NCBI GenBank assembly: GCA_023269545.1
Contig: JAHFTB010000013.1
Span: 1-61,543, forward strand
Source: Verrucomicrobiota bacterium
GTDB lineage: Bacteria > Verrucomicrobiota > Verrucomicrobiia > Chthoniobacterales > Xiphinematobacteraceae
Reading direction: 5' to 3'
Length of the DNA: 61,543 bases
The notes under the pieces: generated by a model
What the model was told of the DNA's origin: nothing
Database searches by the model: none
The model's input: only the letters and a program-made list of their open reading frames with translations
Translations under genes and position numbers: made by a program
In this document: piece by piece, positions 1 to 61,543 of the stretch
How positions within the stretch are numbered: the stretch's first letter is position 1
How the letters are laid out: each line of letters begins with the position of its first letter

Positions 1-113
1 TCATTTCGACCGGTTTTTTTGTTCTTTCTGCCTTTTTCTGGTCAAAATCCTACCTCTCTTTCCTCCTCTACTCCACCTTATTTCCTACATCTACATAGTT
101 TTTTCAGGGACGA

Positions 114-314
114 CTAAATAGTATGCCAATTCCCATAGAATGCAGGCAGATCTCGCCATGCAACTCCTGTTCGTAGCACATAGAGAACTGCACAAAAAAA
201 TTGATAATTTCCGATACTCACTGGCCGTCCCCGCCTTCCTCGCTGCTCCATGAGCTGGGGTTCGACTTCCCTTCTAAATTCTTCTTCTCCTATCGGATAG
301 TTTCTCTTTTTCAC
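114..314 (-). pseudogene. IS5-family transposase, N-terminal stub
   Basis: This 66-codon frame matches the N-terminal domain of IS5-type (DUF4096, IS402-like) transposases. Visible hallmarks are the basic GRRGRPVS segment, the YVLRTGVAWRDLP motif and a terminal GNWHT that in complete enzymes continues into the TxYxRFxRW stretch. Here a stop follows directly after GNWHTI, so the DDE catalytic domain is missing and I see no continuation in the remaining 113 bases. It is a relic and cannot transpose. It sits downstream of the last gene of the glycan island and may mark an old insertion at that boundary. Confidence 0.7.
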
Positions 315-630
315 CCAAGAATTTACACCATCTCATCTATTTTGTTAACAGTCCCATAGTGGGGTGGACGTTGGAGGGGATTTAGAGACACACCTCATGT
401 GCAATGGCGTACGAGTCTGATAATGGCCCAAATGCGTAACCGCGTTGCAAGAGGTCAGGATATCATTTAAGATTTTTGGAAAATGTCTTGTTTGACCCAG
501 ATATCATTTACAATTAGCAGTTCCTGAGAGAGGTAGACACAGTCCATTATAATATTAGCAGGATAAAAATTAAAGGTAGTAAATGGTCGTAAGCGTAACG
601 CCAAGCACCACTTCAGTTTTACAAATTTCC
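315..630. other. gene-free stretch beside IS stub
   Basis: No convincing reading frame, RNA gene or strong terminator seen. An 11-base direct repeat (GATATCATTTA) occurs near 463 and 502, which may be chance. The stretch lies between the transposase stub and the 3' end of the first glycan-island gene. Confidence 0.5.
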
Positions 631-3600
631 TCATCGGTTGCCTAGGTCGAACGGCGCGCTAAAATATTCAAAACCGCTGCGTCCATTTGCATCCTTTGGA
701 ATGACTGATAAAATAAGGGTCTCAATGCCGTTATGATGCACGTGAAAGGCTTCCCTGTTGGTAGTTTCAGATACTAAACTTAATACTCCACCATTTTTGA
801 CACTCCAAAGCTTCCAATGCGAGTCTCCCTCGGAAACCTTCCCGCTGTGGAGATAGGTATATATCGGGCTCACCACCAATTCATTCCTGCCAACTATTTG
901 GCTAGCTAAACGTACATGTGCCGGCTGGGGAACTTCTTGGTTAGGCATCCGATCTGGCATGGCAGTGGATTCGTTTTTCGCCTGAAGCACGATCCGATTG
1001 TTGGAGCTAGCCGACTTTTCGTTATCCCTGGAAAACACCCGGAGTTGCTCGCCCTGCCACACATAGAGCGTCCCGCTGGGAACATCCTCATTAAAAACAA
1101 ACTCCAAAGAACTATTCGGAGATGCAAAGATAACCCCTGTTGCTACCACAGCAAATGAAGAAACGGCATTTTCTGCACCGGGATTCAGCGCTCTCTTGCG
1201 TGCATGAAATAGCATAGGTGTTTCTTCCGGACTTAAAATTTGTAGGATAGGCTTGCCCAAGACCAGAATATCACTGTTCGGGACGAACTCCGCATAAACG
1301 GGCCATCTGGCGGAAGGCTTTTTTCCTGACACCGGTGGGTGAGATATCTGTGAACTGGAGACAGGTTGGACTTGATGATCCTGCCCAAGATACGGTATCG
1401 GTCTTTGGTCCAACTTTACAATCACCCAAGCCTCCCATCGACTTTGATCTTTGCAAACAAGCTGGTGTTGGAACGGGCTTGGCTCCAATCCCATCGCGGA
1501 GCGGACGATACTGGAGTCGAGATAGCGAGGATCAGCCTTTTCGCGACCGAGGAGAATCCTAGCCCGTTTCACGGCAAAGTCCATGGAGTAAGGCGGATCG
1601 TAAAATACATAAAACTCCGGCTTAGCGTATTCGGAAGTCTTTGCTTTTTCAGCGATCCAGAGGTTGTCAGGATCCCATTGAATAGGAGCCGGAGGAATAT
1701 GCTTTGCCATATTTTCGTTCCAATTAGAAGAGTTCCATCCCCAACTTTTGGCTGAAAATGCAGCCGGAACCGTATAATTAGACACAGCTAGGCCCTTCCC
1801 TTGAAATATCGTGGATTCCAGGGTGCCCATCAACCGTCCAAGGCTCGGCGGTAGTAACTCGATAGAAACCGCCTGCACCCGGATCCAGAATGCTAACATT
1901 CCAATTCCTGCCACAATCGCAGCGCCAGCCGCACACGATAACCCTGGCGACGTCCACAATAAAGCTGGCCGCAAAATACCAGAGTACCAAACCCTGGCGC
2001 TAAAACCATACGCCCAGAGAGCTAAAGCCGGTATTAAATACATTGCATAGGTCACAATCGGACAGCACCGATTCAGATAGCCTGTCATCAAGTAACCAGG
2101 GGACCACAACCACGCCACGAGATAGCTAATACTCGCAGCGGCAAGAAGTGGAAACGCCGCTCCAAACTTTTCTCCCAATACCGTGAAACGTGGGTCACCA
2201 GCTATGAATACGTGTGCGACCAAATACATCCCCCCGCCTAAGATTCCCAACATTAACATCAGCGGAAAAAATTTTGACATCAAAACGAGGTCCCAGATCG
2301 ATTTATACTCAGAGGGAAATGGCGTCGGATATCGACTGATAACAAATGCAGTGATCACCAGTACTACCGTCACTGCTATTAAATATCCAGTTTTCGCCGG
2401 ATTTTTGGAAGTATCATAATTGAATCTTAGCGAGGCCCATGTCAATAGAGTCGCCACGAAAATGACGAGTGGTATAATTAAGGAGACCCCCACATAACTC
2501 CGCCCAAAACCAGTCCAAAACCAATAATCCTTTAAGACACTTACAAGCAACACACACCATCCCATCCAGACGCCACCGAGTACCAAGGGATTCCTTATGA
2601 AAGCGAAAAATTTACTAAAGGAGGAATCCGCGTTTACGCGGGCCGATACAGTCGGATACAAACAAGCTAATTTTATAAACTCGTCGCGAAAAAATTGCAT
2701 GGGGCGGTTATTTGCAACCCAATGGATGAGCAGTCCACTGAAACCCAAGGTAGCCAAAATGAAAAACATGGGTGACCAGGGCCCCACTATTCCACGAAAG
2801 ATGCTCCTGAATAACCAGTTTATCGAATGGATGCCGGGATTGCTCGCAAAATTCCTAAGGAACAGTATATCCTTTTCTTGCATGAATTGAATTGCTTCAG
2901 CCAATTTCTTTGGATCGCTGACTATATTGCGCAGCGTTACGGTATAATATGCATCGCGGAACATGGCCTGATAGCCATAATAAGCGATTAATTGGCTCAC
3001 AAGCACCACCCCCGCCAAGATGCCGCCGGCTATCGCAACGGTGGTAATTTTTAGCAATGTTCTTTTTTGTCCTCTCCAACAAAGGATCGCCGCGTAGACA
3101 ATTGCTGTCGACCAAATGAAGGATGCAAAGACGAGTTCCGAATAAAAGATCGCGAAAAATAAAAGTGTCAATAGAATCCATCGGTCAAGCCGCCCCCCCT
3201 CTCTGCTGATACGGTGTACGAGATAAAGGGCTCCGAAGAAATATAGTCCCTGCCATACCCGCCAAGTGTTTACCTGCCATTGAGCAAAGAGGAGGTAATC
3301 GGTCATCATAAACAGGCAAAATAAGACTGCGACCGTTTCTCCCAAAACTCTCCGAATAAATCCGAAGGCAGCCAGAAGGCTGAGGATGCCGATAGTAAAT
3401 GTAGTGATGGCTATTTGTTCACGTGCCGTTTGAAATCCAATAAAATATAAAAGTGTCGCCCACAGACGCGGAAAGTTTCCCTGATGGGTATGGACAAGCG
3501 GATGTGCGTTTGGGTTTTGAGCACTGTATTCGCACGCCTCATCAGCTAACCCCTTGTTTTTGGATATCCCATAATCGCAAACATTTTTTGCATGTCCGAG

Positions 3601-3735
3601 ATTGCACCAGGTCTCGTTATTGTCCATGGCATAGGGTAAAAAACTACTAAAGCTGAGCAAGCTAAGGTAAATTGAACAATAAGCAGTGAGAACGATCAAT
3701 AACCCGCCGGAAATGTGAAATCGCGATAGTTTCAT
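631..3735 (-). CDS. large multi-pass membrane protein, GT-C glycosyltransferase-like
   Basis: The protein has 1034 residues. A first membrane helix at about 10-35 is followed by a non-cytoplasmic loop with acidic residues (MDNNETW), the layout of GT-C enzymes that use polyprenyl-phosphate sugars. Roughly a dozen further hydrophobic helices extend to about residue 640, then a soluble C-terminal part of about 390 residues follows with no motif I recognise. The start is the Met opening MKLSRFHIS, right before the hydrophobic helix. It is the last gene of the minus-strand glycan island. I infer transfer of a lipid-linked sugar outside the cytoplasmic membrane, but no family can be named with certainty; a dedicated membrane O-glycosylase or polymer-modifying protein is also possible. 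Confidence 0.6.
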   Translation of the reverse strand: MKLSRFHISGGLLIVLTAYCSIYLSLLSFSSFLPYAMDNNETWCNLGHAKNVCDYGISKNKGLADEACEYSAQNPNAHPLVHTHQGNFPRLWATLLYFIGFQTAREQIAITTFTIGILSLLAAFGFIRRVLGETVAVLFCLFMMTDYLLFAQWQVNTWRVWQGLYFFGALYLVHRISREGGRLDRWILLTLLFFAIFYSELVFASFIWSTAIVYAAILCWRGQKRTLLKITTVAIAGGILAGVVLVSQLIAYYGYQAMFRDAYYTVTLRNIVSDPKKLAEAIQFMQEKDILFLRNFASNPGIHSINWLFRSIFRGIVGPWSPMFFILATLGFSGLLIHWVANNRPMQFFRDEFIKLACLYPTVSARVNADSSFSKFFAFIRNPLVLGGVWMGWCVLLVSVLKDYWFWTGFGRSYVGVSLIIPLVIFVATLLTWASLRFNYDTSKNPAKTGYLIAVTVVLVITAFVISRYPTPFPSEYKSIWDLVLMSKFFPLMLMLGILGGGMYLVAHVFIAGDPRFTVLGEKFGAAFPLLAAASISYLVAWLWSPGYLMTGYLNRCCPIVTYAMYLIPALALWAYGFSARVWYSGILRPALLWTSPGLSCAAGAAIVAGIGMLAFWIRVQAVSIELLPPSLGRLMGTLESTIFQGKGLAVSNYTVPAAFSAKSWGWNSSNWNENMAKHIPPAPIQWDPDNLWIAEKAKTSEYAKPEFYVFYDPPYSMDFAVKRARILLGREKADPRYLDSSIVRSAMGLEPSPFQHQLVCKDQSRWEAWVIVKLDQRPIPYLGQDHQVQPVSSSQISHPPVSGKKPSARWPVYAEFVPNSDILVLGKPILQILSPEETPMLFHARKRALNPGAENAVSSFAVVATGVIFASPNSSLEFVFNEDVPSGTLYVWQGEQLRVFSRDNEKSASSNNRIVLQAKNESTAMPDRMPNQEVPQPAHVRLASQIVGRNELVVSPIYTYLHSGKVSEGDSHWKLWSVKNGGVLSLVSETTNREAFHVHHNGIETLILSVIPKDANGRSGFEYFSAPFDLGNR

Positions 3736-3789
3736 GTCAGCATCTTTTCTGAATTATAAGATAAATTACTGGTTTTTGGAGACTTGCAA

Positions 3790-4032
3790 TTAAAGTTTGT
3801 CGCTAAAAAATTCAAAATGTTTCTCTGAATCATTGCTACAGAGAAAAACCTCCAACAAGACATTGCCTTTCTTAAGTTTTCGGACAACAGGGACTCCATA
3901 TATTCACGGAGGAGGCTGCATTAAATCACGATGCCGTCCTATGATATCAGTAATCACTCCATGCGATAGAAAAGCGTCTGCCTTTCCTCAAAAAATCTGC
4001 TCCCAATCATCGTCTAGCTTGGCATTCTCCAC
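3790..4032 (-). pseudogene. short relic frame with two in-frame TGA codons
   Basis: A minus-strand frame opens with GTG inside the 3' end of the methyltransferase gene and runs about 80 codons to TAA. It is interrupted by TGA twice, near 3996 and 3912. The segments between stops look coding (GKADAFLSHGVITDIIGRHR, then YGVPVVRKLKKGN and a Phe-rich acidic end). I read it as the remnant of a small gene, or of a C-terminal part of one, with two nonsense mutations. No family is recognised. A chance open frame cannot be excluded. Confidence 0.35.
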
Positions 4033-4931
4033 CTATAGAGCTTCGGTGTTAAAGGATATAAAAAACGGGGAATTTTAAGCCAAGGAAGGCTAAAAATCGG
4101 CGGGAAGGTGGCGAAAGCGGAATTTCGAAAAACGACCAGTTCAAAGCTACTGCCAATGGGAAGAAATTGCTCTGCAGCATTTCGCAAGTCGCTCCCTGGC
4201 CAAAAATACATATCAAGGGCGTTTGGTATCCCACTACGCACTTGATTCCAAAGGAGATTTTGAAACAACGCGAACAAATACATTGGGGTCATTTCAAAAA
4301 TAAACAACTCCCCTCCTGGCCGAAGGACACGGCCAAACTCTTTGAAAGCACGATGAACATTTCCACGAGTTTCAGAAATCGAAGTGCCTACCATGTGATG
4401 AATAGAATAAAAGCAAACCACGCAATCCACTGAATGGTTGGCGAGCGGAATTTCAGTGGCAGATGCTTGAAGGCGCACAGTAACCTGCTTGTTCGCTCTG
4501 ATGGAATAGAACGATGGTTCAAGCCCTATTACCGTACCACTTTGAGGCGGCTGATAAAGCAAAGTTGGACCGCATCCCACATCGAGTATGGTGGCTCCTG
4601 GCTTTAGAGAGGATTCAAACAGTCGAATTTGATGCTTATAGCCAAAACTCCACGCTTGGCTCTCTCCTTGATGTCCATTCCGCATCACTTCATATTTGTC
4701 ATCAAAATAAGAAGTCGGTGCCGATTTCATCATGATCGCAACTCCATCTTTTAGTCGTCCTTCAAAACTGCTTCCGTCACAGATAATCCTTTCTCCAACC
4801 ACTCGTACCGGCAAATAGGAGTTTGGACACGCAAGCAGATTTTCTATATCGGATGGAATCATCATAGGCTTTAAGGTGTGTGAATTTTCATTCGCGATAT
4901 CGCAGATATACATTAAATGACTCGGATACAA
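4014..4931 (-). CDS. class I SAM-dependent methyltransferase
   Basis: This is a Methyltransf_11-type enzyme. Motif I (ILDVGCGP) lies at about residues 115-122, a post-motif acidic LEPS segment follows, the DCVVCFYSIHH stretch corresponds to motif II, and LRPGGELFIFE to motif III. The first 60 residues contain LLACPNSYLPV and an IICDG segment that resembles the small Cys-containing ribbon often fused to such enzymes in sugar-modification clusters, with too few Cys to be a full zinc ribbon. Several Met codons near the N-terminus (residues 1, 7, 23, 24) make the start uncertain. Its place in the glycan island suggests methylation of a sugar or lipid-linked glycan. Confidence 0.75.
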   Translation of the reverse strand: MYPSHLMYICDIANENSHTLKPMMIPSDIENLLACPNSYLPVRVVGERIICDGSSFEGRLKDGVAIMMKSAPTSYFDDKYEVMRNGHQGESQAWSFGYKHQIRLFESSLKPGATILDVGCGPTLLYQPPQSGTVIGLEPSFYSIRANKQVTVRLQASATEIPLANHSVDCVVCFYSIHHMVGTSISETRGNVHRAFKEFGRVLRPGGELFIFEMTPMYLFALFQNLLWNQVRSGIPNALDMYFWPGSDLRNAAEQFLPIGSSFELVVFRNSAFATFPPIFSLPWLKIPRFLYPLTPKLYRWRMPS

Positions 4932-5082
4932 ATTGCATTAGCAAATTCCAATAAATAATTTTTCTGAATCTCTGCACAAAATGATGATTTTAATTTCAGC
5001 CTCTGTATCGCAGGCAAGCGAAATGTGATCACAGAATGAGCCTCTATAGCGGAATGCAAGCTGGTGAAGTTAAAGAAACCCC

Positions 5083-7038
5083 TCAGGGATATAGAATTTG
5101 GTAGAGTTCTTCGTCTAATCCAGGAGCGATTGAAACCTTGACGACAAGTTTCACTCCAGGCAATTTTCCGATTGCATTAATTAAAGTGAGCCACGGTACC
5201 ATTTTTGGTGTTAGCCCTGGAATTAATCCGGAGAAAGGCACCACATGAAGATAGCGGACGCCCAGGTGTTTCAGTTCATTCAATATGGTAGCAGGAGAAG
5301 CCGTAATATCGATACGGGTTTGCGCAAAAGGGAGTATCTGAATGAATCGGCGATCATAATCATAGACTCCCATCACGAGTGTGGCGATGAGTGCATTAGG
5401 CGGAGTTTTCGTCCTGATGTATGTTACGATAGCTTGTTGCTGCCAAGGCGGCGGCTGGCCCAACATCCTCCATTGGTAACACATCTGATTCCAGAGGCTG
5501 GGGATCTTGTCTTCTATGCGCTCCGGGAAATGAGCGTCAGGATATACTATTCTATAGGGAATGAAAATATTTAACAAAAACAAGACAAGTAAAATGACAG
5601 CAGTTACGACCTGTGTCACCTTCCGTACTGTGGATACAACAGCAGCTCCAAAGCTTTCCCAACCTGTAATCCCTAATGCCAAAATGATGATAAAATCGAT
5701 CAGGTGGTATCGGTTATGGAAAATGATATCCAACCGCGGTGACAAGGCACACACACCTAGAAATCGAAGTGCGGCGAATCCCAACCCAAAAAGCACGAGT
5801 TGTCGTGATCTTGCAGGCAGCTTCTTCCAGGGAAGAAGGACCACGCCGAACGCAAGTATTGGAACCGGAAGCATATTTCCTGTAAACAACCTTCCTGCAT
5901 TAGCCAGACACCAATTTCCATGAACATCTGCCATCGCAGCAGTAGTTACGCGGAACTGGGGCAGAGTGGTTCCGAATACCCGTAAGCTGTCAAGACACTG
6001 TGGAAGCGGTGATCCAAAAAAGACAAGATTCACTACAGGCCAAATAGATGCACAGAGAAGCAATGAAAGTGCCACTCTTATGGACACCGCAAAGAATGCC
6101 TCGCGGTTCAAATACAAATACATGAGCGTCAGTAATGCCACTCCTACCAGATTGGTCAACTTAACCCCTAGAATGAATCCGCCTAGAATCCCTATTACAT
6201 AGGGTGCGCTACGCGAAACTCCTTTTTTTGAAAGCTGTATCACCCCAACCATTAAAATTAATTCAAGATAGACGCCGGGGATATCATTATTAGAAATGGA
6301 GCCTTCCAGCATTCCCACGGATACAAGTGCCGTGGCAAACATGGTGAAAAGTGGCGTGAGTGGCGGGCATTCGGGCAGAACTAACCGGGTAATGTCTTTT
6401 ATTAAAAGGCATACTCCGACAAAGCACCAAAAGGAAAGCCCCAGATATCCTGGTTCTTTAGCCAAAAGGTACGCAGGCGCGCCATAATGGTGCCATGCTT
6501 GCGGGATTCCCGCTGCAAAAAAGAAAGGATTCGGATAAAATCCGTGATGCCATATGATGTCCCGAGGAATCACCAGGTGATAAATTGGGATGTCTGCCCC
6601 TCTGAAATAGCCGAAGCAAGATGAAGCTGCGTAGAGCCAGTAAAATCCTATAAATACCCAGATGAGAACACCTAAGATTCCAATGGAATTCCTGTCTGTC
6701 GATGCGTTGCCTACCCCTACCAAAGGTAGCCATTGACGGTATGTCAAAATCCCCACTAATAACGGAAAAGCCCATAAGGTCGTCAATACCCACCAGTACG
6801 CCACACCTGCCAAGGATACCAAAGTGATAGAGAGTCCCTGCAGACAAATTCCCAGGCCACATGCGAGATGCAAACGTAAGGGACCATTGAAAACACCGAG
6901 TTTGTTAAGCGCATAAGAACCCGTCATGACACTTGCAACGATAGTCAGGAAACTCACTAACGCTCCCCAAAGGGGAGCGATCACAGACCCTTGAGATAGG
7001 TCAAAAGCTGCTCCTCCGAAAAAATAAGCGGATTCCAT
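5083..7038 (-). CDS. multi-pass membrane protein, possible GT-C transferase
   Basis: The protein has 651 residues, with about twelve hydrophobic helices to residue 500 and a soluble tail of about 150 residues. A loop after the early helices holds FRGADIPIYHLVIPRD, with charged residues at the position where GT-C enzymes place their catalytic acidic pair. The tail has an IRTKTPPNALIATL segment like the periplasmic ends of PMT-like or DUF2079-like proteins. It follows the GT2 gene at 7106-7900 in the same direction, a pairing typical of lipid-carrier glycosylation (GT2 loads the carrier, the membrane enzyme transfers the sugar). The function is an inference from topology and neighbours. Confidence 0.6.
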   Translation of the reverse strand: MESAYFFGGAAFDLSQGSVIAPLWGALVSFLTIVASVMTGSYALNKLGVFNGPLRLHLACGLGICLQGLSITLVSLAGVAYWWVLTTLWAFPLLVGILTYRQWLPLVGVGNASTDRNSIGILGVLIWVFIGFYWLYAASSCFGYFRGADIPIYHLVIPRDIIWHHGFYPNPFFFAAGIPQAWHHYGAPAYLLAKEPGYLGLSFWCFVGVCLLIKDITRLVLPECPPLTPLFTMFATALVSVGMLEGSISNNDIPGVYLELILMVGVIQLSKKGVSRSAPYVIGILGGFILGVKLTNLVGVALLTLMYLYLNREAFFAVSIRVALSLLLCASIWPVVNLVFFGSPLPQCLDSLRVFGTTLPQFRVTTAAMADVHGNWCLANAGRLFTGNMLPVPILAFGVVLLPWKKLPARSRQLVLFGLGFAALRFLGVCALSPRLDIIFHNRYHLIDFIIILALGITGWESFGAAVVSTVRKVTQVVTAVILLVLFLLNIFIPYRIVYPDAHFPERIEDKIPSLWNQMCYQWRMLGQPPPWQQQAIVTYIRTKTPPNALIATLVMGVYDYDRRFIQILPFAQTRIDITASPATILNELKHLGVRYLHVVPFSGLIPGLTPKMVPWLTLINAIGKLPGVKLVVKVSIAPGLDEELYQILYP

Positions 7039-7105
7039 AAGTTTCTAGCCGCCTATTTGGTGATAAGTTCCGTAAGTTTCCATACAAATACAAAAGGACA
7101 ATCTA

Positions 7106-7900
7106 TCAAATGCCATCCGTCTTCAGCAACACACGCCTTGGTCGATTGCAAAATTCAGCTCTGTGGTAAAGATAAACATCGCAGACCGTAGATATAAATA
7201 TCCACATGGTTTCAACCAGATTCCGCCATCGCAGCGAAGAACTGCCACGCAAGCCTGTTTGTCTATATCCGGGTAATTCTAAAAAGGAGGCCCCCTGTCG
7301 CATAAGTTTTGTATTGATTTCAGCAACAATACTGAATCGCCATGCTCGCAATGTTAATCCTTGCAGCCGCTTTGTCGGATAGATGGAAGGTCCATTCAGG
7401 TAACTGACGTAAATATCGAATATGCTAGCGTAGAATAAGGCGAAAAGAGTGGAGAGTGCATTTCGCCAACGGCCTCTGGTTTCCCGATCTAAAAAATAAC
7501 ACATGATCATATCAGCCTTATCTGAGTGCATCATCAATAGGGTAAGGATGGAAACCGGCATGTCATTATCTCCGGGAACAATGAGAAATTTTTCGCCCCT
7601 TGCCTCTTTAATTGCCTCTTTGATCGAAGCTCCGAGTCCTTGATTGGTATTATGATGAAGAATTCGTATGGATGAATCATTGTCGGCAGCGGTATCTGCC
7701 ACTGCGGCTGTCCCATCTGTGCTCCCGTCGTTGATGACGAGAATTTCCACATGAATACCCGGAACTTTCGCCACAGCTTTACCAATAGATTCCAAGGTCT
7801 TGCTCAGATTCTCCGCTTCATTGAAGGCGGGAACCGCCACAGTCACGTCTATTCTGCCTAGGAACTGGGCTTTCTTAAGAGAAGGCATTTCTTCATCCAT
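7106..7900 (-). CDS. GT2 family glycosyltransferase (DPM/GtrB-like)
   Basis: A GT-A fold family 2 enzyme of 264 residues. The nucleotide-binding start is VAVPAFNEAENL at about 21-32, INDGSTDGT lies at 56-64, and a DND metal-binding motif at 111-113 lies in VPGDNDMP. The enzyme probably moves a sugar from a nucleotide donor to a polyprenyl phosphate or an acceptor glycan. Unlike GtrB it lacks two C-terminal membrane helices. It is clearly paralogous to the product of 18488-19327: both end in a W/H-R-N-x-x basic C-terminal region and share a YNG-type loop after the DxD. It lies between two small membrane proteins and a GT-C-like gene. Confidence 0.85.
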   Translation of the reverse strand: MDEEMPSLKKAQFLGRIDVTVAVPAFNEAENLSKTLESIGKAVAKVPGIHVEILVINDGSTDGTAAVADTAADNDSSIRILHHNTNQGLGASIKEAIKEARGEKFLIVPGDNDMPVSILTLLMMHSDKADMIMCYFLDRETRGRWRNALSTLFALFYASIFDIYVSYLNGPSIYPTKRLQGLTLRAWRFSIVAEINTKLMRQGASFLELPGYRQTGLRGSSSLRWRNLVETMWIFISTVCDVYLYHRAEFCNRPRRVLLKTDGI

Positions 7901-7913
7901 TCAGTTCTTGGTT

Positions 7914-8474
7914 CTAGCGACCATCGCGGTACTTTTCCTTGAGCAGCAGCCTTTGGAGAAATGAAAATAATGTGCCGATGTAAGACACTAAACGTTGGCG
8001 CGAGAAATACCGACCATGATTTGATTCGATCTGTTCTCCAGTCATCAGCCGCTCCAGACGTACCCGTACCATGTCCTTCGCAGAATAAGTCTGACAAAGT
8101 TTCTGGGTGGAAAGCGGGGTGGGATAGCATTTGAGGTATTCTCGTATCATTCGCACTCGCAAGGAACCAATAGAGGAATTAATCAGATTAAAGAGGCAGA
8201 ATGCCCAAAAGGTGTATGAAAACACGTAAAGGGTAAAATAATCGAGCGACGATGGTAGCGAGATTCCAAAGTATCGAAACAAAAGGATGAGCAGGCCCAT
8301 GGTGACTCCTAGTCCAATGCTCATACTAATAAATTGGACCCGAAGGTGGCCCAACCTCCATACCATACGACAGATGATCATTTGGACCACTGCATCTACA
8401 AGCAATCCTAACAGGGGAGCACTGCCCAAAATCAAAGGGGCGTACAAAGAAGAATCAAACGCACTCTTTAACAT
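7914..8474 (-). CDS. small membrane protein with C-terminal winged-helix-like part
   Basis: The protein has 186 residues: three to four hydrophobic helices in residues 1-105, then a soluble stretch of about 80 residues with the look of a winged helix (PTPLSTQKLCQTY, MVRVRLERLMTGEQIE, GRYFSRQRL). The upstream gene at 8455-8952 has the same plan, and the two overlap by 20 bases, so they are probably made together and may form a complex. I do not recognise a named family. The role could be sensing, or scaffolding of the glycosylation proteins; the sequence does not decide. Confidence 0.6.
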   Translation of the reverse strand: MLKSAFDSSLYAPLILGSAPLLGLLVDAVVQMIICRMVWRLGHLRVQFISMSIGLGVTMGLLILLFRYFGISLPSSLDYFTLYVFSYTFWAFCLFNLINSSIGSLRVRMIREYLKCYPTPLSTQKLCQTYSAKDMVRVRLERLMTGEQIESNHGRYFSRQRLVSYIGTLFSFLQRLLLKEKYRDGR

Positions 8475-8952
8475 TAAAAGCCCATGAGATAAGTAGAGAG
8501 AGGTGCGCGATACGCACTCCCTTTTTAGTCAAAATATAACCTCCGTCTGAGGCTACGATCAGTTGCCCCTGAACCAATGCCTCGATCCGTGGTTTCATAA
8601 ATCGAGCATCTGTCACTACCTGTTCCAAATCTTCGAGACGACATCCATTTTTCCCCGCTTTCTCGAGCGCTCTCATAAGCGCTAAAGAAGGGCTAGTTTC
8701 TTCTATGCCGGCATAGGTGATCAGATAACATATTGTAGCGCCAGCATAGAATAGGATCATTCCTGGAATGTCAAAAATCGTAATCCCCGATGGGAAACCT
8801 ATTAGCGCTGATCCAATGAATACCAAAAATGGGGTGGCTGTAAAAATGAACACAAGCGTCCTCACTTGGCAGGAGGGTACGGATATTCTCCACCATACTA
8901 GATGAGCGATCCAAGCAACAACAAACGTTAAAAACGAAAAGGAAAATATCAT
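8455..8952 (-). CDS. small membrane protein with C-terminal winged-helix-like part
   Basis: The protein has 165 residues: an N-terminal helix, a pair of hydrophobic helices to about residue 95, then a short cytosolic-type domain (RLEDLEQVV, MKPRIEALVQGQLI, DGGYILTKKGVRIAHL). That domain reads like a winged helix, where TKKG is the usual end of the wing in MarR/PadR-like folds. Its partner at 7914-8474 has the same arrangement. The start ATG overlaps the stop of the preceding small frame by four bases (ATGA). I know no assigned function. Being inside the glycan island suggests a regulatory or structural part there. Confidence 0.6.
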   Translation of the reverse strand: MIFSFSFLTFVVAWIAHLVWWRISVPSCQVRTLVFIFTATPFLVFIGSALIGFPSGITIFDIPGMILFYAGATICYLITYAGIEETSPSLALMRALEKAGKNGCRLEDLEQVVTDARFMKPRIEALVQGQLIVASDGGYILTKKGVRIAHLSLLISWAFNVKECV

Positions 8953-9155
8953 TGAAGTAAAATCAGCGTAGTTGGGGAATATAGCGGAATTCCGCTATAA
9001 CTCTCATCAAAGATAATACCGGGCCAACACAAAGCATTTATCCGTATCATGCGTCGCCATCCGGGCACGTCATTTCGGCTTGACCAGTTGATAAAGAACC
9101 AAAGAGTCAACGCTGTTGCCAAAACCATATTTTTTTCGGGTTCATCGTGGAGCAA
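8949..9155 (-). CDS. small hypothetical protein
   Basis: A 68-codon frame with one hydrophobic stretch (MVLATALTLWFFI), ending in an ATGA overlap with the next gene, which is typical of translational coupling in this operon. There is no recognisable family. It could be a real small protein or the decayed remainder of a longer gene. Confidence 0.35.
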   Translation of the reverse strand: MLHDEPEKNMVLATALTLWFFINWSSRNDVPGWRRMIRINALCWPGIIFDESYSGIPLYSPTTLILLQ

Positions 9156-9172
9156 AATTCGACTGATTTATT

Positions 9173-10021
9173 TTACCAAGGCATCGAATCGCGCAGCGAT
9201 ATGAAAAGGCTTCCGTCGCGATGAGATGTAGGCATGTCGTCAAGAATCAGGACGCTCTGCCAACCGATTTTCTGGGCAAATATTCTCACCCCTAATGAAG
9301 TCAAGTGTTGAAACACACGTTTTGCATTAGCGGCATTTCCGATTTCCACAATCATATCCGTTCCCTTCCAGTCGACCGCAGAGGTGCTACAAATCATGTC
9401 TGCCTCGTGTCCCTCGGCATCCATCTTAATAAGATCCGCCCATTGGAAAAGTGGTTGAACCGCCTGAACCTTTACTCGGAAAGTTTCCTTATCCCCATAA
9501 GAGTCTTTTGCTCCCGCAAGATGGCTGCCGGTCGTATTTCCTAAAACACGCACAAATTCTGCTTCTCCGTCCTCCACAGAGACGGCGGCCTCATGAAGTT
9601 CCACATCCAACGCATGATTCAGGCTGACGTTTCTCCGAAAAATTGACGCATGAGTCGGATCAGGTTCAAATGATCTCACCGAAAAGCCAGACCTATTAAG
9701 CATGAGCGAATGCAGCCCGAGGTTTGCACCAATATCAGCGACACAACGATAGCTGCTTCGATTCCGATTGTAAAAGGCAAAGATGATGAATTCATCTAGG
9801 CCAAATAGGTCGAGGGAATCAATTGCACCCATGCGATGATAGGGAAACTTAAGGACTCCGAAAGGACCAAAAGACACAGGTTGTGGTTCCGGTGAAGAGA
9901 ATTCTTTAGCAATGGATTCTCGAGTCACGCACTTGAGTAACTGATAGGTACTGGACGTGGGAGCATGACAGATCGGTCGTTCGGAAATGGTATTTACAAG
10001 AAGAGTAAATATGTCTGACAT
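9173..10021 (-). CDS. FkbM family methyltransferase
   Basis: A SAM-dependent O-methyltransferase of the FkbM type, 282 residues. Motif I is ADIGANLGLHS at about 95-105, the acidic ribose-binding FEPDP at 118-122, and KMDAEGHE near residue 200 is the conserved FkbM motif. FkbM enzymes methylate hydroxyls on polyketides and, very often, on sugars of surface polysaccharides. The gene starts four bases after the stop of the ThDP enzyme gene, so the two are probably one transcript. The substrate is unknown; a methyl group on the island's glycan is the simplest reading. Confidence 0.85.
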   Translation of the reverse strand: MSDIFTLLVNTISERPICHAPTSSTYQLLKCVTRESIAKEFSSPEPQPVSFGPFGVLKFPYHRMGAIDSLDLFGLDEFIIFAFYNRNRSSYRCVADIGANLGLHSLMLNRSGFSVRSFEPDPTHASIFRRNVSLNHALDVELHEAAVSVEDGEAEFVRVLGNTTGSHLAGAKDSYGDKETFRVKVQAVQPLFQWADLIKMDAEGHEADMICSTSAVDWKGTDMIVEIGNAANAKRVFQHLTSLGVRIFAQKIGWQSVLILDDMPTSHRDGSLFISLRDSMPW

Positions 10022-10025
10022 GGAT

Positions 10026-11819
10026 CTATAGATTAGGTTGCAAAGAAACAGCGAGAGGTTTTACGATCATATTAGAAAGGAATTCATCTCGGTTGAGCAA
10101 AGGGCCGGTGTCTTCGTTTGGTCTGCCGAATTGTACTTGGGGAATCACGCGATGAGTGGCCTCAATCTCGAGATTGAGGAAAAATGGACCGGGAGATTCC
10201 AGTGCCTTCGTGAGCTTGTCCTCAATTTCGGAATTTAATGCCACCGTATCGGTGGGAAATCCATAAGCATCCGCCACACGGAGAAAATCCGGAAAAGCCA
10301 ATCCGCCTTCGACGGTTGTTGCATAATATTTGCCATCCAACCACATCTCTTGTGTTTGCTGAACCATGCTATGACCATGGTTGTTGATCAGAAGTATTTT
10401 GATTGGCAAATTATGCCGAATGACAGTGACTAATTCTTGAATATTCATTTGCAAACTCCCATCGCCTGCCACGCACAGCACTCTTTTTCCAGGGAAAGCA
10501 AAAGCAGCTCCAATAGCGGCAGGCAATCCATAACCCATTGGAGTATAATTGAATGCATGAAAAAACCGCTGGCCTTTCTTAAACCGAAATCCTTGCATCA
10601 TCCACGCCAGCGCACATCCTGTTTCGGAGACGATCAATTCATCTTCTTTCGAGAGGCGTGAGAGAATCTCAACCATATAATAGGGGTTGAGAAGCATCTC
10701 CTGACTATATCCTGGCAGGCAAGCCGGATACTTGAGCTTCCATTCTCCAGCCAACTCCAACCATCGACTCACCGATGGGAGTTTTTCTGACGACAGGCGC
10801 TGTAATAATTGAGGCACAAAATCCCGGGCGTCGGCTGCAATGGAAATATCAATATTGCGACCGAGTTTCCGGAATTTTTGGATTTCGGACGGATCGATTT
10901 CCACCATGGCAATCTTTGCTTCTCTTGCGAAAGAGGAGGGAGGACTTCCCGTCGCCTTCGTATCCAGGCGCGAACCTATGGAGAGTATGAAATCCGCATT
11001 TTGGACGACAAAATTTGCGTACCGCACGCCATGTGTCCCAAATCCACCAAAATTACAGGGATGGTCTCCCGGTAACAAATCCACTGCCGCCCATGTCATC
11101 ACCACTGGAATATCGAGTGCGTCCACCAGAACTCGGGTTTGATCTTCAATTTGCGCTAAATGGATTCCCCAACCCAGTATCAAGACGGGCCGGTCTGCGG
11201 TGCGCAAACAGGCAATTACCGAGTCAATATCTTTCGAAAGATCCGCATCTTTCGGAATGCACTCATCCAGGGCAATAAAATGTTCCATCTTTTCAGGATC
11301 AATATCCATCCGTTGAAGATCGTCTGGGATGTCCACTATTACCGGGCCAGGGCGCCCTTTACGTGCTAAATAGAGCGCTTTCTCAAATTCATAAAGTGTC
11401 TTATATGGCTCGTTGACGAGAACCGCGTAATTTGTAATTGTCCGACACATCTCGACAAAGTCAGTTTCCTGAAAGCCAATTTGCCGGACACCGGTATCAC
11501 CTTTAGAGCGAAAGGTGGCGACGTTGCCTGTGAGAAAAAGCATGGGGACGGAATCATAATACGCTGAGGCGATTCCGGTGATTAAATTAGTGGCACCGGG
11601 TCCACTCGTCGCGAGCGCACAGCCAATCTCCCCTGAGGCCCGGCTGTAAGCGTCGGCGGCCATCGCTCCCGCTTGCTCATGTTGAGGGCATATGTATTCC
11701 ACTCCGTCCACTTCGGCAATTGAGTGAATCAAGTGCAGCGATGCACCGCCAGAAATTGCAAATACATGCCGTACTCCGTGATTGGCGAGGAAGCTTGCTA
11801 CGCAATCGGAGAGTTTCAT
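10026..11819 (-). CDS. thiamine-diphosphate enzyme, acetolactate-synthase-like
   Basis: The protein has 597 residues with the three-domain plan of the pyruvate oxidase/acetolactate synthase family. Seen directly: the catalytic Glu48 in CPQHEQAGAMAADAYSR, the ATSGPGATNL turn, a middle domain from about 195 to 345, and the ThDP motif opening GDGS at 452-455 and closing NN at 479-480. No small regulatory subunit (ilvN) is adjacent and the neighbours are sugar-modifying enzymes. A role in transferring a two-carbon unit to a nucleotide sugar, as known for YerE, is therefore more likely than branched-chain amino acid synthesis. It could instead be a sugar- or sulfopyruvate-type decarboxylase. The reaction is an inference. 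Confidence 0.75.
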   Translation of the reverse strand: MKLSDCVASFLANHGVRHVFAISGGASLHLIHSIAEVDGVEYICPQHEQAGAMAADAYSRASGEIGCALATSGPGATNLITGIASAYYDSVPMLFLTGNVATFRSKGDTGVRQIGFQETDFVEMCRTITNYAVLVNEPYKTLYEFEKALYLARKGRPGPVIVDIPDDLQRMDIDPEKMEHFIALDECIPKDADLSKDIDSVIACLRTADRPVLILGWGIHLAQIEDQTRVLVDALDIPVVMTWAAVDLLPGDHPCNFGGFGTHGVRYANFVVQNADFILSIGSRLDTKATGSPPSSFAREAKIAMVEIDPSEIQKFRKLGRNIDISIAADARDFVPQLLQRLSSEKLPSVSRWLELAGEWKLKYPACLPGYSQEMLLNPYYMVEILSRLSKEDELIVSETGCALAWMMQGFRFKKGQRFFHAFNYTPMGYGLPAAIGAAFAFPGKRVLCVAGDGSLQMNIQELVTVIRHNLPIKILLINNHGHSMVQQTQEMWLDGKYYATTVEGGLAFPDFLRVADAYGFPTDTVALNSEIEDKLTKALESPGPFFLNLEIEATHRVIPQVQFGRPNEDTGPLLNRDEFLSNMIVKPLAVSLQPNL

Positions 11820-11843
11820 AAAGAAAATCGTAAGCTATTATTT

Positions 11844-12647
11844 TCAGTCATTTCCAAATCGGCGCAGCTTATATATCTGACTATTTGAAAGCAACTTATC
11901 TTTTAGAGCAAGGCCGCCACTACGCCAGGCGTCTCCGACAAGTGAAATATTTCTTCCTCCTACCACTTCCTTTCCGGCTTTGTGACACCACATTAAGCAG
12001 TCAAAAATCTCATCATGGGAAACGCCGGCCGTTTCATTTGTAAGAAAGCTATTTACCTTCTCAAGATTCATGCCAGCGCGAGAACCTGCGACGATTGTCT
12101 GTTGATGAATGCGAGTCTTTACGATCCCTGGACCAATGATAAATACATTGAGATCCGGATTCTCGTCATCAAGAAGTTCTGTCATCTTAATGAGAAAGAT
12201 CTTGGAAGCACAATATGCGGAATAATTTGTGGCCGGACCATTGCTTCCAGCCCCTGCAAAGAAAGCGACCGAACTCATATTGCCGATGCTCCGAAAGGGA
12301 TACATCGAGTGCAGCACACTCAAAGGAGCAAGACAATTCGCCTGAACAGATCGTTCCCAATCAGAAAAAGATACTTGGGAAAAAGGTCCGATCGGGTCCA
12401 AAACACCGACGGCGCTAATCCAGGTTTCCCATTGAATTTCCATTTTAAGGCACTGTGCCGTTATTTGATCGATTTGACTTTGGTCCAGCACATCGCAAGG
12501 AAATAAAACCCAGTCATTAGGCAGTCCTTCCTTGTAATGAGCCGTACGATATGTACCGACGACCCGCCATCCGGCACGGGTATATCTCAAGCCAAGCTCC
12601 CTCCCAATGTCACTGCTCACCCCAAGAATAAACACACAGGGAGTCAT
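11844..12647 (-). CDS. SDR family oxidoreductase
   Basis: A classical short-chain dehydrogenase/reductase of 267 residues. The cofactor turn GVSSDIG is at 9-15, the catalytic Ser lies in GNMSSVAFF at 125-126, and the active-site pair Y145-x3-K149 lies in YSAYCASK. An Arg at 31-34 in the GTYR segment after the second strand suggests NADP preference. Its start codon overlaps the stop of the epimerase gene by four bases. Beside an acetolactate-synthase-like enzyme it is well placed to reduce the keto group left after a two-carbon transfer, but this is inferred from context. Confidence 0.8.
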   Translation of the reverse strand: MTPCVFILGVSSDIGRELGLRYTRAGWRVVGTYRTAHYKEGLPNDWVLFPCDVLDQSQIDQITAQCLKMEIQWETWISAVGVLDPIGPFSQVSFSDWERSVQANCLAPLSVLHSMYPFRSIGNMSSVAFFAGAGSNGPATNYSAYCASKIFLIKMTELLDDENPDLNVFIIGPGIVKTRIHQQTIVAGSRAGMNLEKVNSFLTNETAGVSHDEIFDCLMWCHKAGKEVVGGRNISLVGDAWRSGGLALKDKLLSNSQIYKLRRFGND

Positions 12648-13675
12648 GGTAATGGTGTGGAGCGCGTCGCATCGCCCTCTAATGTCGAAGACATGTGGTC
12701 GCGAATCGTTTCACTGAGACCATTTCGGATAGGAGTGAATTTAAACTGAGGAAATGCTCTGCGTAACGCAGAGATATGAAATGGTCGATGAACTACTGGG
12801 GTGATAGGGCGCCCTAGGTTATAAAGAAACCGAAATACTTGAGTTGGCTTATAGGGCTTATGGATGATGGGAAGGGTCCGCTTCTGAAAATCAAATTCCA
12901 CAGAGAAAGAGAGGAAATCCTTTATTAACTGCGCGATCTGTAGAAACGACCATGAACGGTCAGCCACTAGATTCAACACGCCTTCACTGCGATAACCGCA
13001 AACTAGCCAGATCAATTGGACGGCATCCTTAATATATAAGTGATTTCGCCTTTCCTCCCCGCGCCCAAAAAGGACAATCTTTTGATCTTTCAGGGCCGAT
13101 GCAATAAATCGATTAGGCCCATAGTTCTTATGGGTATCTCCACACCCATAGAGGCTAGTAGGTCGTAATATGCACAGCGGCAAAGATAATTTTTTTGCCA
13201 AATTCTCAAGCATCATCTCACGCGCAGTGTGCATCAATGCATATAAATCAATTGGCTCCCTTGAGGAATCCTCGTCCAAGGGAATCTTCTGCGCATCGTA
13301 AATAGCATCTGAACTCAGGTAAATTAAATGGGCAGGACAGGAAATCTCTAAGGCGGCACACAAAGTTTCCGCCATACGTAAATTTGCCATCGTGATGCTG
13401 TAATCCTTTCCTTTCTCCGGAGTCAGTGCCGATGTCATCACCACGGTATCGTCGTTATGAAAGATATTGGCGAGGCATGCTACAGATTCAGACTGGGTCA
13501 GATCTGCTTCGCGACTTGATACCAACCGCATTGGGACACCTGAGCATGTCAAAAGATCTTTAAGATGAGAAGAGACGAAGCCATGTGCGCCCAAAATTAC
13601 CACACGTTTCGGATGAATCATAGTTTCGTAGTAGTGACTGAGCATACCGATTGCGGTCCTATTTTCCGACGTCAA
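12644..13675 (-). CDS. NAD-dependent epimerase/dehydratase-like (extended SDR)
   Basis: An extended SDR of 343 residues. The Rossmann turn is GAHGFVSSHL at 29-38 (last Gly of GxxGxxG replaced by Ser), SSDAIYD at 121-127 is the usual serine region, and RPTSLYG marks the substrate side. The active-site pair is altered: Tyr145 is present but the Lys expected four residues on is His149 (YALMH). The enzyme might be a weakened epimerase, a reductase using another base, or a binding protein. A later Met at residue 11 is a possible start. It is translationally coupled to the SDR gene that follows it. Confidence 0.75.
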   Translation of the reverse strand: MTSENRTAIGMLSHYYETMIHPKRVVILGAHGFVSSHLKDLLTCSGVPMRLVSSREADLTQSESVACLANIFHNDDTVVMTSALTPEKGKDYSITMANLRMAETLCAALEISCPAHLIYLSSDAIYDAQKIPLDEDSSREPIDLYALMHTAREMMLENLAKKLSLPLCILRPTSLYGCGDTHKNYGPNRFIASALKDQKIVLFGRGEERRNHLYIKDAVQLIWLVCGYRSEGVLNLVADRSWSFLQIAQLIKDFLSFSVEFDFQKRTLPIIHKPYKPTQVFRFLYNLGRPITPVVHRPFHISALRRAFPQFKFTPIRNGLSETIRDHMSSTLEGDATRSTPLP

Positions 13676-13732
13676 CCATGACGATCAAATGTCGCAGAGG
13701 TATCCATTTTACTGTATCCAATATCATATTTT

Positions 13733-16288
13733 CTACTCTGTTAAATGAAACAGATTTTTCCGAATGAAGAGTCCTCCTAACAAACCCAATAAAAGTGATA
13801 GCATGGGCAGACCCAAGAGCAACCATATGGAAGCCGGCTCGAAGCGAAGCGTGAGTGTTTTCACTCCAGGCGGCATGACAATTGCTTGGACACAGCCATT
13901 GGCCTCGTAAAGACGAGCCCCATTTCCTCCCTCAATCTTCCACGCCGGATGATAGCGTTCATTAAAAACGAGAAGACGAGGCTGATTTGAAGTTTGAACT
14001 TTTATGATTTTCTTAGCCCCCATATCTTGGATTACTATAGGGGATTGGTCCGTAGCAAAATGAGGCAGTCTCTCGGAGGTGGATAGCACTGCAGGAAGGG
14101 ACTCGGGCCGGGAAAAATCCACCTGGCGAACGAGGTCCAAAGCCAACTTGGCAGCCTTGTCTTCCGACTTCTCAGTACGTACCTCACCGGCCCAGAAAAT
14201 ACGTGGAAGCGCAGGAAAGGGGTTTGTCTGTACCCGCTTGTTCAATTCATCTCCATCCATGGGCAGCCCACAATAAAAAGCATTATCTACTTGAACCACC
14301 GAGCTGACCCCAAGTAGAGCCAATTGATTCCATGGAACCTCTCCATATCTAAACGCTATGGTCCGCAGGCTCAAACAATCGTCAGGCCACCCCAGAGAAA
14401 GAAGGTTACGGGGAACACCCGTACCGTATCCGTCAACACACGATACACCGTAAAATGAGCCAAGATAGGATGCAAGAAATGGAGGCACATTCCCCTGCGC
14501 CCGTATGAAAGCGGTGTTTTGTCCTGGCCCACCCACCCTCTCCAATAAATTGGAGCGCATTTTTGCCGTAGGGAGAGAGAAATATGAAGAAGGTGGGAAA
14601 AAGCTATTCCCTAACTCAAAGGGGATTTTTGTCTGCACTTGCCCGCTGTGAAATTGAGCCGCCCCATTTAGGAACGCCTCAGACAACATAAATCCGGCGG
14701 CAAATATTGCACAATAACTGCGAAATGGGCGCCAAAAGAAAATGACCGCCAGTATGAGAAAAAATACAAATATACAGAGAGCAATTTGCCATGCCACCTG
14801 GAGAGGAATGGCAATCGGCTGATTCAATATATGGGAATTCTGAGGAAGGAAACTACTGAGCAAGCAAACCCCTCCTCCTGCCACTCCACCAAGAGCAAAC
14901 AGAGACAGAAACTTGTCCCGATGGATATCTCTTCCTATCAACCGCTGTAAGAACCACGTTACCAAAACCACAATGGGCAGCAGAGCGGTGATACAAAGAC
15001 GACTGTGGGTAAAATCCTTCTTAAGAAAAAGATAGTAGATGATTTCCTGAAAAGGCTTAATTGTTATGACTAGCAGTATTCCGATCACCCAAAGAGCGAA
15101 ATAGCGCATCTCTGCGAGGTCACTCTTCACACAAGACCGTGATTTTGTTATCCAAACAGAAATTCCCGCTACCAGCATGACTAATGCCGCCAGCGTAGAG
15201 CTATGCGTCATCATTCCCTCGGTGATATTAATATGGTTCTTCAAGTCAGAAGCCTCTGTAAAAAAACGGCCGAAAGTTCCATAATGCAGCACTCTCAATA
15301 GTTCATGTGGACCCATACCATGGAAGGAATAGACTTCAGCAAATGTCTTCATTTGGTTCGAGGGGACCTCGCGCTTAAGAAGCTTTAATTCCTGAGCGAC
15401 CACATAAATCCGAGGCATGCAGGCAATCCATACCACCAATGCTGCAAGCGCCGCTAAGACAAGCGTCTTCCATCGACGTGTTCGTACAGCCCAAAAAACG
15501 GTGTAACAGCCGATCGCGATCAGTGCGTAAATGGTTTCTTGCAGAAAGCCAAAGAGGAGCATGAGCCACATAGCTCCAAAGAGGCAAAGCCATCCCAAAC
15601 GCTTCCGTCCCAAGAAAAGGAAACGGACCCCAAGAAATCCGGCGGGAAGAGCTGCTATCACAAGGTAAGAAAGATCGTTTTGTGCAATGCGAAGCATTGA
15701 TGCATAGCTTAACTGATAGAGGCAGCTCCCTGTGGCTGATAACCAAGGAGCAAATCCCATATTTCTCAAGAAGGCAAAGGTGGTGAGACCGGCAACGATA
15801 AAAAACAAACAGGAAAAGATTGCGGTGATCCAAAGAAACCATCTTTCCGGAAAACAGGCCAACACCATAGCCTCCGGATTAAGAGGAACATTCACTAGGA
15901 CCGCCCAGAGATTTGTGCCGAGAAACATGCTGTTCGACCACCCGTAACTGAATCCATCGCGCAGAGCCTGAGTTTGAATCCATAGGTTATTAAGATGGCC
16001 GTTCAATCTATCGAAATTTCCAATAAATAACTTATCCCCAGTGAGGAATGGAAAGAATAGGACTACCGCCAAGATAATCGGCAACCACGCCCAATGGGAA
16101 AACTGGCTATCGGCCTGTGGTTGGGATGTTTCGCTGGAGGTTATCTGATGGTCAAAAACATTCCGTAGGCTCTTGTAAGCATCCAGCAGGATCCTGCCTT
16201 TCGTGGTCAACCAGCCCCGATCATCCTTCATTTTGAAAAAAACTGATCGGAGAGCCCAAGGCAAAAAAAATCCGCGACTTGCCCCCAA
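13733..16288 (-). CDS. YfhO family membrane protein
   Basis: The protein has 851 residues: a cytosolic N-terminus of about 70 residues, then twelve or more membrane helices, an extracytoplasmic domain from about residue 530, and a final helix pair. The near-C-terminal pattern (NERYHPAWKIEGG, then a Pro-Gly-Val turn and LRFEP) is the signature of YfhO-type proteins, which add sugars to lipoteichoic acid or other surface polymers in Firmicutes and resemble GT-C enzymes. A second in-frame Met at 16231 (MKDDRGW) may be the true start, removing 19 residues. In this cluster it probably decorates a surface glycan. Confidence 0.7.
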   Translation of the reverse strand: MGASRGFFLPWALRSVFFKMKDDRGWLTTKGRILLDAYKSLRNVFDHQITSSETSQPQADSQFSHWAWLPIILAVVLFFPFLTGDKLFIGNFDRLNGHLNNLWIQTQALRDGFSYGWSNSMFLGTNLWAVLVNVPLNPEAMVLACFPERWFLWITAIFSCLFFIVAGLTTFAFLRNMGFAPWLSATGSCLYQLSYASMLRIAQNDLSYLVIAALPAGFLGVRFLFLGRKRLGWLCLFGAMWLMLLFGFLQETIYALIAIGCYTVFWAVRTRRWKTLVLAALAALVVWIACMPRIYVVAQELKLLKREVPSNQMKTFAEVYSFHGMGPHELLRVLHYGTFGRFFTEASDLKNHINITEGMMTHSSTLAALVMLVAGISVWITKSRSCVKSDLAEMRYFALWVIGILLVITIKPFQEIIYYLFLKKDFTHSRLCITALLPIVVLVTWFLQRLIGRDIHRDKFLSLFALGGVAGGGVCLLSSFLPQNSHILNQPIAIPLQVAWQIALCIFVFFLILAVIFFWRPFRSYCAIFAAGFMLSEAFLNGAAQFHSGQVQTKIPFELGNSFFPPSSYFSLPTAKMRSNLLERVGGPGQNTAFIRAQGNVPPFLASYLGSFYGVSCVDGYGTGVPRNLLSLGWPDDCLSLRTIAFRYGEVPWNQLALLGVSSVVQVDNAFYCGLPMDGDELNKRVQTNPFPALPRIFWAGEVRTEKSEDKAAKLALDLVRQVDFSRPESLPAVLSTSERLPHFATDQSPIVIQDMGAKKIIKVQTSNQPRLLVFNERYHPAWKIEGGNGARLYEANGCVQAIVMPPGVKTLTLRFEPASIWLLLGLPMLSLLLGLLGGLFIRKNLFHLTE

Positions 16289-16385
16289 GAACCGGAGGGA
16301 TGCAAGAAATGTCTTCTCTTAAGAATTCCCGGTTCCTGGGTAGTATCCTATTGATTCGACAGGCTCTGAGTAACATAAAATACCT

Positions 16386-18425
16386 CTAATGAGTGGTGGA
16401 TGTGGCCAGATTTTCTTGAGATTTAAGAGTCGGATTAAATTCGAAAACAACACGTCCTGTTGTGTCTATGCCATAATAATATTCTCTCAGCTTGATGAAG
16501 GTGAACTCCCGCCTCAAGCCGCTTTGCTGGTCTATCATTATGAGCGAATTTTTATTTCTATCGATTTCAAACCGAACGAGGCGCTGCTTCACCCGCAAAG
16601 TCGAGCGTGTCATGATGTAAAGAGTACCCGACACACCTTTACCAAAATCGGCTATCCACTCAAAGAGATCGCCGTGCAGACGCCATCGTCCGGCTTGGTA
16701 AATAGTGAAAAGTTCATCACTCTTGATCAAGCTTGCGCCTTGTTGCAGCAATTCTTCCCGGTGAGGTAACGATGGACCAAATTTTTGAAATTGCAGGTGA
16801 TTCATCCAATCCTGTTGACGACGGAGGAGATCAAGATAAATGCCTTGACTTTCGAAACCATCGATAAAATCAGGTTCTAACCCAGATTTCTTCGCATGAT
16901 ACATCGCCAGTTCAAAGCCATAGGCCAAGGTGCTTGAAGGGAACGGATAAACATCTAGCTGCCGGGCTCCGTCGATCCCCCTTTGCAGAGAAGCAAGATT
17001 CTTATGATTCAGAGTTGAAATAGAAGCATCTCCACGGCTGAGCACCACATCGTAGTCATGCAAGCGCTGTAGACTTTTTTGATAACCTAAAAATTGACAC
17101 ACAACCAACACGCATAGCACCATTCCACCCCACTGAGCGCGATTCGATAGGGTATTTCTTGGGAAAATGAGTACACCCACTAATAGCGCGTACGGGATGG
17201 AAAATAATTGACCATAATAGTGTGTCTCGATAATGCATGGAGCGACTGGCACGAGAAGCAAGCCATTGATGATTGGCACAAAAATGCAACACAGTGCAAG
17301 CCGCACAGCCAGTGAACGCTCGGATCCCCGGATCCGGATATAGGCTAGTACTGCCCAGGTGAGAATCAGAGCCAAAAGAATAAATTCGCGAATAGGAAGT
17401 CCCTTGTCGAATAGTGGATTAGTATAAGTGACAAATCCATGAACTGCCCGAAAGGGGAGAAGTTGAGCCGTGATACATGTATACAACAATGCGAATGGCT
17501 GCCATTTCTCCAACTGACCACCGGAGAAATGGGAAGATCGAAGTTGCGAGAGTTCAAAATGAGTTTGCGGACCATTTACGACCACATCAAAAAACTTCAA
17601 GGGCAGCTGCCCGTAAGCAATATTCAACGATGGGTAGATATTGACTATTAAAAGGACAAAGATGAGAATCGACCCGGTGCCTGCTATCCACGCGAAGATT
17701 TGCGTTGAAATTTTTGGCAACCGTAAAAAAAATAACGGAAAGAACAAAATTCCAAGCACCAGACCAATGAGAATAGTGGTTTCATCGGTCAACCAAGCTA
17801 AGAGTAAGGTCACTGCCAACGCAGCTGAGACAAGCAAATCAGTCCATAACGATTTCGAGAGATCTCGAGCGTGTTTATAGAGAATCACCGCAAGTAAAAG
17901 AGCCAGCGCGAACCACAAATTCATTAATGCTTTGGCCGGAGCGTAGCGGAGCACGAGTGATTCCAGAGCACCGGGGCTCGCAGCCCAGATCAGAGTTGCA
18001 GCGAAGGCCGCTGCATGCCCCATCCCCATCTTTTTTGCAGAAAGAAAGATGAGCAAAATGGTCAGGGGATATATGATCCAAGATATTCCAAAAGATGAGT
18101 TAAAATGTCCTAAAAAAGTTCCGCGCAATGCGACATTCAACGCCGTCGCAGCAACATTGACAATTCTGGGCCGCGGATCTCCCATAGCCCATGTGTCAAA
18201 CCAATCTGTGGGAGAAGCGTTTAAAAGAAATGGCAGAAACTTTAGGTAATATTCGGCATAGTAGTGCGTGCTATCCGATCGAGATACCAGAATGGCCACA
18301 CCGGATACGGTCAGGATGAAGGCAAGGCTAATAAAAATACCTGTCCATATGTCAGAGCGCCTCTTAGAGGAAACGAACTCTGCCAAAGCTGCTGACCACT
18401 GCCGAAATAAAGTTTTGATATTCAC
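16386..18425 (-). CDS. multi-pass membrane protein, GT-C-like
   Basis: The protein has 679 residues: one helix near 30-50, then a loop with STHYYAEYYLKFLP and DTWAMGDPRPR, about ten more helices up to residue 440, and a soluble end of some 230 residues. Acidic residues in the first outer loop fit the GT-C pattern. The adjacent upstream gene is a GT2 enzyme, repeating the GT2/membrane-protein pairing seen at 5083-7900. I do not recognise a named family. Confidence 0.6.
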   Translation of the reverse strand: MNIKTLFRQWSAALAEFVSSKRRSDIWTGIFISLAFILTVSGVAILVSRSDSTHYYAEYYLKFLPFLLNASPTDWFDTWAMGDPRPRIVNVAATALNVALRGTFLGHFNSSFGISWIIYPLTILLIFLSAKKMGMGHAAAFAATLIWAASPGALESLVLRYAPAKALMNLWFALALLLAVILYKHARDLSKSLWTDLLVSAALAVTLLLAWLTDETTILIGLVLGILFFPLFFLRLPKISTQIFAWIAGTGSILIFVLLIVNIYPSLNIAYGQLPLKFFDVVVNGPQTHFELSQLRSSHFSGGQLEKWQPFALLYTCITAQLLPFRAVHGFVTYTNPLFDKGLPIREFILLALILTWAVLAYIRIRGSERSLAVRLALCCIFVPIINGLLLVPVAPCIIETHYYGQLFSIPYALLVGVLIFPRNTLSNRAQWGGMVLCVLVVCQFLGYQKSLQRLHDYDVVLSRGDASISTLNHKNLASLQRGIDGARQLDVYPFPSSTLAYGFELAMYHAKKSGLEPDFIDGFESQGIYLDLLRRQQDWMNHLQFQKFGPSLPHREELLQQGASLIKSDELFTIYQAGRWRLHGDLFEWIADFGKGVSGTLYIMTRSTLRVKQRLVRFEIDRNKNSLIMIDQQSGLRREFTFIKLREYYYGIDTTGRVVFEFNPTLKSQENLATSTTH

Positions 18426-18487
18426 AAAAATAATTACTTAGTTTTTCCCATAAAATGTCGAATGTCCCGGAAAGCCTGTGTTAAATG

Positions 18488-19327
18488 CTAAATACAATGC
18501 TTCGGATATTCGATCTTCATTTTTAAATCAGGCTGTACCACCACATTTTTATGAGGCTGGACGGATGTGCGGTAGAGAATTCTACGCAATCGTTTTGTCC
18601 CGATTCGAAATAGTGTGTGACCGGTCGAGAGAAAATTTCGAAAATGGAGAGGCGATTTACGTCCGGGGCGATCGAAGTGGAGGCCTTGAACCGGAATCTC
18701 CTTCACAGAAGCCCCCTCCTCAAGAAGTGTGGTAATTAAGTCTGCTTGAAAACCAAATCCATAATTATAGGGCGCCCAACGCATCACATGATATCGCAGA
18801 TAAAGTCCGCAGCCATTGTAATAGCGAATTTTATATCCTCCAATTCTATCCACCAATAATGTCCACAGCTTTGAGATCGATCGACGCAAATAATTCTTGC
18901 CTGGCAATGTGGGATAATAAGGCAAAATCATACTGGCATTACCCATTTCGCGGAGAATTTTAATCATAGTCTCATGAGGCTCGACATTATCCCCACATAC
19001 CAGCCGATAATAACGGCCCCGCCCCAAAAATGCGCTATCCACAAAGGAACGCGCCAGCCCAAAGTTACGTGGATTTCTGTAAATACGGATTTCCATGGCA
19101 GGATGTTTCTGTGCGAAGGTATTCACTATGTCTATCGTCCCATCAGTACATCCGTCATCTACAATGAGGACTTCATAAGAACAGTTGATTTCCGCAAGCG
19201 CATCGCGAATCGTTTCCAATGTACCTAAAATCCGTTCCTCCTCATTGAAGCAGGGGACGAATAGAGTGAGCTCAATACCTTCCCGGCTGTCACATGCCGG
19301 AGGAATGGAAAAATGCTCTGACATCAA
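18488..19327 (-). CDS. GT2 family glycosyltransferase (DPM-like)
   Basis: A 279-residue family 2 glycosyltransferase with LFVPCFNEEERI at about 22-33 and VDDGCTDGT at 56-64. The metal site is unusual, reading CGDNVEP at 111-117 where the paralogue has DND. Soluble, without C-terminal helices. The first two codons overlap the end of the preceding methyltransferase gene (ATGATG). Likely role: loading a sugar onto a polyprenyl phosphate or extending a glycan for the GT-C-like protein encoded just after it. It is related to the GT2 at 7106-7900 by a duplicated framework, not identical. Confidence 0.85.
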   Translation of the reverse strand: MMSEHFSIPPACDSREGIELTLFVPCFNEEERILGTLETIRDALAEINCSYEVLIVDDGCTDGTIDIVNTFAQKHPAMEIRIYRNPRNFGLARSFVDSAFLGRGRYYRLVCGDNVEPHETMIKILREMGNASMILPYYPTLPGKNYLRRSISKLWTLLVDRIGGYKIRYYNGCGLYLRYHVMRWAPYNYGFGFQADLITTLLEEGASVKEIPVQGLHFDRPGRKSPLHFRNFLSTGHTLFRIGTKRLRRILYRTSVQPHKNVVVQPDLKMKIEYPKHCI

Positions 19328-20010
19328 GTCTCCTTACGGGTGCAACCAATAGCTAATTGATAATGTGCCATCGGAGCATATCCTGTGTGAACGACTTCAT
19401 CGTTCATCGAGAACAGAAATATATTGTGAAAAAAATGGCTCATCAACTCACGCATTTGCGGAGCAGTTTTGCAATTTACATGGCCTGTTTTGCTTTGCGG
19501 AGAAGCGTAGATCTGGGATTCAAACGATGGACTGCCTAGTATCAAAATCCCTTGCGGCGCAAGCGATTTGACGATGTTTTTAATAAAAAGGATTTCGTCG
19601 GAAGGCACAATATGTTCGATGACATCCATCGCATAGGCTGCATCAAACTCTCCGGGAAATGGACCGGCAAGCAGATCGTGTTGCCGCACCTCAAACGTCC
19701 AGCGGGAATTCATTCTTTCTTTCACGTCGTCTACAAAGATTTCGTCAAAATCGGTTGCGACAAGAGATTCCACTTCTTGAACCACAAGACGCGTAAAAAA
19801 AGCATCCGCACATCCTACTTCAAGAACACGCTTTTTTCCGCTCAGCATTTTCGCCACGAATTTATATCGAGCTGCGGTAAAGAGCAGATGCTTGGGATCG
19901 TCATGCCAAGCCTGATTAGTCATTAGACCTAGCGTGGTAAGGCCAAGTGTCCGTGCGATCTCGAGGTCCCGTTGATATTGAGGCTCGCGTGTACAATCAG
20001 TCTTTAACAT
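19324..20010 (-). CDS. class I SAM-dependent methyltransferase
   Basis: A 228-residue Methyltransf_23-like protein. Motif I is VLEVGCADAFF at 62-72, the acidic ATDFDEIF follows the second strand, AAYAMDVIEHI is motif II, and LAPQGILILGSPS is motif III. It is coupled to the GT2 that follows by a four-base overlap. Such enzymes in glycan clusters methylate sugar hydroxyls or lipid-linked intermediates; the substrate cannot be read from the sequence. Confidence 0.8.
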   Translation of the reverse strand: MLKTDCTREPQYQRDLEIARTLGLTTLGLMTNQAWHDDPKHLLFTAARYKFVAKMLSGKKRVLEVGCADAFFTRLVVQEVESLVATDFDEIFVDDVKERMNSRWTFEVRQHDLLAGPFPGEFDAAYAMDVIEHIVPSDEILFIKNIVKSLAPQGILILGSPSFESQIYASPQSKTGHVNCKTAPQMRELMSHFFHNIFLFSMNDEVVHTGYAPMAHYQLAIGCTRKET

Positions 20011-20031
20011 CAGAATAAAGCGGTGAAGGTT

Positions 20032-20505
20032 TTAAAATGCTGCATCGGATTTCTTTCTCCATACCCAGAGAAAATTGCTGGCCATACTGATCATAATAGA
20101 AATTCCGACAGCTAATGCCGAGGCCAGCAGGTAATGAATACCCCAGTATATGAAGAGATTTGTTGCAACCATCCAGGCGACAAAACTGCCGGCATTAGCG
20201 ATATGGTATTGCAAAAGGCGCTTCCAAGCAGGACCCACCCCTTTAAATACCCAATGCTCATTTACAAAGAAGCGGAGGATCGTGCACAGTTCCGCCGAAA
20301 TGAGCGTGACCCAGAATACTTTCAATTTGAAGTATTCCACTAAGATGAGCATGAAAATAGAATTGATAAAAATAAAGGCTCCTCCCGCTGCAAGCCATCG
20401 AAATAAAGACGAATGGTAAAAGCCTTGAAGGCTTTTACGTGGGTCTGCGAAAAAATTTCGGAATAAGTCGGACCCTTGTCTGGCTATGGAAGCAAAAGTG
20501 AGCAC
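20032..20505 (-). CDS. GtrA family membrane protein
   Basis: Four membrane helices arranged as in GtrA (residues RWLAAGGAFIFINSIFM, VTLISAELCTILRFFVNEHW, the QYHIANAGSFVAWMV helix and a final one ending in NFLWVWRKK). GtrA proteins are thought to flip polyprenyl-phosphate sugars across the membrane. An open frame extends to 20598 but would overlap the preceding methyltransferase by 89 bases, so I chose the GTG at 20505 just past that gene's stop; a TTG at 20517 is the alternative. It supports a GtrABC-like mode of glycosylation for this island. Confidence 0.75.
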   Translation of the reverse strand: MLTFASIARQGSDLFRNFFADPRKSLQGFYHSSLFRWLAAGGAFIFINSIFMLILVEYFKLKVFWVTLISAELCTILRFFVNEHWVFKGVGPAWKRLLQYHIANAGSFVAWMVATNLFIYWGIHYLLASALAVGISIMISMASNFLWVWRKKSDAAF

Positions 20506-20509
20506 TGTT

Positions 20510-21172
20510 TTATTCAAAATAGACGAGACTGTAATCCCCTCGATATCCGCACTTGGCAAATATCCATTCCCATTCTTTGGGGGTAAAAAAGCACTCACAA
20601 GTGAGTTGCCAGTATAAGAGATTTACTTTTTCTTGTTCAGTACGATAGCCATCCATCACAATGTATTTGTTGTTTTTACCCACGCGTTCAATCTCCTTAA
20701 GAGCGATCTCCAGTTCAGGCAAGCGCATGTTATGCAATGTGTTAATGCTGATGACAAGGTCAAAATATCCGTCAGGATACGGCAATGAAATGGCGTTTCC
20801 GACCTTGAGGAATGGACTCATCTCACTCACGGCATTCTCAATTGCGTAAGAGGAAACATCGATGCCGCTGATGGTTAAATTCGGCACCACCAAGGCGAAA
20901 TCGTGTAAGAGAAAACCTTTGCCACAACCAATATCCAGAATTCGTTGACCTGATTTTAAACCATAATGTTCGATAAGACGCTGAGCGACTGCTTGCCAGC
21001 GACCGTCGTATGTGTAACCGCCATATCCGGTATTTCGACTGCCATCCCAATAGTCGCTATCGAAGCGTTTGGCGATAGTGGCAAAATCCGCTTTATTGCC
21101 TGCTAATACACGGGAAAGATAGTCTCTTTTGGTTGCTTGATGAACCGGCTGAATAAAATCGATGTAAGCCAT
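20510..21172 (-). CDS. class I SAM-dependent methyltransferase
   Basis: A 220-residue methyltransferase. Motif I is ILDIGCGKGFLL at 78-89, ISGIDVSSYAI follows, FDLVISINTLHNM is motif II, and the end carries a KEWEWIF segment. It is similar to enzymes found beside E1-type ThDP genes and sugar genes. It starts six bases after the stop of the E1 beta gene, so it is very likely co-transcribed with the E1 pair. It might methylate a keto acid-derived or sugar intermediate made by that pair, an inference from spacing alone. Confidence 0.8.
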   Translation of the reverse strand: MAYIDFIQPVHQATKRDYLSRVLAGNKADFATIAKRFDSDYWDGSRNTGYGGYTYDGRWQAVAQRLIEHYGLKSGQRILDIGCGKGFLLHDFALVVPNLTISGIDVSSYAIENAVSEMSPFLKVGNAISLPYPDGYFDLVISINTLHNMRLPELEIALKEIERVGKNNKYIVMDGYRTEQEKVNLLYWQLTCECFFTPKEWEWIFAKCGYRGDYSLVYFE

Positions 21173-21178
21173 ACTTTG

Positions 21179-22246
21179 TTATGGATGGACGCTCTCTGCT
21201 TGTGCTGAAAAGGAATCTTCCTGGTTTGTTTGCCAAAGTGATGCGTACTGTTTCCACGAGGATTTTCCTGTCAAAGTGCTTCGCACTGCTTCCACGATAG
21301 TCTCCTCTGTGGGATAATAGAGTTTTTCCAGCGTCGCACTCATTGGAGTATGGCTATTCGGCAGGGCGACACGCACGGGATTAGCTTTAAGTTTGTCTCC
21401 CAGATTTTCCACCACGCAAGTAATGATCTCCCCGGCGGCTCCAAATGATTGCCAGGCTGGGTCTGCTACAATGAGACGTTTTGTTTTAAAGGCGGAATCG
21501 CAAATTGTTTTGCGATCGAGGGGAGCTAATGTTCTTGGATCCACTACTTCGACATCCACTCCTTCTTTTTCGAGAATCGCAGCTGCACGCAAAGCAAGCG
21601 GAACCATATAGCCGATAGCTACAATCGTGGCATCTTTGCCCTCTCTTCTTATGGCTGCACGTCCAAAGTGAACGCGGTAAGGTTCCTCGGGCACATGGTC
21701 CGTCATCGAGTACAATCCGCGACCTTCCACGAAAATGGCCGGTGATTGGCTGAACAAACTTTCCAAAAGTAAGCCCTTGGCATCAAATGCGGTTGCCGGC
21801 ATAGCGACGCGCAGCCCAGGTAAATGAGCAAACCATGAGTGCAAGCTTTTTGAATGCTGTGGTCCTTGGCCCCACCCTTTACCCACAATGGTCCGAATCG
21901 TCACTGGCATGGAGGATTTGCCATTGGACTTAAATAGCCAAAGTGCGAGCCAATTGACGATAGCATCCAGGGAATAGATCATGAAATCGAGACGCTGGTG
22001 GATAATAAGTGGACGCAGCCCTGTGAGTGCGGCTCCCATGGCAGTGGCCGTCATGAGATTTTCTGCCACAGGAAAATCCTGTACTCGGTCGGTACCATAT
22101 TTGTCGACCAACCCAGTGGTCGTTCCAAAAATTCCGGATTGTGTATCAGCCAATTGTCCCAACACGATCACATCCGAACACAATGCCATGGCTTGATCCG
22201 TGGCTTCGAGAATTGCCTTTTGATAAGAAAGTTGCCGGTCTTGCAT
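21179..22246 (-). CDS. 2-oxo acid dehydrogenase E1 beta-type subunit
   Basis: A transketolase-like pyrimidine-binding protein of 355 residues. Glu62 in FPVAENLMTATAMG is the residue that contacts the ThDP aminopyrimidine. The second half holds the transketolase C-terminal domain (DATIVAIGYMVPLALRAA and VEVVDPRTLAPLD). It pairs with the alpha subunit gene upstream, separated by 30 bases. No E2 lipoyl acyltransferase or E3 gene lies nearby, so a complete dehydrogenase complex is not encoded here. E1 alpha/beta pairs of this kind (for example AviB1/AviB2) are known to transfer two-carbon units in sugar biosynthesis; I favour that. Confidence 0.85.
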   Translation of the reverse strand: MQDRQLSYQKAILEATDQAMALCSDVIVLGQLADTQSGIFGTTTGLVDKYGTDRVQDFPVAENLMTATAMGAALTGLRPLIIHQRLDFMIYSLDAIVNWLALWLFKSNGKSSMPVTIRTIVGKGWGQGPQHSKSLHSWFAHLPGLRVAMPATAFDAKGLLLESLFSQSPAIFVEGRGLYSMTDHVPEEPYRVHFGRAAIRREGKDATIVAIGYMVPLALRAAAILEKEGVDVEVVDPRTLAPLDRKTICDSAFKTKRLIVADPAWQSFGAAGEIITCVVENLGDKLKANPVRVALPNSHTPMSATLEKLYYPTEETIVEAVRSTLTGKSSWKQYASLWQTNQEDSFSAQAESVHP

Positions 22247-22276
22247 ATTTTTAAGTCTAATAATAGAGGGAGATGT

Positions 22277-23398
22277 TTAATAGGGGCCTAGTTTTGCCTC
22301 TTCCTGGTACTGGTCGTATTTTCCTTGCTCCGCTTCTTTAAGGAGTTGATCTGCTAGCGGACTCGAGAGTGCAAAGTTGCTGCGGTGCCAGTCGATGGAT
22401 TGCGGAAAGGGACTTTCTTTTGCAAACTGGAAATTACTCGCAATTTCTTCCGCAATTTCAGCTTCCATCTGATGGATGATTTCGTCATCCACCCAGCCGA
22501 TTCCACGCAATCTTTCTTCCAAAAGGACGATGGGACAGTTTGCCTTCCAAAATGCTATTTCCTCTGCGCTCCGATAACGGTTGACACCGTCATCCTCAGG
22601 TCCCACATGGCTGTTCCATCGGTATGTATAAGCCTCGATCAAAGCCGGACCATCTCCATTCCTCAGTTTATCGACTTCTTGAGAAATAGTTTGATAGGCA
22701 AGAACGACATCATTCCCGAAAATCTGTGTGGCTCGAACTCCAAATGGACGGACACGCTCACAGATATTATCCCATTGTTGACGTTTCAACTGGTCGGAGA
22801 AAGTCGCATACCTGTTATTTTCAATCATAAAAAGCATCGGGAGTCTTTGCTTACCCGCAAAGGCCACCGCTTCCCAAAATGCCCCTTCATCAGTCGCTCC
22901 TTCTCCGAATCCTGATATGCTGATTTGCCGACTCTTTCTCCACCGAAAGCCAAAAGCAGCCCCAACTCCTATGGTGATTGCACCGGCGAGGATAGCGCCG
23001 CTAAAGAAGCTCGATTCACAATGAGAAATGTCCTGTGAGCCGGCTTTACCACCATTTGCGCCCGTCTTCCGCCCATAAATTTCGGCAAAAAGCTCTCGCA
23101 GCGGAGCACCTTTGGCAAAATAATATCCATGCGAACGATGGTGACTGAACATATAGTCGTCGAAGCGGACCACTTGTGAAAGCGCTGCGGGAATAGATTC
23201 CTGGCCAATGCAAAAATGGATCGGACAGCGCATTTCGTCGGCTGGATGGTATTCTGCGTGAAGCGCTTCTTCCATACGCCGGAGTCGAAGCATTTGCCGC
23301 AGAAGAGTGCGAGCTAGCGAGGGAGAGATTCCATCGAGTGAAAGGCCGATATAGCGGCCCATCTGAGTAATCGTACGATGACTTAATGGTTCAGTCAT
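22277..23398 (-). CDS. 2-oxo acid dehydrogenase E1 alpha-type subunit
   Basis: A ThDP-dependent E1 alpha subunit of 373 residues. The ThDP-binding motif is present as GFGEGATDEG at 163-172 (GEG in place of GDG, as in some branched-chain E1s) with the closing ENN at 193-195. HFCIGQESIPAAL at 61-73 and HHRSHGYYFAKG near 86-97 are standard E1 alpha segments. It is the first gene of the minus-strand glycan island, downstream of a 402-base non-coding stretch, and should be made together with the beta subunit. Cofactor use is clear; the physiological acceptor is not. Confidence 0.85.
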   Translation of the reverse strand: MTEPLSHRTITQMGRYIGLSLDGISPSLARTLLRQMLRLRRMEEALHAEYHPADEMRCPIHFCIGQESIPAALSQVVRFDDYMFSHHRSHGYYFAKGAPLRELFAEIYGRKTGANGGKAGSQDISHCESSFFSGAILAGAITIGVGAAFGFRWRKSRQISISGFGEGATDEGAFWEAVAFAGKQRLPMLFMIENNRYATFSDQLKRQQWDNICERVRPFGVRATQIFGNDVVLAYQTISQEVDKLRNGDGPALIEAYTYRWNSHVGPEDDGVNRYRSAEEIAFWKANCPIVLLEERLRGIGWVDDEIIHQMEAEIAEEIASNFQFAKESPFPQSIDWHRSNFALSSPLADQLLKEAEQGKYDQYQEEAKLGPY

Positions 23399-23800
23399 GA
23401 TTGGGGTGTTTTGTCGGAAATCCTGGGGTAAGGGTTATGGTCATCCAGCAAGCAAGTCTTCGCAATCCTGAAGAATCGCAAACAATTGCAGATCACCATT
23501 TTAAATGCAACATCAACGCACTTTTAGTTGTGTGCTCTTTACGCATCTCAGGGAGGTCTCCCTCCCCCCCCTGAAGTCTCCCTCCCCCCCTGAAAATGGA
23601 CACTTGAAAAAAGAAGTTCTGCTGGAACCAAAAAAGCAGACCCAGGCTTTAATGAAAAAAACTGTGAAATATTAGGACCCCCTACGCCTTCCGGCGAGTA
23701 TTTTTTCCTCCCGTGTAGAGGGTGGCTCGTTCCCATTTTTTCACTTTGAGAAATTAGCTTTGAGCTACGATCGTATAACCGCAATTGAAATAAAAAATTT
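23399..23800. other. divergent intergenic region
   Basis: This 402-base stretch separates the E1 alpha gene (minus) from the 282-codon orphan (plus), so promoters for both should lie here, although I cannot assign good -35/-10 boxes. It contains a C-rich tandem repeat at 23556-23594. A 78-codon minus frame here is Gly/Pro-rich at its start because of that repeat and does not look like a gene. Confidence 0.5.
23556..23594. repeat. C-rich tandem repeat, two units
   Basis: Two adjacent copies of a 19-20 base unit (GTCTCCCTCCCCCCCTGAA). The copies differ by one C in the homopolymer run. The left copy starts within a 6-base inverted repeat (AGGGAG-GT-CTCCCT). The run of seven to eight C residues could slip during replication. 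Confidence 0.8.
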
Positions 23801-24649
23801 ATGTTTTCATGCCTCTACCGCAGAAGAAATTGTCTCGACACACATTCTAAGATAAAAGCTTCTCCAGCTGAAAAAAAACACTGCGATTTCTCCTTAGGCC
23901 GTGGTTTTCCCGCTTCTCCTCGCACACAGGCAAAGGAGAATCTAGCTTGCACCTTAAAAAACAAATGGCTAACTTATGAAAATAAGCATCCACAAAGAGC
24001 AAGGGTAGTGATGGTCGTCGGGGCTATCTGTGCCATCCCCTTTCCCCTAATTGCTCCCCTCCTAGTAGCTCCCCTAATCGTATCCTTAAGAAGGAAGAGG
24101 CAAGGTCTACGGCTAGAGAAATTGAAGCAAAAGCTTCATAGTGAGTTTCCATCTCACACACTCGCTATTGAAAACATGATTCAGGAGTATATTTCTTTGA
24201 AGGAAAATCAGAAGCTCACCAAGAAGGATAGCAAAGAAATAATGCAGAATGTAAGGGAAACTATGCATGAGCTGAATCAGCTGAATGAGGAATCGGTAAA
24301 TATATTCAAGGAGATATTTGAAACAACAATCTATAAAGCTCTAGGGGGAAAGCTAAATCTATATAATAACTTTTCTCCGTACTTATATGCACACACCACT
24401 CAGATCATTTGTGACGCAACTGAAAGCCTGGCTAAGGATGCGGCTACCGTAACAATCAAGCAAACAAATTATAACGATTTAAAATCACCGACACCGCCGC
24501 TCAGCATAAATCCTGCCTTGTGTGAGGCATTGCAAAAGATAATAAATGAAATAAGGCAGCTGTTGCCAGAAGCAGAACCAAAACAAACATCTCCTGAAGA
24601 AACAATAACCTTACTAAGTGATGTGACGCAAAAAAAGGAAACCTTGTAG
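23801..24649 (+). CDS. hypothetical membrane-anchored protein with coiled-coil part
   Basis: A 282-codon frame whose product I do not recognise. Residues 1-65 are basic and Cys/Ser-rich. One strongly hydrophobic segment of about 28 residues (near 68-96, VVMVVGAICAIPFPLIAPLL and onward) is flanked by Arg/Lys. The rest is helical and charged, with likely coiled coil around 98-175, ending in a Pro/Glu-rich tail. It is the only plus-strand gene between the glycan island and tsf and has lower GC than its neighbours. The last 14 codons and stop lie in a sequence repeated between tsf and rpsB. The start could instead be the Met at residue 71. Possible recent acquisition; effector-like build, not proven. 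Confidence 0.55.
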   Translation: MFSCLYRRRNCLDTHSKIKASPAEKKHCDFSLGRGFPASPRTQAKENLACTLKNKWLTYENKHPQRARVVMVVGAICAIPFPLIAPLLVAPLIVSLRRKRQGLRLEKLKQKLHSEFPSHTLAIENMIQEYISLKENQKLTKKDSKEIMQNVRETMHELNQLNEESVNIFKEIFETTIYKALGGKLNLYNNFSPYLYAHTTQIICDATESLAKDAATVTIKQTNYNDLKSPTPPLSINPALCEALQKIINEIRQLLPEAEPKQTSPEETITLLSDVTQKKETL

Positions 24650-24703
24650 GCTAAAATGGTTTTTTTGCTCCCAGAGCTCCTCAAAGTGCTTCACGTCAGT
24701 TAA
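24605..24703. repeat. direct repeat copy A (orphan gene tail plus 3' flank)
   Basis: About 98 bases that recur at 25371-25467 with roughly nine differences in ten aligned positions conserved or better. It covers the last codons of the 282-codon orphan, its stop, and the flank up to seven bases before the tsf stop. Inside, GCAAAAAA...GGTTTTTTTGC can pair as a hairpin, so the element might also end transcription from both sides. Confidence 0.8.
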
Positions 24704-24709
24704 TAAATC

Positions 24710-25309
24710 CTAGGCAATTTCTTCACCCACCATATAGCGAACGAAACGACGGATAATAATATTTTCTCCTAATTCCGCGATTTTAGCGGTTACGAGATCA
24801 TTGACCGTGATATCAGGATTTTTGATAAATGCCTGTTCAAGAAGACAGGTGGTGGAGAAAAATTTATCCAATTTCCCTTCCAGAATCTTATTTGCGATAT
24901 TTTCGGGCTTTCCTTGAACCTGAGCGGTATAGATTTGACGCTCGTTGTCGATGGTGCTTGCCGGTACTTCTTCACGACGGATGCAACTGGGATTAGCTGC
25001 GGCGATATGAAGAGTAATGTCTTTGACAAATTCGCGAAAGATCTCGTTTTTCGCAACGAAATCGGTTTCGCAATTGATCTCGACTAGCACGCCGACTTTT
25101 CCCTGCAAATGAATGTAGGACGCAATAGTACCTTCTTTGGCAACCCGAGAAGCTTTTTTTCCCGCGGATGCCATTCCCTTTTCGCGAAGTAAATTTTCGG
25201 CTTTCGCCATATCTCCATTTGCGTCTACCAGGGCACGCTTGCAATCCATCATACCGGCGTTGGTCTTTTCCCTTAAATTTTTAACAAGTTCGGCAGTAAT
25301 TTCAGCCAT
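24710..25309 (-). CDS. tsf: translation elongation factor Ts
   Basis: EF-Ts regenerates EF-Tu-GTP by releasing GDP. The 199-residue protein has the N-terminal UBA-like domain ([19 protein letters not shown], residues 9-27), the invariant TDFVAKN at about 83-89 whose Asp-Phe enters EF-Tu, and a C-terminal [10 protein letters not shown]. The length matches the short form with a reduced core, as in cyanobacteria and Thermus, rather than the 280-residue E. coli form. It follows rpsB on the same strand as usual, but the spacer of 173 bases is enlarged by a repeat copy. Confidence 0.97.
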
Positions 25310-25370
25310 AAAATTAAATTCTCAATTGTCAGTTGTCAGTCCTCACTGAGAGAGCTGACATAAATTAAAA

Positions 25371-25467
25371 ATACTCTTAATAAGTGATGTGACGCAAAAA
25401 AGGAAAACCTTGTAGGCTAAAATGGTTTTTTGCTCCCAGAGCTCCTCAAAATGCGTAACGTCAGTTA
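25371..25467. repeat. direct repeat copy B in the rpsB-tsf spacer
   Basis: Second copy of the element at 24605-24703. On the plus strand it keeps the same open frame and stop as the tail of the orphan gene: SDVTQKRKTL-stop here against SDVTQKKETL-stop there. The copy ends 16 bases before the rpsB stop. Upstream of it is a short AT-rich stretch with TTGTCAGTTGTCAGT. It may be the last trace of a paralogue of the orphan, or a mobile terminator-like element. Confidence 0.8.
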
Positions 25468-25482
25468 CTAAGAAGAGGACTC

Positions 25483-26232
25483 TTATTCAGCCACTGCGGC
25501 AAGAACGGCGTCATTCACTTTTTCGCGTTGCTGGGAAACCTGATAAATGGCATCCACGAGTTTTTGGAGAATCACACGAATGGAACGAATCGCGTCATCA
25601 TTTCCGGCAATGGGATAATCGATACGATCAGGATCGCTATTAGTATCCACAATGGCGACAATGGGAATATTCAGGCGATTTGCTTCGGCTACGGCGATTT
25701 CTTCGCGAGTAGTATCGATTAATACTATGGCATCAGGGAGAGTGTGCATATCAACGATTCCATCGAGATTATGCCGTAGCTTAACCGCTTCCCTATGTAA
25801 TGCAGCGGCCTCCTGTTTATTTATCCGAGCCCAGGCAGGACTTTTCTCGAGGCTTTCGAGTTCCCGAAGGCGAGCTACGCTTTTACGGATAGTAGTCAGA
25901 TTGGTCAGGGTGCCTCCCAACCAGCGTTGGTTGACAAAGAATTGGCCTGTCGCGCTGGCCGCTTCTTTCACTGCTTCCTGAGCTTGCTTTTTCGTGCCTA
26001 CGAAGAGGATACGTCCTCCTCGGTTTGCAACTTCTCCTATGAAGGAGAGGGCACGATCCAGTTGCTGAACAGTCTTTGCCAAATCGATGATATAGATAGA
26101 ATTGCGTTCTTCCAAAATGTAATCACGCATTTTTGGATTCCATCGTTTGGTTTGGTGACCGTAGTGGACACCGGCTTCGAGAAGCTCGGTCATGAGTTCA
26201 ATATTAGGTTGGTTGTCAGAACGATCAGACAT
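25483..26232 (-). CDS. rpsB: 30S ribosomal protein S2
   Basis: Ribosomal protein S2, 249 residues. Recognised by LLEAGVHYGHQTKRWNPKM, the YIIDLAKTVQQLDRA stretch, GGRILFVGTKKQAQEAV, FVNQRWLGGTLTN, and the closing IVDTNSDPDRIDYPIAGNDD. The start gives a 13-residue extension before the usual MTELLEAG, with that inner Met as an alternative. It lies 14 bases after the rpoC stop, so it is probably read from the rpo transcript, an arrangement less common than an independent rpsB-tsf operon. Confidence 0.97.
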   Translation of the reverse strand: MSDRSDNQPNIELMTELLEAGVHYGHQTKRWNPKMRDYILEERNSIYIIDLAKTVQQLDRALSFIGEVANRGGRILFVGTKKQAQEAVKEAASATGQFFVNQRWLGGTLTNLTTIRKSVARLRELESLEKSPAWARINKQEAAALHREAVKLRHNLDGIVDMHTLPDAIVLIDTTREEIAVAEANRLNIPIVAIVDTNSDPDRIDYPIAGNDDAIRSIRVILQKLVDAIYQVSQQREKVNDAVLAAVAE

Positions 26233-26246
26233 AGAAATTGGCTAAG

Positions 26247-29200
26247 TTAGCCTATAGAGGCGGATGTTTCCACCTGCTCACCGAGGTGGACCAATTCGAT
26301 ATTACGGTTGATTTCAAAGCCGCTGCCAGCAGGAATAAGATGTCCCATAATGACATTTTCCTTAAAGCCACGGAGTCGATCCATTTTACCTAGGGTGGCC
26401 GCGTCGGTAAGCACGCGAGTGGTATCTTGGAACGAAGCTGCTGAGATGAAGCTATCGGTTTCGAGAGAGGCTTTGGTAATACCAAGGAGAACGGGTGAAG
26501 CTTCAGCAGGTTTTCCACCCTTTTCCACTACCTTGCGGTTTTCCTCTTCAAATTCTAATTTGTCGACCTGATCTCCCCACAGGAGAGCGGTGTCTCCCGG
26601 ATCAGTAATTTTCACTTTACGCAGCATTTGACGAACGATGATTTCAATGTGCTTGTCATTGATTTCGACACCCTGGAGTCGATAGACCTCTTGCACCTCG
26701 TTTAAAAGGTGTTCTTGGAGTTCTTGAGGACCACAGACTTCGAGAATTTCGTGCGGAACTACCGGGCCTTCTGTCAATTGCTGCCCTTTTTTCACAAAGT
26801 CTCCCTTGAAGACAATGATATGTTTGCTGAGAGGAATCAGATGTTCTTCCTCTGCTTTGGTGGTTTTGTCTGTGACAATTAAACGCCGTTTTCCACGAAC
26901 TGTTCCTCCGATTTCCACAGTACCATCCAATTTGGCAATTTCAGCCGCATCTTTGGGACGGCGGGCTTCGAATAATTCAGCAACACGTGGAAGTCCTCCT
27001 GTGATGTCTTTCGTCTTAGCAATTTTTCTTGGTGTTTTGGCAAGCAGTTGGCCTGCTTGCGCCACATTGCCCTCGACAACCGTAATGTGAGCACCGGCAG
27101 GGATCGAGTAACTGGCTAAGACCTCGGCTTTGTCATCCAGGATGACTACCTGAGGGTGAAGATCTTCTTTGTGTTCGATGACCACTGTTCCCATGAGACC
27201 GGTAGCTTCATCGATTTCCTTACGAATGGTTACTCCGGGAATCATGTCACGAAATTCAACGCGTCCGGCTTTTTCCGTAATGATAGGAACGTTATAGGGA
27301 TCCCATTGAATAAAGGTTTCCCCTTTCTTTACCATAGAGCCATCACTGATTGAAATGACGGAACCGACCACTACATTATGGCTTTCGAGTTCGCGACCAT
27401 CTTCCTGGTGGATACTGACAGTACCATTCTTGCTCAAGACAATGAAATTGCCCTCCAGAGAACGTACCATTCGTACATCATTAAAGCGTACCATCCCATC
27501 GTTTTTAGCTTTGATGATGGGTTGTTTAAAGGTTTGACTGGCGGTTCCCCCCACGTGGAAAGTACGCATGGTCAACTGAGTTCCGGGTTCCCCGATGCTT
27601 TGAGCAGCGATAATTCCGACTGCCTCACCGAGTCTGACCGGGTTTCCAGTGGCCAGATTTCTTCCATAACATTTGACACAAATGCCCCGTTTAGATTCGC
27701 AGGTCAGTGCAGAACGGATTTTTAGTTGCTCAACGCCCAGTTTTTCCAGAGCTGCAGCAGCTTCCTCTTCGATGAGGTCTCCGGTACGAACAGGAGTGGT
27801 TCCCGTAACCGGATCTTTCACGGTTTCGCAGCTGGTACGACCGATAATACGAGTGCTGAGACTGACCACCTCTTCGTCGCCTTCATAAATTGGGCGTACG
27901 GTGATGCCATTGACTGTTTCACAGTCGTCTTTGGTAATAATCACATCTTGGGCAGCATCCACGAGTTTGCGTGTGAGATACCCGGAGTCAGCAGTCTTCA
28001 GGGCGGTGTCAGCCAATCCTTTGCGAGCTCCATGGGTGGAAATAAAGTATTCCAACACAGAAAGACCTTCGCGGAAATTAGAAGTAATGGGTCGTTCGAT
28101 AATTTCTCCGGAAGGTTTGGCCATGAGGCCGCGCATTCCGGCGAGCTGTTTGACCTGTGTCCGGTTTCCACGAGCTCCGGAATCCACCATCATATAGACG
28201 GGATTCATTTCGCGACGACCTTCGTTGTGTTCCAACGTCCGGAACATGGCATTGGCAATTTCTTCACCCGTATGAGTCCAAATGTCCTGTACCTTGTTCT
28301 TGCGCTCACCGTCAGTGATGATACCGCGGTGATACTGTTTTTCGACTTCCGTAATTTCCTTATAGGCGCGTTCCAGCAGCGGCCCCTTTTCCTTGGGGAT
28401 AATCATATCCGCAATCCCAATGGAAATCCCTGCCTTGGTGGCGGCAAGAAAACCGACCTCTTTCAGGCGATCGAGTGTTTCCACGGTCTGATGATGACCG
28501 GATACTTTATAGCAACGCCAAATAATTTCGCTGAGCTGCTTTTTACCCGCAACTTTGTTAAAGAATCCCAGATCCACCGGCCAGATTTGATTGAAAAGAA
28601 CGCGACCTGCAGTTGTTTCAATCACTCGGAGAGCGGGATCTCCGTAGTAAGTTTTTTTACCGAAGTCCGGGTTTTGAAACCGAATACGGGTGTGGGTGTG
28701 AATGCCGCCTTGCGACATTGCTAATTCCACTTCGGGATGGTTAGCAAACAGTGGCAGCCGCTCATCTTTATTAATAGCACTGAGTCGCAGATTTTGCGTC
28801 AGATAATAACAGCCCAGCGGGATGTCCTGCGACGGGGTTGTCACCGGTTTACCGCTAGAGGGTGAGAAAATATTATTCGAAGCGAGCATGAGCATACGGG
28901 CCTCCATTTGCGCTTCTACGGAAAGAGGTACGTGTACCGCCATTTGGTCACCATCGAAGTCCGCATTGTAGGCTGTACAAACGAGCGGATGGATTCGAAT
29001 GGCTTCTCCTTCAATGAGAATAGGCTCAAAGGCTTGAATGGAAAGACGGTGCAAGGTGGGAGCACGGTTCAAAAGAACGGGATGTCCCTTTGTGACCTCA
29101 TCCAGGATGTCCCAAACTTCAGGCGTCTGACGTTCGATCATCTTTTTGGCGCTTCGTACGGTATGCACGTAGCCGAGCTCTTTAAGGCGTCGAATAATGA

Positions 29201-30344
29201 AAGGTTCGAAAAGAACGAGCGCCATCTTTTTAGGAAGACCGCATTGATGGAGCTGTAATTCCGGTCCGATCACAATGACGGAACGTCCGGAATAGTCCAC
29301 CCGTTTGCCGAGCAGGTTTTGACGGAAGCGGCCCCCTTTGCCTTTCAGCATATCGCTAAGAGACTTCAGCGGGCGGTTTGCCGCGCCGGTCACGGCCCGA
29401 CCATGCCGACCGTTATCAAATAAAGCGTCCACCGACTCTTGAAGCATGCGCTTTTCGTTGCGAATGATGACTTCGGGTGTCTTTAGCTGTAAGAGAGTTT
29501 TTAAGCGGTTATTGCGATTGATTACCCGACGATAAAGATCGTTTAAGTCGGATGTGGCAAAACGGCCCCCTTCCAAAGGAACTAATGGCCGTAAATCCGG
29601 AGGAATCACCGGTAATACATTTAAAATCATCCATTCCGGACGAGTCCGCGAATTGGCAAATCCTTGTACCAGCTTCAGTCGCTTGGCGAGTTTCTTGCGC
29701 AATTGTTTGCTCCGCGTGGAATCCATTTGCTGTTCGATTTCGTCATTCAGTTTGGCGAGATCAATTTGTTCCAAAAGTTTTTGAATGGCTTCCGCACCCA
29801 TGGCGGCTGCAAATGTTTCTCCATAACGATCTTCAGCTTCTTGGAATTCCATCTCGGTCAGAAGCTGACAACGTTGTAAATCTGTGCTGCCTGGATCTAT
29901 GACGATATAATCCTCGTAATAGATCACCCGTTCGAGCTGGCGTGAAGTCATGTCCAACATCAGGCCGATGCGGGATGGCATGCACTTATAAAACCAAATA
30001 TGAGATACGGGTACGGCCAATTCAATATGCCCCATTCGATCGCGACGTACTCGAGCGAGAGTGACTTCCACACCGCAACGATCGCAAACGACTCCCTTGT
30101 GCTTGATGCGTTTGTATTTTCCGCACGAACATTCCCAGTCTCGGGTAGGGCCGAAGATTCTTTCACAGAAAAGACCTCCCTTTTCCGGTTTAAAGGTCCG
30201 GTAATTAATTGTTTCCGGATTTTTAATTTCGCCTTTACTCCATTTGCGAATGGATTCGGGAGAAGCAACGGTAATACTGACCTCATCAAAAGCTTCCTCC
30301 CGCGGATCGGCGGCGAGAGTTTCACGAGAGGTAAATTCTTTCAT
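26247..30344 (-). CDS. rpoC: DNA-directed RNA polymerase beta' subunit
   Basis: The catalytic beta' subunit, 1365 residues. Visible are the N-terminal zinc site ([20 protein letters not shown], near residues 72-91), the rudder/lid region, the active-site NADFDGDQM that binds catalytic Mg near residue 460, the bridge-helix/trigger-loop neighbourhood, the second zinc-cluster region ([17 protein letters not shown]) and the C-terminal GFEINRN end. The length is as in most bacteria, without large lineage inserts. It follows rpoB by 45 bases and is followed closely by rpsB. Confidence 0.98.
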
Positions 30345-30389
30345 AATTACTGAGTGGGTTGGAGCGTGGAGGGGGTGAAGAAAAAAGGA

Positions 30390-33300
30390 TCAGGCGGCAC
30401 TTTCAGCAATTTGAAGGGGGGTATAGCCTGTGACTTTCACATCCAATCCCAAGCCTTGCATTTCTTTGATCAATACGTTGAACGATTCGGGTGTCCCAGC
30501 TTGCAGCGAGTTATCGCCCTTGACAATGCTTTCGTAGATTCTGGTACGGCCCTGAACATCGTCTGATTTCACGGTAAGCAATTCCTGCAGGGTGTATGCG
30601 GCGCCATATGCTTCGAGTGCCCATACTTCCATTTCTCCGAAGCGTTGACCTCCATACTGGGCTTTGCCTCCCAGAGGCTGTTGAGTCACCAGGGAGTAAG
30701 GTCCCACAGCGCGGGCATGAATTTTATCTGCCACTAAGTGACCTAATTTTAACATGTAAATATAACCTACGACAACTTGCTGATCGAAAGCATCCCCCGT
30801 GCGGCCGTCAAAGACGGTGGCTTTACCATTTTCATTAATCCAAGTAAAGCCTTCCTTGTTTTTGGCTTCCCTGAGATATTCACGAATTCTGCTTTCGGAG
30901 ATACCATCGAATACCGGGGTTCCGACCTTGAATCCAAGCGCTTTGGCAGCAACTCCCAAGTGTGTTTCCAAGACCTGACCGACATTCATTCGACTGGGAA
31001 CGCCTAGCGGATTTAAAACAATGTCCACGGGAGTTCCATCTTCTAGGAAGGGCATGTCTTCTTCCGAGACGATTTTAGCAACGACGCCCTTGTTTCCATG
31101 TCGACCGGCCATTTTATCGCCTACGCTTAGCTTACGCTTGCTGGCAATATAGACCTTCACTTGTTTGATAATGCCAGGGTCCACATCATCTCCACTCTCG
31201 ATACGACCCAGATTTTCATCCTTCTCGTTTTCGAGTTCAATAAAGCGGTGTTCGTATTGGGCGATGATTTCACGGATCTTATTCCGAATCGGGCTGGGAT
31301 CGATTTCTACGTGATCATACACGGAAGCTAATTTGCGTAAGAGTTGTTTAGTGATCTTACGATTAGCGGGAATAATGATTTCCCCAGTTTGGGCATTGAC
31401 CACATCCAAGGGAATTTTTTCTCCCAAAAGGATATTGGACAATGCTTCTGTCAGTTGTTCGTGTAATTCATCTTTACGGCGTTTGTAGTCATCCTGAATC
31501 ATCTTCTGCTGCCGTTTGGACTCTGTAACCGTCATTTTTTGACGTTGAACTTCCTTTTTGGAAGAAACCTTTACGTCCATGACAATTCCATAAGTACCCG
31601 AGGGTACGGTCAGCGAGGTGTCTTTGACATCAGCCGCTTTTTCACCAAAGATCGCACGGAGAAGGCGTTCTTCAGGAGCAAGTTCTGTTTCACTCTTCGG
31701 AGTAATTTTTCCAACGAGAATATCACCGGGTTTTACTTCGGCTCCGACTCGGATCACTCCATCGGCACCGAGATTTTGTAGGGCTTCTTCGCTTACATTG
31801 GGAATATCCCGCGTAATTTCCTCCGGCCCCAGTTTAGTATCTCGTGCGCCGATCTCAAATTCATCGATGTGAATGGAAGTATAGATATCTTCTTTCACAA
31901 CGCGTTCGGAAATGAGGATGGCGTCTTCAAAGTTGTATCCATGCCAAGGCATGAAAGCGACGAGTACATTGCGTCCGAGAGCAAGCTCTCCTGCTTCAGT
32001 ATTGGGTCCGTCCGCAATGACATCACCGACTGTAATCACCTGCCCCTTAGAGACAATTGGCTTTTGATTAATACAAGTGCTGCTATTGGAACGGAGAAAT
32101 TTTCGGAGTTCATAAACATACACTCCTGCTTCGGCATTAGTTTTTAGCTTTCTCTTAGATTCAGGAATCTCCCCATCCTTGGTAATTAGGATTTGAGCGG
32201 CGGTAACAGATGCCACCTTACCAGATCCTTCGGCAACTACTACGGATCGGGAATCCCGTGCCACCCGACCTTCCAGTCCCGTACCCACCAACGGGGATTC
32301 CGAAACCAGTAGCGGCACTCCTTGACGTTGCATGTTGGAACCCATCAGAGCTCGGTTAGCGTCGTCATGTTCCAGGAAGGGAATCAGACCAGCTGCTACG
32401 GAGACTAGCTGTTTGGGAGACACATCCATATATTGGATGCGAGCGGGCTCGACTTCCACGAAGTCTCCACGATATCTCGCGGAAACTTTTTCATCCAGCA
32501 GAGCTCCCGCTTTATTGACCTTAGCATTTGCTTGGGCAATGTAATAATTTTCGTCACGGTCCGCACTGAGGTAGACTACTTCTTTTTGTACCTGACCATT
32601 TTCTACTTTCCGGTAGGGAGTTTCGATAAAACCGAACTCATTGACTCGAGCAAAAGTACTCAATGAATTGATCAGACCAATATTGGGGCCTTCCGGAGTT
32701 TCAATCGGACAAATACGACCATAATGCGAAGGATGTACGTCACGAACTTCGAATCCCGCACGGTCGCGGCTCAGACCTCCTGGCCCGAGAGCGGAGAGAC
32801 GGCGTTTATGGGTCAGCTCGGAGAGAGGATTGGTCTGGTCCATGAACTGACTCAATTGCGAACGGCCAAAAAAGTCACGGATCACAGCACTTAATGATTT
32901 AGGATTCACTAATTTGGAAGGAGTGATGTGATCTACCCCCGCATCATAAAGTGTCATCCGTTCCCGCACGAGACGCTCCGTACGAGCGAGTCCCACACGG
33001 CACTGATTCGCGAGAAGTTCTCCCACGGTCCGAACACGTCGACTGCCAAGGTGATCGATATCATCCGTCATGCCTTCGCCTTTTCGAAGCTCGAGAAGGT
33101 ATCTCATGGCACCGACGAAATCTTCCTTCGTCAATACTCGTTCCGCCAAATCGATGTGGATATTTAGCTTTTGGTTGATCTTGTGACGCCCTACTCGTCC
33201 TAAGTCGTAACGCTTGGTGTCAAAGAAAAGACGTTTCAGCATGCTGCGAGCATTTTGTACGGTTGGGGGATCTCCCGGACGCAACTTCCGATAAATATCT

Positions 33301-34187
33301 TTAAGGGCCTCTTCCTCATCGTGAGCGGGGTCCTTTTTAAGAGATTTGATGATCGTGTCGTCTTCCTTAGTCTCGATGACCGGCACGGTCTTGTAACCGA
33401 GAGCCATCAATTGATTCACCGTGGCGCCATTAATGGGCTCAAACGCACGTGCCACAGTAATTTCTCCATCACGGACGTCGGAAATGAGAACTTTCGTACT
33501 AATGGCTTCTTCATCCATTCCTGCGGATAGAGGAAGTTCATCAATTTTATAAAATAGTTTGAGAATATCTTCGTCTTTTCCATAGCCCAAAGCACGCAGG
33601 AAAGTGGTCGCCAAAAATTTACGGCGCCGCTTGCGACGATCCAGATAAACATACAATAAATCGCTGGTATCGAACTGGACTTCCATCCAGGAACCCCGAT
33701 CGGGAATAATTCGAAACCCGTGCAGGAGTTTTCCATTCAGATGCACATTGGTTTCAAAACAGATACCCGGGGAACGATGAAGCTGACTGACTACCACCCG
33801 TTCCGCACCGTTCACTACAAAAGTGCCTTGGGGAGTCATCAGCGGAATTTCACCCATGTACACCTTTTCTTCCTTGGTGACTCGTTCGTCTTTGTAACGA
33901 AAGGTTAAATAAAGAGGAGCGCTATAGGTTTGACCCTCGCGTTGCGCCTCCATGGAGCTCATTTTCGGCTCCCCTAGCTCATAGCTAACAAAATCAAGCG
34001 AAGATTTTTCTTCAAATCCGAAGATGGGGAAGAATTCGCGAAACACCGACTGTAATCCCACATTTTTTCGTTTATTAGGCTCCACATCCTTTTGGAAGAA
34101 CTCCTCATACGAACGGATTTGAAGTTCAATCAAGTTCGGAGGCTCAATTGCCTCTTGGATTTTTCCGAAGTATATTCTCTCAGACAT
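30390..34187 (-). CDS. rpoB: DNA-directed RNA polymerase beta subunit
   Basis: The beta subunit, 1265 residues. Landmarks: [17 protein letters not shown] at the start, the rifampicin-pocket region ([20 protein letters not shown] followed by [12 protein letters not shown]), [20 protein letters not shown], the [20 protein letters not shown] motif, and the C-terminal [18 protein letters not shown] segment. In the Rif region Asp, His and Ser residues at the classical contact positions are present, so no resistance change is evident. An unusually long spacer of 608 bases separates it from rplL, so rpoB may have its own promoter. Confidence 0.98.
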
Positions 34188-34795
34188 TTTCGGTTAGCGG
34201 GCAGTGGGGTTAAAAAACCGATGCCAATAGCAAGAACTTGTAGCCATGGTAAAAACTTTCAGTTCAGGATAAAGACCCTTGTTTTAAGAAAAATCTTCGG
34301 GTCCGGGCAATTCGATCTTTTTATTTAGTTAGTGCAGTTTCTTTGTTTTATGAAGTTAGCTAAGTTGACAGATGGGACTGTCCTCTATGCATGCTCTCTT
34401 TCCATCAATACCAGATCCGATCGTGTTTTATCACCACACGATAGCTCCGGAAACTTTCTGAGAAAGAGTGTTTGCTGACATAAATTTCCTAAAGCTTAAC
34501 CATAAATTATTTCCCTTTTGGGGAATAGTCTCTGTGAACTGACAATTGGATTGGCAATTTCTTGAGACATCCGCCTCATTCTCGAATAACCTGATGACGC
34601 AAAATGGAGACATAGCAAATCCCCCCATTATTTCTTGAGGAAAAATAACTGTGTCGGTAAACAAAATGCTGAGACAGGAGGTCTTCAGGGATTTAATAAT
34701 CGGCGGAAGGATAAACTATGGGGAAATTCGGAGCACACGGCAAGCACTTTTTTCAGTAATTGACGCAGCTCCGGACTCCGCAAATAATTGGTAGA
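34188..34795. other. 608-base gap between rplL and rpoB
   Basis: No gene is seen on either strand; the 77-codon minus frame inside has no recognisable content. A hairpin is possible at 34420-34442. In many bacteria this spacer holds an attenuator or RNase processing site plus a promoter for rpoBC, so the region is a candidate for such control. I could not assign -35/-10 boxes with confidence. Confidence 0.5.
34420..34442. promoter_or_regulatory. hairpin in the rplL-rpoB spacer
   Basis: A 7-base perfect inverted repeat (ATCGTGT and ACACGAT) with a 9-base loop, 233 bases upstream of the rpoB start. No run of T follows in the minus-strand direction, so it is not a standard terminator. It may be a processing or regulator site. 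Confidence 0.3.
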
Positions 34796-35176
34796 CTACT
34801 TAATTTCAACTTTGGCACCGGCTGCTTCGATCTTCTTTTTGATCTCTTCAGCTTCTTCCTTAGTCACACCTTCTTTGATCGACTTAGGAGCACTCTCAAC
34901 AAGGGCTTTTGCTTCAGCTAATCCGAGACCGGACACCGCAGCGCGAACTTCCTTAATGACAGCAATCTTATTGCCACCAGCTTCTTTTAGGACTACGTCG
35001 AAGGAGGTCTTTTCCTCAACGGCGGCAGCACCACCACCAGCGGGAGCCGCAGCAGCGACTGCAACAGGCGCCGCAGCGCTTACGCCCCATTTTTCTTCAA
35101 GTTTTTTGACTAGCTCGGCTACTTCCAGAACGGTAAGAGCACTGAGCTGTTCAACTAGAGTATCATTATTGGCCAT
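34796..35176 (-). CDS. rplL: 50S ribosomal protein L7/L12
   Basis: The stalk protein L7/L12. I place the start at 35176 ([18 protein letters not shown]), giving 126 residues, the family's usual size. A longer frame to 35236 adds 20 residues without similarity and has a poor context. The N-terminal dimer domain is followed by an Ala/Gly-rich hinge at about 40-57 and the C-terminal factor-binding domain ([21 protein letters not shown], then [18 protein letters not shown] and ending in GAKVEIK). The protein recruits translation factors to the ribosome. Confidence 0.96.
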
Positions 35177-35406
35177 TGTATTTGTATTTTCGGTATCGTC
35201 GCGTCTTGAAGCCTCAGGACATTTAAGTTTCAGCACTTTTTCAATTTAGAAATTTGCCAAAACCGACGAGGAACCTATTTGTTTTTTGTCATCCGCGGAG
35301 TGTGGCTTCCATACACTCTACGAAATTATTTCCGCCCAGGTAGCAGGCTTTTGTTAAGGAGAGCATTTCGGATCCCATGTGGTTCTTGAGGACAATTCAC
35401 AGATTT

Positions 35407-35949
35407 TTAGGCTGCCGGGAGAGGATCTTGGGAAAGAGGATGCCCCTGATCATGCTTGGCTTGCAATAGGCGCGCAAGGCTTGCGGCTGGTTCAGCAAGG
35501 GTACGCACAAAGCGAGTGGCGGGTGTATTCAGGAGACTCAAGAATTGGGCGCGCAAAATATCGCGGGGAGGAAGGTCAGCCAGAGCTTTAATCTGCTCGA
35601 CACTCAAAATACTATTGTCAAGCACACCGGTTTTGAAAGTAGGTTTTTCAAATTCCGAAGCAAATGTCTTGAGAACCTTTGCAACCGCACAGAGATCTCC
35701 CTCCCCAGTCACCAGTGCATTTTGTCCGTGGAGAGCCACCCCCAATTCAGGAAGATGATGAGCAGTAGCAGCACGCAGTAAAAATGTATTTTTTACCACT
35801 TGAAGCCGGGAATGAACCCCCTTTAAGCGCTTGCGTAATTCAGCGAAATGATCCACTCGCATGCCAGTAAATTCAATTACGAGCAGGAAGGAAGATTGGC
35901 TCAGCTGATGCCGGATATCTTCAACAATACTAGCTTTCTCAGGCCTCAT
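35407..35949 (-). CDS. rplJ: 50S ribosomal protein L10
   Basis: L10, 180 residues, which anchors L7/L12 dimers to the ribosome. Recognised by the N-terminal SQSSFLLVIEFTGMRVDHFAELRK-type region, the LQVVKNTFLLRAA segment that binds 23S rRNA, and LADLPPRDILRAQFLSLLNT before the C-terminal helix that holds the stalk. It starts four bases from the end of rplA. The spacer to rplL (230 bases) is longer than usual and may carry control signals, but I can define none. Confidence 0.95.
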   Translation of the reverse strand: MRPEKASIVEDIRHQLSQSSFLLVIEFTGMRVDHFAELRKRLKGVHSRLQVVKNTFLLRAATAHHLPELGVALHGQNALVTGEGDLCAVAKVLKTFASEFEKPTFKTGVLDNSILSVEQIKALADLPPRDILRAQFLSLLNTPATRFVRTLAEPAASLARLLQAKHDQGHPLSQDPLPAA

Positions 35950-35953
35950 GGAA

Positions 35954-36655
35954 TTAGTTTTTCAGGAAAGGGGATGGGTCTACTGTCACACCTGGAGACA
36001 TGGTGGCACTCAACGTAATGGCTTCAACGAAGGATCCTTTGGCAGTTGCCGGACGAGCCTTCACAACCGCCTCGATCACAACGGAAGCATTTTCTACCAG
36101 AGCATTCTCCGGGAATGAGAACTTGCCAACAGGAACAGAAATATTTGCGTTTTTATCCAGCTTAAATTCTACTCGACCGGCCTTTACTTCTTGCACGGCC
36201 TTTGCGGTGTCATCCGTTACGGTGCCCGTCTTGGGATTGGGCATGAGACCGCGAGGTCCCAAAATTTTACCGAGTTTACGCACTTCTGCCATCGCAGCGG
36301 GGGTAGCAATTGCCACGTCAAAATCGGAAAATCCAGCGGTGACTTTCTTTAAAAGGTCATCATATCCCACATATTCGGCCCCGGCTTCTTGTGCCGCCGT
36401 AGCCGACTGACCTGTAGCAAAAACCAAAACGCGTACCGCTTTTCCGCTTCCATGAGGCAGCGGACAGGTACCACGTACCATCTGATCACTTTGCTTAGGG
36501 TCCACTCCCAACTTGAAGGAGAGAGTAATGGTCTGATCAAATTTGGGTGCAGGCAAAGTTTTGAGAACTTTTATTGCCTCCTCAAAGGAATACTTTTTCT
36601 TAACATCCAACAGCTTGGCAGCGGCCAGATAACGTTTACTTCTTTTCTTTTGCAT
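35954..36655 (-). CDS. rplA: 50S ribosomal protein L1
   Basis: L1, 233 residues, of the L1 stalk. Landmarks are [20 protein letters not shown] at 20-39, [20 protein letters not shown], the signature [21 protein letters not shown] at about 122-142, and [18 protein letters not shown]1 also represses its own operon in many bacteria by binding a leader RNA that mimics its rRNA site. It lies 77 bases downstream of rplK on the same strand. Confidence 0.97.
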
Positions 36656-36732
36656 GTTGAGAGCAGTGCGAACGCCTTTATAAGGGAAGGCTCCTGCTAA
36701 GGGTTGGGTTTAAGGCTAAACTGGAAACGGAG

Positions 36733-37161
36733 CTATTCCGCTATGATTTCAATTCCAGCTTGACGGGCAGTACCCGCAAGAATGCGGAATGCAGCCTCAT
36801 CATTATCGGTATTGAGATCGTTTTTCTTGATTTTAACAATTTCCATCACTTGCTTTTTTGTCAGCTTACCCACTTTTGTTTTATTGGGCTCTTTAGAGCC
36901 CGAAGCAAGGCCAGCGGCTTTTTTTAATAAAATCGCAGCAGGAGGAGATTTTGTGATGAAGGTAAAAGATTTATCTTTATAGACTGTAATTACTACCGGC
37001 AAAATATCACCGGCTTGCTTTTGTGTAGCTGCATTGAACTCCTTACAAAAGGCCATGATGTTGACTCCCTGCTGACCCAGTGCAGGCCCCACAGGAGGTG
37101 CTGGATTTGCCTGACCCGCAGGAATTTGTAGTTTAATAGTAGCGACGACTTCTTTTGCCAT
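36733..37161 (-). CDS. rplK: 50S ribosomal protein L11
   Basis: L11, 142 residues, at the GTPase-associated centre. The N-terminal domain carries [20 protein letters not shown] and [12 protein letters not shown]; the C-terminal RNA-binding domain has [20 protein letters not shown] and ends in a [12 protein letters not shown] helix. It is the first gene of this ribosomal cluster; nusG and secE, which precede rplK in most bacteria, are absent and the next gene upstream points the other way. Confidence 0.97.
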
Positions 37162-37396
37162 GATGATACGCCTTGTTAAAATTCGGCGAAAAAGGAGATG
37201 ACTAAAAGCATTTTTCGAAACTCAAAGCAAGAAAGAAATTTTAAAATCCGTAAAAATCAGATTGAAAATGTCTTGAAATTGCCATTGCGAATATGTGGGA
37301 GCAAAGATATAGCGAAAGGATGGAAAACGTGGCTTTCCACAGCAGAAACTGCAAGACCATCCTTTTCATGCAGGCAATTCCCTTTTTTAATCTACC
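37162..37396. other. divergent promoter region rplK / RelE-like gene
   Basis: The only non-coding stretch upstream of the whole rplKAJL cluster, AT-rich next to rplK. Its promoter and any L1-binding leader must lie here. An AAGG element sits a few bases before the rplK start. No clear consensus boxes could be picked by eye. Confidence 0.4.
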
Positions 37397-37756
37397 ATGT
37401 TTCAAGTAATTTTTAATACTGTGAGTGCCGCTGAAATGGCCGCTTTGCCCAAAGATTTGCAACTGGATCTTCTTGCGGAGTTTCAATTCATTCCTCATGA
37501 CATGGAAAACATGAACGGAGAATGTTTTGGCACATTGTCCCGCGAAGGCCGTAAATTGTTCCGATATCGCGCCAAAGACTACCGCATTTACTTTGAACAA
37601 CACCCGAAGGGGGTCCTCGTCCACCGGGTACTTCATAAAAACACTCTTCGAGATTTTCTATTCCGATCTAATCTTCCTATGGCAGAGGAAGATAAGACTC
37701 TGGGAGAAACAGGGGCTTTCTGGAATTTGATCGAAGAGGGTGAAAAGTCCTTATAG
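37397..37756 (+). CDS. RelE-like toxin family protein, orphan
   Basis: A 119-residue protein. Its middle part (KLFRYRAKDYRIYFEQH, then VLVHRVLHKNTLRDFLFR) has the pattern of RelE/ParE-superfamily mRNA interferases: a basic strand, a tyrosine pair and a terminal strand. The C-terminal 25 residues are acidic and unlike canonical RelE. No antitoxin frame is adjacent: the next gene is an aminotransferase 65 bases on. It may be a solitary, domesticated member of the family rather than an active toxin. Confidence 0.6.
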   Translation: MFQVIFNTVSAAEMAALPKDLQLDLLAEFQFIPHDMENMNGECFGTLSREGRKLFRYRAKDYRIYFEQHPKGVLVHRVLHKNTLRDFLFRSNLPMAEEDKTLGETGAFWNLIEEGEKSL

Positions 37757-37821
37757 TCCGTAGGCCCCAGGACTCCACAAGCTGCACATTGCCTCCTGGA
37801 ACTAGGAACTCCACCCCCACT

Positions 37822-38967
37822 ATGAACTCATCCATGGATAGGCGGAAAGAATTTCCCATAACCAAAGGTCAAATTTTTCTGGCACATGCGGCAGTAACCG
37901 CTCTTCCCGCCTGCGTGGCACAAGCTATGATCGACTATGCGCACGCCAGCTCTCTGAATCATCAGGAATTTGGAAGTGTGATTCCTCATCTGGCTCGCGT
38001 TCGGCAAGATTCCGCGACTTTAATTGGTGCACAGCCCGAAGAAATCGCCCTATTAGGTCCTACTGCCCTGGGTTTGAGCCTATTTGCCAATGGCATTGAC
38101 TGGAAGGAGGGTGACGAGATCCTCTGTTATCAAGACGACTATCCTTCCAATGTCTATCCTTGGACCAATCTGGTTCGACGAGGAGTCAAAATTCGCTTCC
38201 TTCGGCCTGAAGTTCCCGGAAAAATCACACCGGAGCTTGTCGCCTCCTCACTCACTTCAAACACCCGACTAGCCGCCCTTGCCTCCTGCAATTTTCTGAC
38301 AGGTTGGCGCATCGATATTGATGCGATCGGACGACTCCTTCGTCATCACGGGGTCCTATTTTCGCTGGACGCCATTCAAACTTTGGGAGCATTTCCGACC
38401 GAGGTCCGATATGTGGATTTTCTCAGCGCAGACGCACACAAATGGTTGTTAGGCCCTCTTGCTATCGGAATCGTTTTCGTCCGCAAAGAAAGATTTGAAG
38501 AATGTCACCCCACGCTTCTAGGGGCAGGGAACGTACATTCTCCCAATTACATTACCCAAGACACCATTTGTTTTGAGAACACCGCTCGACGATACGAGCC
38601 AGGAGTCCTCAATATGTCAGGCGTATATGGAATGGGCGCAAGTCTCCAAATGATCCTTTCACAAGGCATTCCAAGCATTTCCACAGCGATTTTGGAGGCA
38701 CGTGACTATTTGCAGAGCCTTTTGGAAGAAATGGAATTTGAATTTCTTTCTCCAAAAACCGATGCCTTGCGTTCCGGCATTCTCACCTGTCGCCACCCTC
38801 ACCTCTCCTCACCTGAGCTTTTCAAAGTATTGGAAGCTGCACATATTACCGCTTCCCTTCGCAATGACCGCTCGGGGGGATTTTGGCTACGATTTAGTCC
38901 CCATTTTTACAATACATGCCAGGAAATGGATCGAGTGGCGGAAATAATAAGAGACGCACTCATATGA
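37822..38967 (+). CDS. class V aminotransferase (cysteine desulfurase-like)
   Basis: A fold-type I PLP enzyme of about 381 residues. The lysine that binds PLP is in SADAHKWLLGP, preceded by the FSLDAIQTLGAFP strand whose Asp contacts the pyridine nitrogen. The C-terminal part carries RRYEPGVLNMSGVYGM, typical of the class V subgroup with isopenicillin N epimerase and cysteine desulfurase/selenocysteine lyase. I chose the start at 37822 (MNSSMDRRKEFP); a longer frame from 37789 adds only a low-complexity lead. No catalytic Cys loop of IscS/SufS is obvious, so desulfurase activity is uncertain. Confidence 0.8.
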   Translation: MNSSMDRRKEFPITKGQIFLAHAAVTALPACVAQAMIDYAHASSLNHQEFGSVIPHLARVRQDSATLIGAQPEEIALLGPTALGLSLFANGIDWKEGDEILCYQDDYPSNVYPWTNLVRRGVKIRFLRPEVPGKITPELVASSLTSNTRLAALASCNFLTGWRIDIDAIGRLLRHHGVLFSLDAIQTLGAFPTEVRYVDFLSADAHKWLLGPLAIGIVFVRKERFEECHPTLLGAGNVHSPNYITQDTICFENTARRYEPGVLNMSGVYGMGASLQMILSQGIPSISTAILEARDYLQSLLEEMEFEFLSPKTDALRSGILTCRHPHLSSPELFKVLEAAHITASLRNDRSGGFWLRFSPHFYNTCQEMDRVAEIIRDALI

Positions 38968-39031
38968 GTTCGTAACTGAGGGTTTGTAGAGCTTGAGACA
39001 CAGACTGTAAGAACTTTCTTTCTTGATCGCC

Positions 39032-39045
39032 AGATCGATCGATCT
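39032..39045. promoter_or_regulatory. palindromic candidate operator of the VapBC module
   Basis: A perfect 14-base palindrome (AGATCGATCGATCT) 14 bases before the antitoxin start. SpoVT/AbrB-type antitoxins bind palindromes in their own promoter, so this is the natural autoregulation site. The assignment is positional. Confidence 0.4.
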
Positions 39046-39058
39046 ATCGTAATACCGT

Positions 39059-39271
39059 ATGGAAACCGACATCGTCACTATTTCGCCAAAGTTTCAAGTA
39101 GTCATCCCAAAACGGATCCGTGAAGAAATGGGCTTATCCTCCGGAGAAAAAGCTATTGTCATGTCTTATCAGAACCGTATCGAAATCATTCTCATGCGGA
39201 ATATTCGTAAGCTACGGGGATCTCTTCAGGGAATAGATACCTCATTTGCTCGTGAAGAGGATCGCGTGTAA
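39059..39271 (+). CDS. vapB: SpoVT/AbrB-fold antitoxin (VapB type)
   Basis: A 70-residue protein with the swapped-hairpin DNA-binding fold: TISPKFQVVIPKRIREEMG at 8-26, then a Gly turn and a second strand (KAIVMSYQNRIEIIL). The C-terminal 25 residues (KLRGSLQGIDTSFAREEDRV) form the toxin-binding tail with the LRG and EEDR elements common in this family. The gene ends eight bases before the PIN-domain gene, a normal antitoxin-then-toxin order. It should bind the palindrome just upstream and repress the pair. Confidence 0.85.
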   Translation: METDIVTISPKFQVVIPKRIREEMGLSSGEKAIVMSYQNRIEIILMRNIRKLRGSLQGIDTSFAREEDRV

Positions 39272-39279
39272 AATGGAAC

Positions 39280-39663
39280 ATGAATTTAGTAGATTCCTCT
39301 GCGTGGCTCGCCTATTTGGCCGGAGAAAAAAATGCCGAATTTTTTGCAGAAACGATTGAAGATACTGAACTCCTCATCGTGCCTACAGTATGTTTGTACG
39401 AGGTTTTTAAGGTATTGTTGCGAGAGTATGGAGAAGAGATAGCACTTCAGACTACTGCAATGATGCAACAGGGTGAAGTCATTGGCCTCACAGCGGAGTT
39501 AGCATTTGAGGCCGCAGCAATTGGACACGAAGAAAAACTCCCTTTGGTGCATTCAATCATTTATACTATAGCAAGAAAAAATGATGCGGTGATATGGACA
39601 CAAGATGATCATTTTGCTGGAAAAGCTAATGTGCAATTTCAAGCTCAGTCAAAAAAAGCTTAG
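39280..39663 (+). CDS. vapC: PIN-domain toxin (VapC type) with altered active site
   Basis: A 127-residue PIN-domain ribonuclease family protein. Asp5 in the VDSSAWL start and Glu41 in CLYEVFK are the first two metal ligands; Asp109/Asp110 in IWTQDDHF provide the C-terminal acid. The third expected ligand, Asp in the usual ADSI motif, is replaced by His91 (PLVHSII). PIN domains need this quartet to hold Mg or Mn, so cleavage could be weak or lost. The toxin would otherwise cut RNA when free of its antitoxin. Everything else, including length, is typical. Confidence 0.85.
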   Translation: MNLVDSSAWLAYLAGEKNAEFFAETIEDTELLIVPTVCLYEVFKVLLREYGEEIALQTTAMMQQGEVIGLTAELAFEAAAIGHEEKLPLVHSIIYTIARKNDAVIWTQDDHFAGKANVQFQAQSKKA

Positions 39664-39727
39664 CAAGTTGATAGCGAATCCATCCAGGAACTTTTCAGAT
39701 CGGATCTTTGGGGATCCACTCAACCAC

Positions 39728-40564
39728 CTAACGCGTACCCCTTGCATTATTGCGATCCAGTAGGAAGAGATTTGCTCCACGGCTCTGTAGCACAAAAGTA
39801 TTGTTGTCACCATATTGAGCCCAGGGGCCGGTTGGCACATCCCGGAATTCCACGAACTTCCAATCGCAGTAATCCTTCCCTTTGAGGCCCAAATAATCGC
39901 GCACAGCAGGCGAGACATCGAGACCAGCACCTTGGTTCAGATTGGGGCGAGGATATTCGGGGCCAAACACATATTGATAGTGATCCGTCCGGAAAGGACC
40001 ACAATCTTCCCACTGAGCATAGCAGATACGATTTCCTCGGCGAATAGCAATCCAACGTCCTTTCAAGACTGATTTTCCTGGCTTTTCAAAGGCGGCCCGA
40101 AACCAAGGAATCACCTTGGAGGCCTCACGTTTAGTCCTTCCCCGAGTAATATCATTATAGGGAAGAGCCACGTAAAAAGGGTTTTGCCGAGGTGTGAATG
40201 CTTTGGGAATAAAGTTTCTTCTTCCCGCAGGGTCCGGAGTGTCCGATCCCCCATAGTTACGCGCCCACCTCGCATCCCATGAACTTTTATAGTTGGGCAC
40301 TGGATTATTAAATGTAGGCCTTTCGCCGACCCAGAAAACAGTGGTCATCACATTCCGTTTCCATGGATAATGCCTGAAGTCTCCGCGCATACCCGAGGTC
40401 ACCACCTGGGGCTCGATTTTTAGAAGCGCCATCTCACGCAACTTAATTGCGTATTGCTGAAAATCTGTGCTGGACGACATGGGGGTCTGGCCATGGGCAA
40501 TGTTCCCACCTGCAAGTAGGCACACCATCAGAGGAAAAAACAAAGGGTAGTAAAATTTTCTCAT
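39728..40564 (-). CDS. secreted protein with double-psi-barrel-like C-terminus
   Basis: A 278-residue exported protein. The start chosen (MRKFYYPLFFPLMVCLLAGG) gives a clear signal peptide ending near AHGQ; a longer frame to 40597 adds eleven residues before it. The mature part contains PFYVALPYND, WIAIRRGNRICYAQWEDCGP and GAGLDVSPAVRDYLGL. The CGPF...GLDVS..V.DYLGL pattern resembles the double-psi beta-barrel of RlpA/expansin-like proteins, where an Asp acts on glycans. I infer a cell-wall-related or exported structural role; the family is not certain. Confidence 0.55.
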   Translation of the reverse strand: MRKFYYPLFFPLMVCLLAGGNIAHGQTPMSSSTDFQQYAIKLREMALLKIEPQVVTSGMRGDFRHYPWKRNVMTTVFWVGERPTFNNPVPNYKSSWDARWARNYGGSDTPDPAGRRNFIPKAFTPRQNPFYVALPYNDITRGRTKREASKVIPWFRAAFEKPGKSVLKGRWIAIRRGNRICYAQWEDCGPFRTDHYQYVFGPEYPRPNLNQGAGLDVSPAVRDYLGLKGKDYCDWKFVEFRDVPTGPWAQYGDNNTFVLQSRGANLFLLDRNNARGTR

Positions 40565-40695
40565 TATTTCTAAAGAGAGAAGAGCAATTGCTGCCATAAT
40601 AACAGGGCATCTACTCTACGTGGAATTGCCTCAAGGGACTCAGGAACGCTACCTGTGCCTTCTTCAGAAGACAACACCTGCCGATAAAATTTTCT

Positions 40696-42285
40696 TTAAG
40701 GTGGATTTCTCTTCATATCCGTATCGTTCAGATAATTAGAATCGTTTTTTTCAGGAAAATCCAGGGTATAGTGCAAACCTCGACTTTCTTTACGTTTCAT
40801 AGCACATTTCACAATGATAGAAGCGACCGCAACCAGGTTGCGAAGTTCTAGTAAATCGGTGGAAAGTCGGAAGGTCCGATAAAATTCTTGAATCTCAGCT
40901 TGCAAAGTCCCTATGCGAGTATCTGCCTGTCGGAGACGTGGATCATTTCGTACAATTCCCACGTAATCCCACATTATGCGGCGAATTTCGTCCCAATTAT
41001 GATAAATTATGACCATCTCCTTCACCATCCGCACTTCGGATCGCCAGTCGGGCAAATCGAATTTTTGGCGAGATTGGCACCGCTCCGTAGTTTTTTCAAA
41101 GCAAAGATGAGCCATTACAACGGCTTCCAGGAGGGAATTGCTTGCCAAGCGGTTGGCACCATGAAGGCCTGTACAGGCAACTTCTCCCACAGCGTAGAGT
41201 CCCTGTAGAGTAGTCTCTCCGTTGAGACCGGTTTTTACTCCGCCACACTGGTAATGTGCGGCGGGAACTACAGGAATAGGGTGTCGGGTGAGATCAAATC
41301 CATATTTTAAACAAGTTTCGTAAATTTTTGGAAATCGGTGGCGGATAAACTGCTCGGATTTATGAGTCATATCAAGATACACGCACTTGCTACCGTGCTG
41401 TTTCATTTCAGCATCAATCGCTCGTGCAACAATATCACGAGGTGCCAATTCCGCCAACGGATGATACTTTTCCATGAATCGACATCCATGGGCATCCGTA
41501 AGGATCGCCCCCTCCCCACGAACTGCTTCGCTGATAAGAAAAGACTTGGCCGAGGGGTGATAAAGGCAAGTCGGATGAAACTGCATGAATTCCATATTGG
41601 AAACCATGGCGCCGGCACGCCAGGCCATCGCCACTCCATCTCCTGTGGCAACGTCTGGGTTAGTCGTATATAGGTAAACCTTTCCACAACCTCCGGTCGC
41701 TAGCAAGGTGGTATCACTACGAAGAGCTTCGACGATCCCCGTCCGTTCGTTGAGAACATACACGCCGATACAGGTGTTGGCTGGAGCGTAACCGAGCTGA
41801 TCTGTAGTGATCAAATCCACAGCCATATGGTCTTCCAAGAGTTCGATTTGGGGGTGTGCAGCCGCATGCCGCAAAAGCGCCCGCTGGATTGCAAGACCTG
41901 TAAAATCTTGAACATGCAAAATGCGGCGCTTGGTGTGTCCTCCTTCCCTAGCTAAATCTAACCCATTATTACCATCCCCCCGTTGGTCGAATTGCACCCC
42001 GATTTGGATTAACTCAGAAATACGAGCGGGACCTTGGGCCACCACTTGCCTCACCACCGATTCCTTGCAGAGGCCCGCTCCTGCAATCAGTGTATCTCGG
42101 ATGTGAAGTTCAAAAGAATCCTCCTTACTGCTCACGCAGGCGATTCCTCCTTGAGCGCCAGCTGTATTGGATTCCTCTCGTCCTCGTTTGGTAATCACCA
42201 CGACACGGCCCTTGGAGGCGGCTTTCAGAGCAAACGTCAAACCTGCAATCCCACTTCCAATGACGATAAAATCAACTTCTCTCAT
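40696..42285 (-). CDS. nadB: L-aspartate oxidase
   Basis: The FAD enzyme that oxidises L-aspartate to iminoaspartate, the first step of de novo NAD synthesis. The 529-residue protein has the dinucleotide-binding start VIGSGIAGLTFALKAA at 7-22, AGAQGGIACV at about 42-51, the active-site region EFMQFHPTCLYHP, EAVRGEGAIL, and the PVVPAAHYQCGGVKTGLNG stretch with the catalytic His/Arg, then LHGANRLASNSLLEA. The C-terminal domain is of the succinate dehydrogenase/NadB type. No nadA or nadC is next to it. It is nine bases from panC on the same strand, so probably co-transcribed. Confidence 0.95.
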   Translation of the reverse strand: MREVDFIVIGSGIAGLTFALKAASKGRVVVITKRGREESNTAGAQGGIACVSSKEDSFELHIRDTLIAGAGLCKESVVRQVVAQGPARISELIQIGVQFDQRGDGNNGLDLAREGGHTKRRILHVQDFTGLAIQRALLRHAAAHPQIELLEDHMAVDLITTDQLGYAPANTCIGVYVLNERTGIVEALRSDTTLLATGGCGKVYLYTTNPDVATGDGVAMAWRAGAMVSNMEFMQFHPTCLYHPSAKSFLISEAVRGEGAILTDAHGCRFMEKYHPLAELAPRDIVARAIDAEMKQHGSKCVYLDMTHKSEQFIRHRFPKIYETCLKYGFDLTRHPIPVVPAAHYQCGGVKTGLNGETTLQGLYAVGEVACTGLHGANRLASNSLLEAVVMAHLCFEKTTERCQSRQKFDLPDWRSEVRMVKEMVIIYHNWDEIRRIMWDYVGIVRNDPRLRQADTRIGTLQAEIQEFYRTFRLSTDLLELRNLVAVASIIVKCAMKRKESRGLHYTLDFPEKNDSNYLNDTDMKRNPP

Positions 42286-42294
42286 CCTGGCAAT

Positions 42295-43173
42295 TCAAGC
42301 TTGGGAACAATTCGCAGCTTTTTTTAGACTATTGGGTCTATGCTGCGGAATTCGGATGTTATCAATGAGCCGTACTTCGCCTAAAAATACCGCAACCGCA
42401 ATCACAGTGGATTGGAGCCAATGAGTGGCAGATTCCGGAGAAATCGCAGGCACACATTCGACATAATCCATACGGACACCGGGAATCAATTCGAGATCCC
42501 TCCTTAACTTCTTCAATACCTGGTGAGGAGAACCCGTATTTGCCTTAGCACGAAGCAATGCCTGATAGATTGCCGGGGCTACCTTGCGAGCTTCGGGACT
42601 CAATCGAATATTGCGAGAACTCATAGCCAGGCCATCCTTCTCCCGCATGGTAGGATGTTCGATGATTCGGATAGGAAAATTGAGATCGCGCACCATCCGC
42701 CGAACGATCGCTAGCTGCTGATAATCCTTGGCTCCAAAAACCGCTGCATCGGGAGCAAAGAGATTGAATAACTTTGCCACCACAGTACACATCCCACGAA
42801 AGTGCCCGGCACGCGATGCGCCACAGAGACCACGCGAAAGAACCTCTTCCTCTACAAAAACCGAGCAATCCTCATAGTACATTTCCTTGGCCGACGGCTG
42901 AAACAGAATATCTACTCCCAATTCCCTACAGAGACGTCGGTCCGCGACTTCTAACCGAGGATAAAGCGCCAAGTCCTTACTCGAATTAAATTGAATCGGA
43001 TTGATGAAAATAGACGCCGCTACCGTACCCTCCTCACCCGCAATTTGTCGCGCCCTGCGAATCAGCGCGGCATGTCCCACATGCAATGCACCCATTGTGG
43101 GAACTAACACCAACGGACGGACTGCTTTGCCACATTCGGTACGTAACGCGGAAATTTTCTTGAGAGTTCTCAC
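42295..43173 (-). CDS. panC: pantothenate synthetase
   Basis: Joins pantoate and beta-alanine with ATP to give pantothenate, in coenzyme A synthesis. The 292-residue protein has the nucleotidyl-transferase motif HVGH at 31-34 within VPTMGALHVGHAALI, the FINPIQFNSSKDLALYPR segment, GKxYQQLAIVRRMV-like residues at about 155-170 and the second ATP motif AMSSRNIRLSPE (KMSKS-like). It is followed by nadB and preceded by secG in the same direction. The N-terminus starts at MRTLKKISALR with a short spacer. Confidence 0.95.
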   Translation of the reverse strand: MRTLKKISALRTECGKAVRPLVLVPTMGALHVGHAALIRRARQIAGEEGTVAASIFINPIQFNSSKDLALYPRLEVADRRLCRELGVDILFQPSAKEMYYEDCSVFVEEEVLSRGLCGASRAGHFRGMCTVVAKLFNLFAPDAAVFGAKDYQQLAIVRRMVRDLNFPIRIIEHPTMREKDGLAMSSRNIRLSPEARKVAPAIYQALLRAKANTGSPHQVLKKLRRDLELIPGVRMDYVECVPAISPESATHWLQSTVIAVAVFLGEVRLIDNIRIPQHRPNSLKKAANCSQA

Positions 43174-43204
43174 AGACCTTAAGCCTATTTTTTCAATGGG
43201 TACA

Positions 43205-43615
43205 TCAAGGTGTGTTTTGCGGAGAACTCACTGGAGACGCAAGGCGCCCCGGCGTAGGCTCTTGAGATGCGGGCGATGAAACTCCTGAAGGCGAAAAAGC
43301 AGGAGTGGCAGAAGGAACTTTCAATGGGTTGGAAAGTGCCTCCACTTCCTTTTGAATAGAGGAGCGCCCGGTGGATGCTTTTGCATAAACGATGGCAAGC
43401 AACAATGTCAGCGCAAAAAATATCGCTCCTAGGTACGTAGTAAATTTAGCCAGCACATGGGAAGTTTGCGCACCAAAAATATTCTCCGTCATGCCTCCCC
43501 CGAAGGCAGCTCCCAGCCCCTCGCTGCGCGGTCTCTGCATCAAGACCACAATTACGAGCAATACACACACCCCCACATGAAGGGTCAATAGAAGCGGCAA
43601 TAACACCCCAATCAT
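43205..43615 (-). CDS. secG: protein translocase subunit SecG
   Basis: A 136-residue SecG. The first helix (residues 3-24) is followed by the conserved cytosolic LMQRPRSEGLGAAFGGG loop and a second helix from about 58 to 79 (LGAIFFALTLLLAIVYA). SecG assists the SecYE channel by changing topology during export. A Ser/Pro/Ala-rich C-terminal tail of about 55 residues has no recognised role and is common in SecG of this type of bacteria. It is the first gene of the secG-panC-nadB row. Confidence 0.93.
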   Translation of the reverse strand: MIGVLLPLLLTLHVGVCVLLVIVVLMQRPRSEGLGAAFGGGMTENIFGAQTSHVLAKFTTYLGAIFFALTLLLAIVYAKASTGRSSIQKEVEALSNPLKVPSATPAFSPSGVSSPASQEPTPGRLASPVSSPQNTP

Positions 43616-43804
43616 ATCAATTGCTTAGAAATAACGTCTCTTGATGCGGCAAACTCACAATAATGTAAAGGAACAAAGGAGAGTTCGTAGTTGAGGGGTC
43701 GAGTCGCCTCAGCCTTTTTTAAGCCTGAAAGTTCTATCATTTATAGCAAGCTTGACCCCGTTCGAATGGGATGGAACAAATAGAGGTTCAACTTCTCCTG
43801 ACAA

Positions 43805-44230
43805 GTGGATCTTAAGGAAATACGTGCACTGATTGATTTAATGAAAAAAAATGGCATCGCCGTTTTTAAACTGGAACGCGAAAATTTTCGCATCACTTTA
43901 AAAACCGCGGAAGCCAGCTCCCCCCAAATTGCCACTCTTGCTCCTCCTTCCCTTCCCCCTGCTTCAGTTTCTTCCATTGAAAACGGCGACGAAGGAAGCA
44001 AGGAAATCGTCTCTCCTATGGTAGGAACTTTCTATGCCGCCTCTTCCCCGGAAGCTGCTCCTTTCGTGGAGGTCGGTAAGTCCATCACCCCGGAAACCGT
44101 GGTTTGCATCGTAGAAGCGATGAAAGTCATGAATGAAATTAAGGCTGAAATTTCAGGAACCATTACGGAAATCGTTGCCCAAAATGGGAAGCCAGTTCAA
44201 TTTGGCCAAACTCTCTTTCGGGTCAAATAG
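43805..44230 (+). CDS. accB: biotin carboxyl carrier protein of acetyl-CoA carboxylase
   Basis: BCCP carries biotin between carboxylase and transferase in fatty-acid synthesis. The 141-residue protein has an N-terminal helical domain (MDLKEIRALIDLMKKNG), a Pro/Ala/Ser-rich linker at about 35-65, and the biotinyl domain with the EAMKVMNEI motif, whose Lys107 receives biotin. GTG at 43805 is the chosen start because it gives the conserved DLKEIRALIDLM opening; no in-frame ATG lies between it and that motif. It ends just before accC, so the two are one operon. Confidence 0.93.
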   Translation: MDLKEIRALIDLMKKNGIAVFKLERENFRITLKTAEASSPQIATLAPPSLPPASVSSIENGDEGSKEIVSPMVGTFYAASSPEAAPFVEVGKSITPETVVCIVEAMKVMNEIKAEISGTITEIVAQNGKPVQFGQTLFRVK

Positions 44231-44233
44231 TTG

Positions 44234-45592
44234 ATGTTTAAAAAAGTCCTCATTGCTAACCGGGGCGAAATCGCTCTCCGTATTATTCGCGCTTGTAAGG
44301 AACTAGGCGTCCAGACGGTGGCAATCTATTCCGAGCCGGATCTTGAGTCCCTTCACGTTCAGCTTGCGGATGAAGCTGTGTGCATTGGCTCGGCCGCCAG
44401 TTTGCAAAGCTACCTAAAAATCGATCGCATCATTAGCGCAGCGGAAATTACCGATGTGGATGCCATCCATCCGGGTTATGGATTCCTCGCTGAAAATGCA
44501 CATTTTGCAGAAGTCTGTGCCAGTTGTAATATCACATTTATCGGTCCTTCTCCTCACGCTATCCGCTTAATGGGGGATAAAAATACCGCAAAAGCATGCG
44601 CTCGCAAAGCAGGCGTCCCCGTATGTCCTGGTAGCGAAAATACCGTCGCCTCAGAAACGGAAGCCTTAAAAATTGCTCACTCCATCGGTTATCCAGTGAT
44701 GATCAAAGCCACCGCTGGCGGTGGGGGACGCGGCATGCGAATAGCGCATAACGAAAATAGCTTCGTCCAAGGCTTTCACAGTGCTCGCATGGAAGCGGAA
44801 AAAGCTTTCGGAAATTCCGCTGTTTACATTGAAAAATTTATCCTGAATCCCCACCACATCGAAATTCAGGTATTCGGCGATAACCATGGCAAACTCGTTC
44901 ACCTTGGAGAACGGGATTGCTCCATTCAGCGCCGCAATCAAAAGATTATTGAAGAATGCCCCTCTCCTTTGATGACAGAAGATCTGCGACACCGCATGGG
45001 CAAAGCCTCAATCAAATTGGCGAAATCCGTCGGTTATACTAACGCAGGCACCATTGAATATTTGGTAGATGATGATCTAAATTTTTACTTCATGGAGATG
45101 AATACTCGTATTCAAGTCGAGCATCCCATCACGGAAGAGGTATACGGATGTGATCTGGTAAAACAGCAGATCCAAGTTGCTGCGGGAGAACATCTGAGTC
45201 ACTATGTAGTCAATGCCACTCCACGTCATCATGCTATCGAGTGCCGCATTAATGCCGAGGACCCCTTAAAAAATTTCCAACCCTGTCCAGGCAATATCGA
45301 ACTTTATTATGCTCCTGGCGGACGCGGGGTACGCATCGATTCCCATGCCTACGCAGGCTATCCCATTCCGCCTGATTACGATTCTATGATTGCCAAGCTT
45401 ATCGTCACTGCATCTTCTCGAGATGCTGCCATCAGCCGCATGAGCCGAGCCTTAAGTGAATACATGATCACAGGAATCCGTACCACTATTCCCTTTCAAC
45501 AAGCTATCTTGAAAAATGCCGATTTCCGCCGAGGAAAATATGACACCGGATTTGTTGAAAAAATGCTACGCGAGGGAACCCATTCCATCTGA
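44234..45592 (+). CDS. accC: biotin carboxylase subunit of acetyl-CoA carboxylase
   Basis: An ATP-grasp enzyme that carboxylates BCCP biotin. ATG at 44234 gives the family opening [20 protein letters not shown] (452 residues). Motifs: [24 protein letters not shown] (Gly-rich ATP loop), [32 protein letters not shown], and the [14 protein letters not shown] active-site strand. The stop TGA lies inside the tRNA-Thr remnant that follows, so the last few residues may have been set by a recombination event. The length is normal, and no catalytic element is lost. Confidence 0.95.
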
Positions 45593-45634
45593 TTTGTAAT
45601 CAGCAGGTCGTCGGTTCGAATCCGACTGCCGGCT
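45589..45634 (+). pseudogene. tRNA-Thr(UGU) 3' half
   Basis: Starting within the anticodon stem the sequence reads CTGATTTGTAATCAG (anticodon TGT, Thr), then GTCGGTTCGAATCCGAC as a complete T arm, then TGCCGGC as the 3' acceptor strand. The 5' half (acceptor, D arm) is absent: the upstream bases are accC coding sequence. It is therefore half a tRNA gene, as left at an integration or deletion junction; it is not a functional tRNA. CCA is not encoded. Confidence 0.9.
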
Positions 45635-45847
45635 CTCTCTTTTTACTCTGGAAATGAGAGCCTTCGAGAACTTTCTGGTAATTGCACACAAATTTCAGTG
45701 ACAAATAAGTGACAGAATTTTAACTGCTTCCATCTGAGCCCGAGAGGTTTTGATCGAGCATCCATAGCCCAGTTTTTTAGCCTGCTTGCCAACAAATTTG
45801 AGGCAGTCTTTTCGTGAAACGAGCCTCGTGGGCAGGCAAATTCTGCT

Positions 45848-46021
45848 CTAACGTCCCTTAAAACTCTGCCGTCGAGTATACTCGGCACGGTAACGAGTGG
45901 CCACCTTACGTAGATAGGCAATACGCTCAGCGGATGTCATAGCATCAAGTTTTCGACTGGTAGCTTCGCGCCATTTTCGAGACTCCTCGACGGCATCAAA
46001 TGTTTTTATCTTGGTTGCCAT
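45848..46021 (-). CDS. small partner protein of PIN relic, antitoxin candidate
   Basis: A 57-residue charged, mostly helical protein (MATKIKTFDAVEESRKWREA, rich in Arg, Lys and Glu, with a Tyr-rich C-terminus). It lies directly behind the PIN-domain relic, overlapping its 3' end by 26 bases. The MxTxKTFDAVEExRKWRE opening resembles short partner proteins encoded after PIN toxins in cyanobacteria and Verrucomicrobia. The frame remains open after its TAG for a further 48 codons, which is probably chance. Antitoxin function is inferred from size and position. Confidence 0.55.
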   Translation of the reverse strand: MATKIKTFDAVEESRKWREATSRKLDAMTSAERIAYLRKVATRYRAEYTRRQSFKGR

Positions 46022-46270
46022 AGATCAGTTCCAATGGATTGACTATACGGATTGATGGATAGCCTTGCAAAAGATTTACCGCATTGAATCCGATTTCGCG
46101 TTGGCGGTTTACCAAATGCCGAAAATTCCAGCTGACGAGATAATCCAACTTGGCAATCGTACAGGTAGCAACATGCCAGGCATTCTCGGTATATTTTGGG
46201 GTGAGAACCATGCATCATCGTGAAAACCGCCTATGACGGAAGTATCCAGATAAAGACTAAAAATTCGCAC
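45996..46270 (-). pseudogene. PIN-domain toxin relic with internal deletion
   Basis: From the GTG at 46270 the frame reads LYLDTSVIGGFHDDAW, the standard N-terminal PIN motif with catalytic Asp. The C-terminal part appears in another frame from 46211, with LTPKYTENAWHVATCTIAKL followed by DYLVSWNFRHLVN and a NAVNLLQGYPSIRIVNP end. In family members about 80-90 residues lie between these halves, so a deletion that also shifts the frame has joined them. The protein cannot be made intact. Confidence 0.75.
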
Positions 46271-46501
46271 GTTTTCAAAATAGGGATTTACGAATCAAAA
46301 GCGAGCCACGTTTTCTGTTGACTCAGATCTACCTCAGCACTCTCCCCATTGATAAAAACTGATACGCCTAGCTCAATTCGCCTCCCCCTACAGCATTTTT
46401 TCGAACCCTTGATAGAGGTTTATTAGATCCGCCCGATTGGTTGCGCAAGTTACAAACTGTGAATAAAATCTATGAACTTCAAGGCAAAGACTCATTACCG
46501 T
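46271..46501. other. spacer in decayed region
   Basis: A 231-base stretch between the toxin relic (minus) and the 3' end of the triple helix-turn-helix gene (minus). Nothing recognisable is seen in it on either strand. Confidence 0.4.
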
Positions 46502-47134
46502 TCACTTCTTCTTTGGTCGGCCTGGCCCCGGGTTACGCTTAAAATTAAGGATGTCTTCTCGATAAACAAGCCGAGTATCTCCTGTTTTGATACTTCGAAT
46601 ACGTTTACTGGTTGCATGTGTCGTGATTGTCCCCTGATTGACACCTCGAATACGCGCAGCCTCTGCTACGGTAATCCACTCCTCTGGTTTTGCGCCGGGC
46701 GGTAAGGCACTCTGCGGACCAGATGCAGGGTGAAAATCGATTCTGGGGCGGTAATTTAAAACGTCTTCTTTTCTTACAAATACCACTCCGTTTCTTTTCA
46801 AGGTCCGAATGCGACCTTTGCCTATTGCCCCCTTGATTGCGTGAACTGTCACTCCTCTTAATTGGGCGGCTTCCTTTTGTGTAATCCACTCGTTCCGGCT
46901 TACTGAAGCAATGGCAGCCTGCATTACAATTTGACTGGGACGACCTCTGGCCGCCTTAAAGGTAACTACATCTTCGCGAAAAACCATTTTTCGTCCCTTG
47001 ACTACTTTGCTTCTTAACCGTCCTCGACATAAAAGGCTAGCGATGGCAGCGGGTGTTACCTTTCTCAATCGAGCGGCTTGTGTCTGTGTAATCCATTTGT
47101 CCTCATCTAATTTTTTAAGATTTCGTATTGACAT
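46502..47134 (-). CDS. protein of three tandem excisionase-like HTH units
   Basis: A 210-residue protein built from three copies of a MerR/excisionase-like helix-turn-helix unit (HTH_17 type), each starting at a Trp and ending in a strand: about residues 14-59 (WITQTQAARLRKVT), 83-118 (WITQKEAAQLRGVT) and 153-188 (WITVAEAARIRGVN). Linkers between units are basic and Pro/Ala-rich; the C-terminus is very basic (GPGRPKKK). The start at MSIRNLKK is preferred over the longer frame to 47173. Such units usually occur singly in excisionases or DNA-binding adaptors. Three in one chain suggests a protein that binds three neighbouring sites, perhaps for recombination directionality in the adjacent element. 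Confidence 0.7.
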   Translation of the reverse strand: MSIRNLKKLDEDKWITQTQAARLRKVTPAAIASLLCRGRLRSKVVKGRKMVFREDVVTFKAARGRPSQIVMQAAIASVSRNEWITQKEAAQLRGVTVHAIKGAIGKGRIRTLKRNGVVFVRKEDVLNYRPRIDFHPASGPQSALPPGAKPEEWITVAEAARIRGVNQGTITTHATSKRIRSIKTGDTRLVYREDILNFKRNPGPGRPKKK

Positions 47135-47347
47135 CGAATGTTTAATTGGGGTAGATTTGCCGTCATGAAACACGACGGATCCCCCTAGCTAGTACGGACG
47201 CAACAGAACGCTGTCCCCAACCTGCTGGATGGCTTCGCACATGTTCAGATAAACCTATTATTTAAAACACAGAGGCACTGCTTCTGACAAATGGGAATCA
47301 CTTTTGCGGTTATCTCCCTGCCATCGGTCTGTCTGTGCCCTGATATT

Positions 47348-47485
47348 ATGAAACCCGACCGTAAAAACCAAAAACCTATGCCTGAGATACTGATACAATA
47401 CCCCAGTATATCGATGTTTGGTGGCGCCTATTTAGGAGCATTTATAGGTGCAGCCTTAACGATTTTATTCCTCACAAGAAAATGA
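47348..47485 (+). CDS. small single-helix membrane protein
   Basis: A 45-residue frame with one C-terminal membrane segment (GGAYLGAFIGAALTILFL). An open frame extends upstream to 47291, but the ATG at 47348 gives a better start. Its stop overlaps the next gene's ATG by four bases (ATGA), which argues that the pair is translated together. No family recognised. Confidence 0.4.
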   Translation: MKPDRKNQKPMPEILIQYPSISMFGGAYLGAFIGAALTILFLTRK

Positions 47486-47838
47486 GCGAGGTACAAATAA
47501 TTTTAGAGCCGTTTTTCGGGAAATTTCTTCCGAGAATTTATGTGGGCGGAAACTTGGCTGAAGTGCGCGAAGAGATGTCGCTACGAGAGGCGTTAACATT
47601 TTGTGAGTTTGTCTTCGAGTATCATCGAGTTCCCCGAGAAGAGGAGAAGGCTATCTACGAGATCTCGTCCGTCACAGCTAAAAAAGGAGAAGTAGTAGAA
47701 CGTAAATTAATAGAGCTTCAGGTTGCGTTGGATGGAGTCGCAAGGACTGGAAGGACAAAATGGATCCGACGGGGGTTTCTAGCCTGTCCACTTATTGAGT
47801 TTATCACCCATGGCTCGTATGAAAAAAATGCCCGATAA
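47482..47838 (+). CDS. hypothetical protein
   Basis: A 118-residue soluble protein: a strand-rich first 30 residues (PFFGKFLPRIYVGGNLAEV), then an acidic helix (EEMSLREALTFCEFVFEYHR) and a Lys-rich middle. I recognise no family. It is coupled to the preceding small membrane protein by an ATGA overlap and lies between the triple helix-turn-helix gene and the integrase relic, so it is likely cargo of the former mobile element. Confidence 0.5.
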   Translation: MSEVQIILEPFFGKFLPRIYVGGNLAEVREEMSLREALTFCEFVFEYHRVPREEEKAIYEISSVTAKKGEVVERKLIELQVALDGVARTGRTKWIRRGFLACPLIEFITHGSYEKNAR

Positions 47839-47866
47839 TATTGCTCATCTCGGCCTAAACTTTTGA

Positions 47867-48226
47867 AGACAACTTATTGCGAATACTCCGAGCTACAATT
47901 TCGAGTCTGACAACGCCTTTTTACTCTTCCTTGATGACAATGGACGTTTGCTAGATTGCTTTCACCTCACCAGCGGAGAAACATCCTGTTCCGATGTCAT
48001 GAATGCTTGCGTAGTTCTGAAAAGATTTCCCGATGTGGTGTCCGCATTGGTTCGGATTCAAACACAATCCGCTTATAAGAAAGATCCTTTTCATAGAAAT
48101 AGCCTTCAGACTGAGACTCTCTATACGATTGCTGATCTTTACGATCTTCACTTAGCTGAGGTGGTTCTTCCATATCACACTTCTTCAGCCCTTGGCATAC
48201 CGAATCCACACTCAGGCTATGCATAA
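47867..48226 (+). pseudogene. probable gene fragment lacking a start
   Basis: An open frame after a TGA at 47864 that reads as coding (NTPSYNFESDNAFLLFLDDN, then GRLLDCFHLTSGE) but has no ATG and only a TTG 27 codons in. It could be the decayed remainder of a longer gene. The LLFLDDNGRLLD...SGE stretch loosely recalls RadC-like proteins; the HNHPSG metal motif of that family is absent, so I do not assign it. Confidence 0.35.
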
Positions 48227-48239
48227 TGATTGATAGAAA

Positions 48240-49430
48240 ATTTCTCATATCTTCACTTCAACACCAGAATATATAAACCCTCCCACTGAAACAGCCATAT
48301 TCGATTTTTACGGAAAGAAGTATCGAATTTTTCGTCCTGAACCTGGTGGTAACTGGGCAATTCGAGTTAGACACCATATCAAGAATCCAAACGCTGCAAT
48401 CAAGCGACTTGAGACCCCGATTCAGGGTGTGGCAATCAAGAATGCCACACTATACCTGGAAAAGCTGCGCTCGAATGAGCGGAGTGTGACTGAAAAGGGG
48501 CTGCCGACAGTTGGTGAAATTGTGGACGAATACCGAAAAGCAGTCACTGAATTGGAATTGCAGCCCATTAGCGTGACAAGCAGCATCAATGCACTTTTGA
48601 ATGTCATCAGCTTAGCGAGAAACTGTGACAAAGAAAAAGCAAGAGAGCTGCCAATCACTCTGTTGAACTCCGATTTGATAGCCGCCTATTGGAAGGCTGC
48701 CACCTCTGAGAATCGTACCACGGCTGCAAGTAGGCTCAACAAAGCACAAGCTGTTTTCAGCACTTGGGCACTGGAACTCTACAAACGTAAATGGCGACTA
48801 CCTGAATTGATCGAATTCCGTACAGCGCCCAAAATAAGGCGGCGAAGCTCAGATCAAACTTTCAAAGAGTTTGGTGTGGAGGTTGCAGGACAACTGGAAT
48901 GGGCGGCTCAGCAAATCCGCGATGTAGATCAGGATATCTACCGCGTATATTTATTGGCAGCCCGACTTGGACTACGAGATAACGAAATCGTCAATGCCCG
49001 AGGTGATTGGATTGAGGAACGTCGTGGGAAGTGGGTCATAGCCATCATCGATCGTCCTGAGCAGCCCTTTTCGACAAAGGCTGGAGTGCAACGATAGCTG
49101 GAGCTGTCTGAAGAGTTAGTAGAAGAATTTCACGAGGATATCGGCACTCACCGATACCTTGTGGCAAATGACAAGGCCCCAACTGCTCGTCAGAATGCGA
49201 TTTATCGTACCGCATCAGCATTTGTTCGAAAACACCTTCCTGGCAGATCCAAATCGCTGCATGAATTGCGCAAGTATGCTGGAGCGAGAGTAGCCACAGA
49301 ACATGGACTCTATGCCGCAAAGGAGTTTTTAGGACACGCGACGGTTTCCACTACCGAAAAACACTATGCGGCTTATTTGAAAAATGTTCGAGCGGTCTCA
49401 GCAGTTCCTATGGTTACGCCAACCGCATAG
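48240..49430 (+). pseudogene. tyrosine recombinase (phage-type integrase), interrupted
   Basis: A frame of about 397 codons with a single in-frame TAG at 49095-49097. The first part (with PTVGEIVDEYRKAVTELELQ) is a core-binding region; ARLGLRDNEI gives the first catalytic Arg. After the TAG come LHELRKYAGARVATEHG (HxxR box), EFLGHATVSTTEKHYAAY (second His and catalytic Tyr). A W-to-stop change is the simplest cause. The frame also lacks a canonical start upstream (first candidate ATT at 48240). Integrases of this type insert elements at tRNA genes, in line with the half tRNA-Thr at 45589. Truncated at the TAG the protein has no catalytic Tyr. Confidence 0.85.
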
Positions 49431-49495
49431 CCCATTCCCAATCCCTTCCAGCAGCTTCACCTGCGACATAAAGGCATGAACTCCGGGCGTCGTCT

Positions 49496-50719
49496 CTAGT
49501 GAATTCGCAAACCGGAGAGCGAACTTAAAATACCTGCGATCATCGAATAAGCCACTATTCCCACAAACAAGGCTACTACTAAGATAGTAAGCGGTTGGAT
49601 GAGTGCGGTAATTCGTTGGATGCGCATAGCCAGTTCCCGATCGTAACGGGAGGCGGCTCGTTCAAGTGCCCCTGCTAGGTTTCCGGTTTCTTCTCCCACT
49701 GCAATGATATCAGCAAGAACATCCGGGAAAAATGGACTCTGCCGCAAGGCCCGTGAAAAGGATCTTCCTTCTCCCACCTTATGGTAAATAGTTTCAATTA
49801 ATGTTTGGAGGTAGCAATTACGAGTGGCCTTTTTCATAAAAAGTAATCCCTGGAGTAAGGGAATCCCACTGGATACCAATGTGGAAAGGGTTTGTAGGAA
49901 TTCTACTAAAAAATGAATGCGCAAGATTTGTCCCAACAAAGGCACTTTTAAAATGGAGCGATCCCACATCTTTTGACCCGCGGGTGTTTTTTTCCAAATT
50001 CTTATCGAGCTTATTATAATGATGCCGCAACCTATCAATGCCCACCAATAGTGGCTCAGGAACTTACTCGTTGCTACGAGGGATCTTGTCATAAAAGGCA
50101 GGCTTTGATCGCTCTTGCTAAGAAGCATTGTGAGTTGTGGAAGTAGGAAGGTCATGAATATTAATAATAGGACCAGGCCAGCAGCGAAGACAATGGAGGG
50201 ATAGACTAAAGCCGTGGCGACGCGTCGCCGCAGTTCTGAGAGGAGCGCAAGGTGCTGGGTCTGCCGTTTCAAAATCTGCGGCAGTGCTCCCGAGGCTTCT
50301 CCAGCTGCAACCATGTGACAATACAATTCGGAAAATGACCCTTCCGCATTTCTAAGTGCCACCGAGAAGCGCTTTCCTTCTCTGATTTGCTGACGCAGAA
50401 AGGCGGCAATGGCTAAGATGGGAGACTTCTCTTTCCGCTGTTCGATGATGTGCAAGGCACGTTCCAACGGAAGCCCGGCTTCCAAAAGTTGTACGAGTTC
50501 TTCTGTGAAGGAAAGAAGGGCTTCATGCGAGAGTTTTGAGTAGGTGCGTTTGGAAATTATGGTCTGCGCTTCAACGGCAGTCGTTACTCTTTCCAAGGTT
50601 AATGGTCTGAGTTTGCGTGCTATTAGCTGTTGAAATGCTTCGGCGCGATTTTGGGAGTCGATCTTGCCACGCTCTTGCAGTCCATTTTCCGCGAGGGCTT
50701 TGAATTGGTAGATTGCCAT
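49496..50719 (-). CDS. gspF: type II secretion inner-membrane platform protein GspF
   Basis: GspF, 407 residues, with two T2SSF domains (about 70-190 and 270-395), three membrane helices, the N-terminal YQFKALAENGLQERGKID opening, GEASGALPQILKR in the first domain and GEETGNLAGALERAA in the second, both conserved. It anchors the pseudopilus-building machine and works with GspE. It is the last gene of the operon, one base after the gspE stop. Confidence 0.95.
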   Translation of the reverse strand: MAIYQFKALAENGLQERGKIDSQNRAEAFQQLIARKLRPLTLERVTTAVEAQTIISKRTYSKLSHEALLSFTEELVQLLEAGLPLERALHIIEQRKEKSPILAIAAFLRQQIREGKRFSVALRNAEGSFSELYCHMVAAGEASGALPQILKRQTQHLALLSELRRRVATALVYPSIVFAAGLVLLLIFMTFLLPQLTMLLSKSDQSLPFMTRSLVATSKFLSHYWWALIGCGIIIISSIRIWKKTPAGQKMWDRSILKVPLLGQILRIHFLVEFLQTLSTLVSSGIPLLQGLLFMKKATRNCYLQTLIETIYHKVGEGRSFSRALRQSPFFPDVLADIIAVGEETGNLAGALERAASRYDRELAMRIQRITALIQPLTILVVALFVGIVAYSMIAGILSSLSGLRIH

Positions 50720-50720
50720 A

Positions 50721-52421
50721 TCAAGCCTTTGTTTCCGAGGTGGTCACGCGGAGAACTTCCGCGACGGAGGTGATGCCTTCTTTTACTCTTTCCCAGCCGT
50801 TTTCTCGGAGCAAACGCATGCCTTCTGTTATCGCGAGGTTTTTGAGTTCGCTAGCGGGAGCTTTGTGTTGAATGAGGTTCTGCAAAGCGGATGTTACACG
50901 GCACATTTCGTAAATGGCAATGCGACCTTGATAGCCACTGTTTCCACAGGCTTCACATCCCACAGGTTTGAAAATGGAAGAATTTTCCGGAACTCCAAAT
51001 TCTTGAAACACATCGGCGGCCAAGTGATCCGGAGCTTTGCAAGAGGGACACAAGCGTCGCAGAAGACGTTGTGCAATAAAGGCCCGCACAGCGGAACCCA
51101 CAAGAAATGGTTCGACTCCCATATCGACTAATCGAGTAATGCCACCCACGGAATCATTGGTATGAAGGGTACTAAATACTAAGTGGCCGGTGAGTGCTGC
51201 ACGAATGGCAGTTTCTGCTGTCTCATAGTCTCGCATTTCTCCAACCATAATGACATTCGGGTCTCCACGCAGGACGCTCCGAAGTGCACTGGCAAAGGTA
51301 AGACCAATTTCCGGTTTGATTGCAATTTGGATCACGCCAGAGAGCTTGTGTTCGACGGGATCTTCGATGGTAACAATGCGACGATCTTTTGTGTTTAGTG
51401 ACGCAAGAAATGTATAAAGGCTGGTGGATTTACCACATCCGGTTGGTCCGGTCAGAAGGACAATCCCATTAGGCAATGCTAATAGTTCACGCAAATCGGA
51501 TTCTAACTGGGTATTGACCCCGAGCCGAGCAAAGTCAAAGATTTCCTGTCCCAACAAGCGTAAGCTGACGGTTTCTCCATTGACTGACGGAATAGTCGCC
51601 ACGCGCACATCGATAGGTTGTCCTGCAAGCTCCAAGCTAATGCGTCCATCTTGAGGAATACGCCGTTCGGCAATATCCAGATTTGCCATGATTTTTAGGC
51701 GAGAGACGACAGAGTCCTTCAAAAGCATGATTTGAGGAGGAACTGGAGTTTCGCGCAGAACTCCATCGACTCGATAACGGATGCGCAAATCGGTTCCGAG
51801 CGGCTCCACATGGATGTCCGTGGCCCGTTCGTTTAATGCCTCGCGCATGATCTGATTGACGAATTTCATGACAGAGGCTTCGGGATCATCTCCATCCAGA
51901 ATATTCACCTCATGCTCTTTTTCCCCGGAATCGGCATCCATCGTTTCGAGCAATTGTTCAAAGGTATCTGCGCCCACTCCATAACGTTCGCGTAGTTGTG
52001 ATAAGATGAATTTTTTGGAGGAAAGTACGAATCGGACAGGCCGTTCGAGAGCTTGGCGAACGGCTGAACGCGCGAGGTAGTCAAAGGGATCATAGCTCGC
52101 CAACTGCAATGCTCCCTCCTGCTCCATGCCTACTGGGATGAGATGATAGCGTAAGGCTAATCGCGCCGGTAGGGACAATTCGGTGGATGGAAGCGAAGAT
52201 GTATTTGGTTCGTACCAAGCAATATTAAAATGTCTCGCTAATTCGCGGAGAAAGTCGATTTCATTGACCAATGCGGATTCCAGTATGGCACGAATGGGAG
52301 ATATTTGGGCGGCATCCTTTGCAATTGCAGCGACCTCCATGCATCGGAGCGATCCTGCACGTTCTGCGATTACTGCCAAAAGATCAGACAGGGGCGTTGG
52401 AGAAACTGATGGCTTGTCCAT
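50721..52421 (-). CDS. gspE: type II secretion ATPase GspE
   Basis: The secretion ATPase, 566 residues. An N-terminal GspE N-domain is followed by the Walker A motif LTGPTGCGKSTSLYT, an Asp box (IVTIEDPVEHKL), Walker B VIMVGEMRDYETAETAIRAA and a His box (HLVFSTLHTND). A four-Cys zinc site (CPSCKAP and CEACGNSGY) separates the last two. All four nucleotide motifs are intact. It powers pseudopilus assembly and pairs with GspF and GspL at the membrane. It follows gspD by three bases. Confidence 0.96.
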   Translation of the reverse strand: MDKPSVSPTPLSDLLAVIAERAGSLRCMEVAAIAKDAAQISPIRAILESALVNEIDFLRELARHFNIAWYEPNTSSLPSTELSLPARLALRYHLIPVGMEQEGALQLASYDPFDYLARSAVRQALERPVRFVLSSKKFILSQLRERYGVGADTFEQLLETMDADSGEKEHEVNILDGDDPEASVMKFVNQIMREALNERATDIHVEPLGTDLRIRYRVDGVLRETPVPPQIMLLKDSVVSRLKIMANLDIAERRIPQDGRISLELAGQPIDVRVATIPSVNGETVSLRLLGQEIFDFARLGVNTQLESDLRELLALPNGIVLLTGPTGCGKSTSLYTFLASLNTKDRRIVTIEDPVEHKLSGVIQIAIKPEIGLTFASALRSVLRGDPNVIMVGEMRDYETAETAIRAALTGHLVFSTLHTNDSVGGITRLVDMGVEPFLVGSAVRAFIAQRLLRRLCPSCKAPDHLAADVFQEFGVPENSSIFKPVGCEACGNSGYQGRIAIYEMCRVTSALQNLIQHKAPASELKNLAITEGMRLLRENGWERVKEGITSVAEVLRVTTSETKA

Positions 52422-52424
52422 AGT

Positions 52425-54620
52425 TTAGGATTTTTTGGATTTAACAATGCCGATTTTTTTCTTACCTTTTTTTGGCGGTTTATCATCTTGCGGCTGCTGA
52501 TTAAACTCCTGGAGGAGATCTCCTTTAAAATCGGTCATGGAACGTTCCAGTGCATTGACGTCAGTGAGGTCGGAATGCTGATTGATCACGAGCGGTTGGA
52601 TGAAAATAATCAGCTCACGACGAGTAAAATCCTTCTTAGTGGTACCAAACAGATAGCCCACGCCAGGAACATCCTTAAGCAGTGGAACACCCGTGCGAAG
52701 ATTTCGTTGTTCCTTGGTAATCAAGCCACCTAATACCACAACTTCCCTATTTCGCACCGTGACTGTGGTCGTTAGCTCCTGCGTACCAATTACAGGAACT
52801 TCATTTTCCCCTACGATCTTATTCCCCTCAAGGGTGTCATTTTGCTGGGCTATGGTGAGAGTCACCTCATCGTTTGAATTGACAAGCGGGATGACTTCCA
52901 ATTTCAAAACCACATCCTTATAATCAATAGTCGCTGTAACAGCGGAGCCATTCGCACCGGTATTTAAAGCGGTCGTTAAAGTATTCCGAGGAACTGGCAC
53001 TTGATGACCTGATAAAATCACCGCCTTTTTATTATTGGTCGTAAAAACCATGGGGCGCGCAAGCACTCTAAAACGGTTAGTGGACTGCAAAGCGCGGACA
53101 TAAACATCCAACGTGTCAGCCACAGTGCCATACATTGTGAGACCGGAAATAGCAGGCAAAACTGTTTGGGCGGCTTTGCTCGCTGTTTTTACTGCTCCGT
53201 TGACAATGTTAGCGGTATCCGGAAGAATATCGACTCCTGCTCGGCGGCTTTGCAGCAAATTGGATATTCCGCTTGCTGGTCCTGGCCCCAGAGCACGAAA
53301 TTGATCGAATTTGACCAGGTAATCCACGCCAGCTTCGACCCCATTACCCAATGTCAGCTGACCAATAATAGTTGCCAGAAAGATCTGTTTGGGACGCTCA
53401 TCCATCATATCGAGGATTCGCTTCGCTTTGCGCCGAGCTTCCGGAGGGCCAATTACAATGATCTTATTAGAATTTCGGTCCGCAATCAGTCGCGACTTTC
53501 CCACTACAATAGACATGGGCGCGGTGTTTTCGTTGGGAGCTTGTAGTTTATCAGGCTTGCTTGCTATTCCACTTCCTCCTCCACCGCCTCCGGAAGAACC
53601 TGGAGTATTCGACAAATTCTGCAATGACTGAGCAGCATCTTTGTCCTTGTCACCTTCGGACAGAATATTACTTAAGATAGGCAATACATCTCCCGCGGAA
53701 ACGAATTGTAGACGTCTTTCCAAGGGTTCTTCTAAGTCAACTGCTACGTCCATTTCCTGAATGAGTTTTCGGAGATAGCCCATCTTGGATTCAGGGGCTA
53801 TGACTACGATTCGATTGGTTCGGACGTCTGCCTTCACACGAACCTTAGGAGTGGGAAGAAAAGTGTCTGGTTTTGCAGTGCCTGCGTTTTCCTTACTTGG
53901 TGAATCGTTAGGGACCGTTGGGACTGCTCCTCCCTCTTTGGTATCTTCCGCTATCAACTCGTTTACAATTTCTGCAACTCGCTCGGCATCGGCTCTTTTC
54001 AGCGCAACAAATTCGGTGAGCATTTTTCTTCCGGGAACATCAATATGTCTTTGTAAAGCAATGAGGCGGCGGATGAATGGCGTATTCTCAGTAATGACCA
54101 ATGCATTGGCATTAGGCACAGCAATAATGCTCCCAAAAGACCGAATAGTCGCATAGGGCGTAAAAATCTTAATCGCCTCCAAAGCAGGCAGATAACGGAG
54201 TGGCATAAAATAGCTGACCACGCGTTCTTCAGTCGGCAATTCAGATTCCTGAGCATAAAGAGCTGCCCCTTCTGTGCTGGGGGTTTTGGTTGATCCTAGG
54301 ATTTTCGAGGTATTCTCATCCACAGGAACAATCGTGTAACCATTTAAGAGAAGTGCCGCTTCCAACAAAGAGATTGCCTCCTGTTTCGAAAGGGGATGAG
54401 CAACTTGAATGGAAAGATTTGGCCCCGCTAAATTAGCATCCCGGATCAGCCGCTTGCCGGTCAGGATCTCATAAACATTCAAGACTTCAGCAACCGGATT
54501 GCCAGGAAGCTGAATCTTCACTTGTTCTTCGGGTACCGACTGCTGGGGTTGAGATTGCAGTGCGCCCTCCATTGCTAATAAAAAAATAAGGCTGATAAAA
54601 AACCGAATGCCTCTGTTCAT
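52425..54620 (-). CDS. gspD: type II secretion outer-membrane secretin GspD
   Basis: The secretin forming the outer-membrane channel, 731 residues. A signal peptide lies at 1-23 (residues FFISLIFLLAMEGALQ), N0-N3 domains to about residue 420 (RKMLTEFVALKRADAERVAEIV and RNSNKIIVIGPPEARRKAKRI), and the secretin core thereafter with VTVRNREVVVLGGLITKEQR and VPLLKDVPGVGYLFGTTKKD near the end. A Gly/Ser-rich stretch at about 343-355 (GSSGGGGGGSG) interrupts an N domain. The Lys-rich C-terminus (KKGKKKIGIVKSKKS) is unusual for a secretin. Overlaps gspC by four bases. Confidence 0.94.
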   Translation of the reverse strand: MNRGIRFFISLIFLLAMEGALQSQPQQSVPEEQVKIQLPGNPVAEVLNVYEILTGKRLIRDANLAGPNLSIQVAHPLSKQEAISLLEAALLLNGYTIVPVDENTSKILGSTKTPSTEGAALYAQESELPTEERVVSYFMPLRYLPALEAIKIFTPYATIRSFGSIIAVPNANALVITENTPFIRRLIALQRHIDVPGRKMLTEFVALKRADAERVAEIVNELIAEDTKEGGAVPTVPNDSPSKENAGTAKPDTFLPTPKVRVKADVRTNRIVVIAPESKMGYLRKLIQEMDVAVDLEEPLERRLQFVSAGDVLPILSNILSEGDKDKDAAQSLQNLSNTPGSSGGGGGGSGIASKPDKLQAPNENTAPMSIVVGKSRLIADRNSNKIIVIGPPEARRKAKRILDMMDERPKQIFLATIIGQLTLGNGVEAGVDYLVKFDQFRALGPGPASGISNLLQSRRAGVDILPDTANIVNGAVKTASKAAQTVLPAISGLTMYGTVADTLDVYVRALQSTNRFRVLARPMVFTTNNKKAVILSGHQVPVPRNTLTTALNTGANGSAVTATIDYKDVVLKLEVIPLVNSNDEVTLTIAQQNDTLEGNKIVGENEVPVIGTQELTTTVTVRNREVVVLGGLITKEQRNLRTGVPLLKDVPGVGYLFGTTKKDFTRRELIIFIQPLVINQHSDLTDVNALERSMTDFKGDLLQEFNQQPQDDKPPKKGKKKIGIVKSKKS

Positions 54621-55177
54621 TTGATAAGATCCACCATGCTGGGATGAAGAGTTTGAACGGGGGTGTGAGATTCATTTTTAGCTTGAGGAGTGCTCGAAAC
54701 ATCCGAAGAAGAAGATAAATGGGGCTTTGTCACCGACTGATCTTGCGGGACTCCCTTAAGCAAATCATCAGCTGCCTTTGATACCGTTGGATCAAAGCGG
54801 ATGACACCAGTTTGCTGTCCGGACCGTATGATCACCGTCGAGGCTGAACCTGCTTCCTTTACGGAAACTAGCTGTAATCCCACTTCAGTGGGAGTGGTGG
54901 AAACCGGATGACGCTTCAGGGACTTGCGATCCTGCACGAATGCGATCCATTTCTCACCCACTTTAAGTAGACCACTGAGCACATATTGTTGCTCAATACC
55001 TTCAGCTTGTGACACGGATGCTGTAGCGGTAGGAGGACTAAATGGTTTGCGTGACCAAATATTCTGATAGCGTTCGTCTGTGTAAACCTCCGGAGAATAA
55101 GAAGCCTCGCGGCTTCCTCCTACAGATGTGAGCTGAAATAGCTCAACGAGACATAATATAAGAGTAAACTTCCTCAT
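54617..55177 (-). CDS. gspC: GspC-like component of type II secretion
   Basis: A 186-residue protein placed between gspM and gspD. The start at 55177 (MRKFTLILCLVELFQ) gives an N-terminal helix or signal; the longer frame to 55300 lies inside gspM. The central part (QQYVLSGLLKVGEKWIAFVQ, STVIIRSGQQTGVIRF) resembles the HR domain of GspC/PilP that links the inner-membrane platform to the secretin. A Ser/Pro-rich tail follows and the PDZ or coiled coil of classical GspC is missing. It is coupled to gspM (ATGA) and gspD. Assignment rests on context as well as sequence. Confidence 0.65.
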   Translation of the reverse strand: MRKFTLILCLVELFQLTSVGGSREASYSPEVYTDERYQNIWSRKPFSPPTATASVSQAEGIEQQYVLSGLLKVGEKWIAFVQDRKSLKRHPVSTTPTEVGLQLVSVKEAGSASTVIIRSGQQTGVIRFDPTVSKAADDLLKGVPQDQSVTKPHLSSSSDVSSTPQAKNESHTPVQTLHPSMVDLIK

Positions 55178-55698
55178 GGAGTAGAAGTAGAGAAAAATTG
55201 GGAGAGCTCTACTGTTGCAACCATCGTAGAGGGATCTGCTTTTAACGTAAGTTTTGAGATGGATAAGTAGGCACCTGCTTTTTGAATTCCCGCCATCCAC
55301 CGGATTAAGTTTTCAAGTTCTCCGGTAATTTTTACGGTCAAGACAGTGGCAATAAAAACATCTCTACGGTCGGAGCCTTTCAGTTGCTGTTCCTCAATTC
55401 GTAGTCCGGAAGCGGTCAAACTTCGCTGAATCCGTTCGACGAAATCAGAGTCAGATCGGGAAGAATCGTAGACAGGCAAGGGGTTCTTACGTTGCCATTC
55501 CTTATGGGCTGCCCAGTAAGAATTTTTCTGCTGCAAACGAAGATAATTTTTATATTGAGTTTTTAGAAGTGCAACTTGCTCGCGATCTTTTGCAGCAGAT
55601 CTCAGACCGCCCCTTACTAATAACAGGGTACCAGCGAATAAAAGAACCCCGCCGAAAATGGCGAGTAATCGAATTTCGTTCTTATTAATCCGTTTCAT
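55174..55698 (-). CDS. gspM: GspM-like type II secretion protein
   Basis: A 174-residue bitopic protein. The start at 55698 (MKRINKNEIRLLAIFGGVLL) places a single membrane helix at about 9-28, followed by a coiled-coil part (LLKTQYKNYLRLQQKNSYWA) and a ferredoxin-like periplasmic domain (VFIATVLTVKITGELENLIR) as in GspM/PilO. The longer frame to 55872 would overlap gspL extensively. It forms the inner-membrane platform with GspL. Overlaps gspL by 14 bases. Confidence 0.75.
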   Translation of the reverse strand: MKRINKNEIRLLAIFGGVLLFAGTLLLVRGGLRSAAKDREQVALLKTQYKNYLRLQQKNSYWAAHKEWQRKNPLPVYDSSRSDSDFVERIQRSLTASGLRIEEQQLKGSDRRDVFIATVLTVKITGELENLIRWMAGIQKAGAYLSISKLTLKADPSTMVATVELSQFFSTSTP

Positions 55699-56887
55699 TG
55701 GTGATGACTCCGGCAATTGCAAATCGTGCCTTATTGTTAGAAAGGAGCGCAGGAGGCGGCATGTCCCACTGAATATGGGGAAGCTCTTGCCCAACATTCG
55801 TAAAAAATTGGGCCGCCGTGGAAACATTTTCCGCCTCACCTGAAATGCCCAATTTCTGATTGTCGAACTCAAATTGCGTCAGCCACATCCCTTCGGAAGG
55901 CATTTGCTTTACAATAAAATGCAAAATTTCAATGGGAAATCCGGTGGCTTCAATGGTGGAGGCTAAAATATTCCATTGCCTTCGTACTTCTTGCAGCTTG
56001 CGAATTTCTGGTTCGATAGCGCTAATTTTTTGACGCAACCGACTCGCTTCCCAGTGTTGGACACCCACCCATCCCAAAAAAGCTATAATGAATAAAAGAT
56101 AGACACCTCCGGTTACCGAAATAATTTTAACAACTGCTTCTTTTCGCTTTTGAGCTTTTTCCACAGTCCGACGCGGTGGCGATTTCCACTCGCAAAGAGG
56201 AAGCTCCTCACGAAGCGGAGGCATGGAAAGTTCAGTAGCTACGGTTCTAAAACTCGGCGCAGGCAGATCAAAATCCAAAAAACTAATAAATCCCATTTCG
56301 GGTGCAAGGAATCCTTGTTCTCTTAACAGTAGTCCCATGCATTCTAACCACGCTAATAGTTCCAAGTGGGAAGTCAGAAATGGAATGGTTTCCCAATAAA
56401 TTGGTTTTTCTCCCCGAGTAAAGACAGCAACAATATCCGCGCCTTCTCTCCAAAGATGGAGAGTATCCTCCTCTAAGCTTACAAATAGCGGACTGGCATT
56501 AAAAAAGCTGAACGCCGGATGGGAAAATTTATCCGGAAACGGAAATGGGAAGACTTGAGCACAGACCAACATGCGCTCTTGTACGGTACCAATCACCCGC
56601 ACAGTTAATACCGAATCTCCCTGCTTAGGAATTAAACCACGGATATCAAGCTCCACCTGAGCCATTTCTCTTGCTGTGGAGAGATCCGTTCGTGGAAGCC
56701 AGAGCGGTGCCGCAATGACGCAGCGAGCAGAAAGAGCAAGATATGTGTCTGCACAATGGTCATCTTTACCTCTGATAAGCTCTTCCAGAGTGCCCGTGCC
56801 ACGGAGCAGCTTATTTTGCCAATGCTCCCAACCACCTTGAACGGGTCGAAATAAATGATGCTTATCTTCTACTTTTCTTCCCACCAT
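55685..56887 (-). CDS. gspL: GspL-like type II secretion protein
   Basis: A 400-residue protein. Residues 1-255 are cytosolic with an actin-like fold character as in PilM/GspL (VIGTVQERMLVCAQVFPF, LLAWLECMGLLLREQGF). A membrane helix lies at about 268-288, and a C-terminal periplasmic ferredoxin-like domain carries KQMPSEGMWLTQFEFDNQKL. It recruits GspE to the membrane. The pattern PilM-PilN in one chain equals GspL. It overlaps gspK by 19 bases and gspM by 14. Confidence 0.8.
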   Translation of the reverse strand: MVGRKVEDKHHLFRPVQGGWEHWQNKLLRGTGTLEELIRGKDDHCADTYLALSARCVIAAPLWLPRTDLSTAREMAQVELDIRGLIPKQGDSVLTVRVIGTVQERMLVCAQVFPFPFPDKFSHPAFSFFNASPLFVSLEEDTLHLWREGADIVAVFTRGEKPIYWETIPFLTSHLELLAWLECMGLLLREQGFLAPEMGFISFLDFDLPAPSFRTVATELSMPPLREELPLCEWKSPPRRTVEKAQKRKEAVVKIISVTGGVYLLFIIAFLGWVGVQHWEASRLRQKISAIEPEIRKLQEVRRQWNILASTIEATGFPIEILHFIVKQMPSEGMWLTQFEFDNQKLGISGEAENVSTAAQFFTNVGQELPHIQWDMPPPALLSNNKARFAIAGVITNETD

Positions 56888-57774
56888 AAGAAAGGAGCCT
56901 CCTTCCCTCGGGTCGCCATAACTGCAATCACGGTATATTGCATGTCACCCACAAATCCTGTGCTGGTAACGCGCACCGGACTTCCACCCACTTGAAAATT
57001 ACGTGCTACAACATTTTGTTGAAATTCGGACAACCCCACAATAGCTGCTACATTTTCTACCGCTTCAATTTTAATGTCATCCAGAGTGTCCGGTTTGCGG
57101 TCCAGCCCATTGCGATATGCGACAAAGCTTTCGGCCTGGTGTCGGGTCAGTTTTCCAAAAACTATCAATAATTCCGCAGTGGTTTCCTGAAGATCCAGAC
57201 GATCTCCACTCAAAACGGAAAATGAATCAGCCCAATCGGGTTTTATTTGTTCCAGTATTTCCCAACCCTTCACTGCACGCATCTCAGCAACCGCCAGAAA
57301 AGGTCGGTTTTCCGGCAAAGAGAATACGCCCCCTTGTAAATCTCTCCGTTCAGCTCCATAAAGCGACCGTAAATCATCCGGATCCACCCAATCTTTCAAG
57401 CAATCCGTTAACGTGGCGACTTCGCTCTCTCCGAGTCCCCACTGTTTAAATAAATCAGCAAGTACGCTATAATCTTCCCGAGCTAACAGGCGGTTGATGT
57501 TAATTCTTCCTCCTTCACTACCTACTAACACGCGTAACTTTTTCTTTGATCCGAACTCCTGATTAAGCAGAGGATCCATTTTTTCAATTTTAGGATCGCA
57601 ACCATAGGCAATTCCAGTCAGTGCCAGTTGCTTCGCATCAAACCTACGACTGTCAATCCGCTGGCCCGCAATCCCCCATTCTATCAACCGTGCCGCTGCC
57701 AAAATGGAAATCGATAAAACTAGGACACACCATAATACCAATATTAAAGCAGAGCCGCGTTGTGAGTTCTTCAT
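56869..57774 (-). CDS. gspK: minor pseudopilin GspK
   Basis: GspK, 301 residues, the largest pseudopilin, thought to cap the pseudopilus tip with GspI and GspJ. The prepilin-like site is RG|SALILVLWCVLV, with Ser after the Gly rather than Phe or Met, and no Glu at position 5, as in other GspK. The helix-hairpin-helix-like body includes GRININRLLAREDYSVLADL and DCLKDWVDPDD. Four-base overlap with gspJ. Confidence 0.9.
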   Translation of the reverse strand: MKNSQRGSALILVLWCVLVLSISILAAARLIEWGIAGQRIDSRRFDAKQLALTGIAYGCDPKIEKMDPLLNQEFGSKKKLRVLVGSEGGRININRLLAREDYSVLADLFKQWGLGESEVATLTDCLKDWVDPDDLRSLYGAERRDLQGGVFSLPENRPFLAVAEMRAVKGWEILEQIKPDWADSFSVLSGDRLDLQETTAELLIVFGKLTRHQAESFVAYRNGLDRKPDTLDDIKIEAVENVAAIVGLSEFQQNVVARNFQVGGSPVRVTSTGFVGDMQYTVIAVMATRGKEAPFLWWEEK

Positions 57775-58385
57775 GGCTGGATGCCTTTCTCAACAACTTG
57801 CAGTGTCTGCACTTCCGGAATCCAAAACTGAGCTGTAACAGGATCTTCCTCCGTTATCCACAAGGTCATTTCCACTAACCTCGGACGTCCAAAATTCCAC
57901 TCTTCTAAAAAACTATTGGAAGAAACGTCAAAAAATCTCCACCGGACCCGCTCAATGCCATCAAGAAGTCGTATCCATCCCGTTTTTTGCAGGAGGAACT
58001 CATCTTCAGAAAGACTATCCGGATAACTCTTAATAGCCAGAGTTCCGCTGCCACTTGCACTAGTTAAAATACTGATTACGGCGCTGTTGCCATTCATCCA
58101 CAAAAATACGCCCGGAGCTTTTCGAAAATTTAATTCGTCAACGGATTCTCCGTTATTAATTTTACGAACCCGAAACGAAACTTCGGCGCAAGGAGGCAAG
58201 TTCGTAAAAACATTCCGCAAAAAGGACAACAGCGTTTCTAACCGTTCCGAATGTAATCGATGCTGTGTGAGTGTCGCTGTAGTTCGTACCCCCGCTGTCA
58301 CTGCCATAAAAATAGCGCCACTAATGAGCAGGAAAATACTCACTGATATGAGTACCTCAAATAAGGTAAATCCCTTCTCTTTCAT
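57771..58385 (-). CDS. gspJ: minor pseudopilin GspJ
   Basis: GspJ-type minor pseudopilin of 204 residues. The short leader MKEKG is followed by FTLFEVLISVSIFLLISGAI, a class III prepilin signal with Glu at position 5 of the mature protein. The C-terminal part has strand-rich globular content ending in RLVEMTLWITEEDPV. Overlaps gspI by four bases. Leader cleavage would need a prepilin peptidase that is not in this window. Confidence 0.88.
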   Translation of the reverse strand: MKEKGFTLFEVLISVSIFLLISGAIFMAVTAGVRTTATLTQHRLHSERLETLLSFLRNVFTNLPPCAEVSFRVRKINNGESVDELNFRKAPGVFLWMNGNSAVISILTSASGSGTLAIKSYPDSLSEDEFLLQKTGWIRLLDGIERVRWRFFDVSSNSFLEEWNFGRPRLVEMTLWITEEDPVTAQFWIPEVQTLQVVEKGIQP

Positions 58386-58762
58386 GGCACAAAGACCAAA
58401 AAAGACGCCTCACGCTCTTCAATATGATGATCTTGCCATTTTGCTGTGACCCTAATTCTTCGATAACCGCTCAGGACTGTGTAATCTGACTTAATGACTT
58501 TTTCAGGAACGACCTCCTCAATATAAGTCACCCCCGTTTTATCTGCTGGTGATTCCTGTCGAAATTCACTGCGAGGATCCAGTCGAAGTCGAGCCAATCG
58601 ATTTTCTAATCCATTGCGTACTTCCATCTCCCGTTGCAGCGTTTTAGCTGTGTCCACCGAAGTTTTTAACGTAATGAGTAGCCCCATAATGGCAGATGCT
58701 AAGATCCCCAATGCGATGACCGTTTCGAGTAAAGTAAACCCAGCCGAGGATGATTGAGGCAT
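58382..58762 (-). CDS. gspI: minor pseudopilin GspI
   Basis: A 126-residue minor pseudopilin with the leader MPQSSSAG and mature start FTLLETVIALGILASAIMGL. Glu5 is present. The globular part is small, with RIRVTAKWQDHHIEEREASF as the closing strands, typical of GspI. It starts six bases after gspH. Confidence 0.88.
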   Translation of the reverse strand: MPQSSSAGFTLLETVIALGILASAIMGLLITLKTSVDTAKTLQREMEVRNGLENRLARLRLDPRSEFRQESPADKTGVTYIEEVVPEKVIKSDYTVLSGYRRIRVTAKWQDHHIEEREASFLVFVP

Positions 58763-58768
58763 GCCATT

Positions 58769-59221
58769 TCAAAAAGAAAATCGTTCCTCGGCCACCATGG
58801 CAGTGAGAACATCCAGTTCCATTTCCATCCAGGCGGACCCACGTTCCAAACGTAACGAAATAGGTTCGATAAAACCATTGGGAAAAAATTTCCAAATCTG
58901 ATTTTTAGCTGACTCCCATTTGTCCGAATTTTTTCTTATTAAGAGAGTCATATCCTTTGGTAATGACACACATTTCCCTCCACTCAGTCGCATTTCATAT
59001 TCACCAAACGTTAAAACAAGAAACTTTCCCTGCCTTTTTGCTTCCGTTCGAGTTTCTGCTGCACACTCCAAAATTAAATCAGCAGCATTTCTGAATTTTC
59101 TTTCATTCATTAACCCGCTAAAAGCAGGAGCAATTGCTAGAAAAATTAGCACACTAATGCTAATCGTCAGACTGATTTCGAGGATTGTGTAACCACCATT
59201 ATTTGCGCGGCAGATCATCAT
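58769..59221 (-). CDS. gspH: minor pseudopilin GspH
   Basis: A 150-residue pseudopilin of the GspH/FimT type. Leader MMICRANNGG, then YTILEISLTISISVLIFLAI as membrane helix; the first mature residue is Tyr and Glu5 is present. The body includes ADLILECAAETRTEAKRQGK, a segment usual for GspH. Overlaps gspG by 23 bases. Confidence 0.85.
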   Translation of the reverse strand: MMICRANNGGYTILEISLTISISVLIFLAIAPAFSGLMNERKFRNAADLILECAAETRTEAKRQGKFLVLTFGEYEMRLSGGKCVSLPKDMTLLIRKNSDKWESAKNQIWKFFPNGFIEPISLRLERGSAWMEMELDVLTAMVAEERFSF

Positions 59222-59627
59222 CGCTTTGTCGACGGTCCGGCCCTAAGGAATAGAGGTCATAGCTCTGGGGATGGTGCTTTCCGGGATAAGCATACTGATA
59301 AGGAGTTCCCCATGGGTCACTCGGGACCGCTTCCAAAAGTCGCTTCCATTTTCTAGGCACAGGCTCAGTCGTAGGTTTGACTACCAACGCCTCAAGACCT
59401 TGTTCCGTACTGGGGAAAAAATAATTTTCCATTTCATACACATTCAGTTGCGTACTAATAGACCTCAAATCCGTTTCCACCCGCCTTTCCTTGGCCACAT
59501 CCAGATTTCCAGCCAGCATGTAAATAGAAGATCCCACCAGCACGGTAATAATTCCGAGAACCAGCATGATCTCAAAAAGCGTATACCCCGCTTCACTTTT
59601 ACGATAACGACGATTGCGGTATTTCAT
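59199..59627 (-). CDS. gspG: major pseudopilin GspG
   Basis: The main pseudopilin, 142 residues. The chosen start MKYRNRRYRKSEAG gives a basic leader ahead of YTLFEIMLVLGIITVLVG; an upstream Met at 59660 would add eleven residues. The C-terminal domain has the calcium-loop pattern of GspG (AVPSDPWGTPYQYAYPGKHH, then YDLYSLGPDRRQSDDD). It is the first gene of the operon, with a GAGGAG ribosome site just upstream. A Tyr at mature position 1 is shared with GspH. Confidence 0.93.
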   Translation of the reverse strand: MKYRNRRYRKSEAGYTLFEIMLVLGIITVLVGSSIYMLAGNLDVAKERRVETDLRSISTQLNVYEMENYFFPSTEQGLEALVVKPTTEPVPRKWKRLLEAVPSDPWGTPYQYAYPGKHHPQSYDLYSLGPDRRQSDDDLPRK

Positions 59628-60192
59628 CCCTTGACTCCTCAAGTTCAAGCAAAAATACAAACCTGATCAGTTGCCGAAATAACGTGCTTAAACAGATGAT
59701 AAGACTCTTTCATATAGCTTATAAATTTACTATATTGAGGCCCTATTTGCAAATTTACGGACAATAAATTAATGCATCATCCGGTTGCTTGATAAACAGA
59801 TAAACTATTAATCGAATAATTTAAAACAGGCTGGATGATTTGAACTTTAAATTGATTGCTTTGTAGCAAGCGGCAGCTATTTTTATAGGCTCATATCACG
59901 CGTCGGTCGCGAGCCTCACTCGTTTTCATAAGGATCTGCTTCGGTGTAATATCCCGCTTAGGCGTCCGCTGCTTGGCGAGGACCATTGGTGGTTGATGGA
60001 GGGCCCAGCCATTGGCTCGTCGAGTAGATAAGAACAACACACCGTCATTGAACCGAGTCTAGAGTTTAAGAAGCCGATCGTGACGCTCGTTGCAAATTTT
60101 TGGCATCTTGTATGCTTTGGTTGCCGTCGAATCCGAGCCGGATGGATGGCTATGTGGATCTCTTTAAGCTTTTGGATGATGAGTATGGAGGA
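59628..60192. other. intergenic region upstream of the secretion operon
   Basis: A 565-base stretch without a recognisable gene, between gspG and the 3' end of the candidate immunity gene. AT-rich near gspG, where its promoter should lie. The part at 59890-60180 is more GC-rich and could hold decayed coding sequence, but no frame is convincing. Confidence 0.5.
59724..59752 (-). promoter_or_regulatory. candidate promoter of the secretion operon
   Basis: On the minus strand, TTGCAA (59752-59747) and TAAATT (59729-59724) are spaced by 17 bases, a fair match to sigma-70 boxes, about 97 bases before the gspG start. This is pattern matching by eye only. Confidence 0.3.
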
Positions 60193-60549
60193 TTACCAAT
60201 ATGCCATCAAAAAATTTGCGGCAGCTTCCGAAAGATCGTCAAAATAGACTTTGTTTGTCTTCGTTTCATGGTCGATCCAACAAACAAGCCATTTCCCATT
60301 TTCGTTGAGAAGAACTGGATGGTCATGCAAATGTAATGCTTCGTTTTCAGACATCACATGTTTTTCAGCTAACGCTGGATTGTGTCTTAAATATTCCACA
60401 AGCTCCATCTTGCTAACCGTTACGAACTGGCGGAAGTCTGTCCGAATTGGACCACCAGTATATTTTTCGATCAACTGATACAACGCTGGTAGCCCATCCG
60501 CTAAAGCCGTTAATTGTTTATTCTTAGGAATGCTGGTTGTTGAATTCAT
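60193..60549 (-). CDS. candidate immunity protein of the Rhs toxin
   Basis: A 118-residue soluble protein with no signal peptide and no family I recognise. The C-terminal half (ENGKWLVCWIDHETKTNKVY, then a DLSEAAANFLM helix) has an alpha/beta layout like many immunity proteins. It overlaps the stop of the Rhs toxin gene by four bases (ATGA), the classic toxin-then-immunity order, so it most likely neutralises the adjacent C-terminal domain to protect the producer. Confidence 0.6.
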   Translation of the reverse strand: MNSTTSIPKNKQLTALADGLPALYQLIEKYTGGPIRTDFRQFVTVSKMELVEYLRHNPALAEKHVMSENEALHLHDHPVLLNENGKWLVCWIDHETKTNKVYFDDLSEAAANFLMAYW

Positions 60550-61543
60550 GGTATAATTGGCACATATTCGCCTTGCAGTTGTAGGTGACGGAAATTGGAA
60601 GGATTAATAATTAACTCGGGTCCCGTTCCACCAGCGGCTGGGCCTCGCAATACTGGAATGTGAGTATTTGCACGGTAAACTGCACCCAATTGCGCATCAT
60701 TGATGATGCCAGGAAGATTAAGTCCTCGACTTGTAATTGCAGTGCCCCCAGTTGAAGGAAGAATCGCTCCTTCTCCGAAATAGCGACCCAATGGCTGGGC
60801 CGCGTGCAGATTAGTGGCAAAACCAGAATCGAATACTCGATTCACCATAGAGCCTTGACGAACTGCGACAGTCGAGTGCAATGCTCCTTCACCGACAAGG
60901 ACAAAGCCGTTAGGCCCTGGGTTACTAATCACACTCTTTGCGGTCACCTTTGCCACCGCTGGTGCAGACACACGAAGCAGTGGTTTGACTCCGTTCTTAA
61001 TGGCGTCCCCCACGCCAGGAATAAATGCCACTCCAGCCATTGCAAGACTGGCACTGGTTCCAATGGTCCAGCCATGGGTTCTGCCTACATTCCACGCCGC
61101 TGTTAGATCTCTGATATCCGCTGCTTGACCAACCCATGGGATAAAGCCCACTACGACTTGTCCCACGAACTTTCCAACTCCCTGAGCAGTGTTACTGGCC
61201 TCGTAGTAATCCCCTTTTATGGCTCCTTGGTGGAAGCCGGTTGCGATCCTTCCGGTGGGATCACAGAATGATACCCCGTTACCCAGTGCGTAGCTGTAGA
61301 GATCCCAGCTACCTGCGTGTCCGAAAGGATCGCCAGAGAGGAACTGTCCGTTTTGAGGATTAATATCACGGACTCCCATGTTGACGAAGCCCGTCGGATC
61401 GATTCGTTTACCAAGCCAGTGCGTGACTTCATGCAGGCCGCGTGCGGAAGATAAAGGTAACGCCAAACTTCCTGGGAGTGGTCCATAACTTCCCACCTGA
61501 GTGGGCACTCTTTTTGCCTCAGTTCCGTCATGGGTCGCAACAA
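60546..61543 (-). CDS. Rhs/YD-repeat toxin, C-terminal part (5' end outside window)
   Basis: The frame is open to the right edge, so only the last 331 residues are seen. Residues around 50-105 form the end of an Rhs core (VNMGVRDINPQNGQFLSGDP, then GHAGSWDLYSYALGN and the CDPTGR boundary where the toxin part normally starts). Next is a segment resembling a pre-toxin domain (GFIPWVGQAADI, VAFIPGVGDAIKNG), then a variable C-terminal domain of about 110 residues (MVNRVFDSGFATN, GLNLPGIINDAQLGAVY, GPELIINPSNF) whose activity I cannot name. It is followed by a coupled candidate immunity gene. Likely used in contact-dependent competition. Confidence 0.8.
   Translation of the reverse strand, partial: VATHDGTEAKRVPTQVGSYGPLPGSLALPLSSARGLHEVTHWLGKRIDPTGFVNMGVRDINPQNGQFLSGDPFGHAGSWDLYSYALGNGVSFCDPTGRIATGFHQGAIKGDYYEASNTAQGVGKFVGQVVVGFIPWVGQAADIRDLTAAWNVGRTHGWTIGTSASLAMAGVAFIPGVGDAIKNGVKPLLRVSAPAVAKVTAKSVISNPGPNGFVLVGEGALHSTVAVRQGSMVNRVFDSGFATNLHAAQPLGRYFGEGAILPSTGGTAITSRGLNLPGIINDAQLGAVYRANTHIPVLRGPAAGGTGPELIINPSNFRHLQLQGEYVPIIP

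What the first reader, a model, noticed from the sequence alone, without database searches (positions are those of the whole stretch)
10026..23398. Two separate thiamine-diphosphate systems in one glycan island
An acetolactate-synthase-like enzyme and an E1 alpha/beta pair without E2/E3 sit among methyltransferases, SDRs and glycosyltransferases. Known precedents (YerE; AviB1/AviB2) attach two-carbon branches to sugars. Having both types in one cluster suggests an unusual, perhaps doubly branched, sugar.
Basis: partly seen in the sequence, partly recalled or inferred. Interest (0 to 1): 0.65.

Follow-up and report, generated by a model that had tools for sequence, protein, structure and literature searches.

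The report
Twin thiamine enzymes in sugar pathway
Two unrelated vitamin-B1 enzymes, each of a type known to join small carbon units onto sugars, sit in one bacterial surface-sugar island, and the same pair recurs beside the same sugar-building genes in bacteria of many phyla, which points to a widespread, uncharacterised route to an unusual carbon-branched surface sugar.

Summary
An IlvB-like ThDP enzyme (10026-11819) and an E1 alpha/beta pair (22277-23398, 21179-22246), all on the minus strand, lie among glycosyltransferases, methyltransferases and SDRs, with no E2/E3 or ilvN. The genome has its own AHAS, ilvN and other E1/E2 systems elsewhere. The IlvB-like enzyme is YerE-like: its nearest solved structure is JanthE, the AHAS acceptor Trp is Thr, and it falls outside AHAS. 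The E1 pair belongs to a fully supported clade of E1s without E2.

Going further, the two systems form a recurring module. Twenty-two loci, from Verrucomicrobiota, Chlamydiota, Omnitrophota, Acidobacteriota, Actinomycetota and Pseudomonadota, carry YerE-like + E1 alpha/beta + one methyltransferase + one epimerase-like SDR (22/22). Most also carry GmhA-like, HldE-like, 4,6-dehydratase-like and Zn-ADH genes. In the window's genome the GmhA-GmhB-transaldolase-HldE half sits on another contig.

Best reading: two carboligations in one nucleotide-sugar pathway producing a higher-carbon C-branched envelope sugar. 'Doubly branched' is plausible but unproven. Most Rhodopseudomonas genomes carry the module, and R. 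palustris CGA009 has a known C4-branched O-antigen sugar related to C12 caryophyllose, which makes the idea testable.

The parts
22277..23398 (-). E1 alpha subunit (373 aa) of a ThDP E1 without E2; signature TYRWNSHVGPEDDG in place of the GHSxxD-type loop of complex E1s
   Evidence: PF00676 2.7e-52; free-E1 clade 100/100; motif; 48% to G229
21179..22246 (-). E1 beta subunit (355 aa), partner of the alpha subunit
   Evidence: PF02779/PF02780; free-E1 clade of 31 rows 100/100, sister to G229; 30 bp gap to alpha
20510..21172 (-). class I SAM methyltransferase 'MTc', present in all 22 double-ThDP loci
   Evidence: PF13847; 22/22
20032..20598 (-). GtrA-like membrane protein (putative polyprenyl-P-sugar flippase); listed start overlaps MTc, true start probably downstream
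   Evidence: PF04138 4.3e-12
19324..20010 (-). class I SAM methyltransferase 'MTb'; stands in place of or beside FkbM in several module loci
   Evidence: PF13649/PF08241; 5 of 22 loci
18488..19327 (-). GT2 glycosyltransferase (dolichyl-P-mannose-synthase-like by context)
   Evidence: PF00535
16386..18425 (-). multi-TM protein, ~8 TM, no Pfam match; possible GT-C glycosyltransferase (inferred)
   Evidence: hydropathy; no Pfam
13733..16288 (-). multi-TM protein, ~11 TM, YfhO-like C-terminus by eye; possible GT-C glycosyltransferase (inferred)
   Evidence: hydropathy; no Pfam
12644..13675 (-). NAD-dependent epimerase/dehydratase-like SDR; 36% to the last gene of the C55 nucleotide-sugar operon
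   Evidence: PF01370 5e-27; paralogue
11844..12647 (-). short-chain dehydrogenase, candidate reductase of the acyl branch
   Evidence: PF00106 1.3e-17; module partner
10026..11819 (-). YerE-like ThDP carboligase (597 aa), IlvB fold, AHAS acceptor Trp replaced by Thr, GDG and catalytic Glu kept
9173..10021 (-). FkbM-family methyltransferase, near the YerE-like gene in most module loci
   Evidence: PF05050 3.9e-06; 13 of 22 loci
7106..7900 (-). second GT2 glycosyltransferase, preceded by two small TM ORFs (7914-8474, 8455-8952)
   Evidence: PF00535 1.4e-21; similar genes near other YerE-like genes
631..7038 (-). rest of the island: two multi-TM proteins (631-3735, 5083-7038) and a methyltransferase (4014-4931)

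Best explanation
The island holds the carboligation and transfer half of a conserved nucleotide-sugar pathway that makes a higher-carbon, C-branched envelope sugar. SHOWN: a YerE-like enzyme and an E2-free E1 alpha/beta pair are encoded together with a conserved methyltransferase and SDRs; the same set recurs across phyla, usually beside a GmhA-like isomerase, an HldE-like kinase/nucleotidyltransferase, a 4,6-dehydratase-like enzyme, an epimerase-like SDR and a Zn-alcohol dehydrogenase; in this genome a GmhA - GmhB - transaldolase - SDR - epimerase - HldE - oxidoreductase - NDP-sugar dehydrogenase operon, collinear with module loci, lies on another contig (C55). INFERRED: a long-chain ketose phosphate is made, isomerised, activated to an NDP-sugar and oxidised to a keto or aldehydo sugar. 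The E1 pair decarboxylates pyruvate and transfers an acetyl anion to one carbonyl, and the YerE-like enzyme decarboxylates a 2-oxo acid and adds its acyl group to another carbonyl, giving a tertiary alcohol. SDRs reduce the acyl ketone(s), MTc/FkbM/MTb O-methylate, and GT2/GtrA/multi-TM proteins move the sugar through a polyprenyl phosphate to the outer envelope. Both carboligations are proposed to act on one sugar.
For: YerE-like identity: JanthE (8rph) is best by sequence, 386 bits against 306 for 5ahk and 300 for AHAS, and best by structure, Z 43.3 against 40.7 for AHAS. The score on the AHAS equivalog model is below cut-off (443.5 < 538.35). The Trp464 column is W only in AHAS and the genome's own IlvB, T in window and JanthE. 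The tree splits AHAS from the YerE-like rows with 99% support. Free E1: clades of 31 (beta) and 33 (alpha) rows at 100/100 without any sampled complex E1, and a loop motif absent from complex E1s. Linkage: 22 double-ThDP loci, MTc 22/22, epimerase-like SDR 22/22, GmhA-like 19, dehydratase with Glu motif 18, Zn-ADH 18, HldE-like 17; label changes 8 against 21.3 shuffled; E1 lies on the opposite strand in L088 and L089, so the association survives rearrangement. Other half of the pathway: C55 operon collinear with L077 and, in part, L065, both double-ThDP loci, at 38-68% identity. Precedent: paulomycin Pau11/12 like AviB1/B2 followed by a ketoreductase (PMC4425429); YerE in yersiniose (PMC12247030).
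Against: No biochemistry. The module's acid-motif dehydratase has no clear orthologue in the window's genome: the C55 copy has SSSCYG, without the acid, and the best other match is RmlB-like at ~31%. The two halves are on different contigs, so their joint use is inferred. The window's E1 pair groups with G229, in which only an AHAS-like hit (35%) to the YerE-like query was found, so the E1 module can work without it. JanthE pocket residues V121, Y268, P293, Y297 are not conserved in the window enzyme. HldE-like and GmhA-like proteins score far below the curated heptose cut-offs, so chain length is unknown.
Confidence: 0.55

Rival explanations
1. Two different branched sugars: each ThDP system makes its own sugar of the same glycan, and the genes travel together because the glycan needs both.
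For: The modules are separable: the E1 pair with GmhA/HldE-like genes occurs without YerE-like in G229 and G288, and beside HldE- and SIS-domain genes in Azospirillum L143; YerE-like + SDR + FkbM/MTb occurs without E1 in the fetched flanks of L064, L086, L087. The YerE and E1 trees are not congruent.
Against: MTc and the epimerase-like SDR are present in 22/22 double loci, and the Rhodopseudomonas set is a tight 11-gene run with one methyltransferase, which suits one product better.
Confidence: 0.22
2. Relay: the E1 pair does not branch the sugar but builds a long hydroxylated chain (1-deoxyketose or 2-oxo acid) that the YerE-like enzyme then attaches to a 4-keto-6-deoxyhexose, giving a single long branch as in caryophyllose.
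For: Caryophyllose is 3,6-dideoxy-4-C-(1,3,4,5-tetrahydroxyhexyl)-hexopyranose (PMC5706390) and R. palustris CGA009 has a 3-O-methyl relative of the caryophyllose-like sugar (PMC9912281); some YerE-like enzymes prefer long hydroxylated 2-oxo acids (PMC12247030); 10 of 16 Rhodopseudomonas genomes hold the module YerE-like gene as their only match at E <= 1e-85.
Against: No aldolase making a long 2-oxo acid was seen among the conserved genes; HldE/GmhA-like genes suggest the long chain is nucleotide-activated rather than a free acid.
Confidence: 0.15
3. Housekeeping paralogues: the IlvB-like enzyme is an AHAS isozyme and the E1 pair an accessory pyruvate or acetoin dehydrogenase E1 using an E2 elsewhere, lodged in the island by chance.
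For: The folds are shared with AHAS and E1, and the free-E1 beta clade is sister to acetoin-dehydrogenase-type E1s.
Against: Loss of the AHAS Trp, tree positions, absence of an orphan E2, separate AHAS/ilvN and other E1/E2 systems in the genome, and recurrence across phyla.
Confidence: 0.03

Closest known systems
YerE-like ThDP carboligases (YerE yersiniose; JanthE; PpYerE; ErwE; RhopE proposed for the R. palustris sugar)
   Same: IlvB fold, JanthE the nearest solved structure, AHAS acceptor Trp lost, polysaccharide gene context with an SDR reductase (PMC12247030)
   Different: 37% identical to JanthE over the aligned part, JanthE pocket residues not kept, canonical GDG instead of CDG; repeatedly paired with an E1 alpha/beta system and a GmhA/HldE-like module
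alpha-keto acid dehydrogenase 2 carboligases (AviB1/AviB2, Pau11/Pau12, KbDH)
   Same: E1 alpha/beta without E2/E3, sugar-modifying context, nearby reductases and methyltransferases (PMC4425429, PMC12247030)
   Different: Named members could not be compared directly; here they sit in envelope-glycan loci of several phyla and next to a second, unrelated ThDP carboligase
ADP/GDP-heptose pathway (GmhA-GmhB-HldE)
   Same: GmhA-, GmhB- and HldE-like genes in the companion C55 operon; GmhA- and HldE-like genes in most module loci
   Different: All score well below the curated equivalog cut-offs; transaldolase, NDP-sugar dehydrogenase and Gfo/Idh oxidoreductase are added, so the substrate may not be the usual heptose
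Bradyrhizose gene cluster (11 genes with a 4,6-dehydratase-like gdh; PMC4743980)
   Same: Size of the cluster and a dehydratase-like gene resemble the 11-gene Rhodopseudomonas module
   Different: Gene content of the Bradyrhizobium cluster was not available; the link is a guess

Membership tests
YerE-like carboligase | Closest solved relative is a YerE-like enzyme, not AHAS | tested here: met
   JanthE first by phmmer (386 vs ~300 bits for AHAS) and by structure (Z 43.3 vs 40.7)
YerE-like carboligase | Phylogenetic position outside AHAS and together with characterised YerE-like enzymes | tested here: met
   AHAS and own IlvB split from the rest at 99; window shares a 100-supported 69-row group with JanthE (quick search, JanthE on a long branch)
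YerE-like carboligase | Uses a ketone (4-keto sugar) as acceptor | not testable with these tools
   Needs an enzyme assay; JanthE pocket residues are not conserved
Acetohydroxyacid synthase (IlvB) | Acceptor-site Trp (E. coli AHAS II W464), equivalog score, ilvN partner nearby | tested here: not met
   Thr at the Trp column; TIGR00118 443.5 below cut-off 538.35; ilvN only at C36
PDH/BCKDH/acetoin dehydrogenase complex E1 | E2 (2-oxoacid_dh) linked or otherwise unassigned in the genome; groups with complex E1s | tested here: not met
   No E2 in island; the E2s are assigned to C10/C31, C52 and C8 systems; separate clade 100/100; TIGR03182 226.5 bits below cut-off 393.85
AviB1/AviB2-type (aKADH2) carboligase | Two-subunit E1 without E2/E3 in a sugar pathway | tested here: met
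   (context only; function not tested)
AviB1/AviB2-type (aKADH2) carboligase | Groups with AviB1/B2, Pau11/12 or KbDH in a tree | not tested
   Those sequences are not in the collections; unassigned Streptomyces plasmid pairs L142/L146 do fall in the same clade
Canonical heptose pathway | GmhA, GmhB, HldE reach the curated scores | tested here: not met
   C55 proteins: gmhA 61.1 vs 209.45, HldE 133.7 vs 521, GmhB_yaeD 65.7 vs 149.6
NDP-sugar 4,6-dehydratase in the module | Acid in the (T/S)xE(V/L)YG motif with a YxxxK/R | tested here: inconclusive
   Present in most foreign module loci (TPEVYG, TSELYG) but the window genome's C55 copy has SSSCYG

The most novel reading that the evidence does not exclude
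A cross-phylum nucleotide-sugar pathway in which two unrelated ThDP carboligases each add a C2 unit to one activated long-chain sugar (for instance 8 + 2 + 2 carbons), giving doubly acyl-extended sugars such as the C4-branched O-antigen sugar of Rhodopseudomonas palustris, and possibly related to bradyrhizose.
Probability: 0.25. Interest if true: 0.8.

Novelty: new variant of a known kind. Interest (0 to 1): 0.6.

Why it matters
Each enzyme type is known to build C-branched sugars alone, but in the papers I could read no pathway uses both. A recurring module with both, across many phyla and in most Rhodopseudomonas genomes, offers a candidate gene set for caryophyllose-like or other higher-carbon surface sugars whose biosynthesis is open, and makes it testable in a tractable laboratory organism. 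It would also supply two sets of candidate ketone-accepting carboligases, wanted for making tertiary alcohols.

Tried and rejected
AviB1/B2, KbDH and ErwE sequences and key papers (Krug 2024, Lanza 2024, Steitz 2022, Rombouts 2009) are not held. A plasmid search with the YerE-like protein found only AHAS-like matches of 32-35%. The island is not of odd composition: GC 45-48% like the rest of the window. Promoter scan no better than shuffles. The first idea that the C55 'GMD1' gene is the 4,6-dehydratase was dropped after the motif check. G288 and G229 as full relatives rejected: no YerE-like gene, only AHAS-like hits. Louvain clustering of neighbours split families and was replaced by profile assignment.
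Full report
What is there. All claimed genes are present at the stated coordinates on the minus strand. 10026-11819 encodes a 597-aa IlvB-fold protein with the N, M and C TPP-enzyme domains; 22277-23398 and 21179-22246 encode E1 alpha and E1 beta. They bracket an MTc methyltransferase, GtrA, MTb methyltransferase, GT2, two multi-TM proteins and two SDRs, and are followed by an FkbM methyltransferase. E1 alpha to FkbM is 12 co-directional genes with gaps of at most 97 bp. Next to the island lie tsf, rpsB, rpoC and rpoB (identified by reading the sequence and, for tsf, Pfam) and other housekeeping DNA.

Housekeeping copies are elsewhere. The genome has three other E1s (C10, C52, C8) and other ThDP decarboxylase-fold enzymes at C30, C8 and C42. 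E2 domains occur at C31, C8 and C52 only. The C10 end carries E2 residues 1-79 and the C31 end residues 167-451, so these are likely the two ends of one PDH E2 broken by a contig gap. No E2 is left over for the island pair. The C30 enzyme has the AHAS Trp and groups with plant AHAS, and ilvN is at C36. The C8 enzyme resembles IolD (my reading of its motif).

The IlvB-like enzyme. Its nearest solved structure is JanthE (8rph), 386 bits; next are 5ahk (306; Pseudomonas protegens, which I take from my own knowledge to be PpYerE) and plant AHAS (300). An AlphaFold model (pLDDT 79.5) is closest to JanthE, Z 43.3 at 3.3 A over 572 residues, against 40.7 for AHAS. The AHAS acceptor tryptophan is Thr in the window, in JanthE and in all 24 E1-linked rows (window included); W occurs only in the two AHAS rows. 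In the tree, AHAS is separated by a branch of 2.1 with support 99. JanthE is one of the YerE-like enzymes that join 2-oxo acids to ketones (PMC12188165, PMC12247030). Its pocket residues are not kept in the window, so substrates may differ.

The E1 pair. In trees built from window, relatives, annotated complex E1s and (for beta) PDB chains, the island pair falls in a clade of E2-free E1s with 100/100 support (beta 31 rows, branch 0.49; alpha 33 rows, branch 0.80). All sampled E1s with a linked E2 lie outside. The clade carries a TYRWxEHCGPNxDxxxGYR-type motif (window TYRWNSHVGPEDDGVNRYR) where complex E1s have GHSxxD or similar. It holds E1 pairs from glycan loci on Azospirillum oryzae and Solidesulfovibrio plasmids, another Azospirillum plasmid, and Streptomyces plasmids. 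AviB1/B2 could not be included.

A recurring module. The E1 alpha query found only a few free-type pairs in 387 genomes of the phylum. Six of these (G078, G325, G143, G216, G091, G341) have a YerE-like gene within about 20 kb. A scan with the YerE-like alignment gave 80 loci from many phyla, and 18 have E1 beta in the flanks. Over 22 distinct double loci, MTc and an epimerase-like SDR are present in 22, GmhA-like SIS in 19, an acid-motif dehydratase in 18, Zn-ADH in 18, HldE-like in 17, the SDR in 16, FkbM in 13 (some counts are low because flanks end or the motif search was strict). E1 presence is strongly clustered on the YerE tree: 8 changes against 21.3 in shuffles. It also appears in a second, separate sub-clade (L110, L053, L055). 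The clade-versus-rest contrast (16/22 against 2/58, p = 3.5e-10) was defined after the fact and ignores relatedness, so it is descriptive. E1 can lie on the opposite strand (L088, L089), so the link is not just inherited gene order.

The missing half. Most module loci carry GmhA- and HldE-like genes; the window does not. In the same genome, contig C55 (about 65-74 kb) has a nine-gene operon: GmhA-like, GmhB-like, transaldolase, epimerase-like SDR, a second SDR (SSSCYG), HldE-like, Gfo/Idh oxidoreductase, NDP-sugar dehydrogenase, epimerase. It is collinear with a double-ThDP locus in a chlamydia (L077) and, in its middle genes, with one in an acidobacterium (L065), at 38-68% identity. Its last gene is a 36% paralogue of the window SDR at 12644-13675. 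This is the main reason to think the island is one half of a split pathway. A weakness: the module's Glu-motif dehydratase has no clear orthologue here.

A lead to a known sugar. Rhodopseudomonas sp. BR0M22 holds the module as an 11-gene run with one methyltransferase. Ten of 16 genomes of the genus have the YerE-like gene, one match each. R. palustris CGA009 makes an O-antigen of a C4-branched sugar, a 3-O-methyl derivative of the caryophyllose-like sugar (Marchetti 2018, as cited in PMC9912281). A review assigns C-branching in R. palustris to a putative ThDP enzyme, RhopE (PMC12247030). Whether CGA009 carries the module and whether RhopE is this gene were not tested. Caryophyllose is C12 (PMC7821131, PMC5706390). 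Two readings fit: an octose-type chain with two C2 additions (8 + 2 + 2), or a hexose with one C6 branch whose donor the E1 pair helps to make. The reported pyranose ring, which puts the methyl on ring carbon C5, favours the second for caryophyllose itself.

Verdict. Their use in one pathway is supported by recurrence. 'Doubly branched' remains one of three readings. I file this as a new variant of a known kind, interest 0.6.

Noticed in passing
631-8952, 13733-18425, 18488-20598: The island has two GT2s, a GtrA and four large multi-TM proteins without Pfam matches, one with a YfhO-like C-terminus: probably a polyprenyl-phosphate-sugar/flippase/GT-C transfer system.
   Followed up: partly
7106-8952: GT2 plus two small TM ORFs (186 and 165 aa) recur together, or in part, near YerE-like genes of other phyla (L079, L096, L105, L109), an unnamed trio.
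   Followed up: no
23801-24649: A 282-aa plus-strand ORF without Pfam match, divergent from the island, sits between E1 alpha and tsf.
   Followed up: no
whole genome (G000) versus G036, G057: Two congeners have 0.9 Mb single-contig genomes and only AHAS-like hits (31-32%) for the YerE-like query; the island gene is absent there, by loss or by later gain.
   Followed up: partly
L138 and 10 Rhodopseudomonas genomes: The 11-gene module has the same gene number as the uncharacterised bradyrhizose cluster of photosynthetic Bradyrhizobium (PMC4743980); gene content was not compared.
   Followed up: no
L142, L146: Streptomyces plasmid E1 pairs without E2, L142 beside a condensation-domain protein and gamma-butyrolactone regulators, fall in the free-E1 clade, so this E1 class may not be limited to sugars.
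   Followed up: no
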